Shown: one piece after another, positions 1 through 64,000 of the stretch
Layout: each line of letters starts with the position of its first letter
Numbering within the stretch: position 1 is the stretch's first letter
Origin: Halobacillus yeomjeoni
GTDB lineage: Bacteria; Bacillota; Bacilli; Bacillales; Halobacillaceae
Reading direction: 5' to 3'
NCBI RefSeq assembly: GCF_020171525.1
Contig: NZ_JAIVAI010000002.1
Location: forward strand, 248,001-312,000
Length of the DNA: 64,000 nt
Made by a program: the position numbers and the translations under genes
The notes under the pieces: model-generated
What the model was told of the DNA's origin: nothing
Seen by the model: the letters and a program-made list of their open reading frames with translations, nothing else
The model's database searches: none

Positions 1-251
1 AGGCAAGAATCACAAAGCAGGATTTATTGAGCAAGTATGTTGTAAATATTCAAGAAAAACAAATCAACCGGAATTACATCTTGAAAAAACCCAGGTATGA
101 AATCAAAGAAACCAGTATCGTTTATCTTCCACTCTGGGAGGTGGAAGTCGACACCAAGTACCTGACCAAAACGTTCGTCATCAATGGAAATACAGGAGAA
201 TCAGAGAACCTTTTGTATGATTTGTGGCAGTCTGGTGAATGGATGTTGTAA
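1..251 (+). CDS. C-terminal fragment of an unrecognised protein
   Basis: The reading frame is open from the left edge and closes with TAA at 249-251, so this is the 3' end of a gene starting outside the window. A TTG at 27 could be read as a start but has no ribosome binding site. The visible tail (about 80 residues) is a mixed, strand-rich sequence ending in LWQSGEWML. It contains a short region (YLPLWEVEV, then TFVINGNTGE) that looks like a folded beta domain. I do not recognise the family. A hairpin terminator follows about 20 bp downstream, which supports a genuine gene end. Confidence 0.55.
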   Translation, partial: ARITKQDLLSKYVVNIQEKQINRNYILKKPRYEIKETSIVYLPLWEVEVDTKYLTKTFVINGNTGESENLLYDLWQSGEWML

Positions 252-270
252 GTATGTTTTTTATAAAAAA

Positions 271-305
271 GGGGTGACCACGAAACAACATCGTGGCCAC
301 CCTTA
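271..305. terminator. Convergent hairpin terminator
   Basis: An inverted repeat (GGGTGACCACGA at 272-283 with TCGTGGCCACCC at 291-302, one G-T pair) forms a 12-bp stem with a 7-base loop. It is preceded by an A-run, so it can act on both strands. It lies between the partial plus-strand gene and the convergent minus-strand gene ending at 351. Confidence 0.7.
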
Positions 306-350
306 TTTAGAGCAATATTTGTTCCCCTATTTCCCGGTTATCCAGGTTTT

Positions 351-719
351 TTATATAGCATGCTTCTCCATTTTAGTAGACTCCAACTGTTCAATGACTT
401 TCTGGAAACCGACCGTCACTTCACTCACCTTATACCTGACCTCACTCTTTTCCTCCGACTTTTCCGTTTCATGCTGTTCGCTCGTTGAAACCAGGTTCCC
501 CAGAAGTTCCAATGCTTTCAAATCATGCACGACTTCTTCTAAACTATAATTCTCAAACTCATCGGTCCCCTGCAGGTATTCTAGTAATTCTTCAGGGGTT
601 ACATAGCCGTCAGAACCTTTATAGCGTTTATAACAATAATGGATGATAACACGGTAAACCCACTGATCTGTACATAAATAGAGCGTTTCTTGTAAAAGAG
701 GTTTGCGGATGCCGTTCAT
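351..719 (-). CDS. Hypothetical protein, 122 aa
   Basis: Starts with ATG behind AAAGGTGATTC, a good ribosome binding site. The N-terminal half is helical with an aromatic, Cys- and Tyr-rich stretch (YRVIIHYCYKRYKG). It is followed by a short EF-hand-like or helix-turn-helix-like segment (DGYVTPEELLEYLQG) and a charged Glu/Ser/Lys-rich linker. There is no signal peptide or membrane segment, so it is probably cytoplasmic. Family not recognised. The clean start and convergent terminator make it a likely real gene. Confidence 0.6.
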   Translation of the reverse strand: MNGIRKPLLQETLYLCTDQWVYRVIIHYCYKRYKGSDGYVTPEELLEYLQGTDEFENYSLEEVVHDLKALELLGNLVSTSEQHETEKSEEKSEVRYKVSEVTVGFQKVIEQLESTKMEKHAI

Positions 720-958
720 AGAATCACCTTTTTCAGTGTTTTAGTATAAGAGTGTCCACTGAACAGCGGGAATATACCTATACAGTCACTACAAGGTTGA
801 ATATGATAACGAATTGGAAAAACTTTCACAGAGTCTCTCGTATCAATTCTATAAGTGAAATGATACAATGTTCACCGTTTGCGTCTTCTTCCCTTTCTAT
901 GAACTGCACAATCGGTGATGAATGGAATTGAAGATGACAGAAAGAAAGGGAGTGTAGT

Positions 959-1720
959 ATGAATTTTGCATGGAAGCGGTTTGTAACCGACTTATTTTCA
1001 AATAAAGGGTACGTCCCTGCACTGATGATTCTGGGAATGCAGTTTCTCATTTTTATTGGAATTGGTGGATTCGCTGTCGCATGGTTGTTAGGAAACGGCT
1101 TATCCTTCCGAATGATTGAAACGGACCCGGGGCAGTTGTTGACATTCGTCCCCTTCATCATCGGTGCCTTCGTCTTAGCTTTGGCCATTGGGATTTATTC
1201 ACAAGCCGCAATGATCGGTTCGTTTGTGGATGTAGTGAAGCTTGGTAAATTCCAAGGGTTTAAAAGCTTCTTCAAAAACGGTCTCCGTTATTTCTGGCGT
1301 CTAGTGGCCTTTTCTTTATTAATGACGGTTTTAATCATGGTGTTACTTATTCCACTTGGCCTCCTATTCTTATTCGGTGGGTTTATGTTTGGGAGCCAGG
1401 GACCAGGTATGGAGCCTGCAATCAACTTCGTCTTTACCGTTCTGACCTATCTAGTGATCGCCATTTCTTCACCTCTCATTTATATCGCATTTTACGAGAA
1501 GCAGAATGTGTGGAAAAACTATTTTTCATTCTTGAAGAAGAAGTGGCTTGTGCTGCTGATTGTCGGTCTGATCGTCGGTATACTTGCGGGAATTCCGCTC
1601 ATCGGCATGATTTTTCAATTTGTCTTCCTACTTCCGATGCCGCTCTATCTTCTCGTCTTGTATGATGAGTCAAAAGAAAACTATCAAACGGAGGAAGAAG
1701 AGGGTTCTTCCTTGGTATAG
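959..1720 (+). CDS. Multi-pass membrane protein, 253 aa
   Basis: ATG start behind AGAAAGGGAGTG. About six hydrophobic segments are visible (roughly residues 22-45, 62-85, 112-140, 150-172, 193-215 and 218-240), ending in an acidic cytoplasmic tail (ESKENYQTEEEEGSS). The layout resembles the Bacillus family of uncharacterised integral membrane proteins with a DUF975/YesL-like fold, but no diagnostic motif was seen. It stands alone and is followed directly by a strong hairpin terminator shared with metQ on the other strand. Role unknown. Confidence 0.7.
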   Translation: MNFAWKRFVTDLFSNKGYVPALMILGMQFLIFIGIGGFAVAWLLGNGLSFRMIETDPGQLLTFVPFIIGAFVLALAIGIYSQAAMIGSFVDVVKLGKFQGFKSFFKNGLRYFWRLVAFSLLMTVLIMVLLIPLGLLFLFGGFMFGSQGPGMEPAINFVFTVLTYLVIAISSPLIYIAFYEKQNVWKNYFSFLKKKWLVLLIVGLIVGILAGIPLIGMIFQFVFLLPMPLYLLVLYDESKENYQTEEEEGSSLV

Positions 1721-1727
1721 ACCTGAC

Positions 1728-1770
1728 ATAAAAAACGCACGAAGAATTTTTTCTTCGTGCGTTTTTTTAA
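1728..1770. terminator. Bidirectional terminator
   Basis: A perfect stem (AAAAACGCACGAAGAA paired with TTCTTCGTGCGTTTTT) around a short T loop, with A and T runs on both sides. It closes the plus-strand membrane protein gene and the minus-strand met operon. Confidence 0.85.
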
Positions 1771-1780
1771 TAGATTCAAT

Positions 1781-2611
1781 TTACCAGCCAATCTTCTCAA
1801 GCGGGACGAATGTAGGAATCAATGAATCATTGTAAACGTCTCTGATATGATTGGCGACATCCTCTTCTTGATAGAGGTCTACAATTGTTTGATAGACTTC
1901 TTTATCTGCTTCATCGGCTCTCGCCGCAATAATGTTGATGTATGGCTGGGCAGTATCATCCTCGATGAAAACTGCATCATCGACAGGGACAAATCCAGCT
2001 TCTACCGCTACCCCGTTGTTAATAATAGAAGCGGCAACATCCGGCAGTACTCTCGGCGTCTGGGCAGCGACAATCGGTTCAAACGTCAAGTTCTTGGGAT
2101 TCTCCTCGATTTTATCAATCGAGCCATTCCCATCAAAATCTTCCGGCAGTCCGATCAGCCCGGATTTTTCAAGAAGCAGCAGGGCACGGCCCATGTTCGT
2201 CGCTTCTTTCGGGAGCGCGATGGAGCTGCCTTCCGGGATATTGGAGACATCCTCATACTTGTCCGAGTAGATGCCCATCGGCGCAATCAACGTTGTCCCG
2301 ACCGGTGCTAAATCCAAATTCCGTTCTTTGATGAAGGCATCGAAATAACTCACCGTCTGGAATGCATTCAAATCGATATCACCATCAGCAAGGGCGATGT
2401 TCGGACGGACGTAGTCAGCGAACTCAACCAGTTCAATCTCAATATTCTCTTCGGCTGCCTTCTCCTTGATTTTTTCCCAGATCGGTACACCAGAGCCATT
2501 CAATCCTACTTTGACCACTTGCTTCTCTTTCGTTTCCGCTTCTCCTTCTTGAGAACACCCGGTTAAAACAGCTGCCAGGATAAGGGTAATAACGATTATA
2601 AATTTATTCAT
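1781..2611 (-). CDS. metQ: Methionine ABC transporter substrate-binding lipoprotein MetQ
   Basis: Extracytoplasmic substrate-binding lipoprotein of the methionine importer. A type II signal peptide with lipobox LTGC (Cys19) is followed by the NlpA/MetQ lipoprotein fold: VKVGLNGSGVPIW at the start of the mature domain, then the NAFQTVSYFDAF and ALPKEATNMGRALLLLE segments characteristic of the family. Length (276 aa) is normal. It is the last gene of metNIQ, 12 bp downstream of metI, and is probably controlled by the upstream SAM riboswitch, so expressed when S-adenosylmethionine is low. Specificity for L- or D-methionine is inferred from family and riboswitch context. Confidence 0.93.
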   Translation of the reverse strand: MNKFIIVITLILAAVLTGCSQEGEAETKEKQVVKVGLNGSGVPIWEKIKEKAAEENIEIELVEFADYVRPNIALADGDIDLNAFQTVSYFDAFIKERNLDLAPVGTTLIAPMGIYSDKYEDVSNIPEGSSIALPKEATNMGRALLLLEKSGLIGLPEDFDGNGSIDKIEENPKNLTFEPIVAAQTPRVLPDVAASIINNGVAVEAGFVPVDDAVFIEDDTAQPYINIIAARADEADKEVYQTIVDLYQEEDVANHIRDVYNDSLIPTFVPLEKIGW

Positions 2612-2623
2612 TTCTTTTTCCTC

Positions 2624-3286
2624 CTATTGTCTACGAATTTTTTTAGATATAAAAGTTCCGATCGTTTGCGTGACTTGAACGATCAAGACGAGTAAAAGTA
2701 CGGTTGCAATCATGATGTCGGTTTCAAATCTCTGATAGCCATATGAAATCGCCAAATCTCCAAGACCTCCTCCTCCGACAAAGCCCGCCATCGCAGATGC
2801 TCCTACGAGGCCGATGGTCGCAATCGTCAAGTTCAGGGTGATCGAACTGAGCGCTTCAGGTATGTACACACGCCATATGATCTGCCAGGGCGTCGCTCCC
2901 ATCGCTTCTGCTGCCTCAACCACCCCAGGCTTCACTTCCAGCAGACTGCTCTCTACCAATCTAGCAATGTACGGAGCAGAAAAAATGACGAGCGGGACGA
3001 CAGCGGCCGCTGTTCCAATCGATGACCCGACAATCAGCCGCGTGAACGGTAGAATCGCAACGAGCAGAATAATGAATGGAATGGAACGGAAAAAGTTGAC
3101 GACCGTACTGAATACGTTGAACACCGACCGGTTTTCAAGAAGCCCCCCTCCTCTCGTCACGACGAGAATGATTCCAAGCGGAAGACCAATCAAGGTCGCA
3201 AGCAAAAGCGAAATTCCGACCATGAGCAATGTCTGGTTGGTCGCTTCTAAGATCCGCGGCCAAAAGTCAGCTAAATTAACCTGCAT
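2624..3286 (-). CDS. metI: Methionine ABC transporter permease MetI
   Basis: Inner-membrane permease of the MetNIQ importer, 220 aa. I start it at the ATG at 3286 (MQVNLADFW), which sits 7 bp behind a perfect AGGAGGTG lying inside the end of metN, rather than at the longer in-frame ORF. Five or more membrane segments are visible. The cytoplasmic EAA loop that docks onto the ATPase is clear (EAAEAMGATPWQIIWRVYIPEAL). The gene overlaps the end of metN by 11 bp, typical of translational coupling. Confidence 0.93.
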   Translation of the reverse strand: MQVNLADFWPRILEATNQTLLMVGISLLLATLIGLPLGIILVVTRGGGLLENRSVFNVFSTVVNFFRSIPFIILLVAILPFTRLIVGSSIGTAAAVVPLVIFSAPYIARLVESSLLEVKPGVVEAAEAMGATPWQIIWRVYIPEALSSITLNLTIATIGLVGASAMAGFVGGGGLGDLAISYGYQRFETDIMIATVLLLVLIVQVTQTIGTFISKKIRRQ

Positions 3287-4304
3287 GTGCTTCCACCTCC
3301 TGTATCGATACGTTCGATTGAATGTGATCGATCGCTCGTAAAATTTCCTTGTCTTCTCCCTGCAGCTCAACTACCAGATGACCGAAAGGAGTTCCTTGAA
3401 GCTCCGTGATTTGGCCGAACAGGACATTCACTTCAACTTGGAATTGTTTTGCAACCCGGGAGAGAATCGGCTCTCCGGCGTGCTCATTGATAAACGTAAT
3501 CCGGTAAATATTTCGTTCGGATCCCCTCCTTTCAATGCCTTCCAAAATCGAAGCCGGAATCTCGTTCTCCATCACGGTCCGGACGAAATTTTGGGTGGTT
3601 GGGTGCTTAGGAGAGGAGAACAGATCAAAGATGGTTCCTTTTTCAATGACCTTTCCATTCTCCATCACCGCCACCCGGTCGCAGATTTCCCTGACGACAT
3701 TCATCTCATGGGTAATCATGAGAATGGTGATGTTGTACTCATCCCTGACACGTTTCAAGAGACGTAAAATCGATTTCGTCGTCTCCGGATCGAGAGCTGA
3801 AGTCGCTTCATCACATAAGAGGATATCCGGTGAAGTCGCAAGTGCCCGGGCGATGCCCACCCGCTGTTTTTGCCCTCCGGATAGTTCTTCCGGATACTGA
3901 TCGGCTTTATCCGACAATCCGACGAACTCAAGGATTTCCTCCACCCGCGCCTGAAGTTCTCTTTTAGGAACTCCCGAAATCGCAAGTGGAAAAGCGACAT
4001 TATGACGGACGGTCTTCGACTCCAGAAGGTTGAAGTGCTGAAAGATCATACCGATCCGTTTTCGTACATTTCTCAGCTTCGGCTTCGACAGCCGGGTCAA
4101 GTCCTCTCCATCCACGACCACTCTGCCTGATGTAGGACGTTCCAACAGATTGACCAATCTCACCAGCGTACTCTTTCCTGCACCACTGAACCCGATCACG
4201 CCGAAGATCTCTCCTTTTCTAATCGTCAAATCAACCTCATCGACCGCCCGCAGCTCATGGCCGCCGGCTTGATAAACCTTCGACACACCATCAAATTCAA
4301 TCAT
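3276..4304 (-). CDS. metN: Methionine ABC transporter ATPase MetN
   Basis: ATP-hydrolysing subunit of the methionine importer, 342 aa, the usual length. The ATG at 4304 (MIEFDGVSKVYQ) behind GAAGGGGGAAGA is preferred over an upstream in-frame ATG. Visible motifs: Walker A FSGAGKST (residues 39-46), the Q-loop (IFQHFNLL), signature LSGGQ, Walker B LLCDEATSALDP and the H-loop (MITHEM). The C-terminal ~90 residues form the NIL/ACT-like domain that in this family binds methionine and trans-inhibits transport. First gene of metNIQ, directly behind an S-box riboswitch. Confidence 0.95.
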   Translation of the reverse strand: MIEFDGVSKVYQAGGHELRAVDEVDLTIRKGEIFGVIGFSGAGKSTLVRLVNLLERPTSGRVVVDGEDLTRLSKPKLRNVRKRIGMIFQHFNLLESKTVRHNVAFPLAISGVPKRELQARVEEILEFVGLSDKADQYPEELSGGQKQRVGIARALATSPDILLCDEATSALDPETTKSILRLLKRVRDEYNITILMITHEMNVVREICDRVAVMENGKVIEKGTIFDLFSSPKHPTTQNFVRTVMENEIPASILEGIERRGSERNIYRITFINEHAGEPILSRVAKQFQVEVNVLFGQITELQGTPFGHLVVELQGEDKEILRAIDHIQSNVSIQEVEAHAG

Positions 4305-4331
4305 CTTCTTCCCCCTTCTCACCTAACGAAC

Positions 4332-4521
4332 AAAAAAAGCCCCTCTTCTTATAAAAAAATAAGAAGAGGGGCTCTCATATGTATGAGATACCGTCTCTTC
4401 TCATCTTTCATGTGCTCCGAAAAGCACCTGCTGGAATTGGCACAGTTTCTGATGATGAATCATCAGTCCCGCTGCCGAGGTATCAAAGGGCCAGTCCCTC
4501 CACCTCTCTGGATAAGAAGAT
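4332..4521 (-). ncRNA. SAM-I (S-box) riboswitch with terminator, upstream of metN
   Basis: On the minus strand the aptamer spans about 4519 to 4397. It begins with the P1 strand TCTTATCC, then AGAGAGGTGGAGGGACTGGC, the conserved CGGCAGC junction and the GTGCCAATTCC and CAGCA signature. The closing P1 strand is GATGAGAAGA. It is followed by an expression platform: a 14-bp GC-rich terminator stem (4339-4352 with 4360-4373) and a T-run at 4332-4338. By established S-box logic SAM binding favours the terminator, turning off methionine uptake. Confidence 0.95.
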
Positions 4522-4551
4522 TTGTATTTCGTTATTTGGTTGATGTTGCTC

Positions 4552-4580
4552 ATCATAGTACAGCTTTAATACTTTGTCAA
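4552..4580 (-). promoter_or_regulatory. Sigma-A promoter of metNIQ
   Basis: On the minus strand TTGACA (4575-4580), a 17-bp spacer and TATGAT (4552-4557) give a near-consensus vegetative promoter, about 30 bp upstream of the S-box aptamer. Confidence 0.8.
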
Positions 4581-4641
4581 TTTAAATCAGTAAAATATAT
4601 TCTCCTACAAGAATTTTTTCTTTAGATGAGAATTGAACCAT

Positions 4642-5655
4642 TCAAAGATTGCTGGCGACACTATTGTATTCACCTTCCAAATCCGGAGAATACTTCGAAT
4701 TGATCGCTTCACGGCCGACTGTTTCCGCCACTTGCCGGAGCATGCTCGGATACGCACCGCAGCACAGCCCGAAATAATTCACCCCGGAGTCATACGCCTC
4801 TTTCGCCCACTGCGAAAGTTCATAACGGTTGCACATCAACGGATCCAAGGCTGTCGGATAAGGGGTTTCGAGCGGCGGACAACAGGAACATCCGCTGTCT
4901 GAAAGCGTGAAGAACGTCGGGTTTTCTTCCGTCGTCCGGTAGGGAACAGGCAGAGCGCCTACGTACCCGTCACACGTCTGTCTGATTTTATTTATAAACG
5001 GCTGCATCGTGGCCGGGCCACGGAAACAGTTCAACCCTACGACCAGTGCCCCCTGTTCTTCCAACAGCCGGCACGCTTCTTCTACCGTATACCCGTCTTT
5101 AAGGACGCCTTCTTCCATCAGCCCGAGCGTAATGACCGCGGAGAAGCCCTGCTTTTGAATTTCTTCTAAAGCGATGCTCGCTTCCTCGTAGTAATAGAAC
5201 GTCTCGCCATTCACAAAATCGACGCCCTCCTCCCTGCACCAGCCGACCATTTCAGCGAACATGCTGCGGACGGATTGCTTGGACTCCTCATCTTCATGGT
5301 CGAAAAGGTTCGTATTGGAGATATTCCCGGCCACAAGCGCCTCCTCCGTCGGGTGTTCCGCCGCAACCTCCTTCGCCAGGCGGATCGCCGAACGGTTCAA
5401 GGGCTCCAACTTGTCTTCCTTTCCAATCAGCTTCAATTTTTCCCGGTTCGCATTATAAGTGAAAGCGAGCACCACATCAGACCCGGCTTTCATGAAATCC
5501 CGGTACGTCTGCTTCAACGCATCGGGATCCTCCAAAGCCACTTCCGGGACAAATGAACCTGCCTGCAAATATCCCCGTCGCTCCAAATCAAACAAATAAC
5601 CTTCCCCGCATATGACCGGTCCGTCTTCCAAGCGCTGTTCCAATGTCCGTTTCAT
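4642..5655 (-). CDS. Homocysteine S-methyltransferase family protein (BHMT-like)
   Basis: Transfers a methyl group to homocysteine to make methionine in the cytoplasm; the donor (betaine, S-methylmethionine or another) cannot be fixed from sequence. 337 aa. Zinc-binding cysteines of the Pfam S-methyl_trans barrel are visible: Cys210 in GLNCFRGP and Cys298-Cys299 in GLCCGAYP. The N-terminal barrel strand carries VICGEGYLFDLERRGY. I start at ATG 5655 behind AAAGGTGGAGGTTGG; the longer ORF runs back through the riboswitch terminator and is not real. Own promoter and SAM riboswitch. In a halophile that uses glycine betaine, betaine would be a plausible donor (inference). Confidence 0.85.
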   Translation of the reverse strand: MKRTLEQRLEDGPVICGEGYLFDLERRGYLQAGSFVPEVALEDPDALKQTYRDFMKAGSDVVLAFTYNANREKLKLIGKEDKLEPLNRSAIRLAKEVAAEHPTEEALVAGNISNTNLFDHEDEESKQSVRSMFAEMVGWCREEGVDFVNGETFYYYEEASIALEEIQKQGFSAVITLGLMEEGVLKDGYTVEEACRLLEEQGALVVGLNCFRGPATMQPFINKIRQTCDGYVGALPVPYRTTEENPTFFTLSDSGCSCCPPLETPYPTALDPLMCNRYELSQWAKEAYDSGVNYFGLCCGAYPSMLRQVAETVGREAINSKYSPDLEGEYNSVASNL

Positions 5656-5684
5656 TCCAACCTCCACCTTTCTATTATCGGGTA

Positions 5685-5867
5685 CAAAAAAGCCCCTCTT
5701 CTCAAAAATAAGAAGAGGGGCTCTCGTATGTATGGCATGCCGTCTTTTCTTATCTTTCATGTGCATTCATGCACCTGCTGGAATTGGCACAGTTTATGAT
5801 GATTATCATCAGTCCCGCTGCCGAGGTTTCAAAGGGCCAGTCCCTCCACCTCTCTGGATAAGAAGAC
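5685..5867 (-). ncRNA. SAM-I (S-box) riboswitch with terminator, upstream of the methyltransferase
   Basis: Second S-box element, minus strand. The aptamer spans about 5866-5745 with a perfect P1 (TCTTATC with GATAAGA), the AGAGAGGTGGAGGGACTGGC strand, the CGGCAGC junction and GTGCCAATTCC. The terminator stem AGCCCCTCTTCT (5691-5702) pairs with AGAAGAGGGGCT (5711-5722) and precedes a T-run. It is nearly identical to the metN copy over most of its length. Confidence 0.95.
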
Positions 5868-5898
5868 TATGAAATTGTTTTGTTGATGGATGTTGCCC

Positions 5899-5927
5899 AT
5901 CTTATAACACCAACCAGAAGGTGTCAA
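5899..5927 (-). promoter_or_regulatory. Sigma-A promoter of the methyltransferase gene
   Basis: On the minus strand TTGACA (5922-5927), 17 bp and TAAGAT (5899-5904), about 32 bp upstream of the S-box aptamer. This is the same arrangement as in front of metN. Confidence 0.75.
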
Positions 5928-5981
5928 TAAAATTGATTGAATTTTAAAATCATTTGTTTCGAGAATTTTGTCAGTAAATGA

Positions 5982-6098
5982 GGACCGGGAAAACGACTCG
6001 CTTTCCGTGGGCATGTGGTGAGCTTCCTCAGGCTTCCAGCCTTCCGGGATCTCACCGATCATGTACCTCCCACAGGAGTCTCCCCGTTTTCCCGGTCC
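5982..6098. repeat. 117-bp intergenic element with 13-bp perfect terminal inverted repeats
   Basis: Bounded by GGACCGGGAAAAC (5982-5994) and its exact reverse complement GTTTTCCCGGTCC (6086-6098). The interior has the phrases ACTCGCTTTCCGTGGGC and CCCACAGGAGTCTCCCCG, which fold back on each other. It resembles the GC-rich imperfect palindromic elements scattered between genes in many Bacillaceae (recalled, not searched). An open frame across it on the minus strand has no ribosome binding site and is not called a gene. Confidence 0.7.
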
Positions 6099-6205
6099 CC
6101 ATACGATTGAGATGTGCTCGAAACATCCTTAAGAGTATTTTATTTAGAGTTTAGAACCCGTTAACTATGATGTTCCCTCATTTTTAACTTACACCAAAAA
6201 TAAAA

Positions 6206-6234
6206 AAGAAACGCCTGAAACACAGACGTTCCTT
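6206..6234 (-). terminator. Terminator of the laminarinase gene
   Basis: On the minus strand GGAACGTCTG and CAGGCGTTTC pair around a 5-base loop, followed by TTTTTTATTTTT. It lies a few bases after the stop codon of the GH16 gene. Confidence 0.7.
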
Positions 6235-6241
6235 ACTAGAT

Positions 6242-9226
6242 TTATTCAGGTACGACAACCTCCAACTGGACGTTGTCGATTTCGATGGTATGGGCATCGC
6301 TGACAAGTCCCATTAAAAACTTCAAGGAGACTTCGTCATCAGCTGGCATATCCCATTGATACGTGAACGTTTGGTAATCCTGGGTAAGAGAAATCACTTT
6401 TTCAAAAAATCTGTGGTACCCGGCATTTTCAACTGTAACTTCCATATCTCTAGAAACTGTCGACTTCGCATCAAACGTCAGCTGATACGTGACACCTTTG
6501 GTAAGAGATAGGGCAGGATGCTCTGCAAGTACACTCCAAGCATATTTACCTCCGTTTGTGATATCAACCTTCAACACTTCCTGCTGGACATCCACTGAAG
6601 CAACTGCACCCTCGTTATGGATATACGAGGACCACCCATCCATTCCTGCGGAGAAGTCTCCGTTGCTCAACGGATTCATATCCACATTGTCATAATCGAT
6701 GTAGCTTGAAGTCTGAATCAAACGGACATCATCAATTGAAATATCCGAAACTGCTCCTCCGAGGTGAATCAACAGCTGACCTTCAAGATCTGTGGTTTCT
6801 GTTGTCATTTCGAATGGTACGGTATACGTGTTCCAATCTGCATCCAGGGAAACCGATTTCTGTCCGGAGTAAGATGTAGCTCCATCGCTGCTGATGAAAT
6901 CAATCACTGCTGTTTCTCCACTTTGTTCCGCTTTGGCACGGAACGTCAATTCATACGTATTGCCTTTAAGGAACTGAAGTCCTGTCTGTTTCAACTGGAT
7001 ATCTTCAGGGTTCGTGCCTCCATCCGATACGTCGATGTGTAGGAAACGATCATCCGGATCGACGGATGCTACAGCATCTGCGCCGTTTTGAGTCGCGAAA
7101 TCCCAGTAAACCATGCGGCTGAAATCCCCTTGGTCGAAAGTTCCATTGTAAATGTGATTGCCATCTGCTAATGGCTCTTTTTGATTGGACTCCTGTTCCT
7201 GACCTGTAATTTCTTCGATTCTCACATTCCCGATCCAAACCGGATTCGTAGAAACGGATCCCATATTGAACTCGAGACGAGCAGCCAAATCATTATCCTG
7301 ATTATGCTTGAACGTATATTCATACGTCTGAACCGTATCCGTCAGTTCGATTGTCTGCTCACCGGAATAATTCGCATATCCACGCTCAGCTCCTCCGGAT
7401 ACTTTTGTCATGATGGTACGATTGGCATCGGACTTCGCATCGAAGGTCACTTTATAGCTGCGTCCCTCGCCGATGGAAAGCTTTTGGATAAGCTGCAGTG
7501 CCCATAGAGCATTTCCCGGCTGGGTAATTTCAGTTTTTGCAAACGTCGTTCCATCGATGACTTCGGTACTGATGCTGCCCTGCCCTCCGAAATCAGGTAG
7601 AGTCAGGAAGTTCCAGTATGTCTCATCCATCGTATCTGTATTCTCATCAACGATCGCGAAGCCTTTTTCATAAGACGTGTCATAGATCAAGTTGCCATCT
7701 TCCGCCGGCTGTTTCGCTTCTTCCGGAAGAGGTTCAAGATTCGTGCTCGGTTCAACCGGCTCTTTGTAGTCACGCCCTGTCAATTCATACGCGCGTACAT
7801 AGTCGACTTTCATTTTTCCAGGGAACGGTGTGGTTTCATCTGCATTACCACCGTACCAGCCACCGACAGCCAGGTTGAGAATCATATAGAACGGCTGGTC
7901 AAAAGGTGCCGGGAATGTATAATTGGCTGCCTGATCAGGACCTTTGCTGAACCAATTGTTCAACGTCTGGTATAGCTCCCCATCGACATACCAGCGGATT
8001 TCACCAGGTTCCCACTCCACGGAGTACGTGTGGTAACCCGTATAGTCCTCCCCTTCAGGGAAATGGTATTCCTTGCCACGATACGTATTCAACGGATATT
8101 CCTGACCATAGTGGATCGTTCCGCCGATCGTGCTCGTATCATCCCCTGCCGCTTCCATGATGTCAATCTCACCAGAAGCCGGCCACGTTCCATACACACT
8201 ATCTTCAGGCATCATCCAAAAAGCAGGCCAATACCCTTGTCCTTCTGGAAGCTTCATGCGGGCTTCGAACTTACCATATTTTTTACTGAAAAGTCCTTTA
8301 GTTTTCAACTTGGCGGATGTATAGTCGTAAGAACCGTATTCATCCGTAACTGGACTTTTTTCCTTAATTGCTTTGATGACTAAATTTCCATCATCAATAA
8401 ATGAGTTTTTCGAAGAATCGGTATAGTATTGCTGCTCATTGTTTCCCCACCCCGGAGAAACACCATTGCCATCTTCGTCTACAAGCCAGTTCCCCGTATC
8501 GTAGCTCCACTTCGAGGAATCAATGGTTTTAGTTACGAATTCGTCATTCCAGACAAGAGACCAGTCTGAAGCTTCCGATCCCATCGAGTAGACGACCACT
8601 TGATTGACTTCTGATTCATCCAATACAAGTTCGTTCTGAACTTTATCCTGGATATATACCTTCCCTTTGACTTTCGTCGACTTCAAAGAGACGGTTTCCC
8701 CTTCAGCTCCCTCAGTGATGATCAAGTCACCGTCGATGGTCACACCTTCAAGTTCGACACCTGGCTCATTGATCAGAGCTGTACCATTGAAGCTTTCTTC
8801 TTCGTAGGAATCATCTGTGAGTACATAATCCGCCACTGAATTCAGGTACCCTTTCGCCTCATTCCATTTCACTGGCTTGCTCTCATTTTTAGTCGTTTCT
8901 GCCTCCCATGATTGTTTATGGAATACATGCTCTAACAACTCCAGAGCTTCTTTATGTTTAATAGCCGCTTTTCCTTTGCCTTTCCAAAATCCTTTTTCCT
9001 CAGCGATCTGCTGGACCACGTTTTCTTCATATTCTGTGCCCTCGATTGCTTGACTAAGCAAATCTGTGAACACCAAGTAAGAAACGGCCGCTTGATCATT
9101 TGAAGGATAGAAATCTTTCTCCTCCCACAACTCAGCATCCTGCTTCTCATCATCATCCGCAAACACCTGCACCGTCACCATCAGTGACAAGACAGCGACC
9201 ACCAACAACAAACCTATACGTTTCAT
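6242..9226 (-). CDS. Secreted GH16 beta-1,3-glucanase (laminarinase) with three C-terminal carbohydrate-binding modules
   Basis: Extracellular endo-beta-1,3-glucanase, 994 aa. ATG at 9226 behind GGGAGGATGAG is chosen because a signal peptide (MKRIGLLLVVAVLSLM, cleavage near VFA-DD) follows at once. Residues 25-125 are a helical acidic domain. About 145-215 is a strand-rich stretch (GVELEGVTIDGDLIITEG) like a bactofilin-type beta-helix. GH16 spans about 220-482 with the catalytic signature GEIDIMEA (Glu353 nucleophile, Glu358 acid/base) and WPAFWMMP. Three CBM4/9-like beta-sandwich modules follow (about 511-673, 687-840, 852-994). The protein is very acidic, fitting a saline habitat. A GAAAGCGCTTTC palindrome upstream suggests catabolite control. 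Confidence 0.9.
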   Translation of the reverse strand: MKRIGLLLVVAVLSLMVTVQVFADDDEKQDAELWEEKDFYPSNDQAAVSYLVFTDLLSQAIEGTEYEENVVQQIAEEKGFWKGKGKAAIKHKEALELLEHVFHKQSWEAETTKNESKPVKWNEAKGYLNSVADYVLTDDSYEEESFNGTALINEPGVELEGVTIDGDLIITEGAEGETVSLKSTKVKGKVYIQDKVQNELVLDESEVNQVVVYSMGSEASDWSLVWNDEFVTKTIDSSKWSYDTGNWLVDEDGNGVSPGWGNNEQQYYTDSSKNSFIDDGNLVIKAIKEKSPVTDEYGSYDYTSAKLKTKGLFSKKYGKFEARMKLPEGQGYWPAFWMMPEDSVYGTWPASGEIDIMEAAGDDTSTIGGTIHYGQEYPLNTYRGKEYHFPEGEDYTGYHTYSVEWEPGEIRWYVDGELYQTLNNWFSKGPDQAANYTFPAPFDQPFYMILNLAVGGWYGGNADETTPFPGKMKVDYVRAYELTGRDYKEPVEPSTNLEPLPEEAKQPAEDGNLIYDTSYEKGFAIVDENTDTMDETYWNFLTLPDFGGQGSISTEVIDGTTFAKTEITQPGNALWALQLIQKLSIGEGRSYKVTFDAKSDANRTIMTKVSGGAERGYANYSGEQTIELTDTVQTYEYTFKHNQDNDLAARLEFNMGSVSTNPVWIGNVRIEEITGQEQESNQKEPLADGNHIYNGTFDQGDFSRMVYWDFATQNGADAVASVDPDDRFLHIDVSDGGTNPEDIQLKQTGLQFLKGNTYELTFRAKAEQSGETAVIDFISSDGATSYSGQKSVSLDADWNTYTVPFEMTTETTDLEGQLLIHLGGAVSDISIDDVRLIQTSSYIDYDNVDMNPLSNGDFSAGMDGWSSYIHNEGAVASVDVQQEVLKVDITNGGKYAWSVLAEHPALSLTKGVTYQLTFDAKSTVSRDMEVTVENAGYHRFFEKVISLTQDYQTFTYQWDMPADDEVSLKFLMGLVSDAHTIEIDNVQLEVVVPE

Positions 9227-9614
9227 CCACTCATCCTCCCTGTTTAGTGACCGGAAAAGAAACAACGAAACCGGTTTCCTTATCCGGTAAGAAAAAAGCA
9301 CAATCTATTATTCTTTGATTAAAAATCACCAATAGAAAGCGCTTTCGTAACAACGTAAAAAATAAGCTGTGCGTTTCTACTAGAATATCATAAATTTTCC
9401 AAAATTCTAGTTTTTCTACTAAAAAAGTTTATAATTTTCAGCTTTCAATTTGTATTCCTGTAACGACAGACCTGTTTGGTATAGAAAAATGTTAGGAGAA
9501 TTCTTAATAACATTGAAAAACCTGGATGAATTTTACTAGAATCAATACAGTTGTCTTTTTTATATACAAACTCAAAGGTACAAATCCAAATGAATAATTT
9601 GTTCAGGTGATGAA
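9227..9614. promoter_or_regulatory. Divergent regulatory region with a cre-like palindrome and TACTAGAAT repeats
   Basis: This 388-bp AT-rich gap separates the GH16 and VanZ genes and has no ORF with a ribosome binding site. It holds a perfect 12-bp palindrome GAAAGCGCTTTC (9337-9348), matching the core of CcpA or other LacI-family operators. It also has CTAGAAT (9380-9386) facing ATTCTAG (9404-9410), and a further TACTAGAAT near 9534-9542. The palindrome is on the laminarinase side and could bring about carbon catabolite repression. Confidence 0.5.
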
Positions 9615-10286
9615 ATGGAAAATGAAAGTAAACAAAAACTATTGTTAAGCACCACCGTCGTCGTATCCATATTCTATTTAATATTTGCGATGAGTCAGAC
9701 CTCCCTGCCTACATCAATTGCAAACTGGATCATACCGTTCTCAGCCGCATTGATGATAGGCTCAAAAAGTAAGGTTGATACAAAATTCAAGTATCTGATT
9801 TTCATCCTGTTTATCCTCTACATATTTGTCTTATATCAATATGTCCTGTACCTAAGTGTTGAATTTTTCAATATGAATAATTACCACGGTGATTTCGGAT
9901 TGACAGAAGAAAATTTAAACTTGATACCTTTTGCCTCAATTTTGGGTACGCTGAATGATCACCTGTTTGTTCTACCCAAATATGTGCAGCTGCTCGGCAA
10001 CCTATTATTGCTTACTCCATTCGCCTTCGCCTTGTTGCATTTAAGAATAGTCCAAAGCAGTAAAAAAGTAGTCATCAGCCTATTTATCACTACACTTTTT
10101 ATCGAATCAGCGCAACTTATTCAAACCTACACCCTTACCGGATTCACTCAAAGAGCCGGTGTTGGCAGGGCAACGGATGTCGACGATATAATTCTGAACA
10201 CTTTAAGTGCTGTTATTGGTGTGGGAATTTATCGGCTCTACTCTTTAGTCATTGATAGATTTAAATTAAGCGGCAGTGGAAGTTAA
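9615..10286 (+). CDS. VanZ-family membrane protein
   Basis: 223 aa with six or so hydrophobic segments. The VanZ-like signature is in the second half: NLIPF before a Gly-Asn-Leu membrane segment (GNLLLLTPFAFALL), a Glu-Ser followed by QLIQ, and a conserved polar loop (GRATDVDDIILNTLSAVIG). VanZ proteins are integral membrane proteins linked in some bacteria to teicoplanin or lipoglycopeptide tolerance, but most chromosomal copies have no assigned role. ATG start behind AGGTGATGAA. The stop lies within 50 bp of the Imm26 gene, so the two may be cotranscribed. Confidence 0.8.
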   Translation: MENESKQKLLLSTTVVVSIFYLIFAMSQTSLPTSIANWIIPFSAALMIGSKSKVDTKFKYLIFILFILYIFVLYQYVLYLSVEFFNMNNYHGDFGLTEENLNLIPFASILGTLNDHLFVLPKYVQLLGNLLLLTPFAFALLHLRIVQSSKKVVISLFITTLFIESAQLIQTYTLTGFTQRAGVGRATDVDDIILNTLSAVIGVGIYRLYSLVIDRFKLSGSGS

Positions 10287-10332
10287 AAAGATTATCATAT
10301 CACTCAGAAACCAAAAAAAGAAGTGTACTGTA

Positions 10333-10755
10333 ATGCCAAAGAGACAGCGGATTAAGACCGGTGATGTATTGGCGATCCCATTGCCGGATGATACATTCGC
10401 ATTCGGGAAAATATTCAACGATGCCGGGATAGGTATTTATAAATACATAGGAAAAGATTACAATGACTTACCCCAGAAAGAAGAATTCCAATTCATTGTA
10501 GGTGTGTATGATGATGTAGTGAAATCTGGAGAATGGCCGAAAGTTGATTATCGTCCATTTGAAGATGAGGAAAGTGCCTGGTCTCCTCCTTCTTGTATAT
10601 TTGATGTTATATCGAAAGGGTCCTCGATCTATCATAAGGGTGAAATTTATGATTCTACCGAAGACGAGTGTGAAGGATTGGAGGTTGCTGCTATATGGGA
10701 AGGGCATGCAATAATTAAAAGAATTATGGGAGATGAAAGCTGGAGAGAGTTTTAA
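10333..10755 (+). CDS. Imm26-family putative immunity protein
   Basis: 140 aa from ATG 10333 (MPKRQRIKTGD); an upstream in-frame start inside the VanZ gene lacks a ribosome binding site. The N-terminal segment GDVLAIPLPDDTFAFGKIF is the hallmark of immunity protein 26 (Imm26), a family predicted to neutralise polymorphic toxins. No toxin, WXG100 or LXG gene lies next to it, so it is an orphan here. It may protect against toxins of neighbouring strains. The partner is unknown. Confidence 0.65.
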   Translation: MPKRQRIKTGDVLAIPLPDDTFAFGKIFNDAGIGIYKYIGKDYNDLPQKEEFQFIVGVYDDVVKSGEWPKVDYRPFEDEESAWSPPSCIFDVISKGSSIYHKGEIYDSTEDECEGLEVAAIWEGHAIIKRIMGDESWREF

Positions 10756-10775
10756 GCACGTCTCAGCACCCATTC

Positions 10776-10810
10776 AAAAAGACCAAGGAATGAAACCCTT
10801 GGTCTTTCTT
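10776..10810. terminator. Convergent terminator between imm26 and uspA
   Basis: AAAAGACCAAGG pairs with CCTTGGTCTTT around a short loop, with A- and T-rich flanks. It serves both converging genes. Confidence 0.8.
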
Positions 10811-10816
10811 CTACAT

Positions 10817-11245
10817 TTATTTCATCACTAAAACCGGACACGTCGCATTCTGGACGACATTGTTACTCACACTACCCAGGAACAACCGCTTCACATTTCC
10901 GAGACTGCGGTTACCGATAATGATCAAATCCATGTCCTGTTCCTCTGCATATTTACAAATACTTTCCCCCGGGTTGCCTTTACCGGCAAGCACTTTCGTC
11001 AACACCCGGAAATCTTCTTCAGCAAGTTCCCGCTTGATATCTTCCATCCCATCTTCCATGGTGGCCGCCATTTCCTTCGCGATTTCATTCGATACCGCGG
11101 CGAAAGTGGAAGGACCATCAGGGCTGGCGACTTGAACGATGTGCACTTCTTTGTCTTCAGCGTGCGGGGCCTGATTTTTCACTTCCCATAGAGCTCTCTG
11201 ACTGCACTCACTACCATCATAAGCAACGAGTATTTTTACCGTCAT
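10817..11245 (-). CDS. Universal stress protein, UspA family
   Basis: Small cytoplasmic nucleotide-binding stress protein, 142 aa, single Usp domain. Starts MTVKILVAYDGSECSQRAL, with the conserved Asp in the first nucleotide-binding loop. Near the C-terminus is the ATP-binding motif of the ATP-binding subclass (GNRSLGNVKRLFLGSVSNNV: Gly-x2-Gly-x9-Gly-Ser with slight variation). ATG behind GGAGGGTTTCCCG. It lies alone between convergent and divergent neighbours. Confidence 0.9.
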   Translation of the reverse strand: MTVKILVAYDGSECSQRALWEVKNQAPHAEDKEVHIVQVASPDGPSTFAAVSNEIAKEMAATMEDGMEDIKRELAEEDFRVLTKVLAGKGNPGESICKYAEEQDMDLIIIGNRSLGNVKRLFLGSVSNNVVQNATCPVLVMK

Positions 11246-11399
11246 CGGGAAACCCTCCTATGATTTTCAAGAACCTGCTGTACTTCTATTCTACCATTTT
11301 TGTAAGCGTTTTTACAGAGGGCGATTGAGTTTGCCCAGCCCCCCACAAGGGTAATAGATGACCAGTATAAATTACATAGAGTTTAGAGGAGAGGTATAC

Positions 11400-12710
11400 A
11401 TGACAAAAAACAAAACCATCCCACGCGCCGAACAATGGGATCAAACGTTTTCCCTCATCGATGAAGGATTTGAATTCTTACCGGGACAGCGGGATCAACT
11501 GGGATCGGATTTATTCGAAACCCGTCTGCTTGGAAAGAAAGCAGTCTGCATCGCTGGAGAGGAAGCGGCAGAAATCTTCTATGATACAGAAAAATTCAAA
11601 CGTGAAGGAGCAATGCCGAAGCCGTTAAAAATGTCGCTGTTCGGTGAAGGAAGTCTCCACGGGATGGACGGTGAAGCCCACCGCAACCGGAAGCGCACGT
11701 TCCTTTCCATGTTCACGCCTGATCGTGTCGAAGAGTTGAAGCAGATGGCTCTGAAACATTTGGATGCGAAAGTGGATGAATGGGAGCATCGCGACCAAGT
11801 GGTTCTTTTTGATGAAATGCAGGAAATCCTCACACGTGCAGGCTGTGAATGGGCCGGTGTCCCGCTCCAGGAAAGTGAAGTGAAGCAGCGGACGACAGAA
11901 ATGATCGATATGATCGATTCCTTCGGTGGCTCCCTCTCCCGCTTCCGCAAAGGGAAAAAAGCACGGGACAGCCATCAGGCATGGCTGGAAAAAATAATCA
12001 AAGACGTCCGTAAAGGGAAGCTCAACCCTGAGCCGAATACAGCCGCCTATATCATGGCTCACCACCGCGAAACGAACGGGAAGAAATGGGATACGAAGAC
12101 CGCGGCTGTCGAGTTGAGCAACTCGTTCCGCCCCCTTCTCGCTACAGCCTATTTCCTGATCCTTGGCGCGCTCGCTATGCACCAACACCCGGAGACCGCA
12201 GAAAAATTGAAAAACGGCCCCGACTCTTACGGTCACTGGTTCGCCCAGGAAACACGCCGCTACTATCCTTTCGTGCCGGCAATGATCGCAAAAGTGGATA
12301 AACCCTTCCTATGGAAAGGCTATGAATTCAAGAAAAACACACGGGTCGTGCTCGATCTCTTCGGAACGAACCGCCACCCGGACAGCTGGGATGACCCGAA
12401 TGCATTCATCCCGGAACGGTTCGACAACTGGCAGGGCAGTCCCTTCGCTTTCGTACCACAAGGCGGAGGCGATCATCACACCGGACACCGCTGTGCCGGG
12501 GAATGGCTGACCGTTTTGGTCATGAGTTCTTTCTTCGAATTTTTCGCGAAAAACATCGAGTATGATGTGCCCGAGCAGGATTTATCATTCAGTCTGAAGC
12601 GGATGCCGACGTATCCGAAGAGTGGATTCATCATCGAGAATGTAAGAAAAACCGCTGATTATGAGGAGACTTTAAGGGAATTGAATAAAGGGTTTTCAGC
12701 TGTAAGGTGA
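11400..12710 (+). CDS. CYP152-family cytochrome P450 (fatty-acid peroxygenase, possible decarboxylase)
   Basis: Cytosolic heme-thiolate enzyme of the CYP152 family, which uses H2O2 to hydroxylate or decarboxylate fatty acids. 436 aa from ATG 11400 behind GGAGAGG. The heme ligand is Cys365 in GHRCAGEW. Arg244 in the I-helix (NSFRPLLA) matches the carboxylate-anchoring Arg of P450-BSbeta and OleT. A His (His87, in FGEGSLHGMDG) sits where OleT has His85, whereas P450-BSbeta has Gln. That favours, but does not prove, 1-alkene formation as well as alpha/beta-hydroxylation. Monocistronic with its own terminator. Confidence 0.9.
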   Translation: MTKNKTIPRAEQWDQTFSLIDEGFEFLPGQRDQLGSDLFETRLLGKKAVCIAGEEAAEIFYDTEKFKREGAMPKPLKMSLFGEGSLHGMDGEAHRNRKRTFLSMFTPDRVEELKQMALKHLDAKVDEWEHRDQVVLFDEMQEILTRAGCEWAGVPLQESEVKQRTTEMIDMIDSFGGSLSRFRKGKKARDSHQAWLEKIIKDVRKGKLNPEPNTAAYIMAHHRETNGKKWDTKTAAVELSNSFRPLLATAYFLILGALAMHQHPETAEKLKNGPDSYGHWFAQETRRYYPFVPAMIAKVDKPFLWKGYEFKKNTRVVLDLFGTNRHPDSWDDPNAFIPERFDNWQGSPFAFVPQGGGDHHTGHRCAGEWLTVLVMSSFFEFFAKNIEYDVPEQDLSFSLKRMPTYPKSGFIIENVRKTADYEETLRELNKGFSAVR

Positions 12711-12762
12711 AAAATGCCTGCTTCCAACTGTGATTCTCACATCGGGAGCAGGTATTTTTACT
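12711..12762 (+). terminator. Terminator of the P450 gene
   Basis: AAAAATGCCTGCTTCC pairs with GGGAGCAGGTATTTTT around a long loop, ending in a T-rich run just after the P450 stop. Confidence 0.65.
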
Positions 12763-12859
12763 TGATTCCGAACCCTTTTTAAAACCCGGGGGCTTTAGTC
12801 CTCTTTTTCATATAGACTTTATTTGATACGCTCAGACTTGCTAAAGGAGGAGGATTCAA

Positions 12860-13291
12860 ATGAAAAAACTAGTCTTACTCTTGATCTCGCTTTTATTTAT
12901 CGTCGGATGTCAAGAAGATGAGAAGACAGGTACAAATGTAGATGGACAGGAAAAAATCCCATATACATATACCTTTGAAAAGGAAACGGGTGATTATATC
13001 ATCACTCATGATATTGAAGGGATGTTTTTCGACATCGAGAAAAGTTTTCAAGCTAAACACTCTATAACGTTACAACCTAAAGGAAATCCTTCTTCACAGG
13101 AGATTAAAATTTCTGTTCCAAAACTTGAACTTGAAAAAACCATGACGATCGAAGCGGAGACCACAGTCGAGGCACTAACAATGACAGATTTTGAAAAAGA
13201 AGAACTTGAAAACTTAAATTCTTTAAACATGACAATAATGACTAGTGATATCGAAGAAGAAATCACTCTCCGTAAACAAGAAAGTGAATAA
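12860..13291 (+). CDS. Hypothetical lipoprotein, 143 aa
   Basis: A type II signal peptide with lipobox IVGC (Cys15) follows a strong ribosome binding site (AAAGGAGGAGG). The mature part is acidic and strand-rich with repeated Thr/Glu patterns, ending in EEITLRKQESE. It is probably anchored to the outer face of the membrane. No domain recognised. A stem-loop terminator follows within 10 bp. Confidence 0.7.
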   Translation: MKKLVLLLISLLFIVGCQEDEKTGTNVDGQEKIPYTYTFEKETGDYIITHDIEGMFFDIEKSFQAKHSITLQPKGNPSSQEIKISVPKLELEKTMTIEAETTVEALTMTDFEKEELENLNSLNMTIMTSDIEEEITLRKQESE

Positions 13292-13295
13292 ACCA

Positions 13296-13326
13296 GTAAA
13301 AGCCCCCTTATGAAGGGGGCTCTTAT
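13296..13326. terminator. Terminator after the lipoprotein gene
   Basis: AAAAGCCCCCTT pairs with AAGGGGGCTCTT around a short loop. It also lies just beyond the stop of the convergent minus-strand gene at 13374. Confidence 0.75.
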
Positions 13327-13373
13327 ATTAGAAAACGGCTACGATACGAATTATCAAGCAAAATGGACTTCAC

Positions 13374-13865
13374 TTAATAGCTTTGACGTTGAAAATCAGG
13401 GAGCTGGTGATGTCGCAGCAGGTCATACACGACCCTTCCATTGCTCGGCTTCCCATCCGGATAATAAATCGGCAGCACATCAAACAAAAGGAAATAGAGC
13501 GCATAAAAGATGAACTGTTCCCAGAAACCCTGCGGCTGCAGCCAACCAGCATGAGCCATCGAATTGACCAATACCGCTGCCGCAATCGTACTGATGATAG
13601 GGGAAGCATAAATCAAGAGATGCACCCAGCGATTGTTTGATTCGATTTCCGTATGACTGCACCAGCTATACATGAAATAATATTTTCTTATTTCAAAGAC
13701 ACCGAGCCGGAACAGGACAGGCCCACAACCGACGGTAACTTTTGAACTTTTCACACCGAACAGGTGCGTGACGACGAGATATCCGACTTCTCTAATAATA
13801 GAAACCGTCGGCAGAATGATAAAGGCGGACAGGAGTAATTTGATGATATCCGTGAAGCCGAACAT
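13374..13865 (-). CDS. M50-like membrane protein with degenerate zinc motif
   Basis: 163 aa from ATG 13865 (MFGFTD), 8 bp behind AAAGGA; the ATG six bases upstream is too close to it. Four hydrophobic segments. The first carries REVGYLVVTHLFGV, which aligns with the HExxH motif and following residues of M50/site-2-type proteases (HELGHxxxxxxFGV), but both zinc histidines are replaced (Arg, Tyr). The third motif region reads LPIYYPDGKPSNGR, like the family's NLLPxxxxDGG. I infer a catalytically dead M50 relative; chaperone-like or regulatory roles are possible. No partner gene is evident. Confidence 0.55.
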   Translation of the reverse strand: MFGFTDIIKLLLSAFIILPTVSIIREVGYLVVTHLFGVKSSKVTVGCGPVLFRLGVFEIRKYYFMYSWCSHTEIESNNRWVHLLIYASPIISTIAAAVLVNSMAHAGWLQPQGFWEQFIFYALYFLLFDVLPIYYPDGKPSNGRVVYDLLRHHQLPDFQRQSY

Positions 13866-14111
13866 ATGCATATTCCTTTCTTTTGTTGATTGATTTCAGA
13901 AGCTGCTCTCCCCTGAATTTTCATGTTTCGTATCCCTCTGATTTCCGTTGAATAGAGCCGCTAAACTTCTTTATTCCGCCTCGTTCAATTATGGACAATC
14001 CACACATATCAAAATCGATAAAAACGTTGATTTCATGGGATTCATAACCGTGAATGATGGTGTATGAAATTTCAGTTACAAACTTTTCAAAACCATTACT
14101 TCATGAAAAAT
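13866..14111. other. Gene-free intergenic region
   Basis: Together with the adjacent terminator this gives about 300 bp between two minus-strand genes. No ORF with a ribosome binding site is seen. A loose inverted repeat (TTCATA near 14041, TATGAA near 14063) may mark a regulatory site for the M50-like gene. Confidence 0.4.
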
Positions 14112-14166
14112 AAAAAAATGCCCTCCCCCTCAGGTTAAAGATTAACCCAAGGGGGCAGGCATTTTT
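14112..14166 (-). terminator. Long two-part hairpin terminator
   Basis: An outer stem AAAATGCC / GGCATTTTT with inner CCTCCCC / GGGGG and GGTTAA / TTAACC pairs gives a long hairpin ending in T-runs on both strands. It closes the minus-strand gene ending at 14173. Confidence 0.7.
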
Positions 14167-14172
14167 CACATC

Positions 14173-14544
14173 TCAAAATTTGTACCCGAACACTGCCACA
14201 TCCACCGCATTCAGTCCAGCCCCATGCTCCCCTTCCGCTTTGATGGCAAGCATCAAGCCCGGAACATCATACGTCCTTGTGAACTGCTCCCCCGGCTCAA
14301 GCGTCAGCGTATCCAGCACCAGGAAGCTGACTCGGTTGATCTTCATGATGAGCTTGAACGTGACCGCACCTTCTGAGATCACCCGGTTGCCCCCGACAAT
14401 CCGGATCGTGTAAAAGGGCTGAACCTGAATACCTTCACTCAAGTCCTCCGTCACTTCAACAGGTTTCCCCGACCGAACGATATGTCCGCCTGGTTCGGTC
14501 ACAAACAGAAGATGGTTCCCTGACTTTATCCGTTGATGAGACAT
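14173..14544 (-). CDS. Hypothetical beta-rich protein, 123 aa
   Basis: ATG 14544 behind AAGGAGAAAGC. Almost entirely alternating hydrophobic and polar residues suggesting a beta-sandwich (NHLLFVTEPGGHIV, FYTIRIVGG, VTFKLIMKINRVSFLVLDTLTL). No Cys, signal peptide or membrane segment. The size and strand content would fit a spore-surface or adhesin-like jelly-roll domain, but that is a guess. Family not recognised. Confidence 0.6.
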   Translation of the reverse strand: MSHQRIKSGNHLLFVTEPGGHIVRSGKPVEVTEDLSEGIQVQPFYTIRIVGGNRVISEGAVTFKLIMKINRVSFLVLDTLTLEPGEQFTRTYDVPGLMLAIKAEGEHGAGLNAVDVAVFGYKF

Positions 14545-14667
14545 CCCGCTTTCTCCTTGCTTTTTTTAATATCCTATGTAGGAAAAATAAAAAAGGAAGC
14601 CCGCTGGTCACCTTAAAACAAAAAATGCCTGCCCCCTTCCAGGAACAAGCACCTTCCATCCATACGA

Positions 14668-15417
14668 TCAATCAATGATCGTAATCTTCTGTTTCTCATA
14701 TAACTTCTTAATCTCTTCATTAACACCTTCCGTAATCAAATAAGTGAGATGATTCGACGGACAGACGATATGATTGGAAATCGTGTCAAGCTTATCTTTC
14801 GTGACCATGCCGATCGTTTCATTCGAAATCGACTCCATCTTCCTCTTCACCAGGGCCTCGGCCAGACTCGGAACACTGATGCCGATTTCAGGGTCGATTT
14901 TATAAATGCCCATGATGTATAAATCCGCACGCATGTTATTCAGCGCTTCATGCGTATCGATTCCCAAGTTGACCATCGATTGCTTGAACAACGTGCCTCC
15001 GATCATGATCACTTCAACATCCTGGTGATTGGTCAGGGCCATCGCGATCGGCGGACTGTTCGTGATGATCGTCCCCTTCAATGATAAAGGCAGCTGGTTC
15101 ACGAGCTGCAAGTTCGTCGTACTTCCATCAATGATGATAACCATATCGTCTTTGATAAAATCGAGCGCTTTCGAAGCTAAATTGGATTTCGATTCATGGA
15201 AGATGTTCTGTCTCGTGGAAAAATCCTCGACAGGAGGCCCTTTCCGGAGGGCTCCGCTATGGACCCTTTTGATGACCCCTTGGCTGTCGAGTTCTTTCAA
15301 ATCTCTACGGATCGTATCCTCAGAGACCGACAATCGCTTACTCAAATCACTGGCGATCACTTTGTGTTCTTCATCGAGGATATCGATGATTTTCTGTTGA
15401 CGTTCTTGTTTAAGCAT
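14668..15417 (-). CDS. DeoR-family transcriptional regulator of the polyol operon
   Basis: 249 aa. N-terminal DeoR helix-turn-helix (residues about 6-55, ASDLSKRLSVSEDTIRRDLKEL) and a C-terminal sugar-phosphate-sensing DeoR domain (IIIDGSTTNLQLV, then VIMIGGTLFK). It is divergent from the PTS/epimerase operon at 15587. The intergenic region has four GCAYAAACA repeats that would suit a DeoR tetramer, so it most likely represses that operon until a phosphorylated sugar intermediate appears. The inducer is unknown. Confidence 0.88.
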   Translation of the reverse strand: MLKQERQQKIIDILDEEHKVIASDLSKRLSVSEDTIRRDLKELDSQGVIKRVHSGALRKGPPVEDFSTRQNIFHESKSNLASKALDFIKDDMVIIIDGSTTNLQLVNQLPLSLKGTIITNSPPIAMALTNHQDVEVIMIGGTLFKQSMVNLGIDTHEALNNMRADLYIMGIYKIDPEIGISVPSLAEALVKRKMESISNETIGMVTKDKLDTISNHIVCPSNHLTYLITEGVNEEIKKLYEKQKITIID

Positions 15418-15495
15418 AATCCTCTGACTCCTCGCCTCGTTTTCTTCATCTTATCATAGTATACCCCTCACACAAATCCATTCATGCAGAAAAAC

Positions 15496-15587
15496 GCATA
15501 AACACGAAAAGAAACTCTTTACAAATGCACAAACAGGCACTAGAATGTAAAAAAAGGCATAAACAAGCAATCAAGGAGGCACAAACA
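15496..15587 (+). promoter_or_regulatory. Promoter and four operator-like repeats of the polyol operon
   Basis: A promoter TTTACA (15518-15523), 17-bp spacer, TAGAAT (15541-15546) faces the epimerase gene. The 9-mer GCATAAACA or GCACAAACA occurs four times in direct orientation, starting at 15496, 15527, 15557 and 15579. One copy is inside the spacer and one covers the gap between the ribosome binding site and the start codon. Spacing is 31, 30 and 22 bp. Best read as binding sites of the divergent DeoR protein. Confidence 0.75.
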
Positions 15588-16294
15588 TGCAAAAAGAAGT
15601 GACAATCGCACCATCCATCATGTGCGCCGATCTCTGCAACTTGGAAAAGAGTGTAAAAGAGCTCGAAAGCGCCGGATTAGATACATTGCATATAGACGTC
15701 ATCGACGGAAGTTTCAGCCCGAGCATGCCGCTTGGCATCAATACCATCCAGCAGTTGAGAAAAGTCACGGATATGAAATTCGATGTTCATATCATGGCGA
15801 ACGACAACGAGTTTTTTATCCAGGAAATGCTTGATATCGGAGTCGACCAAATCACGTTCCACCTTGAAACGAGCTCCCATATCGACCGTTACATCAATCT
15901 GGTCAAAAAACAGGGAACGAAAGTCGGCGTCGCTCTGAACCCGGCTACTCCGCTATCCGTACTCGACTATGTACTGGAACAATGCGACACCGTTCTACTC
16001 ATGTTGATCAATCCAGGATTTGCGACAGATAAGAACGAGCAGCAGGTTTCTTACGCACTTCAGAAAGTGAGAGACTTATCAGAATTGATCCAATCCAAAG
16101 GACTCGATACGAAGATCGAAGTCGACGGGCGTGTATCCCTTGAGAAAATCTCTGGACTGGTCGAAGCTGGTGCCGACATCTTGGTCGCAGGAAGCACAAG
16201 CCTATTCAAATCAGGAAATACCCTTTCAGAAAACATCGAAATCGTTGAACAAGCAATTCGCAAAGGATTAAAAGAGGAGGTTAAATCAGTATGA
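15587..16294 (+). CDS. Ribulose-phosphate 3-epimerase family protein
   Basis: TIM-barrel sugar-phosphate epimerase of the RPE family (ribulose-5-phosphate/xylulose-5-phosphate, or allulose-6-phosphate/fructose-6-phosphate), 235 aa. Family landmarks: IAPSIMCADL with the substrate-site Ser, HIDVIDGSF with the metal His/Asp, DVHIMA, a Gly-rich phosphate loop (NPGFATDKNEQ), EVDGRVS, and VAGSTSLF near the end. This is too distant from housekeeping Rpe to assign substrate. It opens a five-gene PTS operon and overlaps the next gene by 4 bp (ATGA). Confidence 0.8.
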   Translation: MQKEVTIAPSIMCADLCNLEKSVKELESAGLDTLHIDVIDGSFSPSMPLGINTIQQLRKVTDMKFDVHIMANDNEFFIQEMLDIGVDQITFHLETSSHIDRYINLVKKQGTKVGVALNPATPLSVLDYVLEQCDTVLLMLINPGFATDKNEQQVSYALQKVRDLSELIQSKGLDTKIEVDGRVSLEKISGLVEAGADILVAGSTSLFKSGNTLSENIEIVEQAIRKGLKEEVKSV

Positions 16295-16851
16295 GCACTT
16301 ACACAGAAGCTACAAAACAAATAACCGAGGAAATTACATCAAGTTTAAGCAACGTCGACAGCGAACAAGTCGATCAGTTGCTTGAGGAAATCAATAAAGC
16401 GGAAAAAGTATTTTTTGTAGGAGTCGGACGCGTGTTATTATCGCTTCAGGCAATTGCAAAGCGTTTGGCACACCTTGGAGTCCAAACGTACGTCGTCGGT
16501 CAAATCACGGAACCTGCGATCACGGATAAAGACTTGCTTATCGTCGGCTCCGGTAGTGGAGAAACACAATTCCCACTGATCATCGCTAGTAAAGCGAAAC
16601 AGTACAAAGCCAGAGTCGCTCACATCGGTGCGAACCCGGACAGTTCCATGAGTGAATACGCGGATGTGTTCGTCCGAATCCCTGTCAGCTCGAAAATCGA
16701 CGCTCCTGGCGAAGTGCACTCCCAGCAGCCGATGAAGAGTTTATTCGAACAAAGCCTGCTGCTATTCGGTGATTCCCTCGCCTTGATGATGGTGAACAAG
16801 AAAAACATCGAACTTCAATCGCTTTGGGAATACCATGCAAACCTTGAATAG
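16291..16851 (+). CDS. SIS-domain sugar-phosphate isomerase, 6-phospho-3-hexuloisomerase-like
   Basis: 186-aa single SIS domain resembling HxlB (arabino-3-hexulose-6-phosphate to fructose-6-phosphate). Shared features: VFFVGVGRVLLSLQAIAKRLAHLG, the GSGSGET phosphate loop, and the C-terminal SLFEQSLLLFGDSLALMM helix. ATG overlaps the epimerase stop. No hexulose-6-phosphate synthase is next to it, so a ribulose-monophosphate formaldehyde role is less likely than isomerisation of a keto-sugar phosphate from the PTS substrate. Confidence 0.8.
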   Translation: MSTYTEATKQITEEITSSLSNVDSEQVDQLLEEINKAEKVFFVGVGRVLLSLQAIAKRLAHLGVQTYVVGQITEPAITDKDLLIVGSGSGETQFPLIIASKAKQYKARVAHIGANPDSSMSEYADVFVRIPVSSKIDAPGEVHSQQPMKSLFEQSLLLFGDSLALMMVNKKNIELQSLWEYHANLE

Positions 16852-16894
16852 AACCTTTAGAAAGAGGATTTAGGGATTTTAAGGAGGGGCAATT

Positions 16895-18070
16895 ATGAAA
16901 GCGTTACACTTCGGTGCAGGAAATATCGGAAAAGGATTGATCGGATATTTATTGAACAAATCCGGATATGACGTTTGTTTCGTCGATGTGAATGATACGG
17001 CGGTCGAACGGATCAATGAAAATCACAACTATTTGCTGGAAATCATAGATGAGAATCGTACAGTCGAAACCATCTCCCCTGTCCGCGCCCTGGATGGCAA
17101 ATCCCAGGATGACGTCGTAGATGCGATCGTAGACGCTGACCTTATCACCACTTCGGTAGGAGCGAACAACTTATCGAAGATCGCCCCTGTCCTGTCCAAA
17201 GGTTTGGCAAAGAGAGTCCACCTCGGTAAAAACAAGGTGGACCTCATCGCCAATGAAAATATGATCGACGCGTCTTCGGCATTGAAAGAAGAGATTCGTA
17301 AGAACGTATCCGATGAGGAAATGGACACGCTCTTATCTCACGTCGGATTTCCGAATTCTGCGATCGACCGCCTTTCCCTCTCCGAGGAGAGAGAGGAAGG
17401 AGAACGGACATTGGTGGAACCTTATTATGAATGGTTGATTGAAAAGTCAGGAATGAAAAACCCAGACCTTCCGGTAATCAAGGATGCGACCTACGTCGAA
17501 ACGTTGGAATCATTCATCGAACGGAAGCTGTATATCGTCAACCTCGGCCATGCGGCCACAGCCTATAAAGGGTTCCTCGAGGGTTATCCTACCATCCAGA
17601 GTGCCCTGAAGAATCCGCAGATTGAAAAATTCTTAAAAGCGATTCTTTTGGAATCCGCGAGATATCTGATTGAAAAGCATAACTTCGCTTCTAAGGAAAT
17701 GTGTGATTTCATCGAACAGACAATCAAACGTTTCAAGAATGAAAACATCAGCGATGAGGTGACTCGCGTCGGACGAGCGCCTATACGAAAGCTTGGAGCC
17801 AACGAACGATTAGTCAAACCGACCATGGAGCTTTTCCAAAAAGGTTATCAGGTTGAAAACCTCTCCATCGCGGTGGCATCGGCCTTCTTATTCGACTACC
17901 CGGAAGATGAAGAGTCGGTCACGCTGCAAGCTTATATCCATGAGCATGGCATCGATGAAGCCATCGCCCATTTTACAGGCATTAAAGAAAGCGCTCTCAG
18001 AACGAAAATCAAAGAAAACTACTTCAGACTGCAAGAAGACAAAACGATTGTAACTTCAAACGAAAGGTAG
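16895..18070 (+). CDS. mtlD: Mannitol-1-phosphate 5-dehydrogenase family protein (MtlD-like)
   Basis: NAD-dependent polyol-phosphate dehydrogenase, 391 aa, the usual MtlD length. N-terminal Rossmann motif HFGAGNIGKGLIGYLL, then TTSVGANNL. The C-terminal catalytic domain carries the substrate-binding Lys-x4-Asn-x2-His pattern, seen here in part as YIVNLGHAATAYKG. RBS AAGGAGGGGC. In its operon it would oxidise the phosphorylated polyol taken up by the downstream PTS. Mannitol-1-phosphate to fructose-6-phosphate is the default, but the neighbouring epimerase and isomerase leave room for another polyol. Confidence 0.85.
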   Translation: MKALHFGAGNIGKGLIGYLLNKSGYDVCFVDVNDTAVERINENHNYLLEIIDENRTVETISPVRALDGKSQDDVVDAIVDADLITTSVGANNLSKIAPVLSKGLAKRVHLGKNKVDLIANENMIDASSALKEEIRKNVSDEEMDTLLSHVGFPNSAIDRLSLSEEREEGERTLVEPYYEWLIEKSGMKNPDLPVIKDATYVETLESFIERKLYIVNLGHAATAYKGFLEGYPTIQSALKNPQIEKFLKAILLESARYLIEKHNFASKEMCDFIEQTIKRFKNENISDEVTRVGRAPIRKLGANERLVKPTMELFQKGYQVENLSIAVASAFLFDYPEDEESVTLQAYIHEHGIDEAIAHFTGIKESALRTKIKENYFRLQEDKTIVTSNER

Positions 18071-18077
18071 TGTTCAT

Positions 18078-18515
18078 ATGTTAGCTGAACAACTAGAAGG
18101 AAATATCCGTTTCTTATCATCCGTAGATTCCTGGGAACAAGGCATCCAGGAAGCAGCCGCACCATTACTGGACAATGGATCCATCACTTCCGGATACATC
18201 GATGACATGATCGAAAGTGTCCACGAAAACGGTCCTTACATCGTCATCGTACCCGGAGTCGCGATGCCCCACGCCAAAAACAACGGCACCGTCAACAAAA
18301 CAGGTGTCTCCTATTTGAAACTGGACGAACCTGTGCTGTTCCCGAAAGACAAAGAAGTGAAGACCTTCTTCGTCCTCGCGGCTGAAGACAGCGACGGACA
18401 CCTGGATTTGATTTCCGACTTGTCTTCCATCCTGATCGAAGATGAAACGAAGGATCAGCTGGAAGAAGCGGACAGTGAAGAACGCGTGTTGGAAGTCATC
18501 AATTCGGTTGAATAA
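18078..18515 (+). CDS. PTS EIIA component (fructose/mannitol/ascorbate type)
   Basis: 145-aa phosphocarrier. The phospho-accepting histidine is His65 in VPGVAMPHAK, with upstream GYIDDMIESVHENGPYIVI as in the PTS EIIA type-2 domain of the UlaC/SgaA subgroup. It accepts phosphate from HPr and passes it to the IIB domain of the next gene. Start lies 8 bp after mtlD. Confidence 0.88.
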   Translation: MLAEQLEGNIRFLSSVDSWEQGIQEAAAPLLDNGSITSGYIDDMIESVHENGPYIVIVPGVAMPHAKNNGTVNKTGVSYLKLDEPVLFPKDKEVKTFFVLAAEDSDGHLDLISDLSSILIEDETKDQLEEADSEERVLEVINSVE

Positions 18516-18584
18516 CCTGTATACGAAAACTTTTCCTTTGCTATTGCTCTGATTATATTTTTATAAAAGAAAGGAATGACACAT

Positions 18585-20027
18585 ATGGCAAACCCAGCAC
18601 ATGCCACGGATAATGTCGTGGAATACAAGAAATCCCCTTCCGCCCGCGCTAAGGTGCAGGCGTTCGGCGGATTCCTGACCAATATGGTACTACCGAACAT
18701 CGGAGCGTTCATCGCCTGGGGACTCCTGACCGCTTTGTTCATCCCGACCGGATGGATGCCGAACGAAGAACTCGCAACCATCGTCGGACCCGCGATCAAA
18801 TACCTCCTGCCACTCTTGTTAGCCATCACCGGCGGACGGATGGTCGGCGGACAACGTGGAGCCGTCATGGGAGCGATCGGTGCGATCGGCTTGATCGTAG
18901 GATCCGAAATCCCGATGTTCTTAGGCGCGATGGTCATCGGTCCTTTGGGAGGCTTGGTCATCAAGAAATTCGACAAGCTGGTTGAAAATAGAATCCCAGC
19001 CGGATTCGAAATGATCGTCAACAACTTCTCTCTCGGTATTCTAGGTTTCTTACTTATGATCCTATCGTTCTACTTTATCGGTCCAGCGATCGAATACGCA
19101 AACAACGGGGTCACTGCAGCCATCGAAGCATTGGTCGCGACAGGCTTACTTCCGCTGCTTTCCTTGATCAACGAACCGGCGAAAGTATTGTTCCTGAACA
19201 ACGTCATCGACCAAGGAATCTATTATCCTCTCGGTATGCAAGCCGCTGCCGAAACCGGGAAGTCCATTTACTTCACAGTCGCATCCAACCCTGGACCAGG
19301 ACTTGGATTGCTGCTCGCATTCACTCTCTTCGGTAAAAAGACGGCAAGACGAACAGCCCCGGGTGCCATCATCATCCACTTCTTCGGCGGTATTCATGAA
19401 CTGTACTTCCCGTACGTTCTGATGAAACCCCTTACAATCATCGGTATGATCGCCGGTGGTGCGTCAGGGATCGCTGTATTCAGCCTGTTTGACGCAGGAC
19501 TCGTCGCCGGACCAAGCCCAGGCTCCATTTTCGCCTACCTTGGTTTGACACCGAAAGGAAGCTTCATCGGAATCATCGCCGGTGTACTTGTAGCCGCAGT
19601 CGTAACGTTCCTAGTTACATCGGTCATCCTTAAATTGGACAAAGGTTCCGAAGATGACGATGAACTGGCTGCTTCTGTAGAGAAGTCGAAAGCGATGAAA
19701 CAAGAAGGCAAGAAATCTTCTGCTGCCAAACAGCAGCAAACGGAAGAAATCAACAAGATTTCCTTCGCGTGTGACGCCGGTGCCGGAAGCAGTGCCATGG
19801 GCGCCACGACCTTCAGGAAGAAACTTAAGAAGAATGAAATCGAAGGCATCGAAGTCAAGCACTACCGAATCGAAGATGCTCCGGAACACTCCGACATCAT
19901 CGTCGTCCATGAAGACCTGCAGGAGCGAGCGAGAAAAGCGCACCCTGACAAGGAAATCATTACGATCGGAAACTACCTCAACGATCCTGCTCTTGCGGAT
20001 TTGATTGAGCGGTTGAAGAAAAAATAA
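18585..20027 (+). CDS. mtlA: PTS EIICB component, mannitol family
   Basis: Membrane permease and phosphotransferase of a type-2 polyol PTS, 480 aa, without a fused IIA. Residues about 20-345 are the multi-pass IIC domain (IGAFIAWGLLTALFIPTGW, GGRMVGGQRGAVMG, GIHELYFPYVLM with the Gly-Ile-His-Glu substrate motif). The IIB domain carries Cys396 in FACDAGAGSSAMGA. I use ATG 18585 behind GAAAGGA, not the ATG nine bases upstream. A strong hairpin terminator follows. Mannitol is the family substrate; see the operon note for alternatives. Confidence 0.88.
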   Translation: MANPAHATDNVVEYKKSPSARAKVQAFGGFLTNMVLPNIGAFIAWGLLTALFIPTGWMPNEELATIVGPAIKYLLPLLLAITGGRMVGGQRGAVMGAIGAIGLIVGSEIPMFLGAMVIGPLGGLVIKKFDKLVENRIPAGFEMIVNNFSLGILGFLLMILSFYFIGPAIEYANNGVTAAIEALVATGLLPLLSLINEPAKVLFLNNVIDQGIYYPLGMQAAAETGKSIYFTVASNPGPGLGLLLAFTLFGKKTARRTAPGAIIIHFFGGIHELYFPYVLMKPLTIIGMIAGGASGIAVFSLFDAGLVAGPSPGSIFAYLGLTPKGSFIGIIAGVLVAAVVTFLVTSVILKLDKGSEDDDELAASVEKSKAMKQEGKKSSAAKQQQTEEINKISFACDAGAGSSAMGATTFRKKLKKNEIEGIEVKHYRIEDAPEHSDIIVVHEDLQERARKAHPDKEIITIGNYLNDPALADLIERLKKK

Positions 20028-20035
20028 AGCATGAG

Positions 20036-20076
20036 TAAGAAGAAGGTTTCTACTAGAGACCTTCTTCTTTTTTTAT
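20036..20076 (+). terminator. Terminator of the polyol PTS operon
   Basis: AGAAGAAGGTTTCT pairs with AGAGACCTTCTTCT and is followed by TTTTTTT. Confidence 0.85.
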
Positions 20077-20175
20077 GAGAATTTACAGCTTGGACACTCT
20101 TAATGGGAATCCGACCGGAGAAGTGAGCATATAAGTTAGATAAGAAGCTAATCTCTTAAAAGGGAGAGGATTTAC

Positions 20176-20295
20176 GTGAGTGACTTCTTCACACGGGTGA
20201 AGGTTCTGGTCGGGTTTCTTATCGTGTGGACGATTATAGGTGTGAATTTGATCGTTTGGTCATACGCTCGGTTCCTGGAGACGTTGAATTGGTAG
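20176..20295 (+). CDS. Small single-span membrane protein, 39 aa
   Basis: GTG start with GGGAGAGG eight bases upstream and TAG at 20293-20295. Most of the protein is one hydrophobic helix (VKVLVGFLIVWTIIGVNLIVW) with a short positive N-terminus and an aromatic C-terminus (SYARFLETLNW). The ribosome binding site and the coherent transmembrane character argue for a real gene. Family not recognised. It lies in the gap between the PTS terminator and a second convergent terminator. Confidence 0.5.
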   Translation: MSDFFTRVKVLVGFLIVWTIIGVNLIVWSYARFLETLNW

Positions 20296-20317
20296 AAAGA
20301 TTAATTTGTTAGATGAT

Positions 20318-20371
20318 AAAGTGCCTGACCTCCAATGCGATAAAACGCAGCAGAGATCAGGCACTTATTAA
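20318..20371 (-). terminator. Hairpin of the CCTGACC family after the aldo/keto reductase gene
   Basis: AAGTGCCTGA (from 20319) pairs with TCAGGCACTT (to 20368) enclosing a second small stem (TGCG/CGCA). T-rich on the minus side. It resembles two other hairpins in the window (23690 and 24125 regions). Confidence 0.6.
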
Positions 20372-20412
20372 ATGTTTCTATTAAACTTTATTTTTGAACA
20401 GCTTATTTGAAG

Positions 20413-21348
20413 TCACCACGAAAGCTCCGCATGTTGTAGATCTTCTACCCAAAGTTGCCTTAACTCTTCTTTAACCCCTTCTGACAAACTGTTTTCAGAA
20501 GCAGATAAATTGTGTTTCAGTTGATGAATGTTCCTTGCTCCAGGGATCACAGTAGATACTCCTGTATGAGAAAGAATAAACTGCAGAGCAGCTTGAACGA
20601 TAGACTGGTCATCTCCTACAATACGCTGCACTTGTCCAACCAACTCTCCACGCCTTTCAATTTCCTCTCTACTCCATCTGCTTCTGATCCCGCTGAATCG
20701 ACTTTGGCCATCATACTTTCCAGTCAGCCAGCCGGAGTCCAGAGGCACTTTGGCAATCACACCCACCCCTTTTCCGTGAGCCGATTTTATAGCATCAGCC
20801 GGTTCTTGATGAAAGATATTAAACATCACTTCGATAACTTCACTGTCTGTATTGTTCAACAGCTCCACCATTTCTTTTCCGGTATCGACAGAAGCTCCAT
20901 AAGCTCTGATTTTCCCTTGTTCTTTCAATTTCTCAAGCAGTTCAAATTGCGGACTATTCCTATCAAGAGATTGAAATGGAGGGTTATGAAGAAGAAGACT
21001 ATCCAGATAGTCTGTCTGTAATCTTCTTAAACTCTCATCTACGGATCGCAGCAACCTTCCCGGGGCAAAATCCTGCTCATCATTCGGGTGATGGCCGCAC
21101 TTACTACTGATGACCACCTGCTCCCTTCTGCCTTTAAGAGCTTGTCCGAGAAGCTCTTCACTTCTTCCTGATCCATAGTTAGGGGCGGTGTCAAAGAAGT
21201 TACACCCAGCAGCTACCGCTTCATTTACTAGATTGAGAGCTTCCCTATCGTTCATCTTCCCCCAATCTTTTTCGTTGCCTAACTGCCATGCACCGAACCC
21301 TACTTCAGAGACTTGTATCCCTGTTTTTCCTAAACTACGTTTATTCAA
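20413..21348 (-). CDS. Aldo/keto reductase
   Basis: NADPH-dependent TIM-barrel oxidoreductase, 311 aa. The catalytic tetrad is complete: Asp53 and Tyr58 (FFDTAPNYG), Lys83 (SSKCG) and His121 (LLLHNPP). The C-terminal cofactor region (VIPGARNIHQLKHNL) is present. This layout is closest to the general-stress aldo/keto reductases of Bacillus (YcsN/IolS-like). Substrate not predictable. ATG behind GGGGGAAGG. Confidence 0.9.
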   Translation of the reverse strand: MNKRSLGKTGIQVSEVGFGAWQLGNEKDWGKMNDREALNLVNEAVAAGCNFFDTAPNYGSGRSEELLGQALKGRREQVVISSKCGHHPNDEQDFAPGRLLRSVDESLRRLQTDYLDSLLLHNPPFQSLDRNSPQFELLEKLKEQGKIRAYGASVDTGKEMVELLNNTDSEVIEVMFNIFHQEPADAIKSAHGKGVGVIAKVPLDSGWLTGKYDGQSRFSGIRSRWSREEIERRGELVGQVQRIVGDDQSIVQAALQFILSHTGVSTVIPGARNIHQLKHNLSASENSLSEGVKEELRQLWVEDLQHAELSW

Positions 21349-21485
21349 AAGAACCTTCCCCCTTCTTTTTAAATACCCTCTCTAAGTTCCCACGTCTCTG
21401 CACTTGTTGAAAAATTCAAAGCATTAAAGGATAAGTGTTAGATACTTTGTAATCTTCATCGAGAGGCAGGCGGTATTAATTGATA

Positions 21486-22445
21486 TTATTTCAAACCGTT
21501 TTGCAGTTGTTCCATCACATCCAAGTATCTCAACGACGCCTGGTGATAGAATTCCAGACTTCCATTATTTCTTATAGCATCCATGAACGTTTCGACTTGA
21601 AGACGATATTGATCCCCTTCTTCTATTGCTACCTGTTCCCCTTCACTATCAAAGACTGTGATGAGACCTTTGCTGTCCCTTTTGTCTGGACGATATGCAT
21701 CATGAACCTTAATAATTCCCTCGGTCCCTATCACCTGATACTCATTGCGGAACGTCGCATCAAAGCTGCAATCGACTTGAACGACCACGCCGTTCGCCAA
21801 TAAAAGTGAGGCAGCCGCTGTCGTATCCACGCCATGTTCCGGATCGATGTTCCCCGTCACTTGGACGTCCTTCACTTCCTCATTCATGACATTCAAGGCT
21901 GAGTGTACGCCATAGCAGCCGATATCCCAAAGCGCACCTCCGCCTTTCTCAGGATCGAGGCGGATGTTGTAATTGGAACGATCGAACAAGAACGAAAAGC
22001 TCGCCTGGATCATCGATACCTCTCCTACTGCGCCTTCTTCCATCAATTGTTTCACTTTTTTGTGCTGTGGGTGGAACTGATACATGAACGCTTCTAAGAA
22101 ATACACGTTATTCTCCTCGCACGCTTGAAGCATCTCCTCCATATCCGCACGATTCAATGCGGCCGGTTTTTCACATAACACATGCTTTCCCGCCTGTGCC
22201 GCTTTGATCGTCCACTCCTTATGCAGGTGGTTCGGTAACGGAATATATACAGCTTCTATTTCAGGATCGTTTAAAAGTTCTTCATAGCTTTCATATGTAT
22301 AAGGGATATCGAACGTGTCTGCCAGTTCTTTTTCTTTCCCACTCAAACTTGCAACAGCTGTGACTTCAGCACCCTCTGCACGCTGAAGCGCTGGAATCAA
22401 TGCTTTTCTTGCGATGTTAGCCGCTCCCATAATGCCCCATTTCAT
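21486..22445 (-). CDS. Gfo/Idh/MocA-family oxidoreductase
   Basis: NAD(P)-dependent sugar or polyol dehydrogenase family, 319 aa. Rossmann start MKWGIMGAANIARKALIPAL, the EKPAAL motif (Lys93) and a C-terminal alpha/beta domain with GGGALWDIGCYGVHSALNV carrying the usual catalytic region. Transcribed in the same direction as the aldo/keto reductase but about 140 bp upstream, so possibly separate. Substrate unknown. Confidence 0.9.
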   Translation of the reverse strand: MKWGIMGAANIARKALIPALQRAEGAEVTAVASLSGKEKELADTFDIPYTYESYEELLNDPEIEAVYIPLPNHLHKEWTIKAAQAGKHVLCEKPAALNRADMEEMLQACEENNVYFLEAFMYQFHPQHKKVKQLMEEGAVGEVSMIQASFSFLFDRSNYNIRLDPEKGGGALWDIGCYGVHSALNVMNEEVKDVQVTGNIDPEHGVDTTAAASLLLANGVVVQVDCSFDATFRNEYQVIGTEGIIKVHDAYRPDKRDSKGLITVFDSEGEQVAIEEGDQYRLQVETFMDAIRNNGSLEFYHQASLRYLDVMEQLQNGLK

Positions 22446-22684
22446 TCTGCATTCCTCCTTGGTTTCGATTGCCTCCCTTCACATACAAAACCATTATGAC
22501 TCGGAAATCAAGGGATATGAGTTAGAGAGGTCACTGGCTCACAGATACCGTATGTCTTTAAGTAATCAACCAGGTTTGAACCGTATACTTGGAAATGATT
22601 ACAAAAATATTACGTTTGAATGACACACAAAGAAGGAAGACAGATAATGGAAGATATTTCACAACTCAACCGGAGGGACTATCT

Positions 22685-23245
22685 ATGAATAAACGAAAAT
22701 ACCTTGCACCTGTCTTAGCTTTGGGAATGACACTTGGTTTCAGCACAGGCGTTTCAGCCGAAACTTCTACAGTAACGTTTGAAAAAGGAGACAGGCTCTG
22801 GGGAGTTGCGGAAGAATATGAAGATGTATCCGTTTCAGATCTGTACGAATGGAACCCTGGAATTGACGCAGACATCATTCAAGTCGGATCTGAAATTACG
22901 ATAAAGACTGATGAAGAAGTCCAAAAAGAACAACCGAATCAGAATTACCATACCGTCGAAAGTGGTGACACCTTATACAGCATCGCGAAGGAGTATAAAG
23001 GCGTAACATTGGGTGATATCTATGAGCTCAACCCGAATGTCAATGCGTGGAGTCTCAGTGTAGGATCATACGTAAGAATCAGCCCCGACCTTCACACAGG
23101 AACCTATCACTACGTTTTACCCGGCACGACGTACTTCAGCATAGCTCAGGAGTATGAGGGTGTGACGGTCGAAGACTTAATGGAACTGAATCCGAACAAG
23201 GATCCGTTCGCTCTTGAAGTAGGTTCGAAGGTTCGAGTGAAATAA
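22685..23245 (+). CDS. Secreted LysM-repeat protein
   Basis: 186 aa from ATG 22685 behind CGGAGGGAC; the longer upstream frame has no ribosome binding site. Signal peptide MNKRKYLAPVLALGMTLGFSTGVSA. The mature protein consists of three LysM modules (starting near residues 28, 87 and 136) with the YSIAKEYKGVT, DIYELNPN, VGSYVRI pattern, separated by short linkers. It should bind peptidoglycan glycan in the wall. No catalytic domain is attached, so it could be a wall-binding or spore-cortex-binding accessory protein. Confidence 0.88.
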   Translation: MNKRKYLAPVLALGMTLGFSTGVSAETSTVTFEKGDRLWGVAEEYEDVSVSDLYEWNPGIDADIIQVGSEITIKTDEEVQKEQPNQNYHTVESGDTLYSIAKEYKGVTLGDIYELNPNVNAWSLSVGSYVRISPDLHTGTYHYVLPGTTYFSIAQEYEGVTVEDLMELNPNKDPFALEVGSKVRVK

Positions 23246-23251
23246 TCATGA

Positions 23252-23302
23252 TAAAGAGCGAGACCCCCAATGCATTAGAGTATTGGGGGTCTCGTATTTT
23301 TT
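23252..23302 (+). terminator. Terminator of the LysM gene
   Basis: GCGAGACCCCCAAT pairs with ATTGGGGGTCTCG followed by TATTTTTT. Confidence 0.85.
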
Positions 23303-23385
23303 AAAAGCAGAAGGATCAAACCTTACACCTCTCCTTCTCTCTTTTGCGTCTATATGATACGTTGAGAATATATTAATAAGCGTGA

Positions 23386-23670
23386 GTGAGTCCCCTTATT
23401 CTTCCTCAAATAATGCTCACCATACATACGAAAGGAGCTGGAACCATTATCAATTTAACATCTTATGAATTTCTATTGGGTGGAGTATACGAATCGATGC
23501 ACACGGGTGGTATGAATATTACCGGGCAACTAGTCACAATCCTGTTGGTTTTTGGTCTCCCTATAATGATTATCACCGCTATCAGTCTCGGTTTGAGTCA
23601 AAACCGGAGAATCAAAGAGTTGAATAAGAAAGTAGATAGACTGGCTGCTGAGATACATAAAGAAGATTGA
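23386..23670 (+). CDS. Small membrane protein, start uncertain
   Basis: The frame from GTG 23386 gives 94 aa, but neither that GTG nor the in-frame ATG at 23413 has a ribosome binding site. A perfect AAAGGAG lies further in, about 8 bases before an in-frame ATT (about 23446), giving a protein beginning IINLTSYEFLLGG. The core is one transmembrane helix (ITGQLVTILLVFGLPIMIITAISLGL) followed by a charged coiled-coil-like tail (RRIKELNKKVDRLAAEI). Role unknown. Confidence 0.5.
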   Translation: MSPLILPQIMLTIHTKGAGTIINLTSYEFLLGGVYESMHTGGMNITGQLVTILLVFGLPIMIITAISLGLSQNRRIKELNKKVDRLAAEIHKED

Positions 23671-23766
23671 ATTCCATAAATGAAATTACCTATCCCATTG
23701 TGGTGCAGCATTAGGGACAGGCAATTAAAACTCCATTTTTAATTAACTTTCATCCAGAACAAGTTA

Positions 23767-24090
23767 TTAATTTTGGCTGAGGGATTTATAACGTCTTATT
23801 ATTTTCAATAGTAAGTACATGAGCGATAGCATCGACAGGTAAAACATAAAATTCAAAGTCATTGCGACTTCATCAATGCTTCTAACCTTCCTTAATTCCA
23901 ACCCGAAAAAGGCGGGCAGTGGAGGTTCTCTCATAGATTCAGCCTGTTTTATGTATGGAAATGGATAACCTAAGGTCAGTCCCTCTACTTCTATCCTTTC
24001 TTGTTGGGTTTCTATTAACCTTCCATCAAATGCAGCGGATAGAAAAGTGAAAACTCCAGCTAGCAATATTGCTATTATAATTTTTTTCAT
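23767..24090 (-). CDS. Small membrane protein, 107 aa
   Basis: ATG 24090 behind AAAGGAG is preferred over an upstream in-frame ATG inside a hairpin. N-terminal hydrophobic segment (MKKIIIAILLAGVFTFLSAA), an external loop with several prolines (YPFPYIKQ, REPPLPAFFG), and a C-terminal transmembrane segment (LNFMFYLSMLSLMYLLLKII) with a basic tail. Not recognised. Confidence 0.55.
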   Translation of the reverse strand: MKKIIIAILLAGVFTFLSAAFDGRLIETQQERIEVEGLTLGYPFPYIKQAESMREPPLPAFFGLELRKVRSIDEVAMTLNFMFYLSMLSLMYLLLKIIRRYKSLSQN

Positions 24091-24124
24091 TATGGACTCC
24101 TTTGTGTATAAGTGCAATAAACAA

Positions 24125-24178
24125 TATAATACCTGACCCCCAAGGTGTAAAGGATCTACACAAATGAGGATCAGGCAC
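24125..24178 (-). terminator. Hairpin after the metallopeptidase gene
   Basis: On the minus strand GTGCCTGATCC pairs with GGGGTCAGGTAT around an inner TGTGTAGATCCTTTACAC fold. It lies just past the stop of the peptidase gene. One of three CCTGACC/GGTCAGG hairpins in the window. Confidence 0.55.
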
Positions 24179-24196
24179 ATAAACCTCTTATGAAAT

Positions 24197-25552
24197 TTAA
24201 CTCGCAGGTGTTCTTCTTCTAGGCCTCCGCACCTCTCTCAAAACTCCCCGTAAGGACCTCGCTTCCTCAAAAACGCCCATCATGACATTCACCGTTTCAT
24301 AACAAGCATCCACATCCAACTGCTCATCATCCGTATGCTCCCATTGATACCCGACAGATAAATTGACCGTCTGAATACCGTGGGAGGCCCAGATTCTTGC
24401 ATCACTGCTGCCGCCATTCGTACAACGCCATTCCCCGTGGCTGTACTTCCTTCCGATATCCTCCACCCATTCACCGAATGCCAGGTGGCAGAAAGGTTCG
24501 TATCCTCCACAGGAAGTCACAATATCTCCGCCGCCCCTGCGATCGAGGACAAAGGCTGCATCGATTCCCCACAAAAAGGTTTCATCCACGTTTCTCGCAC
24601 CTATAAGCCCCACTTCTTCTTGCACAGAACAGATGACGATGACTGTTCCACCGAAACTTGAAGTGGTCAACCTCCGCAGGGTTTCCACTAAAACCGTAAG
24701 ACCTGCACGGTCGTCAGCTCCAAGAATTCCTTCACTCGAGCTCCATGTAGACCCATGTTTCACAATCGTCCGGCCCTCACAAAAGTCTTCTGCGGTATCC
24801 AAGTGTGCATTCAGCAATATCGTCGGTCCGTTGCCGTGTTTGAATACTTTTCTTCCTAATAGGTTGCCGTAGGAATCCGTCGTCAGCTGGTCTACCCATG
24901 GAGTCAGTTCCTTTTTCACAAAATCACGAATTTGGTCTTCTTCACCACTCACACCTGGGATACTAAGAAAACCTTCCAGGCGCAGCTGAAACAGCTTCCT
25001 TCTTATGGAGTCATCACTTTTGGAAAGCTCTTCTGCAGTAAAACCATGAAGAATTTCACATAAATCCAGCAAACGCGTACGATTCGCATGTATGATGATT
25101 CCACTGTACCGGCGATCGACTTTCACATTGCCTATTAATTGGATGATCCGCTGCGCTTTTCTTACATCACTATCATTTTCAAAACCGATATGTGGTCTGC
25201 CTGTATCATGGCCGTCACAACTATGGGATGTTTTTAATCCAATCCGATTAAACTGTCTGACCAAACCGCTGATGTACATATCAAAGTTTCGAACCAGCAA
25301 GATAGTACCGATAAAACCAATCCGTCCGCGTCCTCTAAAATCCAAAACCGACAACCACTTCTCTTCTGTCACAGGCTCATCAAAAAGGACTAACTCGGAC
25401 TCTACATAAGAATAGTCAACCTCAAGTTCACCTAAAGCTTCCAATAAAAACTCCATATTCTCTTTTGACTCTTCGTCACAACGAAAATGCCCTTCTTGTA
25501 CTTCCGTAAGTAAAAATCCCTGTCTGATGAATAATTGGTTCCAGCTTTTCAT
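24197..25552 (-). CDS. M20/M42-type metallopeptidase with an uncharacterised N-terminal domain
   Basis: 451 aa. Residues about 195-440 form a co-catalytic zinc aminopeptidase/deacylase domain: NAHLDTA (metal His and catalytic Asp), GILGADDRAGLTVLVE (bridging Asp), VQEEVGLIGAR (catalytic Glu-Glu) and a late His (YQWEHTDDE). Residues 1-190 are an extra module with an unusual polar block TSHSCDGHDTGRPHIGFEN and RRYSGIIIHANRTRLLDLCEIL. I do not recognise that module, and it may bind metal (Cys/His). ATG close behind AAAGGGAGATGATGATCG. It lies at the edge of the defence island but looks chromosomal in base composition. Confidence 0.75.
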   Translation of the reverse strand: MKSWNQLFIRQGFLLTEVQEGHFRCDEESKENMEFLLEALGELEVDYSYVESELVLFDEPVTEEKWLSVLDFRGRGRIGFIGTILLVRNFDMYISGLVRQFNRIGLKTSHSCDGHDTGRPHIGFENDSDVRKAQRIIQLIGNVKVDRRYSGIIIHANRTRLLDLCEILHGFTAEELSKSDDSIRRKLFQLRLEGFLSIPGVSGEEDQIRDFVKKELTPWVDQLTTDSYGNLLGRKVFKHGNGPTILLNAHLDTAEDFCEGRTIVKHGSTWSSSEGILGADDRAGLTVLVETLRRLTTSSFGGTVIVICSVQEEVGLIGARNVDETFLWGIDAAFVLDRRGGGDIVTSCGGYEPFCHLAFGEWVEDIGRKYSHGEWRCTNGGSSDARIWASHGIQTVNLSVGYQWEHTDDEQLDVDACYETVNVMMGVFEEARSLRGVLREVRRPRRRTPAS

Positions 25553-25612
25553 CGATCATCATCTCCCTTTTGGTTATACCCCAATTATACGGAGGGAGCG
25601 ATGACACCCCTG

Positions 25613-26632
25613 TCATTCGGCTAAGTAGTCGAGCGCAACACCATCATCATGACGATACATGATGATGTATCCAGGCAGCGGATCAATGGAATATCCTTGA
25701 TCGGTATGAACGATATGATTGGAAAAACCCAACGGATCCACTCTGGCACGTAAACGCCGGATAACCTGCGATAAAGTATTATTGGCCACTGGATTGATCT
25801 TATTTTGAAGACGACTCAATTCAATACGATCCAAAGGCTTATCACTGGACTTCAAAACCAGATATCTCAAAATATCCGCATCTGAATGAGAAAGATCGAC
25901 ACTATGGTCAGCAAACAACGCTTCTACCATCCGATCGCCGAAATAAAGGTAAAACGTATTTGAATCAGGATTATCAATCAGCGCCTCACACGCTTCTTTC
26001 GAGCAATAACTCACTTCTTCGTTCGTCCTTTTTACAAAAGCATGATTCGCTAAGTACGCATCACTATCCAATAAGCGTTCATATAACCCGGACATATCAC
26101 CTGAATCAAGTGGATCATAGCGATCCTTCATATTCAGACGCCCCATTTTTTCATGGGTTTCATATACAAGGTGAAGCTCACTGTTTATCGCATATAAATG
26201 AGCATAATAAAGCTGGCGTTCATCAAGCATATAACTTTTTTGCGACCTTTCCTGAAGGGTAATCGCCTGATGAAAACACCTCGAAGCATTGAGGTATTCG
26301 TGCTTACGGTATTGTAAAAACCCAAGCCGGTAATGCGCGATGGGAAGACGGGAATTCAATTCCAACGCCTTCTCCAACGATGAGAATGCATCGTTGTTGT
26401 TTTTTTCTTTCTTCATTTTCATGTAGGATCCATACCGCACCAGATAGTCAACGAGCTTTTCTTTAACGTAAGCCATGCTTTCTGTGTCTCTTTCTCTTCT
26501 AAACCTTCTCAGCATTTCTTCGTAAACAGTAATTAAAGGGTAATACCCTGAGTTGTCGCCTTCTTCTATTCTTTGAAAGGTCTCTTCTTCTTTGTCGTAC
26601 AGTTCATCCATGGATAGGTGTTTGAGTTGCAT
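25613..26632 (-). CDS. TPR plus C-terminal winged-helix protein, third gene of the EVE-McrB unit
   Basis: 339 aa. The middle third contains tetratricopeptide-like helices (AFSSLEKALELNSRLPIAHYRLGFLQYRKHEYLNASRCFHQAI). The C-terminal ~90 residues look like an OmpR-type winged helix (LSHSDADILRYLVLKSSDKPLDRIELSRLQNKI, NNTLSQVIRRLRARVDP, VHTDQGYSI). This is the reverse of the usual order in SARP/BTAD regulators. RBS AAGGAGACTG. It starts 63 bp after the DUF2357 nuclease gene with no terminator between. Likely a transcriptional or assembly regulator of the restriction unit (inference). Confidence 0.65.
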   Translation of the reverse strand: MQLKHLSMDELYDKEEETFQRIEEGDNSGYYPLITVYEEMLRRFRRERDTESMAYVKEKLVDYLVRYGSYMKMKKEKNNNDAFSSLEKALELNSRLPIAHYRLGFLQYRKHEYLNASRCFHQAITLQERSQKSYMLDERQLYYAHLYAINSELHLVYETHEKMGRLNMKDRYDPLDSGDMSGLYERLLDSDAYLANHAFVKRTNEEVSYCSKEACEALIDNPDSNTFYLYFGDRMVEALFADHSVDLSHSDADILRYLVLKSSDKPLDRIELSRLQNKINPVANNTLSQVIRRLRARVDPLGFSNHIVHTDQGYSIDPLPGYIIMYRHDDGVALDYLAE

Positions 26633-26695
26633 TCAGTCTCCTTCTTTCGGTTGAGTTTCACATTACTTAATCACATTTATAGTAAATCTCTTCCA

Positions 26696-29185
26696 TCAAC
26701 TCATTACTTTCTGAATCCTCTTATACACTTTCACAGAATTACGAGTAAACTCAGTCAAAGGCTCCGCTCTTTCTTCACCATCGTTACTCTTAATAATGAT
26801 CTGATCCCTTGACTTATCAAGAGAAACCTTATGATTCCCTACAACAAATGAAGTAACACCTGTGGATCTATCAAGATACATACTATCCAACTCTGTCCGT
26901 ACATCTCTTGTGTACCTTCTTAACAATCTCCATAGTTTTACTTCTTCTTTAGACTTCATAAATAGCTCAGGTAAATCCTTGGCTTGTTTTAAAATACTTA
27001 AAGTTGTCATCGTATAAACTTTTACGCCATAACCTACTGGGTTAATCGTTTCATCTAAAGTTCTCCATTTATCTACACTTAACTTTACATACAAGTCATT
27101 CGATGCGCTTGGAATCTCGGAGATATTTGACCTTTCCACTATTTCTGCATTACTGATCTTCCCATAATAAGTAATCCCGTTAGGTTCTCCCAGCTCTTTT
27201 GACTCAGGCTGAGAAATATAAAGAGCTACATACTTTGCTTCTTGCCAACCTTTAGAGAGCTGTTTTATAGGGATGTGATAAAATCTATGGCTCTTATGCA
27301 CTCTTAAATGCGCTGAATCTTTTACAACTCCTACCAACACCTTTTCCTCTAAAGAAGATTCCCAATGATCGATCGTACCCTTAGGAAGAATTCCATGCTG
27401 CTGTAAATCCTCTGGACTACTTTCCACTAAATGATCAATAAACTGTTCGACCATTATTGTCGTATTAGGAAGAAACGGGAATCCTCCAATGTTGACTTCA
27501 TCAATGCTTTTATAAAATGGATGATTATCATAATTCTCCTCATCCATCCATGGAAATAACACATATGCGCCAAATGCATGACGTTCATATGGACCCTGAT
27601 GCTTATACACCCAGGCATCTCGGTATCGGTGCATCGTATTAATATCATCTTCCATTGGTCCCGGAGAGGCAGTTTTATCCTGATTGAAGTCTATGCGATA
27701 CTTCGCATCAAAAATATAGTGATACTCATAGGATGTATCTTTCTTTTCGATTGAGAGCATAATGTCAGGCTTTTGCCGAACAGTTGGTGGATCTTGATGT
27801 CTTTCTTGAAAGCTAAGAGTAATTTGCTCATCTGTTTTTGGGTGTATAAAGCTTCTCTTCGCTGTTTTACTTTGGTCAAGGTCTACAAACAATCCGCTTT
27901 TCTTCACTTTAATGATATCTTGTTCAACTGGAATATACTTCTTATGTAAGATTTGGCCCATCTTCAAATACGTCCAATATTCATATAAGGTCGCCACATC
28001 TTTCACAGACATTTTGAAAATTTCACCTTGTAAAGATAAACCTTGAGATAGGATGAGATAGATCATATACGCATCTCGATACCCTTGTTTCATTTGCATC
28101 ACTAAACTCAGCACAGATCGATCTAAATCACTAATCTGCCTCCAAAATCTCCGCCTTATTAAACCATTTAATTGGACTTCCATCTGCTCCAGTTTGTGGT
28201 ACACAGTCTGGTCAGCGTTCGGGTTATTTTTTTGATAAAACCTCAAGTTTTCCATTAATCCGTTTATTTTTCCTACTAAACGTTGGATCATAAATTTCAC
28301 AAAACGATTCTCTAATGTATCGTAAGAAAGACGCTTTTTAGCATTTAAGCCTTGCGCAGGCATAAGCTTTTTATCTCCTATAGAAGTTCCATTAGGAGTC
28401 TCTTTAAATAAGTGGGGACGCTTTCTTAAATAACGACGCGAAACATTATCCATACGTTTAATTTGATCTGCACGCACTTGTTGATACTCTGTTATCAGTT
28501 CATGATGAGGCTGACGTTCTATCCTTCGAACAGCTTGAATAAATCGCTCAAAATAATGTGTAAGTAAGCGATAAAACTCCACAGGAGAAGGAGCTTTGGA
28601 AGATATTTTTGAAGCCCCTATAAAGGTCTTTTTCATAAAATGAAAAGCAAGATTATAAATTTCTTCACTTACTTCATCAAGCAATTTTTGATAATCCTCT
28701 TTATAATCAAGCTTCGTCGGGAAGAGTTCTATCGTTATTTGTGCGAGCGAATGCTGGTCATCTTTAATTTCAAACTCCGTAAAACCAACCTCATTCATAA
28801 ACTGTAACTGCCCCATCAAGAAGTTAATGTCTCCAACGGTTTCTAAGCTCACGGCATCTCGAACCGAGGGGTGTTCATGATGAAAGGAAAGCTCTTTATC
28901 TTTTTTTGAGATGACCACGATCTGGTACACTTCATTCTCAAAAAAGACAGGCGGAAAGTCCTCATTTTCTAAATTGACTAACCGGTCATAAAAGGGATGA
29001 TAGACTTGAACACTTTCTTCATCAATTCCTTTGAGTTTTAACTGCATGAACTGTTCGGTTAACTTTGATTTATTTTGAAACTCTTTTAAACTCTCAAACC
29101 GATGATTAAACGGTCGCCCCTTAATATGAAGAGAAAATTCTTCATGCTCAACCACTAATAACTTAATCTCACTTGGACGAGCCAC
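26696..29185 (-). CDS. DUF2357 PD-(D/E)XK nuclease, McrC-like partner of the EVE-McrB protein
   Basis: 829 aa. The N-terminal half matches the DUF2357 family (long helical region with SPVEFYRLLTHYFERFIQAVRRIE). About residue 472 a restriction-type nuclease core appears: KPDIMLSI, then YIFDAKYR (Asp-Ala-Lys), i.e. PD-x(~18)-DxK. After it comes a beta-rich region of about 250 residues. GTG start 7 bases behind AGGAGG; 19 bp after the AAA+ gene. It should be the DNA-cleaving subunit recruited by the motor, with modified DNA as target (inference from McrBC logic). Confidence 0.8.
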   Translation of the reverse strand: MARPSEIKLLVVEHEEFSLHIKGRPFNHRFESLKEFQNKSKLTEQFMQLKLKGIDEESVQVYHPFYDRLVNLENEDFPPVFFENEVYQIVVISKKDKELSFHHEHPSVRDAVSLETVGDINFLMGQLQFMNEVGFTEFEIKDDQHSLAQITIELFPTKLDYKEDYQKLLDEVSEEIYNLAFHFMKKTFIGASKISSKAPSPVEFYRLLTHYFERFIQAVRRIERQPHHELITEYQQVRADQIKRMDNVSRRYLRKRPHLFKETPNGTSIGDKKLMPAQGLNAKKRLSYDTLENRFVKFMIQRLVGKINGLMENLRFYQKNNPNADQTVYHKLEQMEVQLNGLIRRRFWRQISDLDRSVLSLVMQMKQGYRDAYMIYLILSQGLSLQGEIFKMSVKDVATLYEYWTYLKMGQILHKKYIPVEQDIIKVKKSGLFVDLDQSKTAKRSFIHPKTDEQITLSFQERHQDPPTVRQKPDIMLSIEKKDTSYEYHYIFDAKYRIDFNQDKTASPGPMEDDINTMHRYRDAWVYKHQGPYERHAFGAYVLFPWMDEENYDNHPFYKSIDEVNIGGFPFLPNTTIMVEQFIDHLVESSPEDLQQHGILPKGTIDHWESSLEEKVLVGVVKDSAHLRVHKSHRFYHIPIKQLSKGWQEAKYVALYISQPESKELGEPNGITYYGKISNAEIVERSNISEIPSASNDLYVKLSVDKWRTLDETINPVGYGVKVYTMTTLSILKQAKDLPELFMKSKEEVKLWRLLRRYTRDVRTELDSMYLDRSTGVTSFVVGNHKVSLDKSRDQIIIKSNDGEERAEPLTEFTRNSVKVYKRIQKVMS

Positions 29186-29204
29186 ATTTCCGCCTCCTCT
29201 CCGA

Positions 29205-31553
29205 TCACCCTAACCAGAATGATGTGAATCCATTTCGCTCTTGATTGTGATACATCGTTGCCAACTTTTGAGCCGATTTAGGGTAATGTGCTTCTGCAAT
29301 GGCACGAGGTCCATTTTGGATACTCTGCCCAGAACAAAACTCAAACAACCTTTCAATAATTTCAGCAGCCTGAATGTCACTTCCATTTAATTTAGGTAAT
29401 ACCTTCTGAAGTAATTGGCGATCAAACGCTTCATTCGGCTCCATAAGTTGACTCTCGTTGTTGTAAATCATAAAAAAACAAATCTCATCTCGAATGCGGT
29501 ATCCAAAATGGCTGTTGTTGCGACTTAATATTTCGTTTACATCCATAAGCAATTTAGTAGTGGACTTAATAATCTCATGATGATCATTAAACGCATCCTT
29601 CAAAGATAGAAATTGAGGCTTTAACAATTCATTACTCACTACCGCTTCAGGATTATCTTTCACCTCATAAAAGTTTGGAAAAGCATCTAGAGCTACATCG
29701 TTAAACTCCATAGTATTAGCGCGGTCCAATACTTTCGAACTGAACGGATGTGTCGTTTCATCCATATTAACTGTTCCTATAATATATACGTTCTCCGGTA
29801 TGATCACTCGATTTGGATAGCTTTCAGGTGTAGGAATTTCAGATGTTACTGTTCTACCATCTATTCTCTTCCGACTTTCCATCACACTTAATAAGTCACT
29901 AAAATAATACTCCACACGAGCTAAATTCATTTCATCTAATAAAATGAAATAAGGTTTGTCTAAATTTTGTTCCGCTTCCATCAGTACCTTTGTAAAAGGA
30001 CCTGGTTTAAACTCCCCTTTAATATCCTCAAAGCCAATTAGATCAGACCCATCGCTCCAATCTGGTCGTACTGGAATCAATGTAAAGCGCCCGTTTTCCT
30101 CCGTAGCACCAAGGCTTGCCGCAAATTTCTCTACAATTTTTGTTTTTCCTGTACCTGATATACCAGAGAGAATAACAAACGGTTTCGTCTTTAGTGATAA
30201 ATATAAGCTTTTCACTTCTTCTTCCTGATAATGCAGTCCTTCAGCTTGTATGTATTCATGGATATGCTGAACAAGTTTAGTATCTGAATCGAAGTGATCC
30301 ACTTGCGGCTCTACACTAGGTGGATCGATTGTTTCTTTTATAAACAGGGGCAAACGTTCATTAAATTTATTAGTAAAATCATGAATGAAGGATGGGGACA
30401 ACTCATAAAAATACCCTTGCTTCACGTTTCCATTCACATCAAAAGGCCCATCCTCTTTCTGTCGCCACTCCAGAGGAATATCGCTCTTGGCAATTCGCGG
30501 GATTAGTTCATGATAATTCACTTTGAGTAAATTCCCGTCCTTTTCCCAGCTATCAGTAGAAAAAGGATTAGGCTCTGTTTTAGCAGGTTCCACAACTTCA
30601 CAAAAGGAGTGAATCATTTGTTGGGAGTATGCCAATACCACATCTCCCGGATTAGCTTTCAAGAGGTCTGTGTGATGGGATAGTGGAGAGCCATTTTTGT
30701 TCGTTTTAGGAGCCCACAAATAACCTCCTTCTTTTTCCTCCTTCATTGTTTTCCCTTGATTGACCCACCAGAATTTAACTTTAGAATTCATATTAATGAC
30801 ATTCCAATCTTCATCAATAAGTTCAGCATATTTCAACCATTGAATTATAGTGTTTTTTCTAGAAACGGCTACTGAATTTTTAATTGTAGTACCATCTGTT
30901 GAACTTACCACTGTTAAAGAAATTATTTCTAATAGTATTTTGTTTTTTTCATCTAGAGTATACATACTCATGCTATCAAGCACTTTATATACCATAAATA
31001 CATATGGAACATTTATTATTTTTTCTTTTAGGGATTCTATGTTGAAGCTTTCTTCTATTAGCTTATCTTGATTATCTAGGTATCCAAGGATCCTCAGACT
31101 TTGTCTAGCTCGCATTTTTAAGCTTTTAATATTTTCTATTTCAAAAACTTTAGATATTTCACTTGCCTCATACTTACCTTCATAAAGATCATCCAATAAG
31201 CTTAATATTTGATGAATCGGGCTTCCAGGTAAAGCTAAAGTGTCAAATTTTTTTATGTATACGTCATTCTGCTTCTGATCTACAAATGGTAAATTAGCTA
31301 ACAAGGCTGCTAATAAACAATTATGTTCTAATTTTAAAAATTCATCAGATCCACTAGACCCCTTAAAGTTTAAAATTTGAAAGGATTTCGCTATCATCTC
31401 TTTTTTAATATATACATTATTTTGAGGGGGAGCTTCTCTAATTACCCAAAGGCCATTTTCATCATTTTTGATAATTTTGTTTTCCGTTTTATTTCTGAGT
31501 GTATAAAAAGAATCTTGTTGTTTTATATAATCATACATAAATTTAAAGATCAT
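29205..31553 (-). CDS. EVE-domain McrB-like AAA+ GTPase/ATPase
   Basis: 782 aa from ATG 31553 behind TAGGAGGGATAAC. Residues 1-250 are a helical region with a possible winged helix (RKNTIIQWLKYAELIDED). Residues about 260-400 look like an EVE/PUA-type modified-base reader (KFWWVNQGKTM, GYLWAPK, NPGDVVLAYS). The rest is an AAA_5/McrB motor: Walker A GISGTGKT (464-471), Walker B ILLDEMNLARVEYYFSD (from about 537), and sensor TVNMDETTHPFSSKVLDR. In the McrB family the reader recognises modified DNA and the motor translocates with its nuclease. Forms a unit with the DUF2357 nuclease downstream. Confidence 0.82.
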   Translation of the reverse strand: MIFKFMYDYIKQQDSFYTLRNKTENKIIKNDENGLWVIREAPPQNNVYIKKEMIAKSFQILNFKGSSGSDEFLKLEHNCLLAALLANLPFVDQKQNDVYIKKFDTLALPGSPIHQILSLLDDLYEGKYEASEISKVFEIENIKSLKMRARQSLRILGYLDNQDKLIEESFNIESLKEKIINVPYVFMVYKVLDSMSMYTLDEKNKILLEIISLTVVSSTDGTTIKNSVAVSRKNTIIQWLKYAELIDEDWNVINMNSKVKFWWVNQGKTMKEEKEGGYLWAPKTNKNGSPLSHHTDLLKANPGDVVLAYSQQMIHSFCEVVEPAKTEPNPFSTDSWEKDGNLLKVNYHELIPRIAKSDIPLEWRQKEDGPFDVNGNVKQGYFYELSPSFIHDFTNKFNERLPLFIKETIDPPSVEPQVDHFDSDTKLVQHIHEYIQAEGLHYQEEEVKSLYLSLKTKPFVILSGISGTGKTKIVEKFAASLGATEENGRFTLIPVRPDWSDGSDLIGFEDIKGEFKPGPFTKVLMEAEQNLDKPYFILLDEMNLARVEYYFSDLLSVMESRKRIDGRTVTSEIPTPESYPNRVIIPENVYIIGTVNMDETTHPFSSKVLDRANTMEFNDVALDAFPNFYEVKDNPEAVVSNELLKPQFLSLKDAFNDHHEIIKSTTKLLMDVNEILSRNNSHFGYRIRDEICFFMIYNNESQLMEPNEAFDRQLLQKVLPKLNGSDIQAAEIIERLFEFCSGQSIQNGPRAIAEAHYPKSAQKLATMYHNQERNGFTSFWLG

Positions 31554-31685
31554 GTTATCCCTCCTATACAAAAGTAAGTTAATGTTTTTAGTTTTATTAG
31601 TATAATATAAAAGTATTAATCAAGTGTGTTGGGTAATTAGAAAGTGAATATTGAAGTTTGTTAATAACTATTTATATGGTATATA

Positions 31686-31722
31686 AAATACCCAGTCCAT
31701 AATAGAAGGGCTGGGTATTTCT
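31686..31722 (-). terminator. Terminator after sspD
   Basis: On the minus strand AAATACCCAGCCC pairs with GGACTGGGTATTT, then TATAT. It separates the Ssp cluster from the EVE-McrB unit. The ~130 bp between it and the AAA+ start is very AT-rich and presumably holds that unit's promoter. Confidence 0.75.
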
Positions 31723-31753
31723 ATAAGTACCTTTTAACTATTTAAAAAGTCTG

Positions 31754-32566
31754 TTAAGAGAAACTACAAACACAAGGTATCGTATCATCTTGGATATCTA
31801 AATAATTGTCTACTCCCTCATTATCCATAATCTCTCTATATTCTTTCAACGTAAAGCGACTACCACTTCTTTTTAAAATAGAAACATCTTTATCAAAGTA
31901 TTTTCTGAAGCGTTCTTCCATTTCTTCTTGCTCTTTAAATCGTTCTGGCCACACTTTATAAAGACGAGCATAGTGACCTAAACCTCCACGCACGCATCTC
32001 CCTCCACAATTGGCATGGGAAAATCCTAAATCATACATGCGAGGTAATTTGATGTTCCATTCATTTTCAATAATACTTTTCACATCTATATCTTCTCTAT
32101 AAGTGTCTACCATAGGAAAGCGTGTTTCTACCGGCTCTAAAGGATAATGTTCATAGAAGTTTTGAAGATTTTCCATTCTATGCTTTTCATGTGGGCCTAT
32201 ACCGAAATATAAAATTGGTTCTAAATTTTCTTCATCCCTTAAGTCCTCTAAGAAAGTGAGTGTTTGATAAACTTTGAGTTCTTCTGAACATTTCGCTACT
32301 CTAGAATTGCCTAAAAATTCATAATCATAAAAGACTTCTTCAGGTGTGCGTCCATCAACCACTTCAGTAATTTCTACTCCAATATATTCAGATACTTCTT
32401 CCATAAATCTATAATTATCTTCGTCTTCCCATAAAGTATTAGTAAAGAAAAGCATTGAATTGTCTTTTCCATGCGCTTGGACCATTTTATATGCTACATA
32501 AGCACTGGACGCTCCCCCACTAAACATAGCTATATGAACTGGTTTGCGAGCTGTTTCAGATGCCAT
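31754..32566 (-). CDS. sspD: SspD-like PP-loop sulfur-transfer protein (PAPS reductase family)
   Basis: 270 aa, ATP-pyrophosphatase (PP-loop) enzyme with the SGGASSAY loop (residues 16-23). Cysteines Cys93, Cys187, Cys191 (NCGGRC) and Cys265/Cys267 (PCVCSFS) could hold an Fe-S cluster, as known for DndC. It is much shorter than DndC (about 500 aa), fitting SspD of the single-stranded phosphorothioation system. By analogy it activates the DNA backbone phosphate and inserts sulfur. RBS AAGGAGG; 14 bp after the ATPase gene. Last gene of the cluster, followed by a terminator. Confidence 0.8.
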   Translation of the reverse strand: MASETARKPVHIAMFSGGASSAYVAYKMVQAHGKDNSMLFFTNTLWEDEDNYRFMEEVSEYIGVEITEVVDGRTPEEVFYDYEFLGNSRVAKCSEELKVYQTLTFLEDLRDEENLEPILYFGIGPHEKHRMENLQNFYEHYPLEPVETRFPMVDTYREDIDVKSIIENEWNIKLPRMYDLGFSHANCGGRCVRGGLGHYARLYKVWPERFKEQEEMEERFRKYFDKDVSILKRSGSRFTLKEYREIMDNEGVDNYLDIQDDTIPCVCSFS

Positions 32567-32580
32567 AGTGTGCCTCCTTT

Positions 32581-35500
32581 TTAATCAATAAATTCTTCCA
32601 TTAAGTGAAAGATAAGTGTTTCGATTTCATCGTTGGAAACCGTACGTCCCCCATTCCTCAAAATACGATGAACATTTTTATACAATGTTTTGGTTTTTGG
32701 AGACATTTCAACTTGCTTTACCGTTTTGAATGTACCATTGTAGTGAATTTCCGTACCTTCTTTAACTTTGGATTGCAAGGAATCCATATGCCTATCTAAC
32801 TGTTCATAAAAAGCGTTTGCTGTAATATCTGACCAATTATTAAGAGGTACTCCTATTACTTCTTGTGACAAATTTGATACTAGATCTCGTTCATCATTAG
32901 AGTTTAAAACAGAATAAACTAGAGGGTTCGTTTTTTGTTGAAAACTATCCTGTTCCTTACTCCATTTTAATAAAGAAGCAAAATCATCACAACTTAACTG
33001 TTCATAAACATAACATTTAACTTCATTTGATTTAATATTTAAATAGTTTTCTAATTCCTCTTTATACTTTTCAATAAAATATTCGTTTTCTTCCCACTTA
33101 CTTTTTAAAAATTGTAGAGAAGCATCTGGGTCAATCTCTGAGTAACGAATATACTCTTTAAATTCGTTCAATTCTTTATTCATATCTTCTGAAAGCTGTG
33201 TATACTTAGGAAGCTTTCTTAACCATTCTAAGAGGGCACTAGTTACTTTCAAAAACAAAGGTTTTCCTTCCATTGACTCATGGATATATTCATTAAATAC
33301 GTTTTCGATGTACTTAAAGAAAAGTTTATAGGTTTCATTAAAATCATAGTATTTAACGAAAATTTTCTCTGGATCGTCCTCCATCATCTCATAAATGATC
33401 TCTCCATCTAGACCAGCAATAAACATATCATTTTTGTAGAATACTAAATAATCCCACTTATCTCTAAGCAGTCCAATCAATAACAATGGAACGATTGGTT
33501 CCCTAATCCCATAGGGTGTTGAAGTTAATATGTCTACTAAATCTTTAAGGCTAGATTCATTGCCACTAGATATTTGAGTGAGTAACCTTTCTCTAATGTT
33601 TCTAAAACTCGGGTGAGCAATCTTACCCAATTCATTTACTTTTATATTGTTGTTTTTAAAGACCGTCGCATAGATCAGATAATCAGGACCTGTCCCTTTT
33701 ATGCCTATGTTATCTTCTTCTGGAGTTTGTATAATTGCATTAATAACATCAATGGCCGCTTTTTTCTGTACTCTACTTATACTTCTCCTATTGAATGCAT
33801 CATTCAATATCTCTGGAGTTTCTGAATAAGTGCTTTCCATTAAATTTGTTAAAATCTTTTCTAACTGCAACTGACTATTTACTGAAAAAGCTTCACCTTT
33901 ATAAATCCATTGAAGTTGATTGGAAAATTCATCATAATTTCTCAATTGCTTATAAAGGTTGTTTTTCAGCTCAGCAATTTTAAAATCTAATTCTTCTAAA
34001 ACCCCTTGATCTTCTTTCGCTAGACTACCTTCTTCCAACAAATATTCACATGATTTCCATAGCTTTAACTCTTTAACTATATCTTCCAACGATAAAGAAT
34101 CATCAATTACAAAATAAGTGAACTCATCTTTTATTTCTTTTATCTTCTCTACCAAATTACTATGATCAGCCCTCGTGGGTATCACAAAATTTATTAAGAT
34201 ATCTGATTTTGACGAGTCATTAACTAGCTCTCCCTCCGCCTCATTATGAATGCGGTCTCCTGTTATTATATTGACTTTTGCAAACCTAGTCATACTTTTT
34301 CGATGATTGTATTGGGTTGGGATGTAAAACTTTTTCTTTATGAGAGATAAAATATAATTCTCTATATCGTCCTTAGATAGTTTTACATTCAAGTATTGTT
34401 CCTCAATCGCACTATCTAGGTTCACACTACTGCCGTCGTACATCTCCCAGTATCCTTGAACAAAGTTATAACGAATAACTTTTTTATCTGTTAAGTCTTG
34501 AAGTTCTTGTTCTACATTCGACTTCATAGAAAAGTTCAAGAACTCGGTAGTCACTTTAACCTTGGAGTAAGAAGATGTAAGTTTTAAAATCGTAAGTAGT
34601 TTCAATAAGTCTTCTTCTTTAGACGAAAGAGTAGTTTTCTTAATCAATCGATTGAATAATATTAAATCTTCACTTTCTCCTTCGTACTGACCTATATTTT
34701 CAATATCTTGAAAGAAATAATTGAACAATTGATGCGGTAAATATTCGTCCTTTTCACTACCAATATGCTTTTTAAGACCTCCGCTTACATTACTTTCTAA
34801 AAAAGTAAACAATGTACGTTCATTTTGCCCATAAATTTTAGACAGTTCTGGTAACAAAAAAGTTGCTACCGGATGCATAGGATAAAAGCCTTTTACCACA
34901 AGTCGCTCTAGTTCTGTCATATTTAATTCTTGGAACAAAGGATATTTACGTAGATGCTCTTTTGTATGCAACACGTATTCTTTTGGAGCACTTGTTTTGA
35001 AATCAGATATTATTTTTTGTCCTAATCGAAGAAACGTAGAGCGATCATTATCTATATAGTATAAGCCATACCTTTTCTCAATTCTTTGAAATTCTTGTTG
35101 GAATTCTGTAGATAAATGCGAGAAATATTGGCGCAAATTCTTATGAGCAATTAATATAGTGTGAAGATTGCTTTCCTCTTCATTAGCTAATTCAGCAACA
35201 TCTTGAAGGTCTTGCATAGCTTCGTTTATAGATTCTGAATTCAGACTTTGTAAAAAGCGGCCAAATTCATCATATACAAATATAATCCCTAAATTATTTT
35301 CCTTTAATTTTTCTAATACATATTTCAATTGACCTATGAAGTCTTCCGTTTCGTAACTTACGAATTCAGTACCAGCGGTCAGTCTAGGAAAAACCTTCTT
35401 AAACCATTCAATCTCATTCGAATTGTAGCTTAGGATTTCTAACCTCCACAATTCAAAATCTTTTTCTTCCTCACTTAAAATTTTCATAAATTCTTTGAAG

Positions 35501-35976
35501 GTTTTTGGAAAGTCTTTTTCCCACATTTCTACTGTGGAAATAATTTTTGAAACTATTCCTGGTATAGTAATTGGGATGTTTTGATTTGATAAGGCTTTTA
35601 ATACCCCTGATATGACAGCCTCTCTAAACCGTCCTTCATTTCCATTTAAGAAGACAGGAAGATACTTCCGCTCATTTTCCTTCACTTGAATTAAATGTTG
35701 ATAAATGGATGCATCAACATTGTCGAATTTATTTATTAAAGTTTCATAGTCTTTATCCTTAATATAATGAGATGCTATACCAGCAATTAATGTCCCTATT
35801 AAAGATTTACCAGTACCATATGGTCCAACAATAATGTGCGATTGCTGACCTTGATTGTTTATCCCTTCTAGTAAAGCAGTCATTGCTTCTGCATGAGAGG
35901 GGGTGGGAAGGTAATGATCAAAGAGCTCGCTTTTTGCAAAATCAAATTTAATATTCACACTTGTTTTAAAACTCAT
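32581..35976 (-). CDS. sspC: SspC-like large P-loop ATPase
   Basis: 1131 aa. Walker A GPYGTGKS (51-58), Walker B GIIFVYDEFGR (230-240), and a likely sensor (LIAHKN near 276-281). The rest is long, helical and charged with no clear second catalytic domain. It begins with FDFAKSELFDHYLPTPSHAEAM, as in ATPases paired with DUF4007 proteins. It overlaps the DUF4007 gene by 4 bp (ATGA) and precedes the PP-loop gene. In Ssp systems SspC is the ATPase of the modification complex. The homology call relies on gene order plus P-loop features, as I cannot run a profile search. Confidence 0.72.
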   Translation of the reverse strand: MSFKTSVNIKFDFAKSELFDHYLPTPSHAEAMTALLEGINNQGQQSHIIVGPYGTGKSLIGTLIAGIASHYIKDKDYETLINKFDNVDASIYQHLIQVKENERKYLPVFLNGNEGRFREAVISGVLKALSNQNIPITIPGIVSKIISTVEMWEKDFPKTFKEFMKILSEEEKDFELWRLEILSYNSNEIEWFKKVFPRLTAGTEFVSYETEDFIGQLKYVLEKLKENNLGIIFVYDEFGRFLQSLNSESINEAMQDLQDVAELANEEESNLHTILIAHKNLRQYFSHLSTEFQQEFQRIEKRYGLYYIDNDRSTFLRLGQKIISDFKTSAPKEYVLHTKEHLRKYPLFQELNMTELERLVVKGFYPMHPVATFLLPELSKIYGQNERTLFTFLESNVSGGLKKHIGSEKDEYLPHQLFNYFFQDIENIGQYEGESEDLILFNRLIKKTTLSSKEEDLLKLLTILKLTSSYSKVKVTTEFLNFSMKSNVEQELQDLTDKKVIRYNFVQGYWEMYDGSSVNLDSAIEEQYLNVKLSKDDIENYILSLIKKKFYIPTQYNHRKSMTRFAKVNIITGDRIHNEAEGELVNDSSKSDILINFVIPTRADHSNLVEKIKEIKDEFTYFVIDDSLSLEDIVKELKLWKSCEYLLEEGSLAKEDQGVLEELDFKIAELKNNLYKQLRNYDEFSNQLQWIYKGEAFSVNSQLQLEKILTNLMESTYSETPEILNDAFNRRSISRVQKKAAIDVINAIIQTPEEDNIGIKGTGPDYLIYATVFKNNNIKVNELGKIAHPSFRNIRERLLTQISSGNESSLKDLVDILTSTPYGIREPIVPLLLIGLLRDKWDYLVFYKNDMFIAGLDGEIIYEMMEDDPEKIFVKYYDFNETYKLFFKYIENVFNEYIHESMEGKPLFLKVTSALLEWLRKLPKYTQLSEDMNKELNEFKEYIRYSEIDPDASLQFLKSKWEENEYFIEKYKEELENYLNIKSNEVKCYVYEQLSCDDFASLLKWSKEQDSFQQKTNPLVYSVLNSNDERDLVSNLSQEVIGVPLNNWSDITANAFYEQLDRHMDSLQSKVKEGTEIHYNGTFKTVKQVEMSPKTKTLYKNVHRILRNGGRTVSNDEIETLIFHLMEEFID

Positions 35977-36851
35977 ATCGCTGCTTCTACCTTTCTTTTA
36001 TACTCAAACCTCAAAAACTCTAAAGGTGAAAGTTTTGGAAGCCTAACCGTGTCTAAGTTATTTGTCCTGATAAAGGTTATTGGATATTTAGGATGTTCTG
36101 TTAAGTGATTGAGTCCATCAATAACACTTGACCGAGACATGTTAAAAGTCCTCCCCCATAGACCACCGTTATTTAAAATTTCGTCTACTAATAAGTCGTT
36201 CGTCCCGTTCTCATTTGCATAATTCAACAAAACATACATTAATGCAGAATACCCAACATCTTTACTTTCTTTATACATTTTTTTTACTTTGTTTTGTTTC
36301 ACCTCTAATAACCCCAATGAGTGCAATGGACTTTGATTAACCTCTTCAGGATCTTGAGTATCTTGTCCAGCTGTATAGAATTTAATTAAACAATCCACAT
36401 CTCTTTTCAAAGAGTTCTCAGATACCTTTATTTCTTTTTCAAGGAGGACCCAATCTTTTAAATCCTCTAAAACCTTTTCTTTAGTTGTAAAAGTCTCATT
36501 ATACAAGTTAAAAAACCAATACCATGTAGTAGCAGGTTCAACTCTACTTACTACATAGTAATGTAACAGGGCCAATGTATCAGTGAATTGAATGTAGGGA
36601 TCATATTCATTAATGAAATCAGCAAACTCTGTGATAAAATGCCCCTTTTTACGATCTTCCTTTGTTTTCTCTTCTACAAGATTAGTGGCTAAAGCCCAAA
36701 ACCTTAAGGATTTCACCATGTTTTTTCCTAATCCTACTTTTTCAAATGCATCCTTTCTGTAAAAGAAACGATCATCAGATGGGATGTTTTTGAATATTCT
36801 GTTAATCCATCTATCTCTTAAGTAAAAACTTTGATGTTGTCCGAAGGCCAT
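35973..36851 (-). CDS. sspB: SspB-like DUF4007 protein
   Basis: 292 aa from ATG 36851, 8 bases behind GAAAGGATG. DUF4007 landmarks: MAFGQHQSFYLRDRWI, GLGKNMVKSLRFWALA (about 40-55), DPYIQFTDTLALLHYYVVS, ATTWYWFFNLYNETFT, SENSLKRDVDCLIKFY and a SPLHSLGLLEV tail. In the single-stranded phosphorothioation system the DUF4007-type protein SspB nicks DNA at the modification site (recalled from literature). It shares a 4-bp overlap with sspC. Its own ribosome binding site lies just after a hairpin, which could make sspBCD an independent unit. Confidence 0.78.
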   Translation of the reverse strand: MAFGQHQSFYLRDRWINRIFKNIPSDDRFFYRKDAFEKVGLGKNMVKSLRFWALATNLVEEKTKEDRKKGHFITEFADFINEYDPYIQFTDTLALLHYYVVSRVEPATTWYWFFNLYNETFTTKEKVLEDLKDWVLLEKEIKVSENSLKRDVDCLIKFYTAGQDTQDPEEVNQSPLHSLGLLEVKQNKVKKMYKESKDVGYSALMYVLLNYANENGTNDLLVDEILNNGGLWGRTFNMSRSSVIDGLNHLTEHPKYPITFIRTNNLDTVRLPKLSPLEFLRFEYKRKVEAAI

Positions 36852-36903
36852 TTTTAACATCCTTTCTTATTGGAAGCAAAGCTCCAACTGTACATTTCTC
36901 CCC

Positions 36904-36942
36904 GAAAAAGTGCACCCGATTTTTAAGGTGCACTTTTTTCAA
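36904..36942 (-). terminator. Hairpin between the restriction (dptFGH) and modification (sspBCD) modules
   Basis: On the minus strand AAAAAAGTGCACCTT pairs with GGTGCACTTTTT around AAAATCG. The T-run is five bases. It begins directly after the dptH stop and ends about 50 bp before sspB. Confidence 0.7.
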
Positions 36943-36944
36943 AA

Positions 36945-39900
36945 CTATCTAGCAGCTAAATATTTGAATATAGCTCCTTGTACTTTCGGCTCTAAGAAGG
37001 GGCTTTTCCCTCTGATTAATGAGGTAGCTCCGCCTTTTAAGAGGAAGTCTCCCTTCCCGGCAAGTTTTTCAGCTCCTGTTTCATCGAGAATTACTTTTGA
37101 AGAAGAGCCATCTGTAACTTTTAATGCTAACCTTGCAGGTAAATTACTGCGAATAGTTGTATTTATAACTTCTGCTTTAGGGTTTTGAGTACAGATAATC
37201 AAGTGCATCCCCGCTGCTCTTCCTTTTTGACCTAATCGTTTAATAGCTTCTTCGACTCTTTTCGCCATTTTTTGATCTTGAGATTGAAAATCTGCGAACT
37301 CGTCAAAGACGATTACTTTATGGGCCATTTTCTGTTCATCTGACACTTGGTCATTATAATGTTTAATATCACTCATGAATTCCTTCTGCATCAATGTGAA
37401 ACGTTCATCCATTTCATCACATAATTCTTCTAACCTTGTAACCGATTTATCTAAGTCATAAATCACTTCCTCTGTATAAGGTATAGTTTCATACTTTGTA
37501 AACTCTACCTTCTTAGGGTCAATGAAAGTGAATTTCACATGCTCTTTTGAGTATAACAACATCAAGCTAATGATTATAGAATTCAATGTAACACTCTTAC
37601 CACTTCCTGTAGTTCCCCCTACTAAGAAGTGTGGGCTCATTGAGTCAGCTAAATCTATGCTCAGTATATTATTAAGAGGATCAATACCTATCGGAACTAC
37701 AAGCTTTTTACTGATATCGTCAGTTAATGAGTCCCTGACATTTTTCATGAACTCATCAAAATAGACGATAGAAGGAGTCTCACGGTTGATGTCTATATAT
37801 AAACCTCTATTATGAACAGCGACAGATGGCGGAACATCTAATCCCAACCAGAGTTGTAGACTCTGAGCTTTTTTCTCAATTGTAGAGGGAGCTACTTTTG
37901 AAGGGATGTCCAAATATATCCTTATCACACTGGACCCTACGACAGTATCTTTAATTTTTGTAGGTATATCATTCTGACTGAGATTACGGACTATTTTACG
38001 TTGATAATCTTCAACTAGTTGTTGTAAATTTTCATCCTCGTCAGATCTATTCAGCTCTAAACCTGCCAGAGCTTTCTCTTCAGGATGATAGGCATGAGAA
38101 TCATCCAAGGTCTCATATTCGTTATTTTCTAGAACCTTCGTTTTTTCAGGATTTTGGTCATCATTAAGGGCTGTGTCTCCGGGTGAAGATACATCTTCTT
38201 TTTTATCCTCTTTCTTTTCTGAGGTTCCGGCTTTAGATTGTTGACCTGTAGAATATCTATCAGGACCTGTATTTTCAGCTGACGAATCCCCTTCAATTTC
38301 CTCAGATGGGGACAACTCTGAATACTCTGCCTTTTCTTCTATATTCGTTACCCCAAATCGATCTAGTACATATTTTCGGTTGAATATATTAAGTTTGGTG
38401 TTTTCTTCCACATTATCTTCGAAAACTCCATCATGGGTCATTTTTTCAGCATATTTCTCCAAAAAGCTGTCGTAACAATAAATGTTAATTTCAGCTTCTA
38501 TGTTTGTAGTTATTTCAGACATTCCGGAGTTTTGAAGTTCATTGATTAAGTCAACTTCATACTGTGCATAATCTTTATTTTCAATTAGGTAATTTACAAA
38601 TTCCTCTCGCCAAAATTCTCCATCTGCTGTATTTTGATCAAATGAAAATAGATCTTCATACAAATTCACACCTGCTTTTACTTGCTGTATAGCATCTATT
38701 TTTTCTTTATCAATCAAGGTCTCACGTATGAACTTTAACTCTACTAACCTGAAATTCACATGTATGGAGTCACCTTTTTTAGAAATAGTAGTGACGACCA
38801 AGTCAGGACGCCTCTTTGTCGCTCTTTTCCTTGAGAACCATGGCAATTCATCACATAATGAAATAACTTGTAAACAATCTTCATTAACAATATTATCACG
38901 GATATACATACTAGTTGCCATTAATTCATGAGCAAATTTACCTGGTCCAAGAGCTTTAAGAACTAGCGACCCGGATATTTCTTTCACAACATCCACTGTC
39001 TTCTGGACTTCATTGTTTGCTGAGATTTGCTTCACTCTTAATAATTGCTTGAGCTTTCTTTCCAATCGACCATAATACTCTGTTTCACTTTTCGCCGTAT
39101 TCAACCTTTTGATATTTCTAGAAGAAGATACAAGTAACTTGAATTGCTTACTCGTTCCAGCTTTAGATTTATAATGTATAATTTGAGCTTTATTAGAAGC
39201 TTTTTTAAGTAGAGATCTATCTAAAAAGCGATCCATTATCATATTCCAGTTATAATTTTCATGCATAAAATCTATCAGGGAACCTTCATTAAACTTGCTA
39301 GCAGTAATTGCTTGGCTTAGTAAATATAAGTCGCCTTGATCTGGTATAGAATTGGTGTGTCCTATATACTGCATCTGATAGAAATCTGCAATAACTTTCG
39401 GAAGACATTCAGTCTCTAATGGCATACGCTTTTTAGCTTCCCTATCTTGTAAAGGCTCAAGTATCGGTTTTATAAACCAATCACTTTCCTTTTTGAACTT
39501 TTTCCTATTAAACTCAAAATCAATCTGTCCAGATTTTGAGAAGTAATCTGCTAATATAACAAGATCAGCGTCAACCATATGAGTTTTTAGTTCTTTTTCA
39601 ATCTTGTTAACTGAGTCCCCGTTTATTACATTTACTTCTACTTTTGGGAACTTATTTTCGTAAGATGGTAATACGAACTCTTCATTATGTTCAATCCAAG
39701 AGTTAATATCTTGGTGTAAGGTAGCTGCACTAGTACTATGCGCAGTTATTTTTAATTTTTGTATACCTAATTTGCTCTTGAACAAATTCTTTATGGATTC
39801 AGTTATAATGCCTACGTCATCCACATGTAAGAATAATACGTCGAGCCCATCTTTAGCATAAGGAAATACTTCTAAATAGTTTTTTGTTACATTAACCACT

Positions 39901-42038
39901 TCTTTAGAGATTTCTTTAGTGTCGTTTACGCTATAAGAAGACCTAGTATTATCTAAGGTGAATAAACCATTACCCATCTCTTCATATACTTCTATAAAAT
40001 AATGGGTGTTATCGCCTCTGCTGAAATATCTAGGTGCTAACTTATGATACTTATCCATAGAGAACTCTAAGAATTCCTCTCTTTGATTCACGTTAAGTTC
40101 ATCTTGGAGAGCTTGTTTAAACCAATTATTTATCTCATCACTCATAGCAACCATTTTATTCAAATAACTCAACAGTCTTAGTGGATTAAATAAAGTCACT
40201 ATTCTTTCTACTGGGTGTATATATTTTGATGGCTTTTCATCAAAATAATCTTTTACACCAATAACATTTAGGTAACTGTAAAGATTTTGTACATTGGCTA
40301 CCGATTTGTAAACGTTTGAAAGAAGTTCTTCTAAAAGTTCTTCAAGGTCTGACTCGCTGACTGAACTAACACCTTCTGTTACTAAAGTAGCTAGATAAGA
40401 TGAATATGCATTCAAAAAGCTTATAAACCTTTCATAAGCTTCTGCTGATTCCTTTTCATTTTGGTTTAATGTAGGGCCTATTTCGTTAGTTATATAACTG
40501 ATTAAATCTTCTATAACAAGGTCCTCTTCTAAATACTTCTTAATGTAAGGGATGTTTTTCCCATCAATTAAATCAAAAAACTGGACAGCTGTATTTTGGT
40601 GTATTCCATCAATCGTAAAAAGAGCATTATCTAATTGTTTTTTAGATTCCTTCTCATTTTTCAATAAAACTAAGCGAAAAGTGACACTATCTATTTCTTT
40701 AGTATCTTTCTCGTTTATACTGTATTCATTAAAATATAGCTTAGGGATTTTGTTGTGAATGTCTTTCAAATAAAACTTGAGTAAACTGCTAGTATTTTTA
40801 TCGATTTCTTTAGTGCTTACATCTAATCTCAAAGAGTAATCATTTACTCCGCTACTCGAGTCACTATCTAAATTGTCTTCTATCAAGGTGAAGGTTTCAT
40901 AAAACAATCCATCTAACAAATCGCTATATACAGAGGAGTGCCGTTTCTTTTCTACATAACGCTTTAATGATTTAAGTAACTTACCATCCGACTCTAAAGA
41001 CTCATAATGTTCGTCAATAAAATCTTCTACGTAATCAGGATCATTATCATAGTCTATTGCTTGCACTACATTATCTATCTGACTCTCTTCTTCTTTAGAT
41101 AACTCTCCATCCTGTTTAAAATGCTCTCGAAGTTTATCTCCTAGAGTTTTTTTAGGCTGTTTAAATTCAAATATTTGATTAATGATTTCAAATTCATAGC
41201 GAAGTAATTTCTCATTTTCGGCATTTATAAATTGAAAAACTTCTTTTCTGAAATCTTCTACAGTCGTTTCTTCCCAAATTTCGTTTTGCCATCCTCTTTC
41301 CTCTTCATACGTTAGAAAGTCATAAAATTTGTCCTGTAACTTCTCTGTATCTACAGATGCGCCACTACTTTTTTGAAGGTGAGCCAAAAGATAATTATTG
41401 TTTAGTCTCTTTAAATACTTTTTGTTTACTTGAAAATTACTATCTACAAAACAGTTAAGTTCTGGAAGATTAGACTGTATTTTATTTACCATTGATACTT
41501 GGTCATCATTAAGTATTCCAGAAATGAAATTCGTCAGACTTTTTAACTGCGGTTCAGAAACCTTTCTATACAAATTAAGAAATTCTCGGAGAATATCAAT
41601 TTCTTCACTTGCAACTTTGTATTCCATTTGAATTAAATAATAAAGGCTTTCCATACCTTCGCTGTTTAGCAATACTGATTCATCTAAAGAGAATAGATTC
41701 TCTAAACTTTGAGCTTCACTTGTAATATCATTAATTATAAGTAAAAGGGCTTCTTTACCCTTTGTGTTATTTCTTAGCCATATACTTGTTTCATGTTCTT
41801 TATAGGAATATTGAGAAAACCCTTCTACTGGAGTTATAGTTCTTATAATTGGTTTGTAATATTTTTCAAGTGAATGAAAGTTAGTATTTAGTTGATCTAA
41901 GACAGCTTCTATATTCTTATCAGATAAACCATTAACTTTCAGAAAAAGCTTTTCACTATGTGATTCTGCTTGTTCTTTAAAGTAACGCTGTAAGATGGTG
42001 TGAACCCATTGTCCTGTTAGCCGATGAGACGTAATCAT
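36945..42038 (-). CDS. dptH: DptH/SspH-like protein: PD-(D/E)XK-like core plus FtsK/HerA-type ATPase
   Basis: 1697 aa, the length expected for phosphorothioation-dependent restriction protein DptH/DndH. ATG 42038 follows GAGGAGGCC by 7 bases and the dptG stop by one base; a longer GTG start is less likely. The first ~1000 residues are helical, without recognised motifs. Near residue 1080-1105 RRPDLVV and then RLVELKF match a PD-(D/E)XK nuclease core. An acidic low-complexity linker follows. The C-terminal ~280 residues are an FtsK-like motor: Walker A GGTTGSGKS (about 1475), TFIDPKKVEF, Walker B VIVFDEFADF, and IICTQNPKAEVIN. Likely the motor-nuclease of the restriction complex. Confidence 0.82.
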   Translation of the reverse strand: MITSHRLTGQWVHTILQRYFKEQAESHSEKLFLKVNGLSDKNIEAVLDQLNTNFHSLEKYYKPIIRTITPVEGFSQYSYKEHETSIWLRNNTKGKEALLLIINDITSEAQSLENLFSLDESVLLNSEGMESLYYLIQMEYKVASEEIDILREFLNLYRKVSEPQLKSLTNFISGILNDDQVSMVNKIQSNLPELNCFVDSNFQVNKKYLKRLNNNYLLAHLQKSSGASVDTEKLQDKFYDFLTYEEERGWQNEIWEETTVEDFRKEVFQFINAENEKLLRYEFEIINQIFEFKQPKKTLGDKLREHFKQDGELSKEEESQIDNVVQAIDYDNDPDYVEDFIDEHYESLESDGKLLKSLKRYVEKKRHSSVYSDLLDGLFYETFTLIEDNLDSDSSSGVNDYSLRLDVSTKEIDKNTSSLLKFYLKDIHNKIPKLYFNEYSINEKDTKEIDSVTFRLVLLKNEKESKKQLDNALFTIDGIHQNTAVQFFDLIDGKNIPYIKKYLEEDLVIEDLISYITNEIGPTLNQNEKESAEAYERFISFLNAYSSYLATLVTEGVSSVSESDLEELLEELLSNVYKSVANVQNLYSYLNVIGVKDYFDEKPSKYIHPVERIVTLFNPLRLLSYLNKMVAMSDEINNWFKQALQDELNVNQREEFLEFSMDKYHKLAPRYFSRGDNTHYFIEVYEEMGNGLFTLDNTRSSYSVNDTKEISKEVVNVTKNYLEVFPYAKDGLDVLFLHVDDVGIITESIKNLFKSKLGIQKLKITAHSTSAATLHQDINSWIEHNEEFVLPSYENKFPKVEVNVINGDSVNKIEKELKTHMVDADLVILADYFSKSGQIDFEFNRKKFKKESDWFIKPILEPLQDREAKKRMPLETECLPKVIADFYQMQYIGHTNSIPDQGDLYLLSQAITASKFNEGSLIDFMHENYNWNMIMDRFLDRSLLKKASNKAQIIHYKSKAGTSKQFKLLVSSSRNIKRLNTAKSETEYYGRLERKLKQLLRVKQISANNEVQKTVDVVKEISGSLVLKALGPGKFAHELMATSMYIRDNIVNEDCLQVISLCDELPWFSRKRATKRRPDLVVTTISKKGDSIHVNFRLVELKFIRETLIDKEKIDAIQQVKAGVNLYEDLFSFDQNTADGEFWREEFVNYLIENKDYAQYEVDLINELQNSGMSEITTNIEAEINIYCYDSFLEKYAEKMTHDGVFEDNVEENTKLNIFNRKYVLDRFGVTNIEEKAEYSELSPSEEIEGDSSAENTGPDRYSTGQQSKAGTSEKKEDKKEDVSSPGDTALNDDQNPEKTKVLENNEYETLDDSHAYHPEEKALAGLELNRSDEDENLQQLVEDYQRKIVRNLSQNDIPTKIKDTVVGSSVIRIYLDIPSKVAPSTIEKKAQSLQLWLGLDVPPSVAVHNRGLYIDINRETPSIVYFDEFMKNVRDSLTDDISKKLVVPIGIDPLNNILSIDLADSMSPHFLVGGTTGSGKSVTLNSIIISLMLLYSKEHVKFTFIDPKKVEFTKYETIPYTEEVIYDLDKSVTRLEELCDEMDERFTLMQKEFMSDIKHYNDQVSDEQKMAHKVIVFDEFADFQSQDQKMAKRVEEAIKRLGQKGRAAGMHLIICTQNPKAEVINTTIRSNLPARLALKVTDGSSSKVILDETGAEKLAGKGDFLLKGGATSLIRGKSPFLEPKVQGAIFKYLAAR

Positions 42039-42039
42039 C

Positions 42040-43650
42040 CTAATAGGCCTCCTCACTACTTCTATGTGTGTGTATTGACTTGTAAGGATTATGAATAAGA
42101 GCGGTTGCGTCAGAATACTCTACTAATAGTCCATTTTGCCTTAGCTTTTGACGCAAGGCTTCTTCATTCTTTTTGAAGTAACTAATATTAAGCTTTGATT
42201 TTTCATATATCCCAGAGTCCTTAGCTTGCTGGACCCCTATTATGAAGCCATAGTCCTCATATAAATCTTGTAAAAATTCACTGTATTCTTTGTCATGATT
42301 AGGTAATACTTTCATGTAAACCAAAGTTTGAAGGAAGGTATCTGACATGAAATAACGGTATTTGGATCCTGCCCTGAAACCTCCAAGCCCTCCATCTCTT
42401 AACAAGATTTTAATAATACTCAGCTGATCTTTTTTAAGACCATCGGATACCATATCCTTTACAACAGGATATAACTTTGTAAATAAATCACCTTTATCTT
42501 CACATTTTTTTAATGCACTTAAGATTTGCTTTCTCTTAGCTACACTCAGCTTATTTACTCCAAGTAACTTAAGAAGTTCGTGCCCTTTAGGCTCGATATT
42601 TGCTTTCCATTCAGTTAGCTTTTCGTCACTATAGTTAGTAGAAATTATTTCATGAAATGATTCATTGAACTTTTCATCAAATATTTGTTTGATCATTAAT
42701 TCATTTTGAGAAAAAGTATCAGATGATAATTTTAATATTTGAGGTAATTGTCCATCCATACAATCAAAGAAGAATTGGGTTTTAGACTGTTCTCCCACTT
42801 TTGACCGATCATACATATAACGAACAAGTTGAAAGCTGATTAAACTCGTCAATAATTGGAACATCTCATACATATCCACTTTAATAGACAAAAGGTTCTC
42901 TAATTCTATTGCGAAGTTTTTGTAAAGATAATGATCATTAGTAGGGAGTAAAGGTATCTCTTTATTAGATTCATTAGGAACTAGATAAGGCGGTGTTCCA
43001 TCACCATCATTCGAGTCTTCTAAGATGTATTGAACGTTATCAACAATGTGATAAATGGACTTGTTTTGATTTAACAAGTTGTTAAAACGGTCACAAATAA
43101 ACCTCCGTCGCTCATAATTATCTTTTGTTCCATATTTCAGCATTAAGAAGTATAATTCTCCTCCACGTGCAAAGAAATTCCTTTCAAAATCCGGAGCATT
43201 AGCTCCCGCTTTCTTTCTCAGTTCAAAAAACAATAAAGATTCATGGAGTGGGTATAGTGAACGAGCGTACCAGGACCGATCAGCTTTCTTTCCATTGTTA
43301 TTATACAAAGGAACTTCTAGGTTTCTGAAAAATTCTTGTATGTAGCCTACTTTTTCAGGGTCATCCATTTCTTTCTTCAAACGTTCTTTCTTTTCAACTG
43401 GGACAGTTGCAATATTTCTTTTACTTCCTTCTTTAACTCCTTCAAATATAAACTCTCTAAAACCTGCTCCTTTATACCTCTTATAGGTCGGACTCTCAAA
43501 GTTATAGGTTGTTCCGCGAAGCACATTTAAAAATTCTAATACATATTCGGGCCCTCGTTGTCCGTCTGTAAATCTATGTCCCCATATCTGTGCAGACAAT
43601 CGACTGGAGAATTCTTTTACATCCTTGATCTGATCTTTATTTTCACTCAT
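42040..43650 (-). CDS. dptG: DptG/SspG-like restriction protein
   Basis: 536 aa, all-helical looking, no P-loop or nuclease motif visible. Assigned mainly by position between DptF- and DptH-like genes, by size (DptG/DndG homologues are roughly 450-550 aa), and by the recurring Dpt F-G-H order. Starts MSENKDQIKDVKEF at ATG 43650 behind AGGGGTGA, 13 bp after dptF. Ends one base before dptH, implying translational coupling. Probably a scaffold of the DptFGH complex (inference). Confidence 0.72.
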   Translation of the reverse strand: MSENKDQIKDVKEFSSRLSAQIWGHRFTDGQRGPEYVLEFLNVLRGTTYNFESPTYKRYKGAGFREFIFEGVKEGSKRNIATVPVEKKERLKKEMDDPEKVGYIQEFFRNLEVPLYNNNGKKADRSWYARSLYPLHESLLFFELRKKAGANAPDFERNFFARGGELYFLMLKYGTKDNYERRRFICDRFNNLLNQNKSIYHIVDNVQYILEDSNDGDGTPPYLVPNESNKEIPLLPTNDHYLYKNFAIELENLLSIKVDMYEMFQLLTSLISFQLVRYMYDRSKVGEQSKTQFFFDCMDGQLPQILKLSSDTFSQNELMIKQIFDEKFNESFHEIISTNYSDEKLTEWKANIEPKGHELLKLLGVNKLSVAKRKQILSALKKCEDKGDLFTKLYPVVKDMVSDGLKKDQLSIIKILLRDGGLGGFRAGSKYRYFMSDTFLQTLVYMKVLPNHDKEYSEFLQDLYEDYGFIIGVQQAKDSGIYEKSKLNISYFKKNEEALRQKLRQNGLLVEYSDATALIHNPYKSIHTHRSSEEAY

Positions 43651-43663
43651 TTAAAAATCACCC

Positions 43664-45367
43664 CTATTCAAATCCGATTGTGTCTACAATATAAAGTCCT
43701 GCTTCCCTATCTAATCTAAGAATTTCTAATTCATCTTCTTCGGGTTCACTGGCATTGATCAATTCATTCTTAAATGTATCAAGCAAGATTTCTACTTCTT
43801 GTCTTAGTATATTATGAGTCCCTCCACCTGCTATTCTCATAAGGTACTCAAATACAAGCAAATTGATATCTAACTTGATGTCTAAATCTCCTGGCTCTAC
43901 TGTTAATACTAACTTGGAAGAAAGATGGTCTATGTCTCCTCTAGTTTGTTCAATTCTTATATCTATATTTCTCTTTTTAAATTCCCCGCTAACCAAGGCG
44001 TTCTCACTTGTGGCAAGCAAATCTTTCTGGCCGGAAGTCTTAATTAATTTCTTAGAAAAAGTTCTATTCAGTCCTGAAATTAAATGACCTTTTAAACTGC
44101 TAGATACTTCCTGATTTTCAAAAGCTTCAACATATTGAGGCAAATATTCAAAAGCTAGCAATTCATTCACATCAAAATGCTCATTAGTTTTCAATTCAAA
44201 GAAAGTTTTTCTTCTTAGTTTTGCTATCCATTCCTCCATAAATTTTTTATTATCAATGTCATCATGATATCTATAAGTGTGAAGTTGGTTAACAAAATAA
44301 TTGAACTTCATATCTAATTGATTATTAAACAAATTCCTATGATTTTCTTCTAAAGATTCACTTCCGCTTATGTCTCCATTAACTATGAAATCATCTATAA
44401 CTGAATGTGAGTATTTACCAGGATCCAATATCCTTAATACTTTAAGTGCTCTCATTTCGTCAAAAGCGTCTTTTGGTGCATGCGCTCCATAAAAATTATC
44501 ATAATAAGCACTTAACCTTTGTTTATCAATTTTTTGAATATCTTCTGTAAATATATCTTCACATACATACCCGCCTGTTATCGTATACGCTACATGAATT
44601 AACATTTCTCTCATTGTGATATGTTCATCAAGAAAGTCTAACGTTCGGTACTGCATTCCAATTTGATCTTTAATATTCGAATCAGCCGTCTTTTTATGGT
44701 TATGATAAATGATACACTTCTCTTTCATCGGGCATGTATCACAGCTACGCCAATTCTCTTGTTTATTCCAATCATCCAAAACTTTACGTACATATTCAGA
44801 AGAAGTTACATCAAGAAGGTTAATTACATCTAGACGTTCATCGTTATTTTTATAATCATCAAACCTACTTTTCACTTCGTTATATAAATCTGCCAAAGTA
44901 CTTCTCTGAGCAAGAAACTTATTTAGTTTCCCTTCGTTAGCAGCTATTAAATAGTAGTTTTTATCTGCGTAATTAGTATGTATTTGCTGTTGAAGGTTGT
45001 TAAGTATTTCTTCTATGACGCTATCTCTTAATTCAGATAAATCTTTTACAAATGTTAAGGTTCCCTCAGAAAATTTTATTGTTATCAAGCCATTTTCAGG
45101 CCATGACGCAAGTGGTGTTTCTTCAAAAAAGTTATAAACTGTCCTACATAATCTAGTTTTACCGTCTCCAGCATTACCGGTCAATATGATACTTCTAGGC
45201 TTCTCTTCTAATACTTTCAATAAGTATTTCTCTACTTGAGTTTCGATTGTAAAATTATAATTTACTGTTTTTTCGTCATTCGTGTATTCATCATATATTT
45301 TTGAATGATTTGGAGACAGGACATTGTACTGATCCAAATAATATACAAAATCATTCTTATGCATCAT
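43664..45367 (-). CDS. dptF: DptF/SspF-like P-loop restriction protein
   Basis: 567 aa from ATG 45367 (MMHKNDFVYYLDQYN), 5 bases behind AAAAGGGG; a GTG six bases upstream and an adjacent ATG are alternatives. Walker A GNAGDGKT (64-71) and a strand ending YYLIAANEG (likely Walker B/sensor region). A Cys cluster CDTCPMKEKC (Cys209, Cys212, Cys218) may bind zinc. Length and motifs match phosphorothioation-dependent restriction protein DptF. First gene of the cluster. With G and H it should attack DNA lacking phosphorothioate marks. Confidence 0.8.
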   Translation of the reverse strand: MMHKNDFVYYLDQYNVLSPNHSKIYDEYTNDEKTVNYNFTIETQVEKYLLKVLEEKPRSIILTGNAGDGKTRLCRTVYNFFEETPLASWPENGLITIKFSEGTLTFVKDLSELRDSVIEEILNNLQQQIHTNYADKNYYLIAANEGKLNKFLAQRSTLADLYNEVKSRFDDYKNNDERLDVINLLDVTSSEYVRKVLDDWNKQENWRSCDTCPMKEKCIIYHNHKKTADSNIKDQIGMQYRTLDFLDEHITMREMLIHVAYTITGGYVCEDIFTEDIQKIDKQRLSAYYDNFYGAHAPKDAFDEMRALKVLRILDPGKYSHSVIDDFIVNGDISGSESLEENHRNLFNNQLDMKFNYFVNQLHTYRYHDDIDNKKFMEEWIAKLRRKTFFELKTNEHFDVNELLAFEYLPQYVEAFENQEVSSSLKGHLISGLNRTFSKKLIKTSGQKDLLATSENALVSGEFKKRNIDIRIEQTRGDIDHLSSKLVLTVEPGDLDIKLDINLLVFEYLMRIAGGGTHNILRQEVEILLDTFKNELINASEPEEDELEILRLDREAGLYIVDTIGFE

Positions 45368-45434
45368 ATGCACCCCTTTTCCGGAAGTATATGTATAAAA
45401 AAGCTAAAGTTCTATAAAGTTACCGGTTACTTAA

Positions 45435-45463
45435 CTAATAGTCATTGTTGACCATTCTATCAA
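45435..45463 (-). promoter_or_regulatory. Putative promoter of the dptFGH module
   Basis: On the minus strand TTGATA (45458-45463), 17-bp spacer and TATTAG (45435-45440), about 70 bp upstream of dptF. A near-palindrome around ACCGGT (45423-45428) lies downstream and could be an operator. Confidence 0.45.
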
Positions 45464-45701
45464 AGAACCCCCATCTTTGTTAATTCAATAGTAAAAAAGA
45501 TTCTTATATTGTTCTAGATGATATGAAAATAGACCAAATATATAATAAACTCTTCTATTTACATTATATTCCTATTAATGATCCAATACAATTACTCACC
45601 TCTAAATAAATTCTAGCTCTTAAGTATCATTAAGAGGCGACACTCTCCACTTATGTCGCTTACTTTTAAAAGTTGTATACATACAAGCTTTTCTTAAAAC
45701 A
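45464..45701. other. AT-rich spacer with two adjacent hairpins
   Basis: No ORF with a ribosome binding site. Two neighbouring stem-loops are seen: CTCTTAA/TTAAGAG (45617-45636, 6-base loop) and GCGACA/TGTCGC (45637-45659). They sit between the helicase terminator and the dptF promoter and have no obvious T-run. The region may mark the island's right boundary. Confidence 0.4.
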
Positions 45702-45740
45702 AAAAATAAGTCGTAAGTTATTACTTACGACTTACTTGTT
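45702..45740 (-). terminator. Terminator overlapping the helicase stop codon
   Basis: On the minus strand AGTAAGTCGTAAGT pairs with ACTTACGACTTA, followed by TTTTTTG. The helicase stop codon TAA (45725-45727) lies inside the first arm of the stem. Confidence 0.85.
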
Positions 45741-47914
45741 AACAAACCATTATTCAAACAAACCTCCAACAACAACTCCTTATATCCAACCTCCTCAAAC
45801 TGAATCCCTATCTGATCTCCACCATACTCCGAAATAACACCCTTCCCAAACTTCCGATGAACAACCTCTCTCCCCAACTCAATATCTTCATACTTAAGAA
45901 GACTTTCATCATTCAAGTCAGGAACTGGTCCGTTACCTTTTCTAGAAGAAGGTTTCTTAGCCACTGGTTGCACGATTTTCTTCACATTCCCAACAAACAT
46001 CGATTCCGTCACACGTTCATTTCCTTTATATTGGTACGATAGAAGCTCGAGATCCGTCCTCGCACGTGTCATCCCTACATAAAACAACCGCACAGCTTCC
46101 TCCATCAAGTCCGTCTCACTCTTCCTGTAACGGTCCATATCGTCTTTAGACGGAACCACGCCATTAATGAGATCGATCATATACACCTTGTCATACTCCA
46201 AACCTTTAGCACTGTGGAATGTAGTCAAAGTAAGTGAGCTTTTGTTTTTATTGAATTTCGACGTATGGACCAATTGCTCTAACTCTTTCAAGCGGTAAGC
46301 GAAATCCTTTAGAGAGCCTAACCCCCCTGCAATCTGCTCCAGGTTATCTAATACGCTAAACAACTGCTCGGAATTGAAACCGAATTTATCCGCCATCTTC
46401 CCGATCGCATGGTCGTAGCCGAGCTTTTCCCTGATCGTCCGAATCGCTTTGTAAGGGTTCATCTGGTTCAAATCATGAAAAAGTTTCTTCGCTTTCGGAA
46501 TCGCTTTTTGCTGGTAGGAAGGCAGTTCGCTTTCCAGAAGTGTATCGAAGACCGAGTCGTTCGTGTTTCTCCTTTTCAAATAAGCGATTTGCTGTTTGGA
46601 GATGTAGGCGTTCATTTTCGTATGGATCCGTTCCAGGACATCGATGCGCCGGTCGTTGTAGGAAAAGCGCATGAAGTTCAGGATATCTTCAACGATCCAG
46701 TGCTTGAAGAACTTAGCGTCGATGTCTCTCATATAAAAATCGATGCCTTCTTTGTCCAACCGGTCGGCGAGCGGAATGGCTGATGAATTATTCCGGTAAA
46801 GTACAGCAATGTCTTCCCCGTTGCTGTTTCGGATAGCTTCGGTCACATAGTCCAGCTGATCGTCATACTTTTTCAACGTCTTAATTTCAATCGGCTGGTG
46901 CGACTCGTTTTCAGTGAACATTTCTTTCGGATACCGGTTTTTGTTGCGCTTAATAAACCGGTTCGCTGTGTTTACGATTTGCTGTGATGACCGGTAGTTT
47001 TGTGACATTGTTAGAACCGTCGCTTCCGGGTAGATCTGTTCGAACTGAAGCAGCTTCGTGACGTCAGAACCTCTCCACATGAAAATCGACTGGTCGTCAT
47101 CGGCGACAACGCAGATGTTATTCTGCGGTTTGGCCAAGAGCTCGACTATTTCGTGCTGGACGACGGAATTGTCCTGGCTTTCATCGGTCAGAATGTATTC
47201 GAACTGGCGCTGGTATTTGGATAAAAGCTCGGCATCTTCCAACAGAATTTGATGGCAGTACGTAAGCATATCATCGAAATCGAGCAACACCTGATCACTG
47301 TGCGTTTTCTTGAATCGTTCGTAGGAGCGGTATATGTCCGCCGCGTTTTTGACGCTGCATTTGACCTTATCCAATTGCTTATCCCCTATCATCCGGTTTT
47401 TCACATAACTGATATAGGTCATCAGCTCGTCCATGTCGTCATCAGAGGCCTGAACGCCATTCGTGTCTTCATAGATCCTGCGCAGGATGAATTTTTTATG
47501 GAGGGGGACATCCGGTCCATCGAACCCTTTTTTCAATTCTTCTTCATTGATATCCCCTTCGATCAATTGGAAAGCCTCACCGTTCTTTCTGAGCGACTCC
47601 CGGACGACTTTGAAAGCGAAGCTGTGAATCGTCGAGAAGTTCACTTTTTCATCGGTCAGTGAGGAAAAGAAGTGATCGAAACGGTCTGCCATATCCCGTG
47701 CGGCGGCTTTACTGAATGTGACCGCCATGATCCGCTCCGGTCTCACCTTTTTCTCTAATAACAAGTAACCGATCTTCAAATTCAACGTCGTCGTCTTTCC
47801 TGAACCCGGGGATGCCAGCAAAAGCAGCGGGCCTTCCGTATGCTGGACTGCCTGCTTCTGCACTTCGTTCAGGCGGACGCCCGTTTGTTCTTCCATCAGA
47901 TTGAAGAAATCCAT
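45725..47914 (-). CDS. UvrD/Rep-type (SF1A) DNA helicase, YjcD-like
   Basis: 729 aa 3'-to-5' DNA helicase. Motif I ASPGSGKTT (about 33-41), motif Ia AVTFSKAAARDMADRF, motif II DESQD, motif III ADDDQSIFMWRGS, motif IV QNYRSSQQIV, motif V LTLTTFHSAKGLEYDKVYMID and motif VI EAVRLFYVGMTRARTDL. The C-terminal tail (REVVHRKFGKGVISEYGGDQIGIQF) is the small Tudor-like domain of PcrA relatives. Size and architecture fit B. subtilis YjcD better than PcrA. It is GC-richer than the adjacent Ssp genes, so I treat it as chromosomal; a defence role is possible but unproven. Confidence 0.85.
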   Translation of the reverse strand: MDFFNLMEEQTGVRLNEVQKQAVQHTEGPLLLLASPGSGKTTTLNLKIGYLLLEKKVRPERIMAVTFSKAAARDMADRFDHFFSSLTDEKVNFSTIHSFAFKVVRESLRKNGEAFQLIEGDINEEELKKGFDGPDVPLHKKFILRRIYEDTNGVQASDDDMDELMTYISYVKNRMIGDKQLDKVKCSVKNAADIYRSYERFKKTHSDQVLLDFDDMLTYCHQILLEDAELLSKYQRQFEYILTDESQDNSVVQHEIVELLAKPQNNICVVADDDQSIFMWRGSDVTKLLQFEQIYPEATVLTMSQNYRSSQQIVNTANRFIKRNKNRYPKEMFTENESHQPIEIKTLKKYDDQLDYVTEAIRNSNGEDIAVLYRNNSSAIPLADRLDKEGIDFYMRDIDAKFFKHWIVEDILNFMRFSYNDRRIDVLERIHTKMNAYISKQQIAYLKRRNTNDSVFDTLLESELPSYQQKAIPKAKKLFHDLNQMNPYKAIRTIREKLGYDHAIGKMADKFGFNSEQLFSVLDNLEQIAGGLGSLKDFAYRLKELEQLVHTSKFNKNKSSLTLTTFHSAKGLEYDKVYMIDLINGVVPSKDDMDRYRKSETDLMEEAVRLFYVGMTRARTDLELLSYQYKGNERVTESMFVGNVKKIVQPVAKKPSSRKGNGPVPDLNDESLLKYEDIELGREVVHRKFGKGVISEYGGDQIGIQFEEVGYKELLLEVCLNNGLLTSKS

Positions 47915-48294
47915 GCCGGTCTCCTCTCCTTTTTCATGTCTATAAAAAATAAAAATAGATGAAAGGAGAAATCACGGATGAGACTTCTTCTTCCACCTAT
48001 GGCTGACGTTTTTTTACCGTTCCCTATTATATCTCTTCACCCGCTCGGTTTCTACCTCTGATTTCACTCCTCCAGAATCTACCTCCCCTTGTCAAAATGG
48101 AATCATCATAACCCAAACAGGTGTAACGATTTAAACAGCCGTTGCTCTTGATTTTATACTCTGTGAACAAGGATTTTCCACACCTTCACCCTCCTGCAAA
48201 AATCGCATTCCTCTTTTATGATTTTTCCCTCTCCAAAGTCGTATATTTTTTCAAAACTGACTCATAATAACAACTCGGAAGGGAGGGAAGACCC
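47915..48294. promoter_or_regulatory. Divergent intergenic region with a sigma-G-like promoter for the SASP-like gene
   Basis: 380 bp without a credible ORF. On the plus strand GTATA (48241-48245), 17 bp and CATAATA (48263-48269) match the sigma-G pattern (GnATR, 17-18 bp, CATnnTA) used for small acid-soluble spore proteins. The ribosome binding site GGAAGGGAGGG follows. The left part presumably holds the minus-strand helicase promoter. Confidence 0.6.
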
Positions 48295-48459
48295 ATGGCG
48301 AAGAGAAACAAAAAGAACGATGCTGATCAAAAGAACCAAAAAGGATTCCAGCCGAAGCAAGACGCTGAATTTGCTGAGGAGTTCGGAGCTGCAGCTGCGA
48401 ACGAAGCTCACCAGAAAGAAGCAAAACGCGCTCGCAAAGCAAACCGTCCACAACAATAA
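48295..48459 (+). CDS. Gamma-type small acid-soluble spore protein-like, 54 aa
   Basis: ATG behind GGGAGGG. A short, Lys/Gln/Ala-rich, hydrophilic protein (MAKRNKKNDADQKNQKG, then EFAEEFGAAAANEAHQKEA). It is like gamma-type SASP, which carry EFA-x-E-[FT] and Asn-Ala-rich repeats, but has a single unit instead of several. A sigma-G-like promoter lies just upstream. Expected to be a forespore amino-acid reserve protein. Too short for a confident family call. Confidence 0.6.
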   Translation: MAKRNKKNDADQKNQKGFQPKQDAEFAEEFGAAAANEAHQKEAKRARKANRPQQ

Positions 48460-48462
48460 TGT

Positions 48463-48500
48463 AAGAAAGGACGTCTCCATATTGAGACGTCCTTTTCCAA
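48463..48500 (+). terminator. Terminator of the SASP-like gene
   Basis: AAGGACGTCTC pairs with GAGACGTCCTT around a 6-base loop, then TTCC. Confidence 0.75.
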
Positions 48501-48564
48501 ACCTACACCCCCGCTCTCTGTGTTAAAATGGAAGCACTATAAGCCATGTGGGAGTGGAAGATTC

Positions 48565-49731
48565 ATGGACAAAAAAGACATCGCCGGGATCCGCCGGCAA
48601 CTGAAAGTAGACAACGACCTTTTGAAAATCACCGACATTTTCAACGTATATATCATGAAAGAATCAACGGACATTTATCACCACCAGAGCCAGCCGTTCG
48701 AAATGCTCGACCGCGAACAGCAGGAATTGTTCATGAACAATTTCAAGAAAGTGCTCACCGGCCAGCTCGATGAAAAATTGTTCGAGCTCAAGTTCAAGCG
48801 GGATGCGGAGAATCACTCGCAGCTGATTTTACATAAAGGGTTGCTCAGTACGGACGTCGAGGACTGGAAACAACAGATGCTCGAAATGACCGAAAAAATG
48901 ATTCATGAAAATCCGTATGAGAAGGATGTCGTCATCACATTCATCCGCGCGGAATACAACAAGACGATGAAGCGCCAGAGTGAAGAATCGGAAATCAGTG
49001 ACCGGGATGCCGTGTATGCGAACCCGTTCATCCTATGCAGCATCAACCAGACGCAGGAGCCGAAAAAGGAGATCCAGTTCGACTATGTGGAGAAGGAATT
49101 CAAATACAAGATTGAAGTCGATCCCGTCATCGATTTGAAAAATCCGATGACCGGGTTCCTGTTCCCAACCATCACGGACGGTGCGTCGGATGTGAACCAC
49201 ATCCTCTATTCCGCCGGCAAAGCGAACGAGCCGGATTACCGCTTCATCGATGAAGTGTTGAACGGAGAGGAATTCATGACCGCGAAAGAGGACAAAGCGG
49301 TGTTCGAGGAAGTCATCCGGGATGTGTGCGGCGATCAGCTCAGCCCCTCCACCCTTGCGAACGTGTATGGAGAAATTAACCGGGTCGTCGAGGAGAGCGA
49401 AGACGATGAACCACCGAAGCTCGATTACAAAGACGTCGAACGCGTGCTGACCGACAGTGGTGAGCAAGTCGAAGGGGAAAAAATAAAAACCGCGTTCCAG
49501 CGTGTGACCCTGGAGGACTCCTATGAGCTGAAAGCGAGCAGTATCGTGCCGAAGTACAAATCGAAATCAATCAAGATCAATACGAAAATCGCCAACATAT
49601 CGATCAGCCCGCAGGATCTCCAACATGTGCGGCAGGTCAATTATAAAGGGAAGCGCGCCATCATGATTGAAGTGGAAGAAGATGCGGAGATCGATGGCTT
49701 CAAGATGCTGCCGGAAGCGTTCGGAGAATAA
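48565..49731 (+). CDS. DUF4317 family protein
   Basis: 388 aa from ATG 48565 (MDKKDIAGIRRQLKVDNDLLKITDIFNVYI), the family's usual N-terminus; an in-frame start 45 bases upstream overlaps the promoter area. Cytoplasmic, acidic, mixed alpha/beta. The family is common in Firmicutes and has no assigned function. Followed directly by a GC-rich terminator. Confidence 0.85.
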   Translation: MDKKDIAGIRRQLKVDNDLLKITDIFNVYIMKESTDIYHHQSQPFEMLDREQQELFMNNFKKVLTGQLDEKLFELKFKRDAENHSQLILHKGLLSTDVEDWKQQMLEMTEKMIHENPYEKDVVITFIRAEYNKTMKRQSEESEISDRDAVYANPFILCSINQTQEPKKEIQFDYVEKEFKYKIEVDPVIDLKNPMTGFLFPTITDGASDVNHILYSAGKANEPDYRFIDEVLNGEEFMTAKEDKAVFEEVIRDVCGDQLSPSTLANVYGEINRVVEESEDDEPPKLDYKDVERVLTDSGEQVEGEKIKTAFQRVTLEDSYELKASSIVPKYKSKSIKINTKIANISISPQDLQHVRQVNYKGKRAIMIEVEEDAEIDGFKMLPEAFGE

Positions 49732-49732
49732 A

Positions 49733-49766
49733 AAAACACGCGCAAAGCATGGCTTGCGCGTGTTTT
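49733..49766. terminator. Terminator after the DUF4317 gene
   Basis: AACACGCGCAAGC-type stem: AAAACACGCGCAA pairs with TTGCGCGTGTTTT around GCATGGC. It may also serve the convergent gene ending at 49794. Confidence 0.85.
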
Positions 49767-49793
49767 ACTATAGTTAGATATAGAATTAATTAG

Positions 49794-50249
49794 TCACGTG
49801 GATGGCTTTTGAAAAGGTACCTTCACACTGTGCTTTTCCCCTTTCCCATCGGTCCATTTCACTAATGTATAGGATTCATCCAACAGTTTCATCAAATCAT
49901 CAGCTCCCATCCCTTCCGAATGAAAAACGCGGTGCCCTTCAAGACGTATGATCATTTGATTATCTTCGATGGGTTGGTCGTGAGTGGTTCTCGCTGTGAT
50001 GTCGACGGGCTCCTTGAAATGGACGGAGACATCAAAAAATCGTACCTGCTTATCACCGTGGTAGGTCACGTGCTCATTGAGTGTCCAATCCTCTCCTGGA
50101 TATTTATTCAGTGTGTAATCTACATGCCAATCTTTTGCTGAGGTTGATGATTGGATCGATTGTGGTTGTTTGGAATCCATAAACCATTGATAAAGGGGGA
50201 GCGAAGCCGCTGCTAGTAAGATTAAGCTGTAGATGAGTGGTTTTTTCAT
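49794..50249 (-). CDS. Hypothetical secreted or membrane-anchored protein, 151 aa
   Basis: ATG 50249 behind AAAGGAGCG. One N-terminal hydrophobic segment (KKPLIYSLILLAAASLPLYQW) with no clear cleavage site, so probably membrane-anchored. It is followed by a strand-rich external domain (WHVDYTLNKYPGEDWTL, VRFFDVSVHFKEPVDITA) and a conserved-looking SYTLVKWTDGKGEKH. Not recognised. Confidence 0.6.
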   Translation of the reverse strand: MKKPLIYSLILLAAASLPLYQWFMDSKQPQSIQSSTSAKDWHVDYTLNKYPGEDWTLNEHVTYHGDKQVRFFDVSVHFKEPVDITARTTHDQPIEDNQMIIRLEGHRVFHSEGMGADDLMKLLDESYTLVKWTDGKGEKHSVKVPFQKPST

Positions 50250-50445
50250 TATGATACGCTCCTTTTGCATCGATTCTATCCCATTTTATCAAGATTTCGA
50301 ATTATAAAGAAGAAGGTATAACACGGATTGCGCACCCATGCTCCAGTCAGCTTTCGAAGATAGACAAAATTTTTAAAGAAGTAGTAACCGGAAGAAAATC
50401 GCACACACTAAGATTATATTTTTCCAAGACAAGGAGGAATCTTAG

Positions 50446-50613
50446 ATGGATAAAAACGATTCTTTGGCTTACACGACGATTGCGATGCAGGAGCTCGGTT
50501 ACCGGCAGGAGGAAATTGAAAACCTCACGAACAAGATGCTTGAGGTGCTTGAGCGTTATCCTGAAAAAGATGCCGAGAACAAAGCGGACGATATTTTGTA
50601 CGGCGACCATTAG
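50446..50613 (+). CDS. Small hypothetical protein, 55 aa
   Basis: ATG with AAGGAGGAAT 7-8 bases upstream and TAG at 50611-50613. Encodes an acidic helical protein (SLAYTTIAMQELGYRQEEIENLTNKMLEVLERYPEKDAENKADDILYG). The compact two-helix pattern and optimal ribosome binding site argue it is real. Not recognised. Confidence 0.55.
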   Translation: MDKNDSLAYTTIAMQELGYRQEEIENLTNKMLEVLERYPEKDAENKADDILYGDH

Positions 50614-50701
50614 TGTCTAAGTGGACAATCCCACCTCTTCATGTTAATAATGGGAATTGAATGGGAAGAGTTTAGAGAATGAATATTAAGGAGTGATCCA
50701 C

Positions 50702-51592
50702 TTGAATCAACAACAATTCGAAAAGATCAAGACCGGAAATGGTTTCATTGCTGCTCTCGACCAAAGCGGAGGCAGTACACCAAAAGCCTTAGCTGCTTAC
50801 GGCGTTCCTGAAGACTCCTATTCTGGAGAGGACGAAATGTTCGACCTTGTCCACCAGATGCGGACACGAATCATCACGTCCCCATCCTTCAATGCCGACC
50901 AAATTGTAGGCGCCATCCTGTTCGAACAGACGATGGACCGCGAAATTGAAGGCCAGTACACAGCGGACTACCTCGCAAGCAAAGGCGTCGTGCCTTTCCT
51001 TAAAGTCGACAAAGGTCTCGCTGAACAAGAAAACGGCGTCCAGCTGATGAAGCCGATCCACGACCTGGATGAAACGCTTCGCCGTGCCAACGAACGCAAC
51101 ATCTTCGGCACGAAAATGCGCTCTGTCATCCACGAGCCGAATGAAGAAGGCATCAAAGCTGTCGTCGAACAACAATTCGAAATCGGTAAGAAGATCATCG
51201 AAGCAGGTCTGGTACCGATCATTGAACCAGAAGTGAACATTCACAGTGAAGACAAAGAACAATGCGAAGAAATGCTGAAAAACGAAATCCACAAGCATCT
51301 CGACCAGCTGTCTGATGACCAAAACGTCATGCTGAAGCTGACGATTCCTTCAAAAGCGAACCTTTACAAGGAATTGATCGATCACCCTCGCGTGGTCCGT
51401 GTCGTTGCTCTATCCGGCGGTTACTCCCGTGAGGAAGCGAACGAAAAACTGAAAGAGAACGATGGTCTGATCGCAAGCTTCTCTCGTGCGCTTGCTGCTG
51501 ATTTGAATGCGAATCAGTCGGATGAAGAGTTCAATACTGCGCTGAAGAGTGCGGTGGACAGTATTTATGATGCTTCTGTGAATAAGAAATAA
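50702..51592 (+). CDS. fda: Class I fructose-bisphosphate aldolase
   Basis: Schiff-base aldolase splitting fructose-1,6-bisphosphate in glycolysis/gluconeogenesis, 296 aa, the length of the staphylococcal enzyme. TTG start (50702) 8 bases behind AAGGAG gives the family N-terminus [30 protein letters not shown]; a GTG nine bases upstream overlaps the ribosome binding site. Further landmarks: [33 protein letters not shown] with the active-site Lys region, [11 protein letters not shown] and [12 protein letters not shown]. Independent unit with its own terminator. Confidence 0.92.
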
Positions 51593-51601
51593 TATAGATT
51601 G

Positions 51602-51640
51602 AGAAAAGCTGATGGAGGTTATCCATCAGCTTTTTATTAT
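51602..51640 (+). terminator. Aldolase terminator, copy A of a duplicated hairpin
   Basis: AAAAGCTGATGGA pairs perfectly with TCCATCAGCTTTT around GGTTA and is followed by TATT. A near copy lies at 52431, on the other side of the GIY-YIG gene. Confidence 0.85.
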
Positions 51641-51682
51641 ATCTAGTATATCTTTTTTGTCTTATGTATTATTCTACAACAC

Positions 51683-52330
51683 TTAAAACAATTCCATTTG
51701 TTTCGGTTGGTTGTTTGTTAATTCTTGTCTTAAGCATGCAATCTTTTTCGCGTGAAAGCGCGGATACAAATCTAAGAGTATAAATTCCAATTCTTCTTGA
51801 GTTAAATGTTGCAATACACTCCCTTCTCCTCTTTCTCTAACATCCGTATTAAATTCACGATTTAAATGAGTATATAAGTTACTTAAGATGATTGATCCAT
51901 TTGTGTGTTTTGTATTAACTGTTGAAAGAAAGTGCACCATTCCTTTTATACGTTTTTTATAATGGTCCAATTGTTTGTCAATACCAAGAGTCCTATCCTT
52001 GTAATTAGTGTTCTGCCTATAGAAATTTTTTGACACAATGCCCCAATTCTTTTTCTTATAAAATTCATAGGCTTGGTATTCATTACTATAAAAATCTTCA
52101 GTTTTATAATTTGAATCATCTAATGTTTTTAGAACAATAAATTTTGTGTCTTTATGTAAATATAAACGCATTCTTTCTTTGTCTTCAGCATAGTTGGGAA
52201 TGGAAAATAAATGATCTACCCACCTACATAAGAAGTTCCTTTGAGTTTCACCCACATATATTAGATTATGCGTTTTATTAATTATGGCATATATTCCTTT
52301 ACTTAATAGTTCATCCTTTTTAGTTCCCAT
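51683..52330 (-). CDS. GIY-YIG domain protein with C-terminal clamp-binding-like motif
   Basis: 215 aa from ATG 52330 behind GCGAGGAGAAATT. The N-terminus has the GIY-YIG nuclease signature in the form GIYAIINKTHNLIYVGET, with Arg-Trp (LCRWVDHL) after it where the catalytic Arg is expected. Downstream is a helical region. The last residues read QPKQMELF, where QMELF fits the QxxLF consensus for binding the replication sliding clamp. AT-rich compared with the aldolase. It could be a selfish or defence-linked nuclease; the function is not established. Confidence 0.7.
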   Translation of the reverse strand: MGTKKDELLSKGIYAIINKTHNLIYVGETQRNFLCRWVDHLFSIPNYAEDKERMRLYLHKDTKFIVLKTLDDSNYKTEDFYSNEYQAYEFYKKKNWGIVSKNFYRQNTNYKDRTLGIDKQLDHYKKRIKGMVHFLSTVNTKHTNGSIILSNLYTHLNREFNTDVRERGEGSVLQHLTQEELEFILLDLYPRFHAKKIACLRQELTNNQPKQMELF

Positions 52331-52430
52331 AATTTCTCCTCGCTTTTTCATACCTTTTGTAAATTTTTGTTTTTTATAAATTAATACTTCGCTACTAAAG
52401 TTGGATTTCCTTTATTTGTATTTCTATTAA

Positions 52431-52466
52431 TAAAAGCTGACGGAACTCATCCATCAGCTTTTAAAA
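52431..52466 (-). terminator. Hairpin copy B, upstream flank of the GIY-YIG gene
   Basis: AAAAGCTGACGGA pairs with TCCATCAGCTTTT (one mismatch) around ACTCA. It is nearly the same as the aldolase terminator. As a minus-strand element it lies just after the recombinase-like gene (stop 52484). Confidence 0.75.
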
Positions 52467-52483
52467 CATACCTTAGTAATTAA

Positions 52484-52948
52484 CTATTTTTCTTTCGCCT
52501 TTATACTCTTCTTATCAAAAGCATTGCTAAAAGTTTTCTTAAATGAATAAAGACTAAGGTGTCGTGGTCCTAAAATATCCAAGCGTAATCTATCATAATT
52601 TACCGTCTTGTTATCTTCATAAAAATGGACTTCACCAATCTGTTCCACGATATCCAGAAGTAGATCACTATTCACATTCAATTCATTTTGAACGGCAGAA
52701 GAGTTGTAAAAGAGCAAGGTGCTTGGCTTGTACCTAGGGTTCCCTAATACTTTCTTCATTTGTATAAGCTCCGGTCTCTTAAAAGGTGTTCCTAGATAGC
52801 CGAGATCAGTGAATCTTTTAAGAACATTCCACTGATTTTCAGCACAGTATTGATTAAGTACTTTGTCCTGATATACGAGTCGGTCAATGGGTGATGATAG
52901 GTTGTTAATTTCTATCGTTTTTTTATAATACAAGAAGACGCTTTTCAT
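52484..52948 (-). CDS. Serine-recombinase N-terminal-domain-like protein lacking the catalytic Ser
   Basis: 154 aa from ATG 52948 behind GAAGGGGAT. The sequence follows the resolvase N-terminal domain: VFLYYKKT in place of the usual VxYxRVST, then DRLVYQDKVLNQYCAENQW, FTDLGYLGTPFKRPELIQM (Gly-x-x-Gly, Arg-Pro), TLLFYNSSAV and a final sheet. The active-site Ser in the first motif is replaced by Lys/Thr, and the Asp-Arg-Leu/Ser-Arg motif is missing. It cannot be a normal recombinase. Possibly a DNA-binding or regulatory relic. Located between the GIY-YIG and McrC genes. Confidence 0.55.
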   Translation of the reverse strand: MKSVFLYYKKTIEINNLSSPIDRLVYQDKVLNQYCAENQWNVLKRFTDLGYLGTPFKRPELIQMKKVLGNPRYKPSTLLFYNSSAVQNELNVNSDLLLDIVEQIGEVHFYEDNKTVNYDRLRLDILGPRHLSLYSFKKTFSNAFDKKSIKAKEK

Positions 52949-52977
52949 CAATATATCCCCTTCTAGATTAAGACATA

Positions 52978-53018
52978 AAAAAAAGCATATGATCCCGGCA
53001 ATCGGGTTCATATGCTAG
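52978..53018 (-). terminator. Terminator after mcrC
   Basis: On the minus strand AGCATATGAACCCGATTGC folds with GGGATCATATGCT and is followed by TTTTTTTT. It sits 30 bp past the mcrC stop. Confidence 0.8.
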
Positions 53019-53049
53019 TATCTCTCTTGAAGTGCCTCTTTAATCAACA

Positions 53050-54120
53050 TCAAGAAAAACCTTCACTTCCATGCTTAGAATAAGTATTGGACTTACCTTC
53101 CAAACAACCTATCAAGCGTGTATAAATATCGTGCCAAGAAGCACTTAAATCTAACGTGTTCACTTCCATCGAAACCCGTTCACTCCACTCAAATACTTCA
53201 TCTACATGCTTCCCGTTATAAGGATAAACCAATATCCCCCTCACGCTGACTTCTTGATCCTGGTGCATCAAATAAGTGAATAATTGATACATGTTGTGAC
53301 TATGGAACGAATCATTGCCATGATAATTCTGAAAAACATGTTTATAGAACTTCGCATCCATGACGATCTTTTCATTTCCTTTCTTATGAGTAAGAGATAC
53401 ATCCGTCCTCATGGATGGTAGATATGTTTGATTTCCTCGAAGGTTCCAATTCAACGTCTCCGAAGATACCTTATATGTCTTCTGTTCTTGTTTATAAAAC
53501 TGAAAAAGAAACTTCTCAAAAATACGATTTAAATCAGTGTCTTCCAACTCAGCATTGAACAAACTCCATCCACCCTGCTTATGGGATAACAAGGTGAAGT
53601 CGTGGAGAATCTTCGCAATATGAATCATACGTTTGTAATGAAACGTTTGGCGACTGTACGTAATTTCTTTAAATAACCGTTTTGTTAAAGGAGGAGAATC
53701 AACCTCAGGTATAGATTCCATTAACAAGAAACTTTTCTTTCTCGTTTCTTCTTTTAAAAATCTATTTTGCGTAATCGACCCAAGGGTTGATTTCATTATT
53801 TGATTCAACAGCACATTTGCGGAATACTCATCCTTCTCACAAACGACTGATGGTTTTCTCATCATAATCGAAGGCATGGACTCACTTAATACGAGCCTTC
53901 CGTTCAACCTGTTGGTGCTTTCTTTCACTTCTATATAATCTTTTACCAGACCTCGCCGGTGAAGCAAAGCCACTTCTTTCAGGAATTGTTTAACAATAAA
54001 GTCGTAGGTGATCAGGTCCTCATCTATTTCATTCATGCTTTTGGTGAGTTCCGGCATTTCATGAATATAGCTCAGAAGACAAAATAGATTTCGAATTGGA
54101 ACTTTGAACGTCTGTTCCAT
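53050..54120 (-). CDS. mcrC: McrC-like nuclease subunit of a type IV restriction system
   Basis: 356 aa. The N-terminal half matches McrC (VPIRNLFCLLSYIHEMPEL start; DYIEVKESTNRLNGRLVLSE). The nuclease core follows: SMRTDVSL and then IVMDAKFYK (Asp...Asp-Ala-Lys), the PD-(D/E)XK pattern of McrC. The gene starts right at the mcrB stop codon (54121), implying coupled translation. In the McrBC system this subunit cuts DNA once McrB has translocated from modified cytosines. Confidence 0.88.
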   Translation of the reverse strand: MEQTFKVPIRNLFCLLSYIHEMPELTKSMNEIDEDLITYDFIVKQFLKEVALLHRRGLVKDYIEVKESTNRLNGRLVLSESMPSIMMRKPSVVCEKDEYSANVLLNQIMKSTLGSITQNRFLKEETRKKSFLLMESIPEVDSPPLTKRLFKEITYSRQTFHYKRMIHIAKILHDFTLLSHKQGGWSLFNAELEDTDLNRIFEKFLFQFYKQEQKTYKVSSETLNWNLRGNQTYLPSMRTDVSLTHKKGNEKIVMDAKFYKHVFQNYHGNDSFHSHNMYQLFTYLMHQDQEVSVRGILVYPYNGKHVDEVFEWSERVSMEVNTLDLSASWHDIYTRLIGCLEGKSNTYSKHGSEGFS

Positions 54121-56679
54121 TTAAATCCCCTCAATCAACAATTGGACGACTTCTGGCCGGTCGAAATAATACTCTTCTAAAAGAGGAATGATCTCAAACT
54201 GGATGACGCCTTCATACCATGTTTCTTCATCTAAATGATTCGGTTTGGATGTGAAGAAAGAGTGCCCGATGGCATACCCCTCTCCCAATTGAAAGTCCGA
54301 TATAATCTCATCATTAATTCTCTTAATAGCCGATTCTATCCGTGAAACCATCTCGTCCGATACTCCTGAGCGCTTTAAAGTGGCTTCCCACTTATCATTG
54401 AAAACAGGCTTTAAGGTTACGAAAGCGAAACGGCGTCGTAAAGCAACTTCTATTTGGGCCAAGGAACGGTCAGCTGTATTCATTGTTCCGATTAAATGCA
54501 CGTTGCCAGGGACGGTGAATTTCTCTTTCGAGTATCCCATCGTCACATATTCATCACGTTTATCACTCTCAATCAACATAAATAATTCCCCAAAAATTTT
54601 GGAGAGGTTTCCACGGTTGATTTCATCGATGATGAAATAATAATCTTTCCCTGGATCCTCTAACGCCTTTTGGCAAAAGTCATAGAAGACCCCGTATTCC
54701 AAATCAAACCCATTTTCTTTCGGTCGATACCCCATGACAAAATCGTCATAAGCGTAGCTTTGGTGAAACTGGACCATTTCTACTCTTGATTCATCTTTTT
54801 CTCCCATAAGTGAAAAAGCCAGTCGTTTGGATACAAAAGTCTTCCCTACTCCGGGAGGACCTTGAAAAATCAAGTTCTTTTTATAGGCTAATAGATTCTT
54901 AATTTTTGTGTATTTTTCTCTTTCCATAAACACTTCTTTTAAAAAGTCTTCTTTTGTATATGGATCAATTTCTTCTTCTAGCCAATTTTCTTCAGTCAAT
55001 TCCATCGCTCTTTTCAAATTCGGTTTCAAACTCCATATGAATTGGCCGTCTTGTCGATATCCAGTAAATAGGACGGGCCAGTATTCTGCTTCACCTTCCT
55101 CTGATAGTGGAGGATTCATATCAATAGCCTCCAGTATTCTTTTGGCAAGATAGGCGACGGATGTGTTAAAAGCCGAAGGGTGTTTGTCTAGATTATGTGC
55201 CAGGCGGGTGGCAGAAGCTTCGCCTTCCCACTCATACATTTTCCCAAGATAATTGAAGTCACTCTCTTTGAAAATTGCATCGTTCTGAATCAGCTCACTC
55301 CATTGCTCTACAGGCAAATCCTGAGATTTTTTAAAAGATTGTTCTTCTGCACTGGAAGATGGTTGATTATTCAGGAATTCCGACTTCACCTCGACCATTT
55401 TGTGGTGAAGATCTTCATAGGTAAAGGAAGGTACATCTTTCACCACGGCTTCATTTTTTGACGCATTATTCACATGCTGATCTCCATAGTACAACCCGTA
55501 TTGAACCCCATGCTCATCTACCGCTAAAAACAATTGAGGAGCTGTCCGGTGGCTGGCATGGTTCGATTCATAAACCGCAAGCCAGCACCTGCTGCCTCCG
55601 AAGTTATTGTTCCAATTGAATCCTTTCAATACTCGGTCTTCAACCAATTCAATTTCTTGGTATTCCTCAATATTTCGAATGGCTTCATGAATTTTACGCT
55701 GTTCTTCCAGGACTTTATCTTTTTTATCAAAGTAATAGACTTGAAACAGAATGGTGAAATTTGTCCAAGCCTGCAAGATGTTTGTCTCATGCTGGGCATT
55801 AACTTCTTGTTTGAACTGCTCAAATTCGTTTAGAGTCACTGTTCCTTCTTCAAGAATAGTATCCAAGACCTTAAACTTTATTTGGTTGACCTTTTGGTGG
55901 TCACGATACATTTCCCGCATGTCTTCTAAGTGCTTCGTATTCATTTCACTGATGCCTTGTAAAAAGCTATCCACGTTTTGCTTATATCGGTGTAGTTCGG
56001 TCGCTATTTCATACAAGTATTCAACAGCGCTTTCCACCCTTATTTGATCATACTGTGAACTGCAATAAAAGAAGTCTTGGATGTCTAAAATGGTGAGATT
56101 TTGATAGGTGGGCTTCAGATAATTGAGTGTTGTGTTGCAAATATGTACATATGCTTCATAGTTCAACCCTACTGAACCAAATTTCAAGTTTATCCCATAG
56201 GTTTGTTTGATATCTTTGAAGATTTCCTGCTTGTACAGTGGATATTGCCCAAGATCAAAAGATGCCAGGATATATCCAAAAAGAGGCGCGCCTAGAGAAA
56301 GTTTAGGATCGAAAGCTTTTCCCTTTTCACGGAACTCTTCTATGCTTTTTTCTAAAGGAATCGAGTCATCCAGCAACTGGTTCATTAGCTCCGATACTTC
56401 TTCCGGGTGACTTTCCGCAAAGCGGACCAAATCTTGTGGATTACTCCAGTGGACAAAGCTTCCTTGTTGAGGGTTTTCTTTTTGGAGTTTTTTTGTGATG
56501 TCTACGATGGTGGTTGGAGTGACTTCATTCTCTGCAAAAAAATGGTTCAAGCGAGAAAGAATCTCAGCTTTATAGCTTTCGTCGTAAAGTTCGTGATTTT
56601 TGAACGATAAATATTTTTGGAAAGCTATATCCAAGTACTTATCTTTTAATAGTAGGTGTTCAATTTCTGATAGATTCAT
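54121..56679 (-). CDS. mcrB: McrB-like AAA+ GTPase with DUF3578-type reader
   Basis: 852 aa from ATG 56679 (MNLSEIEHLL), spaced properly from AAAAAGGGGATGG; an ATG nine bases upstream overlaps that site. About residues 330-420 resemble the MrcB-N/DUF3578 domain (GGSRCWLAVYES, PQLFLAVDEHGVQYGLYYG), a modified-DNA reader. The AAA_5 motor has Walker A GPPGVGKT (about 606-613), FHQSYAYDDFVMGYRP, Walker B IIDEINRGNLSKIFGEL and the sensor GTMNTADRSLAQIEVALRRRFAF. Together with the McrC gene it makes a complete McrBC-type system. Confidence 0.88.
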   Translation of the reverse strand: MNLSEIEHLLLKDKYLDIAFQKYLSFKNHELYDESYKAEILSRLNHFFAENEVTPTTIVDITKKLQKENPQQGSFVHWSNPQDLVRFAESHPEEVSELMNQLLDDSIPLEKSIEEFREKGKAFDPKLSLGAPLFGYILASFDLGQYPLYKQEIFKDIKQTYGINLKFGSVGLNYEAYVHICNTTLNYLKPTYQNLTILDIQDFFYCSSQYDQIRVESAVEYLYEIATELHRYKQNVDSFLQGISEMNTKHLEDMREMYRDHQKVNQIKFKVLDTILEEGTVTLNEFEQFKQEVNAQHETNILQAWTNFTILFQVYYFDKKDKVLEEQRKIHEAIRNIEEYQEIELVEDRVLKGFNWNNNFGGSRCWLAVYESNHASHRTAPQLFLAVDEHGVQYGLYYGDQHVNNASKNEAVVKDVPSFTYEDLHHKMVEVKSEFLNNQPSSSAEEQSFKKSQDLPVEQWSELIQNDAIFKESDFNYLGKMYEWEGEASATRLAHNLDKHPSAFNTSVAYLAKRILEAIDMNPPLSEEGEAEYWPVLFTGYRQDGQFIWSLKPNLKRAMELTEENWLEEEIDPYTKEDFLKEVFMEREKYTKIKNLLAYKKNLIFQGPPGVGKTFVSKRLAFSLMGEKDESRVEMVQFHQSYAYDDFVMGYRPKENGFDLEYGVFYDFCQKALEDPGKDYYFIIDEINRGNLSKIFGELFMLIESDKRDEYVTMGYSKEKFTVPGNVHLIGTMNTADRSLAQIEVALRRRFAFVTLKPVFNDKWEATLKRSGVSDEMVSRIESAIKRINDEIISDFQLGEGYAIGHSFFTSKPNHLDEETWYEGVIQFEIIPLLEEYYFDRPEVVQLLIEGI

Positions 56680-56977
56680 AAATTCCATCCCCTTTTTCTA
56701 GCACATTCGTCATATTTTTATCATACATGACTTGTGGTTAAATATGTAATTCAAGAAGACACCTAATTAATATTGTCCCCAGCCTACCTCCTAATTCACT
56801 CGTATGTTTATATCAGTTTTTACATATTCTTACCTATGCAAAGCGTTGTTTAAGTTAACTGTATGATTCACTAAAATTACCTAAGTCGTCCCAAACTTCG
56901 ACAAAGAGCACTCTCCATTCATTAATGGTAATTTTTTACTTATTAGCATATTAATTACATAAGCGAGGAGAGATGTC
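56680..56977. other. AT-rich gap between mcrB and the MATE gene
   Basis: About 300 bp, no ORF with a ribosome binding site. Probably contains the divergent promoters of mcrB and the MATE gene. I see no terminator or repeat here. Confidence 0.4.
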
Positions 56978-58327
56978 ATGGACCAATCCAAAAATATGAA
57001 GCTCACATTAGGAGCTCTCACCATCCCCATTTTCCTCGAGCTGCTGCTAGGCATACTCATTCAGAACGTCGACCTGTTCATGCTGAGTAAGTACCACGAA
57101 GATGCAGTCGCGGCAATCGGAGCTGCCAATCGGATCCTGCTTATGGTGATCGTTATGTTCGGCTTCATCGGAAGTGGAACGACGATCGTTTTATCCCGGA
57201 TGATGGGGGCCGGTCAGTCTGATGATGCAGAAGAAGCGGCTGTCGTTTCGCTGGTCGCAAACTCCATCATTGGGGTTTTGTTCAGCCTGTTGCTTTGGCA
57301 GGGTGCGGGTACATTCCTGAACTTCATGGATCTTACCCCCAATGTCCATTCCATGGCCGAGGGTTACCTGAAAGTCGTCGGTGGTTTCTTATTCCTGCAG
57401 GCGGTGATCCTTACCATCAACGCCATCCTGAAAAGCCATGGACACACGAAACAAATTCTTTACGCCTCCATCATGATGAACCTCATCAACGTCTTCGGAA
57501 ACTACATCCTCATCTTCGGCCAGTTCGGTTTGGAACCTATGGGCACGGACGGGGCCGCTTTATCCACGGTCGTCGCCCGTCTGATCACAAGTGTCGCCCT
57601 GTACTTCATCTTGATCAAGACGATCGGTCATGCCCTGCCCTTTGCCCGGTTACTTTCAATGCCATCCGCCCACTTGAAGAAAATTCTCAGCATCGGTATT
57701 CCGTCTGCCGGTGAATATTTCACGTATTTATCCGCTCAATTCGTCGTGTTTTTCTTCATCACAACGATGGGCACCCAGTCCATCACCACCCAAATCTACG
57801 TCCAGACTATAATGGAACTTGTCTTCATCATCAGCACCTCTCTCGCGAATGGAACGAAAATCATCATCGGCCATCATATCGGTGCAAAACGATACGGTGA
57901 TGCCTACAAGCAGTGCATCCAGAGCTTCAAATGGGGAGCGGTGTTTACAATTACGGCTACACTCTTCCTTTGGATGTTGTCCAAACCGATCATCGGGTTA
58001 TTTACAGAAAGCACGACTGTCCAAAGCGGCTTCTCCCTTCTCCTTCTCATGGCTGTCGTATTCGAACCTGCCCGCATGTTTTATCTAATCGGTATCAATG
58101 CGCTCCGTGCGGTCGGTGACGCGAGGTATACGTTTTACGTCGCTGCCATCTTTATGTGGGGCATTGGGGTCCCACTTTCCTATGCCCTGGGGGTTCATTT
58201 TTCACTGGGGTTGGTCGGGATTTGGATGGCGTTCATTTTGGATGAATGGATCCGCGGGGTGGTCATTGTAAGGCGATGGAGGTCGCGTTCTTGGGTCCAC
58301 CCGCTCAAACAAAACCTGAGTGCATAG
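56978..58327 (+). CDS. MATE-family efflux transporter
   Basis: 449 aa, twelve membrane segments in two halves. MATE features: LTLGALTIPIFLELLLGILIQNVDLFMLSKY with the conserved Asp in the first helix pair, IGAANRILL, and in the second half IGIPSAGEYFTYLSAQFVVFF. Exports drugs or cations in exchange for Na+ or H+; in a halophile Na+ coupling is plausible (inference). ATG behind GCGAGGAGAG. Substrate unknown. Confidence 0.9.
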   Translation: MDQSKNMKLTLGALTIPIFLELLLGILIQNVDLFMLSKYHEDAVAAIGAANRILLMVIVMFGFIGSGTTIVLSRMMGAGQSDDAEEAAVVSLVANSIIGVLFSLLLWQGAGTFLNFMDLTPNVHSMAEGYLKVVGGFLFLQAVILTINAILKSHGHTKQILYASIMMNLINVFGNYILIFGQFGLEPMGTDGAALSTVVARLITSVALYFILIKTIGHALPFARLLSMPSAHLKKILSIGIPSAGEYFTYLSAQFVVFFFITTMGTQSITTQIYVQTIMELVFIISTSLANGTKIIIGHHIGAKRYGDAYKQCIQSFKWGAVFTITATLFLWMLSKPIIGLFTESTTVQSGFSLLLLMAVVFEPARMFYLIGINALRAVGDARYTFYVAAIFMWGIGVPLSYALGVHFSLGLVGIWMAFILDEWIRGVVIVRRWRSRSWVHPLKQNLSA

Positions 58328-58440
58328 AGAAAAGACCGAATGCTGTATAACACATCCAGTCTACTCTATGATCGTCTCTACAAACTCAAAATAAATAGCA
58401 ATCCCCTCTTCAAATCGAGGGGGCGCTATATCTCAAGCCT

Positions 58441-58851
58441 TCAAACCTCTGAGCGTCCGATTGAATCTATGCAAATATATCCGAACAGAAAACCGAATAA
58501 CAAAACCCCACCGCCAAGGCTGTTCATCAGAAATTCACCCAAGGGCCATGTCATACTTGGCGGGATATAACGCATTAAAGGCGCTAGTATCATGTACAAC
58601 GAAGGAAGTCCGATACCTAGAAATCTCGCCCATTGAAAGCCCCGCTGCCCTCTCTTCCAACGGAACCATAATGCATGTGTGGCAAACAACGCACCGTATC
58701 CAATTGGATAAAGCAGTGTGAACAAAAGCAGGGGCGTCCCTTTGAATTCAAGATCTTTCAATGTCACAAGGGAATCCCGTATGTTCATGAGTCCAACGAA
58801 AAGCGCAATCATTGCCGCAGTAAAAACAAAATATCCTAGAAATTTTTTCAT
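58441..58851 (-). CDS. Small integral membrane protein, 136 aa
   Basis: ATG 58851 behind GGAGGGGAAAGGG. Four hydrophobic stretches (KFLGYFVFTAAMIALFVGLM, LLLFTLLYPIGYGALFATHALW, FLGIGLPSLYMILAPLM, SLGGGVLLFGFLFGYICID) with a basic central loop (RWKRGQRGFQWAR). Not recognised. Upstream Met codons give a longer frame without a ribosome binding site. Confidence 0.6.
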   Translation of the reverse strand: MKKFLGYFVFTAAMIALFVGLMNIRDSLVTLKDLEFKGTPLLLFTLLYPIGYGALFATHALWFRWKRGQRGFQWARFLGIGLPSLYMILAPLMRYIPPSMTWPLGEFLMNSLGGGVLLFGFLFGYICIDSIGRSEV

Positions 58852-59065
58852 TCCCTTTCCCCTCCCATTCAGTTCACAAAACAATGCCTCCCTCCTGGGA
58901 GTCACTGTTTACTCTTGAAACCTAAAAGTTAAAGTCCGTTCTCAATTTTTGGCTTACGAACAGAATTAGACAAAAAGGGTGTAATCCCCTGTTGATTTTT
59001 ATAATAAATTCAAATGTAAAATCACCAAAACGTCACTTTTTTCTACAACAAAATCTCAACGCATA

Positions 59066-59099
59066 AAGAAAAGACCGAATCTTGGATTCGGTCTTTTCT
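59066..59099 (-). terminator. Terminator of the beta-helix gene
   Basis: AAAAGACCGAATC pairs with GATTCGGTCTTTT, just past the stop at 59101. A T-run lies on the minus strand. Confidence 0.8.
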
Positions 59100-59100
59100 C

Positions 59101-61149
59101 TTAATTCTCCTCACAAATCCTAGGCGGCTCACTCTTCCCGCACCGATTCTCCACAAAAACGTTGGACAAATTCTCCGATAAAATATCCAGTTGCACATTG
59201 TCCTTCAACACATTCCTGATCAACAGATTCCCCTCAGCCGCTTCCGTCAACGTAACCCCCGTCTCGTGGTTGACCGTAATCTCGTTTTCTTCCAAGTTAT
59301 TAAACTCACTCTGAACGAGAACGCCTGCACTCTTATTACACTCGATTTTGTTTCCGGCGACCTGGGCGGCGTCATTATCGATCTGCACGCCATTCTGGTT
59401 CAAACGGAAGTGGTTTTCGATGACGGCGCCGGATCCGAGGCCGGATTGTTCGTGGACACCGTTTTTGCCATTGTTGTTGATTTGGTTATAGTAGATGAAG
59501 TTGAAGCCTGCCTGATCGGCGATGCCGTTTTGAGCGTTATGATGGATGCGGTTGTAGGCGATGGTACTTCCGACCGTCGTGCTGCCTTCGAAGTGAATGC
59601 CGTCGCCACCGTTTTCGTAAATCTCATTTTCGATCATCCATGTGTTCATCGCTTTGATCGTCACTCCATGCTCCTCGGCACGGCGGATGGTGTTTTTCCA
59701 CATTAACGTCGAGAACGCGAGTGACAACTGGATGCCGCTCCCCTCGGTGATGTTTTCGATCTTGTTTTCCAAGAGCGAGATGGCGATGCCTTTCACGCTT
59801 ATGCCTGAGGTGCGGTAATTCTGGATTCGGAACCCGAATATTTGGACGAGATTACAGCTTAAGTCAAAGGCGGTATCCAGCTCCTCCTCCCCATCCAGGA
59901 TCGCCTCCTTACCGCCGGCGATGATCCGAATCCCCGATTTTTCTGAAGGGATCTTGACGCTCTCCCGGTAAACGCCATCCCCGACGAGAATCGTGTCCCC
60001 GGGGGATGCAGCTTCCACTGCTTCTGAAATCGTCGGGAAATCTTTCGGCACGTGGATGACCGCGTAACCGAGCGTTGACAGTTTGTGATCGAACGGACCC
60101 TTATAGTTCTCCAGAATCGTATTGTCTTCATTTCGCATGTGTATAGAGGCACCTCGATTCAGAAGGAACGTATTCCTGAAAATGAGGTTGTTGGAGGCAT
60201 CCTCCTGAAGAACGATTCCGCCTTTCCAATTTTGGAGGATGCGGTTCAGTTCGATCACGTTGAAGCTCGAACTGATTTTCACGCCTTCCTTCTGGTTGTT
60301 CTTGACTTCATTGTCGAGCGCCGTATTGCCTTCCGTCTCCATATGGATGCCGTTGTGGCGGTTCCGGGTGATCAGGTTTCCGACGGACATCGAACCTCCG
60401 ATGCCGGATGGAAGGTCGATGCCTTCTTTGCCATTCCTTTTGATGTCGTTACCGAAGAGGAGGTTGAACCCTTCGTCTTCCCGCACCCCACTCTTCTTAT
60501 TGCCTGTGATGGTATTTCCGACCACATGGTTTCCGACCGTGCGGATATGGACGCCATGATGGCCGTTCTCACTGATGTCATTATCCGCCACCCACACATT
60601 CTTCGACTGCAGGTGGATGCCATCCATGCCCGCGCGGCTGATTTTATTTTTCCAGATAAGGTTGGAAAACGTCTTCGAATCGAGCTTGATTCCGTGCCCA
60701 TCCCTCACTTTATCGATGGTGTTCCTGATCATTTTCACACCATAGACGCCGGTCACTTCGATGCCCGCATGGAGAAAATCATGAATGATAAATCCGTTCA
60801 CTTCGACATTATCGGCCATCAATGTAAAACCCTTATCCAAAGTACCTTTTCCGATGAGCTTCACGTCACGGCCATCCGCGATGATCCTTAGTGAGTTTTT
60901 CGATGCCGGCACGGTAATGCTTTCATTGTAGCTGCCGTTTGCGACGAGGATCGTGTCCCCTGCGTCTGCCGCCTCCACCGCTTTTGTAATGGTGGGGAAA
61001 TCTTTCGGGACGCGGATGACCCGGGGGTCTGTCTCAACATTTTTCACGGGAGAGGTGATCTGGAGCAAGTCATCATGATACGCCTGCACCGTTTCCTGCC
61101 ATCGTTCAAACAGCTTTTGTAAAAGCGCAGTAAGGTTTCCTTCTGTCAT
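59101..61149 (-). CDS. Tandem right-handed beta-helix protein (pectate-lyase/NosD-like fold)
   Basis: 682 aa, built from two homologous halves: residues about 43-360 and 365-670. Each begins with VIRVPKDFPTITKAVEAA-type then GDTILV-NGSYNES lines, the standard start of right-handed parallel beta-helix proteins. Each continues with coils marked by NxI/NxV, GNxI and GHHGVHI patterns (NosD/CASH repeats). No signal peptide; the first 40 residues are helical (LQKLFERWQETVQAYHDDL). Catalytic residues of a lyase are not obvious. A spore-surface or intracellular scaffold role is possible. Start ATG 61149 lies a few bases after AGCAGGTGG. Confidence 0.75.
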   Translation of the reverse strand: MTEGNLTALLQKLFERWQETVQAYHDDLLQITSPVKNVETDPRVIRVPKDFPTITKAVEAADAGDTILVANGSYNESITVPASKNSLRIIADGRDVKLIGKGTLDKGFTLMADNVEVNGFIIHDFLHAGIEVTGVYGVKMIRNTIDKVRDGHGIKLDSKTFSNLIWKNKISRAGMDGIHLQSKNVWVADNDISENGHHGVHIRTVGNHVVGNTITGNKKSGVREDEGFNLLFGNDIKRNGKEGIDLPSGIGGSMSVGNLITRNRHNGIHMETEGNTALDNEVKNNQKEGVKISSSFNVIELNRILQNWKGGIVLQEDASNNLIFRNTFLLNRGASIHMRNEDNTILENYKGPFDHKLSTLGYAVIHVPKDFPTISEAVEAASPGDTILVGDGVYRESVKIPSEKSGIRIIAGGKEAILDGEEELDTAFDLSCNLVQIFGFRIQNYRTSGISVKGIAISLLENKIENITEGSGIQLSLAFSTLMWKNTIRRAEEHGVTIKAMNTWMIENEIYENGGDGIHFEGSTTVGSTIAYNRIHHNAQNGIADQAGFNFIYYNQINNNGKNGVHEQSGLGSGAVIENHFRLNQNGVQIDNDAAQVAGNKIECNKSAGVLVQSEFNNLEENEITVNHETGVTLTEAAEGNLLIRNVLKDNVQLDILSENLSNVFVENRCGKSEPPRICEEN

Positions 61150-61361
61150 TGTTCCACCTGCTTCTTATGTTTTCGCTTCGTACGTGTTACATTTCGCCTT
61201 GATGTCGGAGTCACTCTTAGCGTATGCCCCATCCGCATTCTTGACATCGCCGTCTTTTCTTCACAAATGTTTACAGTGTTATCATTAACTTTATTTTCAG
61301 AAATTTGTTAAAATAAGAGTGTAGTTTTGTGTCCACACATTTTTTTCACAAAATTAAGCAG

Positions 61362-63692
<2,331 letters not shown>

Positions 63693-63703
63693 GGCGTAAT
63701 GAA

Positions 63704-63745
63704 TAAGCACCTCGCCTGATTGGTATCAGGCAGGTGCTTTTCTCT
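63704..63745 (+). terminator. Terminator of katG
   Basis: AAGCACCT and AGGTGCTT pair, extended by GCCTGAT/ATCAGGC, with TTCTC after. Confidence 0.85.
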
Positions 63746-63749
63746 TAAA

Positions 63750-63788
63750 CTAAAAAGACTGATTGAGTGTATGCCTCAATCAGTTTTT
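63750..63788 (-). terminator. Terminator of the small membrane protein gene
   Basis: On the minus strand AAAACTGATTGAG pairs with CTCAATCAGTCTTTT. The stop of the gene at 63780 lies within the stem. Confidence 0.7.
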
Positions 63789-63986
63789 CTTTCTTTTGTA
63801 GAGTACGTAAATCACATTGCCAGCCACCAATAGGAAAGCCCCGGTCAACCACCCATATATAGATGGAAGATTGGGCACGTCAGGAAAATACACGATTTGA
63901 CTTCCAATACTACCCCCGATGAATAGGACCAGGGCCATCAGGCTGAAACGCCACTCGGAATGTGCAAGATTCCTCAGTTTCTTCAT
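63780..63986 (-). CDS. Small membrane protein, 68 aa
   Basis: ATG 63986 behind AAGGATTG. Two transmembrane segments (FSLMALVLFIGGSIGSQIVYF and IYGWLTGAFLLVAGNVIYVLY) joined by a short Pro/Asn loop, with a Lys/Arg tail. The promoter lies outside the window. Not recognised. Confidence 0.6.
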   Translation of the reverse strand: MKKLRNLAHSEWRFSLMALVLFIGGSIGSQIVYFPDVPNLPSIYGWLTGAFLLVAGNVIYVLYKRKKN

Positions 63987-64000
63987 TGTAATCAATCCTT

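Follow-up and report, generated by a model that had tools for sequence, protein, structure and literature searches.

Which kind of system is encoded by six adjacent genes that look like an Ssp cassette, are accompanied by neither sspA nor sspE, and carry an unusual protein at the sspD position? This question is raised by the window analyzed here, that is, the whole 64,000-nt stretch of a Halobacillus yeomjeoni contig (NZ_JAIVAI010000002.1, positions 248,001 to 312,000), in which the cassette occupies the minus strand from 45367 to 31754 (window coordinates).

Gene content and organization of the cassette

Six tightly packed minus-strand genes, all with intact reading frames, were found in the order sspF-sspG-sspH-(hairpin)-sspB-sspC-sspD, and such a gene set at 45367-31754 is far beyond chance. 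The first, sspF (43664..45367), encodes a P-loop restriction-complex subunit with the Walker A motif GNAGDGKT (PADLOC SspF, 674 bits). Its frame is given in the ORF list as 45373-43664 (569 aa); judged from the sequence, translation more likely starts at the ATG at 45367, in front of which stands AAAAGGGG, than at 45373. The Walker A pattern is present in 15 of 16 SspF sequences, the sixteenth (L051) being annotated with a later start. The restriction subunit gene sspG (42040..43650; 536 aa; PADLOC SspG, 365 bits) is followed by sspH (36945..42056; 1703 aa), whose product is matched by PADLOC SspH (366 bits) and Pfam FtsK_SpoIIIE (135 bits). Next, sspB (35973..36860; 295 aa) is recognized by PADLOC SspB (189 bits) and Pfam DUF4007 (221 bits), matches the solved SspB structure 6juf (E 1e-16) and is the only DUF4007 protein in the host genome; SspB is the DNA-nicking and recognition subunit, its nicking role being taken from the literature rather than from window data. 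The AAA+/P-loop ATPase gene sspC (32581..35976; 1131 aa; PADLOC SspC, 360 bits) has the Walker A motif GPYGTGKS at residue 51, a pattern present in four of the six SspC proteins checked. The sspD position (31754..32566; 270 aa) is held by a variant PP-loop protein with 47 bits to PADLOC SspD and a sub-threshold match to Pfam PAPS_reduct. The six-gene SspBCD plus SspFGH cassette described in the earlier note is thus upheld by PADLOC, Pfam and ORF coordinates alike, and the profile searches that it had proposed assign all six genes to Ssp, with DUF4007 for SspB. G+C content is 31-36% across the cassette block (2-kb windows) and 46% at 46001-48000, which would be compatible with horizontal arrival.

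A terminator-like hairpin with a T-run lies on the minus strand between sspH and sspB (36906..36934). Its predicted folding energy is -19.5 kcal/mol (z -5.07), and none of 200 shuffled sequences was equally stable. Hairpins also occur at the sspH-sspB junction in three related loci (L043, L044, and L045; z -4.99, -8.67, and -2.60, respectively), so the junction hairpin that had been noticed by eye is borne out in all four loci. Further terminator-like hairpins were predicted on the minus strand 3' of sspD (31670..31745; RNA fold of 31760-31670, z -3.93). These structures may mark the borders of separate restriction and modification transcripts. Consensus scans of 26600-45800 yielded no promoter or terminator clearly above chance; the terminator scanner has a loop limit of 8 bases, and the sspH-sspB hairpin is absent from its list.

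Comparison with known systems

The cassette is of a known kind, the published SspBCD-SspFGH system, and is not new in this respect. The iscS-sspBCD and sspFGH genes of Vibrio anguillarum FF-93, tested in Escherichia coli, defend against several phages, SspFGH damages DNA without the mark, and sspBCD was reported together with sspFGH in 196 of 2,678 sspBCD strains (PMC8092258; papers given here by PMC number are cited from the parts of their text that were accessible). The earlier note had seen a blend of Dnd and Ssp features, for which this published system is to be substituted. As in FF-93, sspBCD adjoins sspFGH, sspE is lacking, SspF has a Walker A motif, and SspH ends in an FtsK-like part; IscS is the sulfur donor in FF-93, and IscS-type candidates are present in our genome. 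Unlike FF-93, the window has the order F-G-H-B-C-D with a hairpin border, and a nuclease site is proposed here for SspH. The sspD position is occupied by a phage-like PP-loop protein with the loop SGGASS, a contrast that refers to standard SspD proteins, FF-93 SspD being outside the comparison. The modification genes are the same as those of SspABCD-SspE systems. Proteins with DUF4007, PAPS reductase and BrxC in type 4 BREX are related to SspB, SspD, and SspC, respectively (accessible text of PMC12839542); no match to PglZ or BrxL was found among the ten window proteins scanned.

Absence of sspA and sspE and candidate sulfur donors

No linked copy of sspA was found in the operon, and the two SspE domains, DUF262 (GmrSD_N) and HNH (GmrSD_C), were each absent from the host genome (0/1; G000, estimated completeness 98.5%), in line with the earlier description of a cassette without sspA or sspE. 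The absence of linked copies of these genes is ordinary for SspBCD-SspFGH systems. Models of DndB/C/D/E and DptF/G/H did not reach E 0.1 with any of the six cassette proteins, which agrees with the reported lack of DndD and DndE, and the DptF model had no match in the host genome.

The search for an unlinked desulfurase that the earlier note had suggested returned three candidates, a SufS after sufD and two IscS-type enzymes, one before mnmA and one before thiI, the names SufS and IscS-type being assigned by reading of the sequences. The three best desulfurases of this genome are 29-31% identical to the linked SspA of another genome. A linked desulfurase does occur at one related locus (G056), where it sits before sspF. 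IscS can stand in for sspA in SspBCD-SspFGH according to the accessible part of PMC8092258, and in one Vibrio the chromosomal iscS failed to rescue an sspA mutant according to that of PMC7188994. The earlier proposal that the host supplies the desulfurase therefore stands as far as the enzymes are present, whereas the rescue is not assured; substitution of a host desulfurase for SspA is plausible.

A divergent PP-loop protein at the sspD position

The earlier note had described a short PP-loop protein as in Ssp systems. The window SspD is divergent: it scores 47 bits with PADLOC, compared with 306 for a standard SspD (L049), and shares 19-22% of its residues with six standard SspD proteins, as against 57-91% with five other bacillal ones. 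Against nine viral PP-loop proteins, identity was 40-52% for eight and 36% for the ninth. The loop reads SGGASS in the window, SGGA[SA]S in all six bacillal proteins, SxGxxS in the viral PP-loop proteins, and SGG[KR]DS in all six standard SspD, the last pattern being our own yardstick derived from those six sequences and not a published criterion. Because the window protein lacks the K/D of SGG[KR]DS, its ATP pyrophosphatase activity is not assured. The cysteines matching those of standard SspD are retained, and comparison with the standard SspD profile gave 96.9% (E 1.5e-10), consistent with the PP-loop/PAPS-reductase fold.

An IQ-TREE phylogeny, which used nine of the 12 viral loci, separated standard SspD and DndC from the bacillal and viral proteins with support 100. 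The six bacillal proteins formed one group (support 93); with the root placed among the standard proteins, this group is nested within the viral ones (76-96). The variant is present in all six bacillal sspB-C-D loci compared, namely the window, congeners G413 and G411, and L043-L045; at the G056 locus, the stretch covered stops short of sspD. Phage PAPS-reductase-like PP-loop proteins share the loop type and a CGG[RI]C motif with the window protein and are up to 52% identical to it; unlike in the window, neither sspB nor sspC was found near any of the 12 viral relatives (6-9 kb each). Matches to the window SspD were detected in 84 of 50,697 phage records and 29 of 72,556 plasmid records; for the 25 plasmid matches listed, identity was at most 38%. 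"Phage-like" accordingly means nearest among the phages and plasmids searched, bacterial chromosomes being outside the survey, and the viral set, gathered with the window SspD as query, favours likeness. The label is based on percent identity, the motif in the loop, the PADLOC score, and the phylogeny. A PHROG family was rejected as its basis: the window SspD has 126 bits to phrog_424 and three standard SspD have 140-164, and since the standard proteins match better, this family does not discriminate.

Within the host genome, the cassette gene is the sole match to the PADLOC SspD model, which is unspecific at low scores (matches in seven of 14 control genomes), and there are two further PAPS_reduct-family matches. 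The only solved relative of the window SspD is PptA (PDB 21fy), for which no paper was found. In the accessible parts of the literature searched, we found no mention of the variant SspD and no description of the role of such PP-loop proteins in phages. Judging from these comparisons, the gene at the sspD position is not an ordinary sspD, and phosphorothioate production by the cassette is putative.

Remote kinship of SspFGH with DndFGH/DptFGH

SspFGH is stated to have no sequence homology with DndFGH in the accessible text of PMC8092258 and no significant identity to DndFGH/DptFGH in that of PMC10470545; a review calls the sspFGH genes "homologs" in passing (PMC12707154), and the accessible text of an analysis of DndFGH contains "ssp" five times, never with SspFGH named there (PMC10853773). 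We compared profiles of 16 SspF, 16 SspG, and 15 SspH sequences with six each of DptF, DptG, and DptH by hhalign. SspF matched DptF at 97.8% (E 7.6e-13, 451 columns) and SspH matched DptH at 97.7% (E 1.6e-12, 740 columns). SspG and DptG alone reached 13.2% (E 0.0021), and the C-terminal part of SspG reached 35%. In reversed-alignment controls, the three pairs with full-length Dpt proteins fell to 0.1-0.2%, and no other comparison exceeded 0.9%. Non-corresponding pairs stayed at or below 1.4%, except SspH-SspC (49%), an alignment that spans their P-loops.

Two MADS-type loci, L055 from Hymenobacter and L058 from Piscinibacter, were so named by gene context and by MADS model matches to the window SspG and SspH. 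Their F-G-H triad matches that of Ssp at 99.5, 97.4, and 98.0%, respectively (for G over 94 columns only); unlike in the window, a methylase replaces the phosphorothioation genes within the region covered, and F is much longer and annotated as a protein kinase. When both triads were added to the Ssp profiles, the values against Dpt were 99.0 (F), 85.5 (G), and 99.1% (H), with reversed controls at 0.1-0.2%. The joint G profile aligned with DptG over 235 columns (E 5.7e-6); MADS-type G alone gave 5.8%. SspH without its motor reached 41% with DptH, and the nuclease stretch alone 15.7%.

By these profile comparisons, SspF and SspH, each taken over the whole protein, are securely placed as remote homologs of DptF and DptH, while SspG is likely, though not securely, a remote relative of DptG. 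The resemblance to DptFGH that had been proposed from the letters alone is therefore borne out by profiles for F and H, and less strongly for G. Like DndFGH/DptFGH, the Ssp genes keep the same order; unlike them, they have no curated DptF/G/H match, their partner is SspBCD rather than DndBCDE, and G is weak alone. The sequences came in part from plasmid records: of 36 with SspF, 12 were taken (ten Ssp and two MADS-type), and of eight with DptF, seven were taken and five used, together with genome locus L065; L066, L069, and L070 were left out of the Dpt comparison, and L043 sspH, which is broken into three open frames, was excluded from every SspH alignment. No SspF relatives were found in viral contigs and phages. 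The structure model of SspG had a pLDDT of 45.

A nuclease-like site within SspH

SspH contains an embedded PD-(D/E)XK-like site at residues about 1040-1130 and a C-terminal FtsK/HerA motor with a Walker A motif at 1481. Across 17 SspH and MADS-type sequences, there is no variation at E1044, D1069, D1085, E1106, K1108, and Q1125 (numbered as in the window protein). When six DptH are included, all of these except D1069 remain unchanged in 23 of 23, as do the motor residues G1481, G1484, D1585, and E1586. The series E..D..ExK..Q is the PD-(D/E)XK pattern. Like SspH, DptH combines these residues with an FtsK/HerA-type motor, and a separate hhalign run placed the same nuclease residues of DptH_L067 opposite those of SspH. 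The full motor Walker A pattern is present in 12 of 15 SspH and missing in L048, L049, and L057.

An AlphaFold model of SspH 700-1262 had a mean pLDDT of 50.6, with 10-residue means of 54-87 in the nuclease core, and the nuclease residues are modelled in or beside the expected helix, strands, and helix. Foldseek with this model returned nothing below E 0.001; its best rows were mostly isocitrate dehydrogenases (from E 0.008), with McrC and HamA nucleases matching weakly. The accessible text of PMC8092258 mentions for SspH the FtsK-like end alone. For the related complexes, nicking and translocation by DndFGH (PMC11662687) and a DndH made of an REase plus HerA/FtsK (PMC10853773) are reported. 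On the strength of residue conservation, the embedded site is likely the DNA-cutting site of SspH.

Related loci and exchange of modules

The same gene order and strand recur in Bacillus sp. P14.5 (L043), Alkalihalobacterium chitinilyticum (L044), and Metabacillus arenae (L045), the latter two hosts being Bacillaceae; no match to the SspA query was found within 21 kb in these loci. SspC is present in three of 44 genomes of the family (the host, G413, and G411). Congener G413 has the same modification genes as the window (SspD 91%, SspB 77%, and SspC 64% identical). Unlike the window, it has beside sspBCD a gene for a DUF262 protein with DGQQR and HNH-like HHIYP motifs, which PADLOC does not call SspE. 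Another PP-loop gene is present there as well, and sspFGH was not found within 39.5 kb. Loci from distant phyla (L023-L027, L040-L042) entered only the locus-by-locus query comparison.

In both the window and G413, one and the same gene pair is located downstream of the ssp block; its first member matches TPR and wHTH models below threshold, and the other encodes an M42-type peptidase. The pair directly adjoins the block in G413, follows an McrBC-like pair in the window, and in a third genome (G414) comes after a UvrD-like gene, with other genes amounting to about 6 kb and nothing that matches ssp. The same flanking pair with differing content therefore makes this an insertion neighbourhood in which the effector module differs and the modification module is shared. 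The McrBC-like pair itself (31571-26696) was rejected as part of the system: an McrC-like piece lies beside sspF in L044 and in none of 18 other loci compared by the same queries, several of which are short or overlapping, so that the pair is only weakly linked to the cassette.

Proposed mechanism and alternative explanations

We favour, with a probability of about 0.7, the reading that the cassette is a bacillal variant of the SspBCD-SspFGH type and serves as a restriction-modification system that tells self from foreign DNA. The computed basis comprises gene content and order, remote DndFGH homology (firm for F and H, likely for G), the invariance of the nuclease and motor residues, and the divergence of SspD. 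By analogy with the published Vibrio system, the chemistry is expected to be phosphorothioation, with SspB as the nicking subunit and marked DNA protected. A host desulfurase (IscS-type by mnmA or thiI, or SufS) would load sulfur onto the conserved cysteines of the SspD-position protein, SspB together with the AAA+ ATPase SspC would find and nick the target site, and sulfur would be placed in the DNA backbone. SspF-G-H would form a Dnd-type complex that travels on DNA by the FtsK/HerA motor at the SspH end, and unmarked DNA would be cut by the PD-(D/E)XK-like site in mid-SspH (E1044, D1085, E1106-x-K1108, Q1125).

The divergent SspD leaves room for another mark. SspBCD with the phage-like PP-loop protein could write a different one (with another sulfur chemistry, at another motif, or as a backbone or base change not involving sulfur) that is read by SspFGH, as suggested by the greater identity to viral proteins (36-52%) than to standard SspD, the distinct loop, the fully supported split in the tree, and the lack of any other SspD model match in the genome. 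We consider this unlikely, given that the cysteine positions agree with standard SspD, the profile still joins the two, standard SspD match phrog_424 too, PADLOC scores SspB and SspC as ordinary Ssp proteins, and the genome holds two further matches to the PAPS_reduct family. A related and rather doubtful proposal, to be held tentatively, is that in a bacillal lineage the Ssp sulfur-inserting enzyme was replaced by a phage-related PP-loop protein, whose mark may differ from the CpsCA phosphorothioate and be read by a DndFGH-like nuclease-motor complex.

The constancy of order and strand in the four bacillal loci, together with the toxicity of Vibrio SspFGH in E. coli without SspBCD marks (accessible text of PMC8092258), makes it improbable that SspFGH is a stand-alone anti-invader complex merely neighbouring sspBCD and not reading marks, a view that Rakesh et al. 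put forward for DndFGH. That idea draws on the frequent uncoupling of DndFGH and DndABCDE (PMC10853773), the hairpin that divides the two units, and the closely related sspBCD of G413 with its lack of nearby sspFGH. A decayed or silent cassette, with no matching sspA or an inactive SspD, appears highly improbable: no sspA adjoins it and the best host desulfurases are distant from a linked SspA, but all six frames are intact, catalytic residues are conserved, and the layout recurs in L043-L045, although L043 sspH is broken. The restriction-modification reading is thus retained: the cassette is ordinary in kind, with a divergent SspD, a newly pinpointed nuclease-like site, and presumed phosphorothioation.

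Implications

What appears to be new here, at the level of sequence comparison, is the profile-level link between SspFGH and DndFGH, the candidate nuclease site of SspH, and the divergent bacillal SspD. The last suggests that PP-loop proteins of the phage-like kind are able to take on sulfur insertion. The shared invariant nuclease-like site makes both the location of SspFGH cutting and the kinship with DndFGH testable by one point mutant. Such a site would also unite restriction of the Ssp, Dnd, and MADS types in one effector family working with different self-marks.

Genes bordering the ssp operon

The UvrD/PcrA-like helicase gene immediately upstream of sspF (window 45725-47914, minus strand) has a match in 22/22 genomes of the genus, the best of the others being 71-77% identical. 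It is a host gene at the border of the island. Directly after sspD, also on the minus strand, lies a gene pair (window 31571-26696) encoding a McrB-like AAA_5 protein of 788 aa (PADLOC name PDC-M26A) and a McrC-like protein of 829 aa containing DUF2357 and PDDEXK_7. These genes are a restriction pair of type IV-like kind, separate from the ssp operon. A McrC-like piece (46% identical) was also observed immediately upstream of sspF in Alkalihalobacterium chitinilyticum (L044).

In the congener G413 (contig C8, L036/L037), sspBCD is neighboured by a DUF262 gene, a second PP-loop gene, a gene weakly matching ZacB/DrmC, an MzaB-like gene and a 540-aa gene, the N-terminus of which appears, by eye, similar to the PbeA-like gene that, together with one MzaB-like gene, follows sspD in Bacillus sp. 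P14.5 (L043). The sspH of the latter (L043 4792-9904) is broken into three open frames, which may reflect either true decay or sequencing error.

Variation of the SspFGH effectors

In four loci, L011 (G370), L012 (G243), L015 (G274) and L016 (G070), the SspF-like domain lies within open frames of ~1500 aa and so may be fused to a further domain, an arrangement also described for certain DndF proteins. In three plasmid loci (L047, L050 and L053), DUF262-annotated genes immediately 3' of sspH suggest that SspE-like and SspFGH effectors occur together. Two further plasmid loci of MADS type, in Hymenobacter (L055) and Piscinibacter (L058), contain an N-6 methylase and a long protein annotated as kinase that includes an SspF-like part, followed by SspG-like and SspH-like genes. 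The SspFGH triad is common to Ssp and MADS-type systems.
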